From IMG/VR virus record IMGVR_UViG_3300030098_002895, positions 1 to 24,950 of that record: DNA of 24,950 nucleotides, one strand, 5' to 3'. The notes below the pieces were generated by a model that did no database searches, was not told the origin of the DNA, and saw only the letters and a list, made by a program, of their open reading frames with translations. The DNA is from a virus. Position numbers and translations under genes: made by a program. Positions 1 to 24,950 of this stretch are shown here, in pieces (positions within the stretch are counted from its first letter, which is position 1; every line of letters starts with the position of its first letter).

Positions 1-153
1 GAGAATATAGCTGGAGCTGATGTAGCTCAAGCAGCAAGAGCTAGAGAGGCGGCATTAGCAGCAGGTTCTGGTGCTGATTGGACCGAGTTTGGTGGGGCAC
101 TAGGCAGTGCTTTAACTGAATGGATTCCTAAATGGAAAAATAAAAAGACTTAA
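1..153 (+). CDS. C-terminal end of a probable phage structural protein (partial)
   Basis: The window opens inside a reading frame that runs from base 1 to a TAA at 151-153 and encodes the last 50 residues of a protein. The visible part is rich in Ala, Gly and Arg/Glu (about the first 25 residues could form one helix), then has a short Trp-containing segment and ends in a basic Lys-rich tail. The next gene starts one base after the stop, so this is the upstream member of the same tightly packed + strand set. I recognise no family from this fragment. Calling it structural rests only on its position beside the giant virion-type gene. Confidence 0.6.
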   Translation, partial: ENIAGADVAQAARAREAALAAGSGADWTEFGGALGSALTEWIPKWKNKKT

Positions 154-154
154 T

Positions 155-1546
155 ATGGCTATAAGATACGATATGGGCAATCCACAGTGGGCTATGATTA
201 GAAGATTAGAAAATCAAGCTCGTGCTAAAGAACAATCTGAAATGCTGGGAACTCTTTTAGGAGAAGCCATAGGAAGTGCATCAACTAAAAAGCTTAGAGA
301 TTCTTATATGAAATATCTTGATGAGAATGAAGGTACTCAGATAACTCTTGCAGATTATGAAAGAAAGATTTTTAAGCCTGAGCAACAAAAGATTAAAGCT
401 GAAAAAGAAGCTCAGCGTGCAGAAGATAAACGAATTAAAGCAGAAGATAAAGCAGAAGATAAAGCGTCTGCCAAAATAGCAAGAGATGCTAGGCGTTTAG
501 CTAGAAAACAAAAAAGAGAAAGTAAGCTAAGTCCATATGAGTCTAGACTAGAATGGCAACGAAAAAGAAAAGAAGCACGTCAAGATAAAAAGCGTTCTAG
601 GCTTAGACCTGGAACTCCTATTGCTGAAGATGCAGATTTTACGGCAGAATCTATTGATGATTCTGGTGGAATTTTAGATGTAGCAAGAGATGCTATGAGG
701 ACAGGTACAGATGCTTTTGGAAACCCAAGAGTACTTGGTTATTCTGCAGATGAAGCATCTGATGCAATTACAAGTATTCCAGGAATATTAGGAGAAGTAT
801 ATGACGATTGGGCTCCTTGGATAAATAAAAATATACTTAGAAGGGGAACTCCTTCTTCTGTATTGCCTAGCGACGAAAGGCTTGGTTTTATTCCTCCAGT
901 TTCAATGAAAGGAGCAGACTCATCGCAAGAATGGGATTATAGTGGTGAGACTGATTCTGGATTTTATGGACCAGGTGTTACTGATGAGCTACCAATGCAA
1001 CCTGGGTACAGTGATAAATATGGTACTTATGATGAGTCTAAAAATGTTATAGATTACTATAAGGGCACTAGTCCAACTAAAAATGTGGCAGAGCCAAGTG
1101 GATTTAGGCCTTGGGCTCCAGAATATGATGCATCGCTCTCAGGTTCTGTTATGGATACTCCACCAAATCCATTAAATCAATTGGATATTGAAGGTATTAC
1201 AAGATTAATGGGTGATTTTGAAGGCTTCAATGAAGGTAATAATCGTAATGCATCTATATTCACTGATAGTATGGCGAAGTTAGGAGCTACAAAATCTAAA
1301 AAATCATTTGTAGGTTCTGATGGGAAAACATATCATTATGCAGAATTTCCTGATGCAGATACAGCTTTTAATGCTAATAAGCAAATGGTTGCATCTATGC
1401 TAGATAGCACAGGAGGCGATATTGAACAATTTATTATGAATTACATAGACAAGCCTAAAGGTGACCCAGAAGTATTATCAAGGCTTCAAGAAATGAGAAG
1501 AAGAAATTTGCTAGGGCAAGCATTAAACAATAAGGGTGCGTATTAA
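155..1546 (+). CDS. Probable internal virion protein with N-terminal charged coiled coil
   Basis: This 463-residue protein has a highly charged Lys/Glu/Arg-rich region at about residues 60-150, which should form a long helix or coiled coil and includes a short KAED-type tandem repeat. A low-complexity Gly/Pro/Ser/Tyr-rich middle follows at about 150-360. The compact C-terminal part (about 360-463) has an EGFNEG-NNRN segment and then a GAT...F...Y-x-AEF pattern, which loosely recalls the NNPGN-type lysozyme-like domains of phage tail or internal virion proteins. I cannot confirm catalytic residues, so that likeness is weak. The ATG lies one base after the previous stop and has no purine-rich ribosome binding site, so translation is probably coupled. 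Its place before the giant gene suggests an internal core or ejection protein. Confidence 0.6.
   Translation: MAIRYDMGNPQWAMIRRLENQARAKEQSEMLGTLLGEAIGSASTKKLRDSYMKYLDENEGTQITLADYERKIFKPEQQKIKAEKEAQRAEDKRIKAEDKAEDKASAKIARDARRLARKQKRESKLSPYESRLEWQRKRKEARQDKKRSRLRPGTPIAEDADFTAESIDDSGGILDVARDAMRTGTDAFGNPRVLGYSADEASDAITSIPGILGEVYDDWAPWINKNILRRGTPSSVLPSDERLGFIPPVSMKGADSSQEWDYSGETDSGFYGPGVTDELPMQPGYSDKYGTYDESKNVIDYYKGTSPTKNVAEPSGFRPWAPEYDASLSGSVMDTPPNPLNQLDIEGITRLMGDFEGFNEGNNRNASIFTDSMAKLGATKSKKSFVGSDGKTYHYAEFPDADTAFNANKQMVASMLDSTGGDIEQFIMNYIDKPKGDPEVLSRLQEMRRRNLLGQALNNKGAY
419..463 (+). repeat. 12-bp tandem repeat inside a coding region
   Basis: The 12-mer GCAGAAGATAAA occurs at 419-430, 440-451 and 452-463, the last two directly adjacent. 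It encodes the repeated charged Ala-Glu-Asp-Lys unit of the predicted coiled coil. It keeps the reading frame and so could change length without breaking the protein. Confidence 0.8.
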
Positions 1547-1549
1547 ATA

Positions 1550-2437
1550 ATGGTTAATCCGAATCAAGGTTTTAATTTAGCAGGAAGACTTCAGCAAGAT
1601 AGAGCTAATAAAGAAAATAATTTTTATAATAATTTACTTGCTTATGGTATGACTGCAGGTGGGAGCTTTAGTGCTTCTGGAGATAAAATTACTTATACTC
1701 CTAGTTCTATGCCAGACAAGACTACAATGTGGAATGAGTTTGTTGCTATGAAAAACGGTAGAATAAACCAGCAAGATATTGCTAGTTTTGAAGCTCAATG
1801 GCGTCAAGCAAATGCTATGAAATCTTATAGTGCAGCTAAAGAACTTAATAAGCTTACTAATATGGGCTATGATAGAGATAAAATTTCTGACGTTATAGCG
1901 GGTGATGAAACATTATATAATAGTCTTCTTGATATGGTTTCTGACCTTGAAGAGCAAGCAGTTAGTACTGGAGACGATAACGCATTTGCACAAGCTGAAA
2001 CTTTAAAATCATATTTCCCTGAAAAAGATAAAGGTATATTAAGAGATTTAGGTCCACAAGGATGGGCTACTTTAGCAGCAGGTACTGGTTTAGCAATATC
2101 TAATAAAAAGGGAATTATGGATGTAGCAAAAAAAATTAAATCAAAAGCCTCATCTATGACAGGAAGTAAGGTTAAAGGATTAGGCACTGCAGCTCCTTTT
2201 ATTGCATACGGATTAGCACCAGAGCTTGGTTTTCAATTATATGGCAAGCAAGGACGACAAGTAGCACAAACAGGTGCAGACTTAGGTTTGTTAGGTATGG
2301 CGGCCAGAACTCTTGTGCAAGGTCCCCCACTAGCTAAGGTAGCTGGCGCTGCACTTATGGGTATACCAGCAATATCAAGTTTAATTAGTGATTATGGAGA
2401 TAGCGTTTACGACACATTTTTTCCTGATGAAGAATAA
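1550..2437 (+). CDS. Probable internal virion / ejection-type protein with hydrophobic C-terminus
   Basis: This 295-residue protein begins with an Asn/Gln-rich segment, has a mainly helical charged middle (about 60-165), and ends in a long Gly/Ala-rich hydrophobic region at about residues 170-280 that could insert in or cross a membrane. An acidic tail follows. The ATG is three bases after the previous stop (TAAATAATG) without a clear ribosome binding site, which suggests coupling. The next gene starts five bases downstream. No family is recognised. A hydrophobic internal virion protein used in DNA ejection would fit both sequence and context, but that is inference from position and composition. 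Confidence 0.6.
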   Translation: MVNPNQGFNLAGRLQQDRANKENNFYNNLLAYGMTAGGSFSASGDKITYTPSSMPDKTTMWNEFVAMKNGRINQQDIASFEAQWRQANAMKSYSAAKELNKLTNMGYDRDKISDVIAGDETLYNSLLDMVSDLEEQAVSTGDDNAFAQAETLKSYFPEKDKGILRDLGPQGWATLAAGTGLAISNKKGIMDVAKKIKSKASSMTGSKVKGLGTAAPFIAYGLAPELGFQLYGKQGRQVAQTGADLGLLGMAARTLVQGPPLAKVAGAALMGIPAISSLISDYGDSVYDTFFPDEE

Positions 2438-2442
2438 TAAAT

Positions 2443-5400
2443 ATGGCTCAATTCCAACCAAGATGGGATGAACAAACTGTACGAAGACTAGTATCTAGTT
2501 ATAAAGATAACCCGCAGAGATTTCCCGAAACATATAAACAAAATTTAAGACAGCATACTGACTATTACAATGTGCCCTTTTATGAGGGTGAGTTTAGTAT
2601 TGCAGATGCACTTACTGACTTTGGTGCTGGCTTTATAGAAGGATTTACCACACTACATATAGGCGATGAACCTGACAATGAATATGAAGCTATATTTAAA
2701 AATCTAGGTCATTTAGCTGGTTTTGCTCCTGGTATTATATCTGCTCCTCTAGGAGCTGTTCAAAAAGTTACTAAATCCACTTCACTGTTAACTGCTGCAA
2801 ATGTAGCACGTAGTCTTAATGATAAATCTGTCCCTATGGCAGCTGCAAAGATTGCTACTAAGTTTGCTAAAGATAATGTAAAACCTTTCCTAAAACAAGG
2901 CAGAATGGCAAAAAATAGTGCTGTTAATACTGCATCTAACTTTCTTATGGGAGATAGAGCAAGGCATATTGCTGAAGGCGCATTTCATTTAGGGGCAGCA
3001 TCTGCTGTTTCTGCATGGCAAGGTGGTGTAGATGAGATGATGGCAGCTTTTATTGGAGGTGCTCAAGCTGGTGGTGTATTTAGGGGAATAGGTAACTTTA
3101 TTAATACTGGTAGCGAAGCTGGTACTAAAGTAGCTAAAACTGTAGCTGGTTCATTATTTATGGGTCTGCCTGCAACTATGAGAGGAGCTACAACCCCAGA
3201 ACAAGTATATGAGTATGTTATGGGTGCTTGGTTTGGAGGACAAGAAAGACCTTGGACTGTAGCTAAAGCAGGAAAGTTTGTACAGAAATTTGAAAAAGAT
3301 TCTCAAAAGAAAGAAAATGAAGCGTTACGTATATTAAAAGACCCAGAGATACATCCAGACTTTAAAGAACTTCCATCTGAAGTAAAACCTGTAGTTAAGG
3401 AAATGTTCCAACAAAGATATAATCAAGAAAATCTTGAGATAAGTGCTGCCGCTGCTAAGTATATGGCAGAAAAAGGTAATATTGACTTAGATGCTCTAAA
3501 TAAAGAAATAATAAATATAAGAAAGGCCCGTGAAGCTGAGCTAGAGCAACAACGCCCTACAGAAGAAAAAGTTCCCGAAAAAGATTTAGAAAAAACAAGT
3601 ATAGATACTCCCAAGGAAATTACAGTAGAGATTCCTGAGGGCACTCCTACAGACCCTGCTATTCCTCCAACTACACAAATTATTGATAATGTTGCATATA
3701 AATTCCCAAGAGGAGTTGGATTTAGAAAAGAATTATTACCTCAAAAAGCTCAAGATACTTTAAACAGAAGAGATAGGGAAATGGACTTACTTGCTGAAGA
3801 AAAAGCTGCAAGTCAAGAATTAGACTTAGCTGAAAAAAAGAAAGATAAGAAAGCAATAGCTAAAGCAAAAAAACGGTTTGACGAAATATCTAAAAAACAA
3901 AAAGAACTAAAAGCAGAAGAAGAAGCTGCTAAGAAAGAAGTTCCCGAATTATCTTTAGAAAAAACAAATGTTAAAAAGATTATATCTGGTGGTCAAATTG
4001 GAGCCGACCAATTTGGATTAGAAGTTGGGAAAGAATTAGGAATAGAAACAGGAGGAACTGCCCCTCCTAAATTTCAAACTACAAAAGGTTCTCAAAAAGA
4101 AATATTAGAAGGATATGGATTAGTAGAAGGAGAATCTGACCCTGCAATATATGTTAAAAGAACTATAAAAAATGTAAAAGATTCAGATGGTACTGTATTA
4201 TTTGGAGATGAAAAATCTAGAGGTTCTGCATTAACTATTAAAGCTGCAATGAATAATGGAAAACATATAATTGTAAATCCAACATCAAAACAATTAACTG
4301 AATGGATATCTAAAAATAATATTGAAATATTAAATGTTGCTGGTAATAGGAATATTGCTGCAGATAAAGTCAAACCCATATTAACTGAAGCTTTAAGCAA
4401 AGTAAGCACTTTTGATGTTGTAAGTGCTAAAAAAACAACAAAAAAGGAAGATATAAATCTTGGTAGCACTAATGAAGATAATGTTGGCGTTGCTCCTATA
4501 TCAGACCCTGAAGTTGGAAGAAAAGCTTATAATATAGTTCGATATGATATGCCAGACCTATTTAAAGAAATGGCTCCTGCTGAAAAGCAAATTGCTAGAG
4601 AAGGCGCTGTTAATAAAATAGGTGCTATTATTGATAAATATTTAACTAAAAATACAGGTATATTAACTAACAAGTCATCTGTAGCAGTCACTAAGATTAA
4701 AGAGATGCTTAAAAAAGATTATAATTATGTTATTAAAAATACACCTAAAGACCCCGAAAGAGTAGACAGATTTGAAGGAAATCTTAGGCAATGGTTAGGA
4801 CGTTTTAATAATGATGAAGTTGTAGACGTACTAACTTACGATGGCAATACATTAAAAAAACTTACTAAGAAGAATCCAAAGAACGCAGCTGGAAATAAAA
4901 AGATATTAGAGGAACCTTATAAGATAGTTGATAATATATGGGAGAATCTGACAGGGAAAAAAGAAAGAGCTTTTGTATATCTAGATAACATTACTATTGA
5001 TACTAAAGATGGTAAACGAGAAATTACTCCTAAGAAATTAAAAGATAGTGAATACGCTGATTATGGTGGTGAAAAAGATTACTATGATATGGTATCAGAT
5101 GTTATTAAAAAAATGGATAAGCAAGGATATAATTATTCAGGAGGCAAGGGTACTAATGATAGACTCTACTTTAGAAAATACCACCCAAATACAAAGAATG
5201 TTAAAAATCGTGATATTTTAAAAAACTTTAAGCCATCTGATATTAGAGCTTTAAGAAGAGATTTTATTAAGAAGTTTAAGGCTCCTGGGGCTTTATTTGA
5301 CAAATCGTTTAAATCTAACTTGCTATGGCAGCTTGAAATTAATGGATTAGAATATACACCAGAAAATGTAAAAAAGATGCTTGGTGATGGATTTATTGGC

Positions 5401-8400
5401 AACGCTATAGCTTTAAATAAAAGACTCCCTTTAATTATGACAGATTCTTATCCTGCGGAAAAAGAGTTTTTTAAGAATTATAAAGACCCAGATACGGGAG
5501 AAGGCCTGGGGCTTACTAAGGATGGTAATTTTAAATTTTATATTAAGCCAGACTTTTACCAAGATAGAAGCAAAAAGTTCCAAGATAAAAAGAAAGAGGA
5601 AGCAAAATTTTCAGATATTAAAAGCACGGAAACAGAAGAAAATCTTGATGGTGCTATAATAGGTAGAGATGACGTTGTTAATGCATTAAATGCAGAGAAA
5701 GGTACTCCAGAGTCTAGACATAATAAATCTTTAGTCGTTATGCCTGACTCTAACGATGGAGGGCTATTTTTAAAATATGCTATACATAAGGCAGGACCTG
5801 CGGAATCTAAGATAATGAAAGATGCTGGCCTGCATTTTGAAGTATATGATAGTGCAGCAAAACAAAAGGGTACTAGAAAGTTTTATGAAGAATATGAATT
5901 AGACCCTAAATATATTAGGCAAGACTATGGAATCAAACAGAGTAAAAAGTTTATTGAGCCTCAATCATTAAAAAAACAAATGGTAACAAATCTTGTTGAA
6001 TCTTTAGCGGCTAACCCAAAGCTTAAAGATGGTACAACAATGAATGAGGTTGTTGAAGACATCTATAATACGTTGACTCTGCCTAAATTTGAAGGAGTAG
6101 CAGAAACGAATAAAGCCTTTAGATTGTATCAAGAAAAACTAAAGACAGCATCTAATAAGGAATTAGCCGCAGAGTTAGATAAATTAAATTTTGAAGAGAT
6201 AGGTATTACAGAGCTTGTAGATGGATTAAAGCTACCTGGAAATCAATTATTTGCAAAGAAATTTTATAATCATTTATTATTAAAGCGTAAAGAATCTTTA
6301 TTAGCAGAATTTGAAGATGGTGAAATAGGGCCTGAAACTTATAAGACAGCAACTCAAGAAATAGAAGACTTTAATACTGTTGCTGAAAAAATGATTGCAG
6401 CGTCTAGAAGAGATGCTATTAAAAGAAAAAAACCTGAAAATGAATTAAATATATTCTTACATCCTGATTTAAATAAATTTAGAATGAAAGTGCTTTCGAG
6501 TTGGATAATTAATCAAGCAACTAGACCTAAAGTAAAAAATTCAGCATCAGCTATTATCAGACCTTATGATTTTAGTTTGCAAACAAATGCGGATGGTGTG
6601 AATCCTAAGCTAAAAGAATTAAATACAAATAAAGAGTTATTTTTCGTTGGAGATGAATTTAAACGAATGCCTATAGAGACAGAAGCTTATGGAAGAACCA
6701 CTTTAAATGAGCTGTGGAAAATATCTCAAAGAAAGAATACTCCTAAAAATATTAAAGAAGATATTAAAGAAATTCTTAGGGCAGCTATTATTAGAGTTCC
6801 ATCTGATTCTAATTCAGGTACTCAAGTATTAGAATTTGCTGGTTTTACAGGCAGAAAAGATTATGGAGTACTAATGCATGGCTTGGTTAAAAGAGCCTTA
6901 GGTGGTGCTGACCATGATATTGATTCTGCCTATTTGTATTTTGGTGGTAAAGGTGGCTTTAAAAAAAGCTGGAAAGATATGTTCAAAGCCCAAGCAGAAG
7001 AATTTTATGAAAAACAACCTGATGGAAGATTTAAAATAGCAGACAATAAAGCTAAAGAATTTGAAAAGAAATTAATAGAAGAATATTCTGCAAATGAAGA
7101 TGCTCTATTTAAAAGTAAAGCTGGTATGTTTGCTCCTAATACATTAATGCAAGCAGCCGAAGGTGCTACAGAAGGTAGAGGACTCCTTGGTGGGGCAGCA
7201 GTAAATCCTAAGAATATCTTGGCATCTGCCTATGAAATGATTATGCAAAAAGGTAAAGATGAATTTACCATGAAGCACTTTGGAAAAGACGTAAAAGTTA
7301 CTCTTACTCCTAAAACCAAACCTCAAGAAAAACAATATATTAATAAATTAATGCGTGCTACTGTTGGATTTGCCTCAGATGCTATGGATTATGGTAAACC
7401 AAAAGGTTATGAAAGCTGGTATAAACAGGCATTAGATGCACATTTTAATATTACAACAGATAAAAAGATTTATAATTTCTTAAATAAAGTTAATTTAAAC
7501 CAATTTATCAAAGAAGGTGTTATAGGCAAGATAAATAATGCTAATAAAGCTTATTACAGCAAAGATTATACTCGTGGCAGGCAATGGACAATGGAAGAGC
7601 GTCGCAATATGACTAAAGATTTATATCTTGAGCCTAGCGAAAATGTAAAAACAATTACTCCTAGAATTGCTAGATTGCTTTATAATATTGATTATTCTGA
7701 CAATATTCTTAATAGAATAGATGCTAAGAAAATGACAGACCTTTTTAAGATTTACAATGAAAATGTTTCTCAGTATAAGTCTCTTAAAGACCCTCTAGGA
7801 AGAGTAACTTTTAAGGCTATTACAGGAAAGCACATTAATAGGACTTTAACAAACGAACTTACTGACCCAGATAAATTAATTGAAGTTGCTGAAAACGATG
7901 CAAAGTTTCAAAAAATTATTGAAGGTACTAACTATGAATTTAAAAAGAAGAAAGTAAAAGGAAAATGGGTTAATACTAAAGTCAAAAAAGAATATAATAA
8001 AGATGAACGTATAGCTCTTCTTAATAAATTTAAAGAAGAAGCTGCAGATTATGCTGGTAGAGATATGCAAACTCTAGTAACTGTGAAATTAGCATCTGAC
8101 ATTATAAAAGATATGAAAAAACGATATCCTAACTTGACAGATGCTCAATTAAATCAAGTTATTGAAAATGCATCTAAAGCAGTTAGTAAACTAAAATTTA
8201 ATAATTATTTGCTTAGGGAAAACAGAAATAAGCAAGATGAAGATTTAAAAACTCAAAATCAAGTTAAGAGTAAAGGTACTGCCGCTTTAGACCAAAATGA
8301 AGTTGATTTACAAATAAGAGAATGGAAGCAAAATAAAACTGAATTAGAAAAAGATTTATTTGATGTTTTAATGCTTGGTTCTTTAAACAGAGGTAACTTA

Positions 8401-11400
8401 AAAAAGATTAACGAGTTAAGGTCAATTGAGAATCCTACTGATGCAGAAAAATTAACATTAAGTGAAGAGTTACAAAAAGCATCTAAAACATCTTCTTCTA
8501 TGCTTGGATATAATAGTGAAGCTGTTAATCCTAAGAATTTAGAAAGATTCCTAGGGGAGATAAATGATAAGTTTTCTGAAGTTGCCCAAACTAGAACAGC
8601 TGAAGAAAATAAAATTATAAATAAGTCTATTACTGAAGAACCTCAAAAACAAGAAAACATTGAAAAAGGCTGGCCTGAAGATAAAGGCAAAGATGCAAAT
8701 GCTTTAGAAGAAGTATTTACAACGGGTTGGGAAGGCGTTAAAAAAGCTAAGAAAATAAAGCTTGATAGCGATACTAAATCTTATATTGATGATATATTAC
8801 TTCAATTAAAGACAGAACCTAATCATGTTATGCAAAATATTGGTTTTATAGCTCGTAAGGTTATTGGCAAAGATATTAATATATTTAATAAGCAGGATTG
8901 GTTCCAGTTTCGTAATTGGTTGCAAGATATTAAAAATGGAACTTTATGGCAAAGATTAAAAAGTGAAGATTTTACAAAAGTATCTCAGCGTACTTATTTA
9001 CAATTTCCCGAAACAATTAATAGAGAGCTAATGAGGGATGAGATTACAGTAATGCAAGAAAATGGTATTTTCTTAACTGCTGAAGGTACTAAAGCTGGAA
9101 GAGTAATTAAACCTACTCAGCATATGGATATACTCCAAACAGATATTGGAAATATATCAGGAGTAGTTGATGGAATAAATGATAAGCTTTCATTGGAACG
9201 AGCAAAAACTTGGGAGTTTTTAGACGGATTTAAAGATGGTACAAAGCTATGGGAAGTTGCTTGGGTTACAAGGGAACTTCCAAATGCTAATAGATTAATT
9301 GAAAAAGCCGATGGTAAAGAATTAAAATTAGCTCATATACATGCTAAAACATATAAAGACAATTATAAAAAGATTCTTGAGAAACATAATTATGAGTCTG
9401 ACTTAAAAAATAAAGAATACATAGTTACTATTGAAGGTAACCGTAAAACATTAACTGGTAAAGAATTAGTAGATTATATTAATAAAAAAGAAACAGAATA
9501 TTATAAAGAAAGAGGTCTTTTTGCTAGAGGCGATGTACCTTTAACTAAAAATGGTGATTTGATGCCTTTGTTAAATGATAAGGGAGAAATTTTAACAAAA
9601 AACGGTCAAATTATGTATGCACTTCAGAAATCTTTAGAATTTGGTATTCCAGGATTTACTAGTGGGCCCAAGAATAGTGGGTATTTAATTACAAAAACAA
9701 AACCTAACAGTAAATTAGCTAAAGAATTTCCTACTGGATATTATGACCCCAAAACTAGACAGAATCCAGTAATCGACATTCCTAAATTTGTAAATGATAT
9801 GAAGAAAAATGTTGCTTTTGGAAAGCCTATACCTGAGCAATTTGGAATTGATGGTATTAATTCCGTAGGTCGTAGTGCAATGTATGAAATGGCTCGACAC
9901 GGAATGAATAGTAAAGAAAAAGTAAAAATGTATAATACTATGCAAGCTCGTACTGGTAGAATTAAAGAAGAAATGTATACTCCTCATTCTCATTTTAATA
10001 AAAAAACAGCATTAAAATCTTTAGAAGATTATGCTAATTATTTGAGCAAACAAGACATTCCATTAAAAGAGCAAGAAGCTATTATTAAATCATTAGCTTA
10101 TAGGCATAATGCATTAGCAGGTGATTTTATGTTTGAAGAAATAAATCATTGGGAAGGGTTTAATGCAGCAATTTCTAAGATTGCCAAATCTAAAGAAAAA
10201 AATGAAAATCGTATCAACTGGTTAAAAAGTATTGGTAGGTCTGGTAGTCAATTTAGTAGAACTGGGCATATGCCTGGATATTCTTTATCAAGAGAAGTGC
10301 CATTAAGTTATGGAAAAAGCTTTAATAATATTTACTATAGGCAGCTATCTCAAATATTTAGTCGAGACACAATAAGCAAATTTGAAAAATCGATGTTTGA
10401 TAGAAAAGTTCCAACAGATGTGGCAGAAGCTTGGTCTAATTTTGCAAAATTATATGTACAAGGAGCTATTGGAAATCCAGATGTAGTCCCAGAATATATT
10501 TACAATGACCCTAAAATGAAAATTAAAGGAACTCCTTATGGATGGTGGGCTGATAATAGGGTGAGAGATAGATTAAATAAAATTGGAGACAAATTAGGCC
10601 TTATTAAAGAAAAAGAAAATCTTCCAGAGAATATGAGAGGATTAGATTTAAATGATATAAAAAGATGGAGCAACCTTGAAGCAAAATTTGAATTAGCCTC
10701 ATTGTTAGCTCATCCTAAATCTATGGTTGCTAATATTTTTGGTGGTACAATGCATACTGTTCAATCTGTAGGATTTAATACATGGAAAAATGCTCGTAAT
10801 GATAAATATATGTCTACTATTAACCCAGATTTTGGAACAAAAGAACAACGAAATCAATTTGCGATTAAACATGGTATACTCCCTGAACAATTAATTGAAG
10901 AATATGGATTAAATAGAGGATATCAATCTGCCAAAAATAAAGAATTTATTGAAACTGTTGCTCGTAAGATGAGAAGAGACCCCGAAGTTTCTAGTGAATC
11001 TATTAGAGAGTTAGCTAAAGAGCAAGGTATAGGTAGAAAAGTTACTGAATTTGCTGCTAAGTTTATGTCTGTCCCTGAAAAAGCATTAAGGCGTGATGCT
11101 TTTATGGCTCATTATTTACATTGGTATAATAAATTTGGTGGAACAATAAAGAATTTTAACCATCCTGTATTAATTGAATTAGCTAAAAAAGGTGTAAAGG
11201 CTACTCAGTTTTTATATTCAGCACCATTTAGACCTATGTTCGCAAGAACTGCCTTGGGTAAGGTTATGACTCGTTTCCAATTATGGGGATGGAATGCAGT
11301 TAAATTTAGAAAAGAAGCTTTAAAAGAAGCTCGACAATATGGATTTAAAGGAGCAGAAGCTGATAAATTTGCCAGAATGATGCAACTGGATTTATTTGTC

Positions 11401-11841
11401 TTTGCTCTAGGTAATGCTTTTGCTTATTCATTATTTGACACAGCAATGCCAGCTCCTTATAATTGGTTCCAAGATACTAGTGAATGGATATTTGGAGATG
11501 AAAAAGAAAGGAATAGAGCTTTCTTTGGGCAATGGCCTAGAGCTGTAGCTCCCTTACAGATGATTACACCTCCTATATTAAGATTGCCAATGGCTTCAAT
11601 GAGAGCTATACTTGAAGATGATTGGGAAAGAATATCTAATTACTATATACATACTATGTATCCATTTGGTAGGATTTCAAGGGATTTCGTTGGACCTAAT
11701 AATTTAATCGAAAATCCTTTAAGTGCTGTTGATAAATGGACTGGATTTCCTTTACTAGGATTGAGTAAAGCTTCTAAGGATTTGCGTAAAGGTAAGGAAA
11801 GAACAGTCCCAACACCTGGGTCGGGACTATCTCCTTTCTAA
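2443..11841 (+). CDS. Giant virion-associated polyvalent protein with YpsA-like SLOG domain and RNA-polymerase-like motif
   Basis: A single 3132-residue frame of 9.4 kb. Visible parts in order: an Ala/Gly-rich hydrophobic region (about 60-300) of a type seen in giant phage proteins; charged coiled coils (about 330-505); a YpsA-like SLOG domain (about 511-665) with ISGGQIGAD near residue 514, an ETGGTAPP stretch, DSDGTVLF, and EILNVAGNRN near its end; a long Lys/Asp-rich body; a segment near residues 1450-1500 with Arg-x-Pro and then D1490-x-D1492-x-D1494, recalling the active-site loop of two-barrel RNA polymerases; and a C-terminus (about 2915-3010) with a TQFLYSAPFRP stretch and a hydrophobic helix, like domains at the ends of polyvalent proteins. 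Polyvalent proteins are packaged and injected to protect or take over. A packaged polymerase is the main alternative. The start lacks a clear ribosome binding site, so coupling is likely. Confidence 0.8.
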   Translation: MAQFQPRWDEQTVRRLVSSYKDNPQRFPETYKQNLRQHTDYYNVPFYEGEFSIADALTDFGAGFIEGFTTLHIGDEPDNEYEAIFKNLGHLAGFAPGIISAPLGAVQKVTKSTSLLTAANVARSLNDKSVPMAAAKIATKFAKDNVKPFLKQGRMAKNSAVNTASNFLMGDRARHIAEGAFHLGAASAVSAWQGGVDEMMAAFIGGAQAGGVFRGIGNFINTGSEAGTKVAKTVAGSLFMGLPATMRGATTPEQVYEYVMGAWFGGQERPWTVAKAGKFVQKFEKDSQKKENEALRILKDPEIHPDFKELPSEVKPVVKEMFQQRYNQENLEISAAAAKYMAEKGNIDLDALNKEIINIRKAREAELEQQRPTEEKVPEKDLEKTSIDTPKEITVEIPEGTPTDPAIPPTTQIIDNVAYKFPRGVGFRKELLPQKAQDTLNRRDREMDLLAEEKAASQELDLAEKKKDKKAIAKAKKRFDEISKKQKELKAEEEAAKKEVPELSLEKTNVKKIISGGQIGADQFGLEVGKELGIETGGTAPPKFQTTKGSQKEILEGYGLVEGESDPAIYVKRTIKNVKDSDGTVLFGDEKSRGSALTIKAAMNNGKHIIVNPTSKQLTEWISKNNIEILNVAGNRNIAADKVKPILTEALSKVSTFDVVSAKKTTKKEDINLGSTNEDNVGVAPISDPEVGRKAYNIVRYDMPDLFKEMAPAEKQIAREGAVNKIGAIIDKYLTKNTGILTNKSSVAVTKIKEMLKKDYNYVIKNTPKDPERVDRFEGNLRQWLGRFNNDEVVDVLTYDGNTLKKLTKKNPKNAAGNKKILEEPYKIVDNIWENLTGKKERAFVYLDNITIDTKDGKREITPKKLKDSEYADYGGEKDYYDMVSDVIKKMDKQGYNYSGGKGTNDRLYFRKYHPNTKNVKNRDILKNFKPSDIRALRRDFIKKFKAPGALFDKSFKSNLLWQLEINGLEYTPENVKKMLGDGFIGNAIALNKRLPLIMTDSYPAEKEFFKNYKDPDTGEGLGLTKDGNFKFYIKPDFYQDRSKKFQDKKKEEAKFSDIKSTETEENLDGAIIGRDDVVNALNAEKGTPESRHNKSLVVMPDSNDGGLFLKYAIHKAGPAESKIMKDAGLHFEVYDSAAKQKGTRKFYEEYELDPKYIRQDYGIKQSKKFIEPQSLKKQMVTNLVESLAANPKLKDGTTMNEVVEDIYNTLTLPKFEGVAETNKAFRLYQEKLKTASNKELAAELDKLNFEEIGITELVDGLKLPGNQLFAKKFYNHLLLKRKESLLAEFEDGEIGPETYKTATQEIEDFNTVAEKMIAASRRDAIKRKKPENELNIFLHPDLNKFRMKVLSSWIINQATRPKVKNSASAIIRPYDFSLQTNADGVNPKLKELNTNKELFFVGDEFKRMPIETEAYGRTTLNELWKISQRKNTPKNIKEDIKEILRAAIIRVPSDSNSGTQVLEFAGFTGRKDYGVLMHGLVKRALGGADHDIDSAYLYFGGKGGFKKSWKDMFKAQAEEFYEKQPDGRFKIADNKAKEFEKKLIEEYSANEDALFKSKAGMFAPNTLMQAAEGATEGRGLLGGAAVNPKNILASAYEMIMQKGKDEFTMKHFGKDVKVTLTPKTKPQEKQYINKLMRATVGFASDAMDYGKPKGYESWYKQALDAHFNITTDKKIYNFLNKVNLNQFIKEGVIGKINNANKAYYSKDYTRGRQWTMEERRNMTKDLYLEPSENVKTITPRIARLLYNIDYSDNILNRIDAKKMTDLFKIYNENVSQYKSLKDPLGRVTFKAITGKHINRTLTNELTDPDKLIEVAENDAKFQKIIEGTNYEFKKKKVKGKWVNTKVKKEYNKDERIALLNKFKEEAADYAGRDMQTLVTVKLASDIIKDMKKRYPNLTDAQLNQVIENASKAVSKLKFNNYLLRENRNKQDEDLKTQNQVKSKGTAALDQNEVDLQIREWKQNKTELEKDLFDVLMLGSLNRGNLKKINELRSIENPTDAEKLTLSEELQKASKTSSSMLGYNSEAVNPKNLERFLGEINDKFSEVAQTRTAEENKIINKSITEEPQKQENIEKGWPEDKGKDANALEEVFTTGWEGVKKAKKIKLDSDTKSYIDDILLQLKTEPNHVMQNIGFIARKVIGKDINIFNKQDWFQFRNWLQDIKNGTLWQRLKSEDFTKVSQRTYLQFPETINRELMRDEITVMQENGIFLTAEGTKAGRVIKPTQHMDILQTDIGNISGVVDGINDKLSLERAKTWEFLDGFKDGTKLWEVAWVTRELPNANRLIEKADGKELKLAHIHAKTYKDNYKKILEKHNYESDLKNKEYIVTIEGNRKTLTGKELVDYINKKETEYYKERGLFARGDVPLTKNGDLMPLLNDKGEILTKNGQIMYALQKSLEFGIPGFTSGPKNSGYLITKTKPNSKLAKEFPTGYYDPKTRQNPVIDIPKFVNDMKKNVAFGKPIPEQFGIDGINSVGRSAMYEMARHGMNSKEKVKMYNTMQARTGRIKEEMYTPHSHFNKKTALKSLEDYANYLSKQDIPLKEQEAIIKSLAYRHNALAGDFMFEEINHWEGFNAAISKIAKSKEKNENRINWLKSIGRSGSQFSRTGHMPGYSLSREVPLSYGKSFNNIYYRQLSQIFSRDTISKFEKSMFDRKVPTDVAEAWSNFAKLYVQGAIGNPDVVPEYIYNDPKMKIKGTPYGWWADNRVRDRLNKIGDKLGLIKEKENLPENMRGLDLNDIKRWSNLEAKFELASLLAHPKSMVANIFGGTMHTVQSVGFNTWKNARNDKYMSTINPDFGTKEQRNQFAIKHGILPEQLIEEYGLNRGYQSAKNKEFIETVARKMRRDPEVSSESIRELAKEQGIGRKVTEFAAKFMSVPEKALRRDAFMAHYLHWYNKFGGTIKNFNHPVLIELAKKGVKATQFLYSAPFRPMFARTALGKVMTRFQLWGWNAVKFRKEALKEARQYGFKGAEADKFARMMQLDLFVFALGNAFAYSLFDTAMPAPYNWFQDTSEWIFGDEKERNRAFFGQWPRAVAPLQMITPPILRLPMASMRAILEDDWERISNYYIHTMYPFGRISRDFVGPNNLIENPLSAVDKWTGFPLLGLSKASKDLRKGKERTVPTPGSGLSPF
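3976..4437 (+). other. YpsA-like SLOG (putative molybdenum carrier) domain inside the giant protein
   Basis: Residues about 512-665 of the giant protein follow the order of conserved blocks of the cpYpsA / putative molybdenum carrier family. These are a first-strand SGGQxGAD loop, a GGTAPPKF segment, a Tyr-x-x-Arg-Thr stretch, NVKDSDGTVLFG, a small-residue SRGSALT loop, a GKHIIVNP strand and a final ILNVAGNR block. Family members bind nucleotides or nucleotide-derived ligands in a Rossmann-like fold. The ligand here is unknown. Coiled-coil linkers flank the domain on the N-terminal side, so it looks like a self-contained module. Confidence 0.75.
11805..11828. terminator. Candidate bidirectional hairpin at the convergent gene junction
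   Basis: AGTCCC at 11805-11810 and GGGACT at 11823-11828 form a perfect 6-bp stem around a 12-base loop, inside the last codons of the giant gene. On the + strand it is followed by a T/C-rich run that includes the stop at 11839-11841. The - strand operon ends at 11842, so one hairpin could serve both directions. There is no clean U-tract, so the call is tentative. Confidence 0.3.
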
Positions 11842-12147
11842 CTATTCTTCTACTACCATAGCCCACAATAACATCAAGTATACTATTGCGTCTGTTATTC
11901 TGCCTCTGACGTCTTCTCTTTGTGACTTATGTCCTTTTGTATAGGCAGATATTCCATCTATATGCTTTAAAAGGTAAGTCATAAGTACTCTTTCTCTGTC
12001 TACGTCTATGGCCATTGCTATTCTTTCAAAGTTTGCAAAGACGTTGTCTACGTCCTGTGCGTATTCTCTTTGTCCTGCGTCTCTAGTCCTCAGTACTTTC
12101 GGGAGTATCTGATTCTCTATTAGCCTCTCCATCTCCTGATGTGTCAT
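11842..12147 (-). CDS. Small helical phage protein (DUF1599 / nucleotide-modification-associated-like)
   Basis: A 101-residue, probably all-helical protein. The stretch from about residue 48 (VFANFERIA) through a YLLKHIDGI segment and an HK...RI-x-DAI-x-YLMLLW end follows the pattern of small phage proteins annotated as DUF1599-like or nucleotide modification-associated domain 1, whose biochemical role is unsettled. AGGAGGT lies 5-6 bases before the ATG, which fixes the start. It is the last gene of the - strand array, and its TAG stop directly abuts the stop of the giant + strand gene. The upstream neighbour overlaps its first 65 bases, an unusually long overlap. The family assignment comes from pattern memory only. 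Confidence 0.6.
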   Translation of the reverse strand: MTHQEMERLIENQILPKVLRTRDAGQREYAQDVDNVFANFERIAMAIDVDRERVLMTYLLKHIDGISAYTKGHKSQREDVRGRITDAIVYLMLLWAMVVEE

Positions 12148-12331
12148 TTTTACCTCCTAACTTTGATTTCATAAACTCATCAAACTCTTTTAGTTTAAAT
12201 ATTTCTTTTTCTTCCATCATCATTATTAACAAATTCAATGTCATTTCTATTGCATCTGTCTTATGAGCTAGATTATCAAAAGCTTTTATGATTTGTTTTT
12301 TACCGATATTTTTATATTGTGGATTGCTCAT
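12083..12331 (-). CDS. Small helical phage protein of unknown function
   Basis: An 82-residue protein with AAGGAG 6-7 bases before its ATG. Residues 1-55 should be helical (a KKQIIKAFDNLAHK stretch and a Met/Glu-rich segment). The last 25 residues are acidic and Ser/Thr/Asp-rich, probably disordered. That tail is encoded in the 65 bases shared with the start of the next gene in another frame, so its composition may be shaped by the overlap. It ends in TAG. No function is recognised. Its neighbours are an HNH gene upstream and a DUF1599-like gene downstream. Confidence 0.65.
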   Translation of the reverse strand: MSNPQYKNIGKKQIIKAFDNLAHKTDAIEMTLNLLIMMMEEKEIFKLKEFDEFMKSKLGGKNDTSGDGEANRESDTPESTED

Positions 12332-12340
12332 TATTACTCC

Positions 12341-12781
12341 TTATTTAAATTTATACCATTTTTGCTGTCTAGCTGTTCTTATTCTATGGCAATTAGAACA
12401 TACAAGTATGCATTTTTTAATCTCTTTTAATATTGTTTTAATAGAATAAGCATGCGTAGCCATGTATGATACTTCTAATCTTTTATCTTCAGGTTTAATA
12501 TGGTCAAAATCTAGAACATCTGGATTGTCTTCGTCGCAAGATACACATTTATTGCTTAATTTCAATTCCCTTAAAAATATTTTATTTTGTAAAATATATT
12601 TTTTATTGTTCTTTTTAACATTTGCAAGATAAGCTTCTTTGTTTTCACTATAATGTTTTTTTGTGTATAGATTAGAACATATAATGCATTTACTTTGTTT
12701 AATCTTTTTTTTCTTATTTTTAAAGTAAAATTGCTTTAATGGTTTATATTCTTTACACGTACTACATCGTTTGTTTTCCAT
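12341..12781 (-). CDS. HNH endonuclease with N-terminal zinc finger (probable homing-type)
   Basis: This 146-residue protein begins with a CxxC...CxxC treble-clef-like zinc finger (C6, C9, C32, C35), a very basic linker, and an HNH nuclease domain at about 78-135. The nuclease shows C79xxC82, D93-H94-I as the metal and catalytic block, and C128xxC131-H132-R closing it. HNH enzymes of this kind nick or cut double-stranded DNA and in phages are often free-standing homing endonucleases. The ATG overlaps the upstream TAA (TAATG), and no strong ribosome binding site is seen, so it is probably translated by coupling. Its AT-rich, Lys/Asn-heavy make-up fits an inserted selfish gene. Confidence 0.85.
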   Translation of the reverse strand: MENKRCSTCKEYKPLKQFYFKNKKKKIKQSKCIICSNLYTKKHYSENKEAYLANVKKNNKKYILQNKIFLRELKLSNKCVSCDEDNPDVLDFDHIKPEDKRLEVSYMATHAYSIKTILKEIKKCILVCSNCHRIRTARQQKWYKFK

Positions 12782-13047
12782 TAATTATCCAATTTCGGTG
12801 TTGTTTCACCAAAATTATGATTTAATTTGTGCAATACCTTGCTTTTTTTTGCTTTATTAGCCAATTTAGAGCCATATACTTCTTTATAGATACATTTCTG
12901 ACATATGAATAAGATAGCTGGTTTATAGCTGGGAATATATTGATAATTTTTATACTCCCAGCGTGCTCCTAATTTGGTATCTTTACACATTTGACACTTG
13001 TTAGTGGAATGTGTATTAACCATTCTTACTATTCTATTGTCAGACAT
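12781..13047 (-). CDS. Zinc-ribbon protein
   Basis: An 88-residue protein with two CxxC knuckles (C18/C21 and C49/C52) about 27 residues apart, as expected of a single zinc ribbon, then a basic tail. Zinc ribbons in small phage proteins commonly bind nucleic acid or partner proteins, but no specific role can be read here. The ATG lies inside the upstream gene's end (8-base overlap, ATGTCTGA) with no separate ribosome binding site. A second ATG ten codons in is possible but has no better signal. It is followed directly by the HNH gene. Confidence 0.65.
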   Translation of the reverse strand: MSDNRIVRMVNTHSTNKCQMCKDTKLGARWEYKNYQYIPSYKPAILFICQKCIYKEVYGSKLANKAKKSKVLHKLNHNFGETTPKLDN

Positions 13048-13333
13048 TTTTATTGTTTTGTCTTTTTACTATGGATTTTTCTCTATCATCAAGTATTTTA
13101 TTTAAGTTTGTATCTGTTTTAGCAAACTTAGGTGGAATTGTTGCTGACATATTCCCTTTGCTGATAATTTCATCTCCATTCTTCTCTTTTTTTTTAAAAG
13201 TACTTTCTTGAGATAATAGTAGTTCATTATTAAGAAATTTTACTTGCTCATAGAGTTGTTTAATTTCTTCATTTTGTCTATCTATTTCTTGTTGTAACTT
13301 TTGAACTTTTTCTTTATAATAAGTCGTAGTCAT
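13040..13333 (-). CDS. Small coiled-coil protein
   Basis: A 97-residue protein whose first 50 residues show a leucine/hydrophobic heptad pattern typical of a coiled coil (KVQKLQQEIDRQ, then QLYEQVKFLNNELL), followed by a basic, low-complexity tail. It overlaps the nuclease gene upstream by 20 bases and the zinc-ribbon gene downstream by 8, so it is probably translated by coupling; no ribosome binding site is visible. It could be an oligomerisation partner of a neighbouring DNA enzyme, but nothing in the sequence shows this. Confidence 0.55.
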   Translation of the reverse strand: MTTTYYKEKVQKLQQEIDRQNEEIKQLYEQVKFLNNELLLSQESTFKKKEKNGDEIISKGNMSATIPPKFAKTDTNLNKILDDREKSIVKRQNNKNV

Positions 13334-14066
13334 TTTTATTATCTTCTCCTATTTTAAATTTAGCTTTTACTTTAACTTTGAATTTAGGATAAGGTCTGCC
13401 TCCCATTAAAAACTCCCATAGCTTATATGTTGATAAAGCTACTTCTAAGTTGAATTTAATGTTTTTTAATTTATATGAAGGTTCTTTTATCCATCTACCT
13501 TTAGTATATAAACCATATAGTTTTGTTACTTTAGGTAGGTCGTAGTCTATTGCAATGCGATTATATAGGTCTGCATACATATTTAATTGTATTTCATGTG
13601 ACTTGTAATGATTTCCTGTTTTTATGTCTATTAAACAGTATTCTCCATTGATTTTAGCTATTATATCGCATGTTCCTGCCCACTTAATATCTTCGTGCCA
13701 CATAAATAATTCTGTTGCTATTAGTCCAACTTCATTTTCATTCCAGAACTTCTCGAACGACATTAAGTGTTTACATACTTCCTCATTTTCAGATTGGACA
13801 GATTCTCCTAGCATATACTGCTCTGCTAAGTCGTGTACTTCTGTTCCTCTTGCTGCTGCTTTATCTCTTTCTTCACAAGCAATTTTGTAGCTAGGATGGT
13901 TTCCAAGCCATTGCTCGAATCCGATACCTTTTGTAAGAGTCTGTCCTATAATATTGGTAACAGATGGTCTCCAGAGATTGCTGCACTCTGGAGCGTACCA
14001 TCTATCACCTGATTCGTGTCTACGTATTTTAAGACTATCTTTATATTGTTTTAGTCTATCTTTCAT
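13314..14066 (-). CDS. RecB/Cas4-type PD-(D/E)XK nuclease
   Basis: A 250-residue protein carrying the full set of RecB-family nuclease motifs: GTEVHDL with H78, E119 in ATELFM, GTCD with D134, LIDIKTG with D147 and K149, and IQLNMY with Q160 and Y164. These are the metal-binding and catalytic residues of the PD-(D/E)XK exonucleases that process double-stranded ends in recombination. It lacks the C-terminal cysteine set of Cas4 iron-sulfur enzymes, so a plain phage exonuclease is the better name. GGAG lies 5 bases before the ATG, and the start overlaps the previous stop (ATGA). With the Sak4-like protein in the same array it could form a two-component end-resection and annealing pair. Confidence 0.88.
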   Translation of the reverse strand: MKDRLKQYKDSLKIRRHESGDRWYAPECSNLWRPSVTNIIGQTLTKGIGFEQWLGNHPSYKIACEERDKAAARGTEVHDLAEQYMLGESVQSENEEVCKHLMSFEKFWNENEVGLIATELFMWHEDIKWAGTCDIIAKINGEYCLIDIKTGNHYKSHEIQLNMYADLYNRIAIDYDLPKVTKLYGLYTKGRWIKEPSYKLKNIKFNLEVALSTYKLWEFLMGGRPYPKFKVKVKAKFKIGEDNKNDYDLL

Positions 14067-14440
14067 ATTAGCTCCTTGATTGGTACTAAAGCTCCAATAC
14101 TAAGACTATCATCTCCACCATAGACTGGGTATTCTGCTTTATTGTTTTTAATTAAGGCTTTTATCTTGCTTTTCATCAAATTAGTAGGCAACAATATAAT
14201 ACCTTCGATAGCTCCATCTACGGTAAGAATTGTTGCCCACCAATCTGCTTTAGTGGACACTAAACCACTAAAGGCCTTGCGACAGGCTAGTTCTACATAA
14301 ATATTGCCAGTCGATTTCCATATATCTCTTTCTGTTTTTACTTCAATTTTACCATTTGTTTTTTGAGTTAAAATGCTACATAATGCATCTTCATACTTTT
14401 CTCCAAATGGTAAATCAATATCAAAGAATTTACTCATCAT
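14063..14440 (-). CDS. Small PD-(D/E)XK endonuclease (possible Holliday-junction-resolvase-like)
   Basis: This 125-residue protein shows a PD-(D/E)XK core: a Glu in the first helix (GEKYED, residues 13-18), KIEVKTE with E33-x-K35 as the catalytic pair, and a GNIYVEL strand with E50. It also has the SG...TKADWW block (about 58-69) often seen in phage and archaeal resolvase-like or VSR-like nucleases. Likely roles are junction resolution or DNA trimming during replication and packaging. It starts with two consecutive ATG codons that overlap the end of the upstream gene by 11 bases, and it ends in an ATGA overlap with the RecB-type nuclease, so the two nucleases should be co-translated. Fold assignment is fairly sure, substrate is not. 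Confidence 0.75.
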   Translation of the reverse strand: MMSKFFDIDLPFGEKYEDALCSILTQKTNGKIEVKTERDIWKSTGNIYVELACRKAFSGLVSTKADWWATILTVDGAIEGIILLPTNLMKSKIKALIKNNKAEYPVYGGDDSLSIGALVPIKELI

Positions 14441-14687
14441 CTACGCCGTTCATACTATTAGGAGAGTACGATAATGTTCCCATTATATATTGCTCTATCC
14501 ACCAGCATCCATTAGCAGCGTCTTTAATTCTTTTTTGTTTTCTTTGTTGAGAAGTAAGTCCATCATTATATTTTGATTTTGGCTTTCTTAAATATTTATT
14601 TAATCGGTGTGATTTATGAGCTTCACTTCTTCTTTGCTCGTCAAATTTAGCTAGTACTAATTTCTTTTTTTTTATTCTTCTTACCAT
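14430..14687 (-). CDS. Small basic protein of unknown function
   Basis: An 85-residue, strongly basic protein that begins MVRRIKKKK and ends with acidic residues (NGVDDE). An in-frame ATG five codons upstream (14702) is possible, but AAGGGG lies 6 bases before the inner ATG at 14687, so I chose that one. The middle has a conserved-looking AANGCWWIEQYIMG segment that suggests a small folded part. The basic start suggests nucleic acid binding. No family is recognised. It overlaps the downstream nuclease gene by 11 bases. Confidence 0.55.
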   Translation of the reverse strand: MVRRIKKKKLVLAKFDEQRRSEAHKSHRLNKYLRKPKSKYNDGLTSQQRKQKRIKDAANGCWWIEQYIMGTLSYSPNSMNGVDDE

Positions 14688-14727
14688 TTTTTCCCCTTTC
14701 AATCCATTTTCCTTGTTTATATGTAAG

Positions 14728-14754
14728 ATTAAATATCTTTTCTTGATATTTAAT
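14728..14754. repeat. Perfect 10-bp AT-rich inverted repeat after the HTH gene
   Basis: ATTAAATATC at 14728-14737 and GATATTTAAT at 14745-14754 are perfect inverted copies with a 7-base spacer. The repeat lies in the 66-base gap between the tiny HTH gene (whose stop it touches) and the next gene. It could be an operator for that HTH protein or a weak RNA hairpin. No U-tract follows on the - strand, so a terminator is less likely. Confidence 0.5.
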
Positions 14755-14885
14755 TATTTTCTCAATACTCGATAGATAGTTCTTGTGGTTACGTTGTATC
14801 GTTCTGCGAGTTCTTTTATTTTCCATCCAAATAACCTTTTCATTTGTATTCCGATTCTATCGAATTTACTTAGCTTTATGTTCAT
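14754..14885 (-). CDS. 43-residue helix-turn-helix DNA-binding protein
   Basis: A short frame starting at the ATG at 14885 encodes 43 residues. The C-terminal half is a clear helix-turn-helix of the resolvase/Hin or MerR-like type: IKELAERYNV as helix and turn, then TTRTIYRVL as recognition helix. An AGGAGGT ribosome binding site sits about 7 bases before the ATG, which makes this a real gene despite its size. It is little more than one HTH, so it may act as a dimer, a small regulator, or the remnant of a larger recombinase or terminase small subunit. Its start overlaps the upstream gene by 20 bases. A perfect AT-rich inverted repeat begins at its stop codon and is a candidate operator. Confidence 0.75.
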   Translation of the reverse strand: MNIKLSKFDRIGIQMKRLFGWKIKELAERYNVTTRTIYRVLRK

Positions 14886-15108
14886 GCCAATACCTCCTGG
14901 CTTTTGTTTTTAACTTATTGTCTGTTTCACAATTTTTTTTTAATATATAAGTTCCGTCAATCCAAAAATGAAAATCTTCTTGTTCCCAATTTAATAGAAA
15001 ATATATTTTTCTTGGATATGGCGTAGGATTTAATACATTCCAACTTTCATCAAAATAAGTAAATGTTAATGTTAGAAATATATATAGCTCAAACAATGCT
15101 ATTACCAT
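14866..15108 (-). CDS. Small hypothetical protein with hydrophobic N-terminus
   Basis: I place the start at the ATG at 15108, giving 80 residues; a TTG at 15126 would add six. Residues 1-20 are hydrophobic (VIALFELYIFLTLTFTYF), a possible membrane anchor or signal. The rest is aromatic-rich (Trp and Tyr) and ends in a basic segment, KTKARRYWHEHK. The ATG overlaps the stop of the upstream gene by 7 bases (ATGGTAA), so coupled translation is likely. No family is recognised. Confidence 0.5.
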   Translation of the reverse strand: MVIALFELYIFLTLTFTYFDESWNVLNPTPYPRKIYFLLNWEQEDFHFWIDGTYILKKNCETDNKLKTKARRYWHEHKAK

Positions 15109-15425
15109 GTCCCCCAATCTTGGCAAGCTTTTTTAAGTGCTCTGGTAAAATCATACCTGTCGCCCCATTTTTTGCCTGCTATTTGATTGACCCAATCTAT
15201 TTGCTGTTCTTTTGTTTGGCAACGATTTTTATGAATGTGGTAAAATTCTACATTATTTTCGTAAGCAGATAAATTGTTTTTATCGTGTTTATATGTTATT
15301 CTAGAAGACCATAAAGCTTCTTCATAATTAATCGCTCTAAATCCATTAATAGAATGCATTCCACATTTATCACATTTAGCTTTGTTATATTTATCTTCAG
15401 AAACTAACATTGTTCCTTTACTCAT
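15102..15425 (-). CDS. Small CxxC-containing protein of unknown function
   Basis: A 107-residue protein with an AAGGAG ribosome binding site 6 bases before its ATG. A CDKCGMHS zinc-knuckle at about residues 18-25 and later His/Cys residues (YHIHKNRC at about 61-68) could complete a metal site, and the spacing resembles a degenerate HNH or His-Me-like fold without its catalytic block. The C-terminus is Trp-rich. I cannot name a function. It is the first gene after an unusual 94-base non-coding gap that holds three stacked hairpins. Confidence 0.6.
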   Translation of the reverse strand: MSKGTMLVSEDKYNKAKCDKCGMHSINGFRAINYEEALWSSRITYKHDKNNLSAYENNVEFYHIHKNRCQTKEQQIDWVNQIAGKKWGDRYDFTRALKKACQDWGTW

Positions 15426-15445
15426 TATTTCTCCTTTCAGAGTCA

Positions 15446-15500
15446 GGGAGTCCGAAGACTCCCATTCCTCTTTTCGACGAGGTAAACATCACATTTACCT
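15446..15500 (-). promoter_or_regulatory. Three consecutive hairpins in the leader of the CxxC gene, one with a UUCG loop
   Basis: Read on the - strand, the gap between the HNH gene and the next gene holds a stem of AGGTAAA/TTTACCT (15494-15500 with 15480-15486), a 4-bp CCTC/GAGG stem (15467-15470 with 15479-15482), and GGGAGTC-TTCG-GACTCCC (15463-15446). The last is a 7-bp GC-rich stem closed by C-UUCG-G, one of the most stable RNA hairpins known. It ends about 20 bases before the ATG at 15425, and no U-tract follows. It looks like an mRNA-stabilising, processing or translation-control element rather than an intrinsic terminator. Confidence 0.5.
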
Positions 15501-15519
15501 AAATTATGTATCTTATATA

Positions 15520-16002
15520 TCATTTAAATACATCACTTCTTGCTAGTTTTCTTAGGATATAATCCCTCGTATGTTGATTCTGTCTTTTTAACCATGCTAA
15601 TAATTTCTGATATGCTTTATGTGTTAGAGGGCCTTTTCTTGTATTGCATCTTGCACAAATCATCTGAAGATTATTTTTGATAGATTCTCCACCTGTACTA
15701 AGAGGAATGCTATGGTCACATACCATATTATTAATCTTAAGAATATCTTTACAATACTGACATCTTCGTCCATAGGCGGAATATATAAGTTCACGAATTT
15801 CTCTAAGAGAAATGTCAAATAATACTTCATACTCTTTACTCCTCCTTTTTAAGGACGTTCTAAGAGTAGAAGATTTCTTCATAAGCCTATGAAATACACC
15901 TTTCGACCTATTGCCGTGGTGCTTCTTAAGCTTAGGAAGAAACTTCTCCTCCCAAAACTGCGTTCTCTTGTTACGCCTGACCTGTTTCTTTGCCAAAATC
16001 AT
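15520..16002 (-). CDS. HNH endonuclease
   Basis: A 160-residue protein with a very basic N-terminal 60 residues and a canonical HNH domain at about 78-125: C81xxC84, C95-D96-H97 with the catalytic His, a GG-x-S-x-x-N-x-x-x (N111) stretch, and C116xxC119-N120 followed by RKG. The four cysteines bind structural zinc. The layout matches phage HNH endonucleases, including homing types and packaging-associated nickers. It overlaps the previous gene by 32 bases and has no strong ribosome binding site. Its position between two small genes beside a hairpin-rich gap fits insertion of a homing gene. Confidence 0.88.
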   Translation of the reverse strand: MILAKKQVRRNKRTQFWEEKFLPKLKKHHGNRSKGVFHRLMKKSSTLRTSLKRRSKEYEVLFDISLREIRELIYSAYGRRCQYCKDILKINNMVCDHSIPLSTGGESIKNNLQMICARCNTRKGPLTHKAYQKLLAWLKRQNQHTRDYILRKLARSDVFK

Positions 16003-16186
16003 GCCATTCTAATTTGTTCCTATATACTAGAGCTATATTTAATTCAATTTTATATATTCCTAGTATTAGGACAGATGCTCTGCCTAACATTTCATCGCTC
16101 CAATGAATACCTATTCTAAATAGTTTAAAAAACTCTATCATAGATATATCATCTTCTATTATTACAGTTGCTAAAAAACCTTTCAT
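15971..16186 (-). CDS. Small hypothetical protein
   Basis: A 71-residue protein with GGAG about 7 bases before its ATG, which overlaps the stop of the primase-helicase gene by one base (TAATG). It has alternating hydrophobic segments (FLATVIIEDD near the start, RASVLILGIY in the middle) that suggest a small alpha/beta fold. No family is recognised. It is most likely co-translated with the primase-helicase, and its last 32 bases overlap the start of the HNH gene. Confidence 0.5.
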   Translation of the reverse strand: MKGFLATVIIEDDISMIEFFKLFRIGIHWSDEMLGRASVLILGIYKIELNIALVYRNKLEWHDFGKETGQA

Positions 16187-17952
16187 TAAATTCTCCTTAA
16201 TCTAAAGCTTTCACGCCATTCTACATCTACATCAAATAGTTCTCCATCTGTGTTTTTATACATATGTATTTGTTTAGTATTACTATTTGCCTGGCCATTT
16301 AAACCTATCACTTTACGTGATGCATTTTCTATGGCTCCTGAGCCTTTACCTGCATACAAATCAAGTATATCATTTCTGCTATATTCTCTACTGACTTGAG
16401 AGATTTGAATTATTATGACGTCTAAATTAACTGCCAAATTAGATAAGTTATGAGATATGTATTTAATTTGTTCATACTCTCCTTTAACATCTCTAGGCGT
16501 TTCTACGAGGTCTATATAATCCACTATAACTACTGATGGATTTAGTTCTTTGATTTTATCTTTAATTGATGATAATGTTGGAGATATTGTTTGTATTTGC
16601 AAATGTCTTAATTCATCTGCATAATCTTTATATATCTCTTTGTAGCTTTCATTAACATCTTCTTTGGATAATCCAGAAACTATTTGTAAATGCCTTCTAT
16701 GCATATACCAAGCTGATAATTCTAGAGATAAGAATAATGTTGGTATTTGCCAGTCTCTATTGATTCTGTCATTTTTAAAGTCTACACCCAGGGCTAAGTT
16801 TTGAGCTAATGTTGTTTTATTAGAACCTGTAGGTCCAAATATTGTAACAAGCTCACCTGGATATATTTGTGTATCATATTCAGTTAAACCAAACATTTGA
16901 GCTAAAGGAATAGTTCTTCCATGAAAGTTAGTTGTTAACCTTTCTTCAAATTCCTTTTGCAGTTCATCTGAATCCTTTACTTGAATATGATAGTTTTTAT
17001 TTTTAAAGTACATACATTTTGTTTGACAATACTGTTTCATAAGCGCATCTTGACAGCCGTAATTATAATTACCATTATAAACCGATTCTGTTTTTTGTAT
17101 TATTTTATTCTCATCCATAGTATTGTTATTCCAGTGTAGCAATGATACTTTTGCATATTCACTGGGTATGCCGTGCCTTTTAAAATGACTTGCTATTCTC
17201 AGGGCTGTATTATGCCTAGAGCCTTCTATAGGCCCATTTCTTAACATTGTTTGAACACAAGGTACTACCTTGGTTGGTTCCATAACTTTACCAAATTCAA
17301 CTACTTTTGGTGTTTCCAAACAGACAGACTCTTCTAGTTCTCCGTCTCCATCTAATAATTCATATGGATATTCAAGTCTTTGGTCTGATGCTAATTTATG
17401 GATTTCTTGAACACTAGCATTATGAGCTTCTTCTAATGTAATAGGTATCTTATAAAGACCAGTTTTCTGGTTCTTAGTATGAGCTACTCTATATATTCCA
17501 CTTCTCATATATATACTAGTATCAATTCCTTCAAACAATTTTGACATAGTTTGTTTTACCTGATAGGGCAAGCTACCAGAAGGTTGGAAGTTAAATACTT
17601 TATTTGATATTGATACATGATATCCAGTACCACTAAAATAACATTGAATACTTTCATCAAGTACTTCAAATACATTTAGCTGCTGGAGGAGTTGTCTTAA
17701 CTTAGCTAAAGTGTACTCGTCAGAGTTATCTTTTTTATCAATATCAATAAGTACATTATCTATACTTCTTACCCCCTGATAGCCTTTCATAGAGCCCTTA
17801 GAGTCTGCAAATTGCTTTGCATCCTCTTCATAGAGATAAACAGAGCGATATAAAGCTGTTCCATCCTTAGGTATATAATTACCTAATTCAGACTTTAACA
17901 CCAGAGTTCCCCTGTTCATAGGGGAACCCACTGCTATCTCTACGTATATCAC
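16186..17952 (-). CDS. Primase-helicase: AEP-type primase fused to a RecA/DnaB-like helicase
   Basis: A 588-residue protein. The N-terminal half shows archaeo-eukaryotic primase signs: LIDID with D70 and D72 for metal, SGTGYH at 107-112, and an arginine-bearing SGIYRVAH block near 151-158. A Cys-rich segment follows (C300, C309, C313), of the kind that ends AEP primases and may bind zinc or an iron-sulfur cluster. The C-terminal half is a replicative helicase motor with Walker A GPTGSNKT at 373-380, a FLSLEL segment near 407-412, Walker B VVIVD at 474-478, and a QISQVSRE block near 516-523. It should unwind the fork and lay primers. I accept the GTG at 17952, whose GTGA overlaps the upstream stop. 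It follows the ssDNA-binding and Sak4-like genes, forming a replication operon. Confidence 0.85.
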   Translation of the reverse strand: MIYVEIAVGSPMNRGTLVLKSELGNYIPKDGTALYRSVYLYEEDAKQFADSKGSMKGYQGVRSIDNVLIDIDKKDNSDEYTLAKLRQLLQQLNVFEVLDESIQCYFSGTGYHVSISNKVFNFQPSGSLPYQVKQTMSKLFEGIDTSIYMRSGIYRVAHTKNQKTGLYKIPITLEEAHNASVQEIHKLASDQRLEYPYELLDGDGELEESVCLETPKVVEFGKVMEPTKVVPCVQTMLRNGPIEGSRHNTALRIASHFKRHGIPSEYAKVSLLHWNNNTMDENKIIQKTESVYNGNYNYGCQDALMKQYCQTKCMYFKNKNYHIQVKDSDELQKEFEERLTTNFHGRTIPLAQMFGLTEYDTQIYPGELVTIFGPTGSNKTTLAQNLALGVDFKNDRINRDWQIPTLFLSLELSAWYMHRRHLQIVSGLSKEDVNESYKEIYKDYADELRHLQIQTISPTLSSIKDKIKELNPSVVIVDYIDLVETPRDVKGEYEQIKYISHNLSNLAVNLDVIIIQISQVSREYSRNDILDLYAGKGSGAIENASRKVIGLNGQANSNTKQIHMYKNTDGELFDVDVEWRESFRLRRI

Positions 17953-18533
17953 AGATTATTTAATGCGTTATCAGCTAATGTGCTATCATTCTTCTGAGGC
18001 ATATCGCTTGCATCAGCTTCTTTAATAACTCCACGTGACTTTAACCATTCAACATCTTCTAGGCATTTCTTAACAGATTCTGCCCCTAAAGGATATAATT
18101 TAGGATACACTTCTGTGTATACTTTCTTCCCTGGTTTAGGCTTTTTCTTATAAGAATAAGCAATATACTTTTCACCGTTAGTAGTAAATCTTTCGGTAAG
18201 ATATTTTCCAATATCATCAATTATATTGCCGTTTTCGTCCTCCCACTTCCCATCGATGTTGAGCCCTGCATTACAACCCATGACTTCAAATATTCTATAC
18301 ATTCTATTTAATACGCTTCCACCTACTATTTTCCCTTCAGCGTCTTTATCTAGTCTGCCTAGTATACTCATCTTGTTAGTAAATTCACTATTTTTGACAG
18401 ATAGTTCTAATTCAATAAATACATCTGCCCAATCGTATTCTCCACTTCTGTTTTTAAATCCTACAATTCCTACTTCAATAGGACCTAAGAATCCTGATGG
18501 TACGCTTTTTGTTTCTGGTTTAAATATAGCCAT
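17949..18533 (-). CDS. Probable single-stranded-DNA-binding protein
   Basis: A 194-residue protein. The first 100 residues look like an all-beta fold with alternating hydrophobics (FLGPIEVGIVGF, ADVFIELELSV), followed by a basic segment (KKKPKPGKK near 130) and an acidic, Asp/Asn-rich tail. An acidic C-terminal tail and an OB-like beta domain are typical of ssDNA-binding proteins. Phage genes next to Sak4-type recombinases are often SSB-like, which supports the guess. GGAGAG lies 6 bases before the ATG, and the start overlaps the previous stop by one base (TAATG). I see no diagnostic motif, so the call rests on fold impression and neighbours. Confidence 0.5.
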   Translation of the reverse strand: MAIFKPETKSVPSGFLGPIEVGIVGFKNRSGEYDWADVFIELELSVKNSEFTNKMSILGRLDKDAEGKIVGGSVLNRMYRIFEVMGCNAGLNIDGKWEDENGNIIDDIGKYLTERFTTNGEKYIAYSYKKKPKPGKKVYTEVYPKLYPLGAESVKKCLEDVEWLKSRGVIKEADASDMPQKNDSTLADNALNNL

Positions 18534-19207
18534 TATTTACTCTCCTTATATATGTTTTTCCATTCGAACTTAACTTCTTTACCTTTTAGATGTGGACATC
18601 TACTTCCAGCTTCTATTGTATCATTTGCTTTAAACGATACCATTAGCTCTTGTTTATCATTACGATAGACATAGCCTATTGCATCTGCCCCTGCCATAAT
18701 CACATTCTTTAACTTTCCTGTTAAATCAAGTGATTCTGGTATAACAGTAGTACTACCTTCTGTTACTGCATACGCAACTTTTCTATGCCCAATAATAATT
18801 AGATGGTCAGCTACTTCTTTAAAAGCTGATACAGTCTTAGCTACTTTTTCTCTTACTAATCCGTAGCCTTTACCAAAAGCCAAGTCTGCTATGGAATTTA
18901 CGCCTTCCTCTTCACATACTCTTCTTTCAGCCCATTCTGCTACTTTATCTATAGTATCTATGGCTATATACTTATACTTCACATCCTTACTTTCTTTTAT
19001 TGCTATAAGAGTGTCTATAAGCTCATCTCTGCTGTTTACTTCCTGTATGTAACCTTCTATCATACGACTACCTTTTTCTGTATCTATAATTAAACAATCG
19101 TCTAATTGAGATAGCATAGTAGTTTTGCCTACTTTAGGTGCTCCGTAAAGTAGAAGAGTACTAGGATTAACAGACACAGCTTTCCTCTTTTCTTTTACTA
19201 GTTTCAT
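18533..19207 (-). CDS. Sak4-like RecA-fold recombination ATPase
   Basis: A 224-residue P-loop ATPase with Walker A GAPKVGKTT at 22-30, an acidic LIIDTEKG strand near 39-46, Walker B YIAIDTID near 80-87, and an IIIGHRKVAY sensor-like strand. Length and motif order match the Sak4/AAA_24 phage family, single-domain RecA relatives that promote single-strand annealing with an SSB partner. The next gene looks like that partner, and a RecB-type nuclease follows further on, so the set resembles a phage recombination module. The ATG follows an AAGGA about 9 bases away. A 75-base gap with a hairpin separates it from the E1-like gene upstream. Confidence 0.8.
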   Translation of the reverse strand: MKLVKEKRKAVSVNPSTLLLYGAPKVGKTTMLSQLDDCLIIDTEKGSRMIEGYIQEVNSRDELIDTLIAIKESKDVKYKYIAIDTIDKVAEWAERRVCEEEGVNSIADLAFGKGYGLVREKVAKTVSAFKEVADHLIIIGHRKVAYAVTEGSTTVIPESLDLTGKLKNVIMAGADAIGYVYRNDKQELMVSFKANDTIEAGSRCPHLKGKEVKFEWKNIYKESK

Positions 19208-19240
19208 TTGATTTTTCCTTATTTATTTGATAACGATAAC

Positions 19241-19263
19241 TCCCCAACAAAGGCTGCTGGGGA
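19241..19263 (-). terminator. Hairpin between the E1-like gene and the replication operon
   Basis: TCCCCA at 19241-19246 pairs with TGGGGA at 19258-19263 around an 11-base loop. It lies in the only sizeable gap between the ubiquitin-like set and the Sak4-like gene. No U-tract follows on the - strand, so it may be a partial terminator or an mRNA-end hairpin rather than a strong intrinsic terminator. Confidence 0.35.
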
Positions 19264-19282
19264 ACTATCAATTTACTATATG

Positions 19283-19954
19283 TCAGGCTGGAAAGCAAGT
19301 ACTTTTTTCTAGTGACATAGTAGGGAAATTGAATGACAATTCCCTCTCATATGGACTTGATGTTAATACTTTTCTGATAGCATTTACGATGAATGCACCT
19401 GCCATATTAGAACAATATGTTGTTGCTTTAATATTGCATGGTTCAGGGTCTCCATCTTCATCAGAATACCAAGTTTTCATGTATTTAGCTTTAGTCAAAT
19501 CAGTAAATACATATTGCTGGTAATGTTCTCCACCCATTCTGCCATCTATTAACATAAATGGCTTTTGTTGCTTGTCGTAGCAAATATCTTCTACAGCTTC
19601 TCTACGAGATTTCATACTATCAAATCCTAAGATGACTATATCTTGATTGTTCTGATATCTAAATACATCATACTTTTCATTGAACATCATGATATCTGCC
19701 TCTTTATTAATTGATAATAAGTAATTACCAAGTGCAGTTACTTTAGGTTTTCCTATATGTTCTTCTACATATTGTGAAACTCCTAAGTTTTCAGTAGCCA
19801 CTATATCCATATCATATAGCAAGAAATTTGTTGCTCCAGCTCTTACTAATTGACTGGCTGCAGAGCTACCAATAGCTCCGCAACCTAATATGTGATAAGT
19901 AAACTCATGAAGATTATTTACTAGTCCTGAACTTCTTATATTAATACCATCCAT
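19283..19954 (-). CDS. E1-like / ThiF-family adenylating enzyme
   Basis: I use the ATG at 19954 (223 residues) because GGAGGG lies 7 bases before it. An in-frame ATG at 19969 would add five residues. The protein has a ThiF/E1 Rossmann ATP site: GCGAIG at residues 24-29, D48-x-D50, NL at 56-57 and K69 in a GKPKVTAL segment. A GFD...R block at about 110-117 follows, then Cys residues at 173 (EPC) and 181 (TTYC), one of which may be the thioester-forming cysteine. The usual NLxRQ is changed to NLGVSQ, so the Arg is missing at that place. Family members adenylate the C-terminal Gly of a ubiquitin-like protein. It overlaps the JAB gene by 14 bases, with its ribosome binding site inside that gene's last codons. 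Confidence 0.88.
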   Translation of the reverse strand: MDGINIRSSGLVNNLHEFTYHILGCGAIGSSAASQLVRAGATNFLLYDMDIVATENLGVSQYVEEHIGKPKVTALGNYLLSINKEADIMMFNEKYDVFRYQNNQDIVILGFDSMKSRREAVEDICYDKQQKPFMLIDGRMGGEHYQQYVFTDLTKAKYMKTWYSDEDGDPEPCNIKATTYCSNMAGAFIVNAIRKVLTSSPYERELSFNFPTMSLEKSTCFPA

Positions 19955-20921
19955 GTCCATACCCTCCATATAATGTATTATCTATTGTTGTCAATGCATC
20001 ATCATACACTTTTTGAACTTTTTCTGATTCGTACTTTATATGGTCGTGTGGAAACAAAGTAGATGTAGCTTCTAATAACTCACCTTGTTTTATTTTCTCT
20101 ACATTCATTTTTGCATCTTTTTCTTTGAGCCTGGAATTGATAGCTTTAATAAATTCAGAATACGCTTTGTAGTCTTTTTTACCACTAGCATAATCATCCA
20201 TCATTTCTTCTACTTCATCAATAACAAATTGAAATACTTCTACATACGATTGTGCATTATCATTTTTATTCCACTTTAATACATTATCATCTGCTAAAGG
20301 GTCATCTTTAGGTGCATTCCATATACCAACTTGATTAGTCTGTCTAAACTTACTAGTCCAGCATTTGTTATTGATAGGCATTACTACAGGGGAAGGACTT
20401 GAACAAAGCTCATCATACTCTTTGAGTTGTTTTTTAGTGGGTTCAGCGATTTTTCTGATGATTTCTAATGGAACATCTTCACTATGTTCAATCGGTTCCC
20501 ACGTAGAAACATTTAATACATAGTCTCCAAATAGATTGATGACTAGAGCTAATGACCAAGAATCATTTTTCCAAGCTTTGATTTCGTTTAAATCAGTGCC
20601 TGACCAAAATGCAGCCATAGTATGATGTGAGTGCCACCAGCAAAATCTTACATCTCCGTGTTTCATTCCTGCTTTGACATAATAATCTCTTAGTGCATCT
20701 CCATCTAACTCTGTAGTTGTTCCAGTATTCTGCTGTTTTAGTATTACTGGTTCAAATATTTCCCACACCATCTTTCCGCTTACAGGATGTGGTACTCTTT
20801 TTACACAAGTAATACCAGATATTTCGTTTTTGTCTTTATCATAAGCTATTCTAGCATATTGTTGCATTGTATTCCATGCTTTTTCACTAATAATAAAGTT
20901 TCTTTTTATGTCTTTAGACAT
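19941..20921 (-). CDS. JAB/JAMM-family metalloprotease (deubiquitinase-like)
   Basis: A 326-residue protein whose first 130 residues are a JAB/MPN domain with every catalytic element: E33 in NEISGI, and H97-S-H99-x7-S107-x-x-D110, an exact HxHx7SxxD zinc motif. Such enzymes cut isopeptide or peptide bonds after the Gly-Gly of ubiquitin-like proteins. The C-terminal 190 residues have no recognised domain and include a helical, acidic stretch (about 220-290) that could bind substrate or partners. AAAGGAG 6 bases before the ATG fixes the start, which follows the E2-like stop by 12 bases. The likely tasks are trimming the four-residue tail from the Ubl and removing Ubl from targets. A role only in maturation is also possible. 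Confidence 0.92.
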   Translation of the reverse strand: MSKDIKRNFIISEKAWNTMQQYARIAYDKDKNEISGITCVKRVPHPVSGKMVWEIFEPVILKQQNTGTTTELDGDALRDYYVKAGMKHGDVRFCWWHSHHTMAAFWSGTDLNEIKAWKNDSWSLALVINLFGDYVLNVSTWEPIEHSEDVPLEIIRKIAEPTKKQLKEYDELCSSPSPVVMPINNKCWTSKFRQTNQVGIWNAPKDDPLADDNVLKWNKNDNAQSYVEVFQFVIDEVEEMMDDYASGKKDYKAYSEFIKAINSRLKEKDAKMNVEKIKQGELLEATSTLFPHDHIKYESEKVQKVYDDALTTIDNTLYGGYGHGWY

Positions 20922-20933
20922 ATTTTCTCCTTT

Positions 20934-22607
20934 CTATTGACTAGGGTTATTTACGTTTATAGTCCAACTTGCAACCATTCTTTCCATATCACTTTCTTCA
21001 CTTGCTTCTGGGGTACTTTCTTCCCAGTAATTAATATCAAGCAATGTATCTTCTATGGATACGAATTTGTGATTTCCTATTACATATGAATATAACCTAC
21101 CTGAATATTCAGCTCGTAAATCAGTTGGATTGTTTAAGGTTGTAGTGATTCTTTTGTTAAGATTGTATTCTGATATGTATCCAATATATGATTCTATCAT
21201 ATAATTCAAATCAGGACATTCTTTATAAGATTCAACAAAAGAAATGTAATTATTACATTCTTTTCTCAATGGACATTTCTTTTGGTCACATTCATTGATA
21301 GTTAATTGTCCATAATCATATAAGTTTTTACCTACATAATTAAGACTATTATTAACTTCTCTTAGAAAGATTGAGTCTTCTGCCATTGCATGTTTATCTA
21401 TGTTTTGTTTAAAACAAGCATTTTTATTAAAACCTAAAACTGTTTTAATAGTTTGAAGTTCACTTTCTGTTTTATCTGAAGGTATACCAGAATCGTATAA
21501 AACCTTAGAAGGTGTATTATGTGGGTTGGTTCTGTCATTATTATAGATACTATTCCAAGCACTAAGTCCCATTACAAGTGATATATAATCGTGATTTGTG
21601 ATAGGTTGTATTATATCATCTTGAAATGAAGACAAACAAACACTGCTTGTCCAAGGAATATTAGTTAGCTTTTGATATGAATGATTATTATCTTGACTTG
21701 TTAAGTCATAATATCTATTTGATGCAATGTATGGATGATAACCATCAACAACACATCCATTCATTTTTACGTTCCCACGTGTACTTTTACCTAATAGAAA
21801 CTTACTAAAATCTCTTTGAAATACTATATAACAAAGAGGTGTTTTAAGTTTTTCTATTATTTCATTATCGTTATTTACAATATTCATTGTATTCGGATTT
21901 ACTTGAACAACTGTAAATAACTTAAGATTTAGAAATCCATTAAATGGTGGTTCGTAATCACAAAACTGCCAATTAACTCCATGATAAATATGAAAATTAT
22001 CTGTCATTTGATTAGCTTCTTTAGTAGATTCATATAATTTTTGTATTTCATTATTCTGAACTTCAATTAATTCATCTACATTGTCGACTACTTTACCTAC
22101 ATTCCGTTTAGCTTCCATTCTTAAACCATCTAGATTATTTATAGCTGTATGAAGGTTTGTAATACTCCTCTTACCATCATGTATACGATTAAAGAAATGA
22201 GTTAACCCAGAGTTACGCTTCTTAAAACCATTAAGAAATGAAACATATTCTTTTAACGTATCATATATTCCTGGATTCCAATCAAAATTAATCTTGGTTC
22301 CAAAAGTATAGTCAGTAGAAGTATTCATTGCTATAGATTCTCCCCAATACTGGTTAAATCTTTCTAAATTTTCATTGAATTTTCTAACATATTCTAATGA
22401 AGTGATTTTAGCAAATTCTTCTGAATCTACCATTGCCATAAAAGTATCTATATCACAAAGTTCTACATTATTTACTTTTGTATAACCATTATGATATTCC
22501 ATCCAATTCTTTAGAGTAACACTTGAATCTGTCTTTTCTAAAGGTATTTGAGAATACTTTTCTAGTAACGGATTTCTTTTGCTTATTGCATTTATACTTA
22601 ATTGCAT
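20934..22607 (-). CDS. Large E2-like (ubiquitin-conjugating-enzyme-like) protein with Cys cluster
   Basis: A 557-residue protein with an N-terminal helical part (residues 1-205, including a predicted coiled coil near 160-205). A central region at about 205-365 resembles an E2 fold: beta-rich strands, then G289-Y-H291-P292-Y, then a 31-residue insertion, then SVC324L, and a helix followed by an NPHN stretch. Classical E2 enzymes have HPN, a short loop, the catalytic Cys followed by Leu, and a final NP-rich turn, in this order. C324 is therefore the predicted thioester cysteine. A C-terminal cluster, C440-x4-C445-x5-C451-x12-C464, may bind metal. CAGGAG precedes the ATG by 6 bases; the stop is TAG, followed at once by the JAB ribosome binding site. 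The E2 call is motif-based and the protein is far longer than an E2 core. Confidence 0.65.
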   Translation of the reverse strand: MQLSINAISKRNPLLEKYSQIPLEKTDSSVTLKNWMEYHNGYTKVNNVELCDIDTFMAMVDSEEFAKITSLEYVRKFNENLERFNQYWGESIAMNTSTDYTFGTKINFDWNPGIYDTLKEYVSFLNGFKKRNSGLTHFFNRIHDGKRSITNLHTAINNLDGLRMEAKRNVGKVVDNVDELIEVQNNEIQKLYESTKEANQMTDNFHIYHGVNWQFCDYEPPFNGFLNLKLFTVVQVNPNTMNIVNNDNEIIEKLKTPLCYIVFQRDFSKFLLGKSTRGNVKMNGCVVDGYHPYIASNRYYDLTSQDNNHSYQKLTNIPWTSSVCLSSFQDDIIQPITNHDYISLVMGLSAWNSIYNNDRTNPHNTPSKVLYDSGIPSDKTESELQTIKTVLGFNKNACFKQNIDKHAMAEDSIFLREVNNSLNYVGKNLYDYGQLTINECDQKKCPLRKECNNYISFVESYKECPDLNYMIESYIGYISEYNLNKRITTTLNNPTDLRAEYSGRLYSYVIGNHKFVSIEDTLLDINYWEESTPEASEESDMERMVASWTINVNNPSQ

Positions 22608-22624
22608 AATTTCTCCTGTCTAAT

Positions 22625-22800
22625 ATTAATGGGGACTCACATATTCCTTTGCCTAGTTTAACGACCTTTTAGTACATCTAGCATAACTAGAAAATCATCA
22701 CTGTTGTCATCAGGAGTAGGACTTATTTTCTCTGTGAGTTTACTTGTATATAAAATACAGTGGCACTTGCACAGAAGGACCAGTTGTTGTCCCCATTAAT
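22625..22800. repeat. 12-bp perfect inverted repeat bounding the spacer between Ubl and E2 genes
   Basis: ATTAATGGGGAC at 22625-22636 and GTCCCCATTAAT at 22789-22800 are perfect inverted copies 152 bases apart. A second, inner pair ACTCACA/TGTGAGT (22635-22641 with 22733-22739) competes with or extends the outer one. The enclosed DNA carries no complete gene. On the - strand transcript this would form a long closed stem around a branched loop just before the ribosome binding site of the E2-like gene. Confidence 0.7.
22658..22796 (-). pseudogene. Possible small gene broken by a +1 shift in the Ubl-E2 spacer
   Basis: From an ATG at 22796 a frame reads 18 codons to TAA (MGTTTGPSVQVPLYFIYK). Skipping one T at AAG-TAA enters a frame that stays open for 26 more codons to the TAA at 22658-22660 (starting KLTEKISPTP and ending LVMLDVLKGR). 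Joined, this would be a 45-residue protein of ordinary composition. There is no good ribosome binding site; the only GAGGT lies in a hairpin about 14 bases upstream. It may be a decayed gene, a programmed frameshift, or chance. Confidence 0.25.
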
Positions 22801-22806
22801 TACTAT

Positions 22807-22827
22807 TAGACCTCATTATTAGGTCTA
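22807..22827 (-). terminator. Hairpin just after the ubiquitin-like gene
   Basis: TAGACCT at 22807-22813 pairs with AGGTCTA at 22821-22827, a 7-bp stem with a 7-base loop one base past the stop codon of the Ubl gene. The following - strand sequence is AT-rich but lacks a clear U-tract. It could partly stop transcription and so set the Ubl in excess over the downstream enzymes. Confidence 0.4.
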
Positions 22828-22828
22828 T

Positions 22829-23095
22829 TTACTTATTTATAACGCCTCCAGTCTTGTTATTAGACTGCCAACCAACAAATAATGGCTTGATACTACCATC
22901 ATCGTTAGTTTCATTCATAGGCATTGCTGCCGTGTTATCTGTGTATAGAGTATCACTAATATTAACCTGTACTTCATTAGGTATGTCTAGCTCTACTCGT
23001 AACTCTCCAATAGTATTAACTACTACTGTTTTTGATGTCCAGCCTCCGTTTTCATAAACTTTAAGCTGTCTTGGTGTTGTTTCTTGGTTTGCCAT
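22829..23095 (-). CDS. Predicted ubiquitin-like (beta-grasp) modifier with Gly-Gly and a cleavable tail
   Basis: I choose the ATG at 23095, which has AAAGGAG 9 bases upstream, giving 88 residues; an ATG at 23161 would give 110. The pattern fits a beta-grasp fold: a first strand (RQLKVYENGG), a TVVVNTIGELR turn-strand, LDIPNEVQVNIS as the next strand, a loop, and a final LFVGW strand. The chain ends NNKTGGVINK, that is Gly83-Gly84 plus four residues. A Gly-Gly with a short extension is how precursors of ubiquitin-like proteins end, the tail being removed by a protease. It lies upstream of E2-, JAB- and E1-like genes on the same strand, which makes the modifier role likely. Sequence identity to known Ubls is not obvious, so the fold needs confirmation. 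Confidence 0.7.
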   Translation of the reverse strand: MANQETTPRQLKVYENGGWTSKTVVVNTIGELRVELDIPNEVQVNISDTLYTDNTAAMPMNETNDDGSIKPLFVGWQSNNKTGGVINK

Positions 23096-23120
23096 ATGTA
23101 CAAACTCCTTTCTGTTTTTT

Positions 23121-23126
23121 ATTATA
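23121..23126 (-). promoter_or_regulatory. Candidate -10 box upstream of the ubiquitin-like gene
   Basis: The - strand reads TATAAT here, in an AT-rich stretch 25 bases before the chosen ATG, which would put the RNA start just before the AAAGGAG ribosome binding site. No good -35 box is found 16-18 bases upstream, so it may need an activator or be spurious. It would give the four-gene modifier set its own promoter. Confidence 0.35.
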
Positions 23127-23161
23127 TAAATTAAAGGGGGCTTGACCCTCGTTAGTATCAT

Positions 23162-23212
23162 GATGCTTCTTACTTAGAGGACTTTTACCTCTCCTTCAGA
23201 TGCTTCGTTACT
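23162..23212 (-). repeat. Near-identical direct repeats flanking a hairpin upstream of the Ubl gene
   Basis: GATGCTTCTTACT at 23162-23174 and GATGCTTCGTTACT at 23199-23212 differ by one inserted base. Between them AGAGG (23176-23180) and CCTCT (23188-23192) form a 5-bp stem. The set lies about 67-117 bases upstream of the Ubl start and could be paired operator sites for a regulator of the modifier operon. Confidence 0.45.
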
Positions 23213-23230
23213 CGCCTGTCAATATCCCCC

Positions 23231-23250
23231 TACTATGAGGTAACATAGTA
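23231..23250 (-). terminator. Hairpin after the two-helix membrane protein gene
   Basis: TACTATG at 23231-23237 and CATAGTA at 23244-23250 form a perfect 7-bp stem with a 6-base loop, starting 6 bases past the stop codon at 23257. There is no U-tract on the - strand, so it may be an mRNA-end hairpin rather than a full terminator. Confidence 0.4.
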
Positions 23251-23256
23251 TAATTA

Positions 23257-23619
23257 TTAAAATGGTATCTTTTCCCAATCATCATCTTGTTCTGGGTCGT
23301 CGCCTAACATAATGCGTCTGTCTTCGTTCTCTAAAGCTCTTTGATTATACTTATCTCTAAAGTATTCCTCTTCAGCTTTAACATAACAAGAATCATCGTG
23401 ACCGTAAGTACTATAATTAGCTTTATAGTCCTCCCAATCAGTAGGCCACCTAGAGTCTTCTTCGTCTTGATTCTGACTATTAATAATAAGAAGAGAAGAA
23501 ACTACTGATAGTAGCCCAAACGTAATACCAAATAAAATTTGTGCATTATGAAACATTTGTAGTGCTAATGCAACAAAGCACAAAGATAATATTCCTAAAC
23601 CTACTCTTTCACCATTCAT
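23257..23619 (-). CDS. Small membrane protein with two predicted transmembrane helices
   Basis: A 120-residue protein. Residues 6-23 (GLGILSLCFVALALQMF) and 28-47 (ILFGITFGLLSVVSSLLII) are strongly hydrophobic and separated by a short turn, so it should form a helical hairpin in the membrane. The remaining 70 residues are very acidic and Tyr/Trp-rich and probably lie in the cytoplasm. AAGGAGGT 5-6 bases before the ATG fixes the start. The start overlaps the end of the upstream 44-residue gene. Roles such as superinfection exclusion, holin-like or membrane-anchoring functions are conceivable, but no signature distinguishes them. Confidence 0.65.
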   Translation of the reverse strand: MNGERVGLGILSLCFVALALQMFHNAQILFGITFGLLSVVSSLLIINSQNQDEEDSRWPTDWEDYKANYSTYGHDDSCYVKAEEEYFRDKYNQRALENEDRRIMLGDDPEQDDDWEKIPF

Positions 23620-23743
23620 TGTTTACCTCCTTGGTAACTTTTTTAATTATTATCCACACAGAGATTGCTATAATTGCTATCACCTTTAAGATAATAGCAA
23701 CTATAGAATCAATAAGCCATATTGTATCAAGAACTTGTTCCAT
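23609..23743 (-). CDS. 44-residue single-pass membrane protein
   Basis: A short frame from the ATG at 23743 with GGAG 6 bases upstream. It encodes a hydrophobic helix over residues about 9-33 (IDSIVAIILK then VIAIIAISVW) flanked by an acidic start and a Lys-rich end, so the C-terminus is expected inside the cell. It overlaps the upstream gene by 17 bases and the downstream membrane protein by 11, whose ribosome binding site lies in its last codons. The strong ribosome binding site and tight overlaps argue that it is real. Function unknown. Confidence 0.6.
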   Translation of the reverse strand: MEQVLDTIWLIDSIVAIILKVIAIIAISVWIIIKKVTKEVNNEW

Positions 23744-23891
23744 TACACACTCCTATGACTTGTACTTTAGCTGTAGTTCTATTAGGCTCAGTAAAATGAT
23801 TCTGACCCTCTTTAATAGCATCGTATACATTTCTAGCCATTACAATAGTTACAGCACAACTTAACAGGTTAATTACTTTATATTTATTCAC
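23727..23891 (-). CDS. 54-residue hypothetical protein with GTG start
   Basis: A frame beginning at the GTG at 23891, with GGAGGT 5 bases upstream, encodes 54 residues. Residues 1-20 are moderately hydrophobic with a Cys (VINLLSCAVTIVMA), resembling a weak signal or a lipoprotein-like start. The rest is polar. The stop overlaps the start of the 44-residue membrane protein by 17 bases, so the three small genes down to 23257 form one coupled unit. No family is recognised. Confidence 0.55.
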   Translation of the reverse strand: MNKYKVINLLSCAVTIVMARNVYDAIKEGQNHFTEPNRTTAKVQVIGVCNGTSS

Positions 23892-23924
23892 TATTTACCT
23901 CCATTAATTAAACAATTAAATATT

Positions 23925-23930
23925 ATTATA
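23925..23930 (-). promoter_or_regulatory. Candidate -10 box for the small membrane-protein operon
   Basis: The - strand reads TATAAT inside ATATTATAATAATATT, 34 bases before the GTG start. The best -35 at 17-bp spacing is TGCATA, a poor match. It is a weak candidate because such AT-rich strings arise easily here. Confidence 0.3.
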
Positions 23931-24033
23931 ATATCTTGCGAGCTTTATATGCACTCTCGTACTTTAATACTCGCTAAGCCTAATGAACAATACCTTGAGT
24001 TACTTTCGATTCACTAAAGGATTTATAAGCCAT
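23926..24033 (-). pseudogene. Coding-like stretch interrupted by two TAG codons
   Basis: From an ATG at 24033 the frame reads 17 codons (MAYKSFSESKVTQGIVH), then TAG, Ala, TAG, then 15 more coding-like codons (RVLKYESAYKARKIL) to TAA at 23926. The composition is protein-like on both sides. TAG is a working stop elsewhere in the window, notably just before the JAB ribosome binding site, so a general TAG recoding does not explain it. No ribosome binding site precedes the ATG. It could be a decayed gene, a readthrough element, or chance inside a structured RNA. Confidence 0.2.
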
Positions 24034-24110
24034 CGATATTAAGGCTGGGCTCTCGATTCCCTGACATCTTACTCAATGCTACGTCTATTTTTTACCATTA
24101 ATTAAAAAAT
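23935..24110 (-). ncRNA. Candidate structured leader or small RNA in a gene-free stretch
   Basis: Bases 23892-24168 hold no convincing gene and look richer in G+C than their surroundings. On the - strand GCGAG and CTCGC (23970-23974 with 23938-23942) close a stem containing GUAC-GAGA-GUGC (23962-23951), a 4-bp helix with a GNRA loop and one G-U pair that is only possible on this strand. AGCC/GGCT pairs near 24028-24045 could add further helices. I recognise no known RNA family. It lies before the small membrane-protein genes, so a leader role is plausible. Confidence 0.25.
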
Positions 24111-24124
24111 TAATTTAAATTTTA

Positions 24125-24162
24125 TTTAACATAGCCTACCCTTTCGGGCAGACTATGCTAAA
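24125..24162 (-). terminator. 17-bp stem with GAAA tetraloop after the 134-residue gene
   Basis: On the - strand the sequence folds into one continuous 17-bp stem capped by GAAA (24145-24142). Three of its pairs are G-U, and on the + strand these become A-C mismatches, so the element is made to be read as - strand RNA. It begins 6 bases past the stop at 24169 and is followed by an AT-rich run with several T-stretches. A terminator or a 3'-end protecting hairpin is likely. Confidence 0.6.
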
Positions 24163-24168
24163 GATTTG

Positions 24169-24573
24169 CTATTTATTTTTATTAGCCTCTTTTCTTTTAT
24201 CTCCTATCAACGAATCATAAGTCTCTTTGGTATATGATAGATATTGAGTAAAGAAATTTTCTTTCTCTTTATCGCTCATACCATTACCAGATGGACAAAT
24301 GCTCAAAAGAGGTGTATCGTGCTTTTCACTATCGTGATTTATCATATACGATACACCGTTAACTTCTTTCAGTTCAGCTAAAAGCTCAGATATCTTTTCA
24401 TCTGCTTTCAGAGCTTTTATGCTGGGAACTGGAAAATTCACTATGTTGACTGATTTTTCGGAACTTGATAATATCATTGAAACGCCTTTAGTTTTCACTA
24501 CTTCAAACAAGGCGTGCCAAACGTGTTCATTATCTCCGAAAAATCCCTCTAAAATTTCTTTTATTTTATTCAT
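24169..24573 (-). CDS. Hypothetical cytoplasmic protein
   Basis: A 134-residue soluble protein with AGGAGA about 8 bases before its ATG. It looks alpha/beta: an N-terminal amphipathic helix (KIKEILEGFF), hydrophobic strands (VSMILSSS, SVNIVNFPV), a charged helix (EKISELLAELKEV), another strand (VSYMIN) and a basic C-terminal tail. It ends in TAG. I recognise no family or catalytic motif. It is the first - strand gene after the structured region at the right edge and has a candidate promoter of its own 36 bases upstream of its start. Confidence 0.65.
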   Translation of the reverse strand: MNKIKEILEGFFGDNEHVWHALFEVVKTKGVSMILSSSEKSVNIVNFPVPSIKALKADEKISELLAELKEVNGVSYMINHDSEKHDTPLLSICPSGNGMSDKEKENFFTQYLSYTKETYDSLIGDKRKEANKNK

Positions 24574-24608
24574 CTTTATTTCTCCTTTTTATTTACGTTT
24601 AATAGAAA

Positions 24609-24617
24609 TTTATACCA
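24609..24617 (-). promoter_or_regulatory. Candidate extended -10 promoter for the 134-residue gene
   Basis: The - strand reads TGGTATAAA, an extended -10 (TGn followed by TATAAA). It lies about 36 bases before the ATG at 24573, giving a leader of about 30 bases that contains the AGGAGA ribosome binding site. No clear -35 is present, as is usual for extended -10 promoters. Confidence 0.4.
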
Positions 24618-24639
24618 GAAATAGAAGAGGCAAAAAGAT

Positions 24640-24950
24640 TGTAGGAACAGGGGGAAGAATGTCGGCTTAAACGATTCTTTTCGCAGAAAAGAAATTCTTT
24701 TACGAACATACAGTACCGAACAATGAACATCATCAGATGATAACTGGGGCAACGAAACGGAGTGTAGTTGTGGGTAAGTTATCATCTGAAGAGGTTCCAC
24801 AGGGTGGGAAGATGAATAGCCTGTATGTGTAGTAAAAGAATAGTATAAGTCGTACAAGACAAGTATACTCAACGATACAAACAAGCACACACAAAGCCAC
24901 AAGCAAGCAGTAAGCGTGTGTGTGAGCCACATAGTAGTTGGTATACTTGT
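24640..24950 (+). ncRNA. Candidate large structured non-coding RNA, running off the window
   Basis: The last ~310 bases are purine-rich on the + strand, have frequent stops in the + frames, and contain many helices: 24675-24681 with 24687-24693 (7 bp); 24706-24713 with 24821-24828 (8 bp), enclosing 24733-24745 with 24777-24789 (13 bp), which encloses 24749-24753 with 24767-24771 (5 bp); and 24859-24868 with 24941-24950 (10 bp, continued by CAAC/GTTG at 24870-24873 and 24937-24940), enclosing 24886-24893 with 24917-24924 (8 bp). One helix has a G-U pair that exists only on the + strand. A - strand frame across it gives an implausible Ser/Leu/Phe/Cys-rich protein. Large ornate phage RNAs such as GOLLD and ROOL are the closest idea, but I cannot match a consensus. 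Confidence 0.45.

Follow-up and report, generated by a model that had tools for sequence, protein, structure and literature searches.

A phage genome fragment encodes, beside its DNA replication genes, four proteins that probably make up a reversible ubiquitin-like protein-conjugation cascade. The cassette lies at positions 19,283–23,095 of the DNA analyzed here (hereafter the window; positions 1–24,950 of the virus record IMGVR_UViG_3300030098_002895 in IMG/VR) and consists of genes for a ubiquitin-like modifier (Ubl), an E2-like conjugating enzyme, a JAB/JAMM metalloprotease and an E1/ThiF-type activating enzyme. In bacteria, ubiquitin-like conjugation is known as an anti-phage weapon. In this case the phage itself encodes the whole cascade, nearly everywhere in its group and next to replication genes. 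Should the cascade be functional, large phage groups would be tagging proteins covalently as a regular part of infection.

The four proteins of the cassette

The four ORFs occupy the positions and the shared strand given in the initial annotation, all lying on the minus strand and encoding proteins of 88 (Ubl), 557 (E2-like), 326 (JAB/JAMM) and 228 (E1/ThiF) amino acids. The features discussed below are as follows:

22829..23095, minus strand: Ubl, beta-grasp ubiquitin-like modifier, 88 aa; a precursor with 4 residues beyond Gly-Gly
20934..22607, minus strand: E2-like conjugating enzyme, 557 aa; helical N-terminal part, UBC-like domain at about residues 180–358
21726–21737 and 21636–21638, minus strand: E2 motifs from the sequence, HPYI (residues 291–294) and Cys324, respectively, with a C-terminal CD-x3-C-x5-C
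19941..20921, minus strand: JAB/JAMM metalloprotease, 326 aa; Glu33 (20823–20825) and HSHHTMAAFWSGTD (20592–20633)
19283..19969, minus strand: E1-like Ubl-activating enzyme, ThiF-type, 228 aa; GxGxxG (19868–19885, GCGAIG), D53, N61, K76, D117
19436–19438, minus strand: E1 Cys178, invariant in the alignment, candidate thioester cysteine
18533..19207, minus strand: Sak4-like AAA ATPase (context), directly downstream of E1
16186..17952, minus strand: DnaB-like primase-helicase (context), located downstream in 40 of the 41 cassette loci with room for it

The Ubl and E2 genes are separated by 221 bp and the E2 and JAB genes by 12 bp, the JAB and E1 genes overlap by 29 bp, and AGGAG-type ribosome sites precede Ubl, E2 and JAB. 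The enzyme identities first proposed for the four proteins are supported by family matches, by conserved motifs and, for Ubl and E2, by structural models.

The E1 matches Pfam ThiF with an E value of 7.7e-22 (78 bits, against a cut-off of 28.1), and its profile matches UBA5, MccB, ThiF and Cap2. It is a single ThiF domain without a separate Cys domain, and nearly all complete relatives are 216–232 aa long. The ATP-site residues that define the E1/ThiF superfamily (GxGxxG, Asp, Asn, Lys, Asp) are all present and invariant. The column of Cys178 is Cys in 35 of 35 aligned E1s, drawn from the window group, crAss-like phages, Flavobacterium phages and cells, and is not Cys in the ThiF and HesA rows. 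The JAB protein carries the zinc-site pattern of JAMM (JAB/MPN+) proteases, Glu plus H-x-H-x7-S-x2-D, as E33 and H97-S-H-x7-S107-x2-D110, and these residues (E33, H97, H99, S107, D110) are invariant in 40/40 non-redundant aligned sets. Its match to Pfam Prok-JAB (E = 4e-4, 20.7 bits) falls below that model's own cut-off of 25; its nearest relative in the PDB is an archaeal Rpn11-like JAMM (4e-6). Together, the ThiF (7.7e-22) and Prok-JAB (4e-4) matches mean that the observation is not due to chance.

The 88-residue protein was to be doubted if it lacked a beta-grasp fold, and its AlphaFold model has that fold, with structural matches that include ISG15, ubiquitin and MoaD. It ends in N-N-K-T-G-G-V-I-N-K, with the Gly-Gly codons at 22844–22849 and Lys81 preceding, so that it combines the fold of a ubiquitin-like modifier with a C-terminal Gly-Gly that is exposed or exposable. 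Small ORFs ending in Gly-Gly plus up to 6 residues are not rare (64 of 1365 ORFs), and the weight of the Ubl assignment therefore falls on conservation: Lys-x-Gly-Gly (K81, G83, G84) is invariant in all 40 non-redundant aligned sets. A profile comparison with the Ubl of the cellular cassettes described below gives P = 4e-8 with Gly-Gly aligned. A whole-profile sequence search of the PDB returned chance hits only, the WD40 matches being repeat artefacts.

The E2-like protein is, as first noted, oversized, with a UBC-like domain inside its 557 residues. In its AlphaFold model (pLDDT 83.8), residues from about 180 to 358 align with UBE2F, UFC1, Ubc12, CDC34 and CBASS Cap2 at low Z scores of 3.5–4.5; these modest scores accompany a predicted UBC fold in which the putative catalytic Cys starts the helix after the HP motif. 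C324, P292 and W351 are invariant in 40/40 non-redundant aligned sets, and H291 varies (Phe in 9/40, Tyr in 1/40). In profile comparisons, phage and cellular-cassette E2s match with P = 5.4e-8, Cys and HP being in register, and with P = 7.6e-7 for the UBC-like domain only. Searching the PDB with the whole E2 model (Foldseek) found no E2, the matches being mainly TolC-like long helices with E above 0.5; a whole-profile sequence search of the PDB gave chance hits only, and neither the Prok-E2 nor the UQ_con model of Pfam matched the phage E2. As the protein is very diverged and has no Pfam match, we assign it to the E2/UBC family by fold and motif only. Its long flanks and Cys-motif tail may choose the target.

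Recurrence, selection and genomic setting

The order Ubl-E2-JAB-E1 recurs across hundreds of related phage fragments. When other phages were checked for it, the four genes proved to be kept together, in this order, in 50 of the 80 viral loci scanned first (48, and a further two with one gene split in two) and in 37 of another 39 distinct loci that have enough sequence upstream. Of the remaining first-scan loci, two stop short of E1 and most of the rest are truncated. Two loci have E2-JAB-E1 with no recognised Ubl (L046, L047), and two have JAB-E1 only (L155, L210). The cassette is present in 29/29 complete DnaB-anchored loci and absent from its usual place in two shorter loci, making it near-core in the window phage group. 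Purifying selection acts on each of the four genes (dN/dS below 1 for every pair), the fastest-evolving being E2, with dN/dS up to about 0.67.

The proposed phage setting holds up: the Sak4-like ATPase and DnaB-like primase-helicase genes, together with HNH and PD-(D/E)XK genes, adjoin the cassette, and genes for portal, terminase and capsid are found in a sister contig. The structural block of sister contigs does not include the cassette, which is oriented the opposite way. Among the window genes scanned, we recognised no rhodanese or sulfur gene and found no nucleotidyltransferase (CD-NTase), and no separate E3 gene was seen.

Relatives and known systems

A cassette with the same order, Ubl-E2-JAB-E1, and homologous proteins occurs in cellular metagenome-assembled genomes (MAGs; loci L082–L093). 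It differs from the phage cassette in that its E2 has an HPH..C[LW]GN motif (textbook HPH..CLGN), often with a Cys-rich tail, and its Ubl is ThiS-like, matching both SAMP2 (2e-10) and Pfam ThiS. When the cellular E2 domain is aligned with UBE2A and others, its Cys falls in register, although E is about 0.06. Some of the contigs that carry cellular cassettes may themselves be mobile or viral. Searches of genome contigs with the E1 profile, using two strict patterns, found no relative, and the JAB profile found 12; the JAB of one cellular cassette had no match in plasmids, and the window JAB and E2 had none among INPHARED phages.

Diverged versions are present in cultured crAss-like phages (crAss001 gp79–gp76, DAC17) and in Flavobacterium phages, under the annotation 'thiamine biosynthesis'. 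The crAss001 gp79–gp76 block, annotated as 'thiamine biosynthesis' and hypothetical, has primase, UDG and exonuclease genes as neighbours. In crAss-like phages the putative Ubl processing site lies at K-x-x-S-G. Compared profile to profile, window-group and crAss E2s gave no significant match, crAss and cellular E2s match weakly (P = 0.0017, HxH and Cys in register), and so do the window and crAss Ubls (P = 0.001). What identifies the crAss Ubl and E2 is therefore their motifs and their place in the gene order, together with the homologous JAB and E1.

By the features tested, the cassette is not Bil, CBASS or PRTRC. Bil (BilABCD) likewise has the four roles on separate genes. The initial annotation set the window apart from Bil by gene order, a distinction that we do not support: a review lists BilA as Ubl, BilB as E2, BilC as JAB and BilD as E1 (PMC11354881), and provided that this lettering reflects operon order, the two arrangements coincide; the difference lies in how the proteins are built. 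BilA has two tandem Ubl domains (PMC11354881) and the window Ubl one, of 88 aa; BilD has two adenylation domains, one inactive and one active, plus a Cys domain of about 80 aa, whereas the 228-aa window E1 has one domain; and BilB has CEHH after the Cys, whereas the phage E2 has HPYI upstream and no conserved Glu or His at +6, +8 or +13 after C324. Bil is moreover a defence operon, and the window set is phage-borne and near-core. Type II CBASS (Cap2/Cap3) also combines E1- and E2-type activities with a JAB, but Cap2 is an E1-E2 fusion beside a CD-NTase, whereas the window has separate E1, E2 and Ubl genes and no CD-NTase among the genes scanned, and Cap2 falls outside in the E1 tree. PRTRC, or operon type 6d, has separate Ubl, JAB, E1 and E2 genes, but its E2 His is downstream rather than upstream as in the phage E2 and in eukaryotes (Iyer et al., 2006; PMC1779556). 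An assignment to PRTRC was rejected on scores of 23.5 bits for PRTRC_ThiF (cut-off 144.75) and 13.7 bits for PRTRC_A (cut-off 101.8).

An archaeal likeness is seen in the window JAB, nearest to Rpn11-like JAMM, and in the cellular Ubl, nearest to SAMP2; compared with the Caldiarchaeum ubiquitin operon, the window has no recognised RING-type E3 gene and a phage setting. Tail modules with Ubl plus JAB are known for lambdoid phages (PMC1779556); lambda tail I (Ubl) and K (JAB+NlpC) are likewise phage-encoded but, unlike the window cassette, lack E1 and E2 and are part of a tail module. We found no phage-encoded E1-E2-Ubl set described in open-licence PMC papers.

The proposed cascade and its purpose

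The analysis establishes the four components, the conservation of their active sites, their linkage, their selection and their near-constant presence; from these we infer the following chemistry. The E1 would adenylate the C-terminal Gly-Gly of Ubl using ATP and then hold Ubl as a thioester, probably on Cys178. Ubl would move to Cys324 of E2, which would couple Ubl to amino groups on its targets. JAB is predicted to trim the short tail found after Gly-Gly in many precursors and/or to remove conjugates.

What is tagged? The targets could be proteins, of the phage or its host, that act in DNA replication and recombination. This suggestion is somewhat less likely than not to be right; it comes from the finding that at least two phage groups, differing in genome type, have versions of the set within their replication modules. 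It is only from gene neighbourhood that we infer a role in replication. More broadly, there is close to an even chance that the cascade is near-core replication equipment of large unrelated phage groups (cultured crAss-like and large uncultivated), which would use tagging for their own DNA replication, the same-order cellular cassettes being a sister group. Superinfection exclusion, counter-defence and virion modification, all raised at the outset, are guesses; the location favours the replication module.

It is also possible, though less likely than not, that the same conjugation chemistry serves counter-defence or superinfection exclusion by tagging host-defence or rival-phage proteins. Bil is a bacterial ubiquitin-like conjugation system with a role in phage conflict. 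Ubl conjugation in CBASS also acts in such conflict (PMC10097602). The fast evolution of E2 is a further point in favour of counter-defence or exclusion. However, genes for anti-defence tend to be accessory and patchily distributed, so a near-core set that is fixed beside DnaB in every complete locus counts against this purpose. Still less probable is a role for Ubl in decorating the virion or in controlling virion assembly, of the kind proposed for lambda tail I/K: the lambdoid modules provide a precedent (PMC1779556), but the cassette of sister contigs lies apart from, and opposite to, the structural block, and the crAss001 block has replication-type neighbours. Least probable, by a little, is a sulfur-carrier pathway in which a ThiS/MoaD-like Ubl receives a thiocarboxylate from E1, JAB trims, and sulfur passes to a nucleotide, cofactor or metabolite with the E2-like protein as acceptor or sulfurtransferase, for although the E1 is short and ThiF-type, the cellular Ubl matches ThiS and pathways combining JAB, ThiS and ThiF are known (PMC1779556), nearly all loci long enough encode an E2-like domain with an invariant Cys in UBC register, the conserved E1 cysteine is absent from true ThiF, and the scanned window genes include no recognised sulfur gene.

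Because cultured crAss-like phages carry a homologous block, the conjugation cascade is testable in laboratory strains. In the window group, since the residue preceding x-Gly-Gly is an invariant Lys, target lysines would keep only a short x-Gly-Gly remnant after trypsin digestion.

The cassette and its cellular relatives

The cassette occupies four consecutive genes on the minus strand of the 24,950-base IMG/VR virus record:

23095-22829, minus strand, Ubl
22607-20934, minus strand, E2-like protein
20921-19941, minus strand, JAB, with a sub-threshold match to Pfam Prok-JAB (4e-4)
19969-19283, minus strand, E1, matching Pfam ThiF (7.7e-22)

Ubl and the E2-like protein gave only noise-level matches in Pfam, NCBIfam and PHROGs. 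E1 is followed by genes for a Sak4-like AAA ATPase, a 194-aa protein (p194), a DnaB-like primase-helicase and an HNH protein. Elsewhere in the window, the 3132-aa product of 2443-11841 (plus strand) includes a cpYpsA SLOG domain (residues 513-653); single ORFs of counterpart size (~3000 aa) occur in sister contigs G012, G013 and G016.

Searching bacterial and archaeal assemblies with the JAB profile yielded 12 loci. An E2 with the motif HP[HY][IV]..C[LFW]G lies upstream in all 12, JAB-E1 is present in 11 (the other, L085, is cut inside JAB, with E2 upstream), and nine have, further upstream still, a Ubl whose GG is followed by 0-2 terminal residues. The cellular Ubl matches SAMP2 (2e-10) and polyubiquitin, and the cellular E2 domain can be aligned with E2s such as UBE2A so that the Cys positions coincide, though at an E value of only ~0.06. 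In profile comparisons, the window Ubl and E2 match their cellular counterparts with P values of 4e-8 and 5e-8, respectively.

The Ubl model (pLDDT 79.5) has a β-hairpin, a helix and further strands, as in β-grasp proteins, and VIA-align gave Z scores of 6-7 against DIX domains, ISG15, ubiquitin and MoaD; the predicted β-grasp fold is thus clear, yet not specific. The E2 model (pLDDT 83.8) places a four-strand meander before HPYI, with Cys324 following directly ahead of a helix. Residues ~180-358 align mostly with E2s (UBE2F, UFC1, Ubc12, CDC34 and Cap2; Z 3.5-4.5), and UBE2O aligns across a longer range. Since these scores are low, the E2 call rests equally on the profile links to the cellular cassette. 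Against a viral structure library, the strong E2 matches were six unnamed viral proteins, followed by a 420-aa protein (1.6e-3), likened by length alone to the candidate of Flavobacterium phage Fpv3; a 435-aa protein of crAss-like phage cr128_1 ranked ninth (E 0.29).

Linkage, conserved residues and selection

The four parts remain linked, retain characteristic residues and evolve under selection. We retained 80 of the 101 relatives that a JAB scan of viral contigs yielded. E1 adjoins JAB in all of these except two, whose sequence stops within JAB or shortly past it, and Ubl-E2-JAB-E1 occurs on one strand in 50 (48 plain; of the other two, E1 is split in one and E2 in the other). Two further loci stop before E1, and most of the remainder are cut short on the upstream side; despite 6 kb of room, L046 and L047 have no recognized Ubl. 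A scan with the E1 profile gave 352 relatives. In the second set, 39 distinct loci had enough room, and all four genes are in order at 37 of them.

Across 40 non-redundant sets, no substitution occurs at K81, G83 and G84 in Ubl; at P292, C324, W351 and P362 in E2; at E33, H97, H99, S107 and D110 in JAB; or at the E1 ATP-site residues. The Ubl tail beyond GG varies from none to tens of residues, resembling precursors that must be trimmed; of the 36 second-set Ubls with K-x-G-G, 20 finish exactly at GG. Between close pairs, dN/dS is roughly 0.01-0.27 for E1, 0.13-0.34 for JAB, 0.06-0.36 for Ubl (excluding one pair that is almost identical) and 0.15-0.67 for E2.

A DnaB-like gene lies downstream of the cassette in 40 of 41 loci. 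Among DnaB-anchored loci, E1 is present in 29/29 with at least 5.5 kb upstream and in 52/54 with at least 2.6 kb. In both loci without it, L192 and L195, Sak4-p194-DnaB is retained and other genes stand at the cassette site. The cassette is thus near-core, though not strictly required by all members. The sites concerned (L192:63-1377 and L195:3-1291) hold an ORF that by eye resembles DUF932 (265 aa, or 202 aa where cut) together with a 124-aa ORF. G012 has its portal, terminase and capsid genes in one block on the strand opposite the cassette. The 104-kb contig G018 (the record of L079), about twice the usual 50-56 kb, has a second, partial E1 at its very start (C1:6-308) and is possibly a concatenated assembly.

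Proposed mechanism and known systems

If the chemistry of these families holds, E1 would adenylate the Ubl Gly-Gly and probably form a thioester through Cys178, Ubl would be handed to Cys324 of E2, and JAB would trim Ubl precursors or undo tagging. Cys178 is present in all 35 aligned E1s from the window group (the window and its viral-contig relatives), crAss-like phages, Flavobacterium phages and cellular assemblies, and is absent from the ThiF and HesA rows. No E3 gene was recognized. C-x3-5-C-x5-C occurs in 24 of 40 window-group E2s and several cellular E2s have a Cys-rich tail; we speculate that these serve as a binding module. The position of the cassette, next to the helicase/primase in the window group and amid genes for primase, UDG, resolvase and exonuclease in crAss-like phages, leads us tentatively to favor replication or recombination proteins as targets.

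In outline, the cassette would work like Bil, which the initial annotation named for comparison, and like eukaryotic Ubl systems. By the features tested it is not Bil, as it has a single Ubl, a one-domain E1 and no CEHH (Bil features from PMC11354881), nor is it type II CBASS, the other system named there, or PRTRC. The E1 tree contains three separate groups (window group, crAss plus Flavobacterium, and cellular), with Cap2, ThiF and HesA on long branches outside all three; the fork uniting the groups is weakly supported (83/41). This kind of system is already known, since bacterial Ubl-JAB-E1-E2 operons and a lambda Ubl-JAB pair have been described (Iyer et al., 2006; PMC1779556). We found no complete phage-borne, near-core cascade in the literature searched.

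Relatives in other phages

The E1 search matched 80 phage records, namely crAss-like Steigviridae (among them cultured crAss001, DAC15, DAC17 and PhiCrAssBcn), Flavobacterium phages, and Xanthomonas and Erwinia jumbo phages. The cassette order is repeated in crAss001, where gp77 and gp76 are assigned more firmly than gp79 and gp78:

gp79, upstream of gp78, Ubl-like: start that looks β-grasp-like by eye, followed by K-I-K-S-G-A, with a long tail
gp78, E2-like: YMHSHV..PCTG
gp77, JAB: IHSHNNMATFFSGTD
gp76, E1: ThiF

The long C-terminal tails of four crAss-like Ubl-like proteins (L116, L118, L120 and L121) finish in E-I-[DN]-x-M-F-x-[FE], which may be a short binding motif. In Xanthomonas jumbo phage PhiXhv-15 (L122:3238-6612), a ThiF-type E1 adjoins an 892-aa protein that combines an HPH..CLG motif with a tail very rich in Cys; a 141-aa ORF with a Gly-Gly end lies upstream, and no JAB was recognized near E1.

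In uncultured crAss-like phage cr106_1 (L115:1746-2949), a gene annotated as an HNH endonuclease is flanked by ORFs of 92 and 130 codons. The 130-codon ORF resembles the C-terminal part of the Ubl-like protein in neighboring phages, so a mobile element may have split the Ubl gene. In Flavobacterium phage Fpv1 (L132:3423-5715), a ~1-kb insert that matches a group I intron (RF00028, 2.2e-9) and holds an opposite-strand ORF with LAGLIDADG-like motifs breaks the JAB gene immediately ahead of the codons for HSH in the JAMM motif, whereas the Fpv3 JAB gene is uninterrupted.
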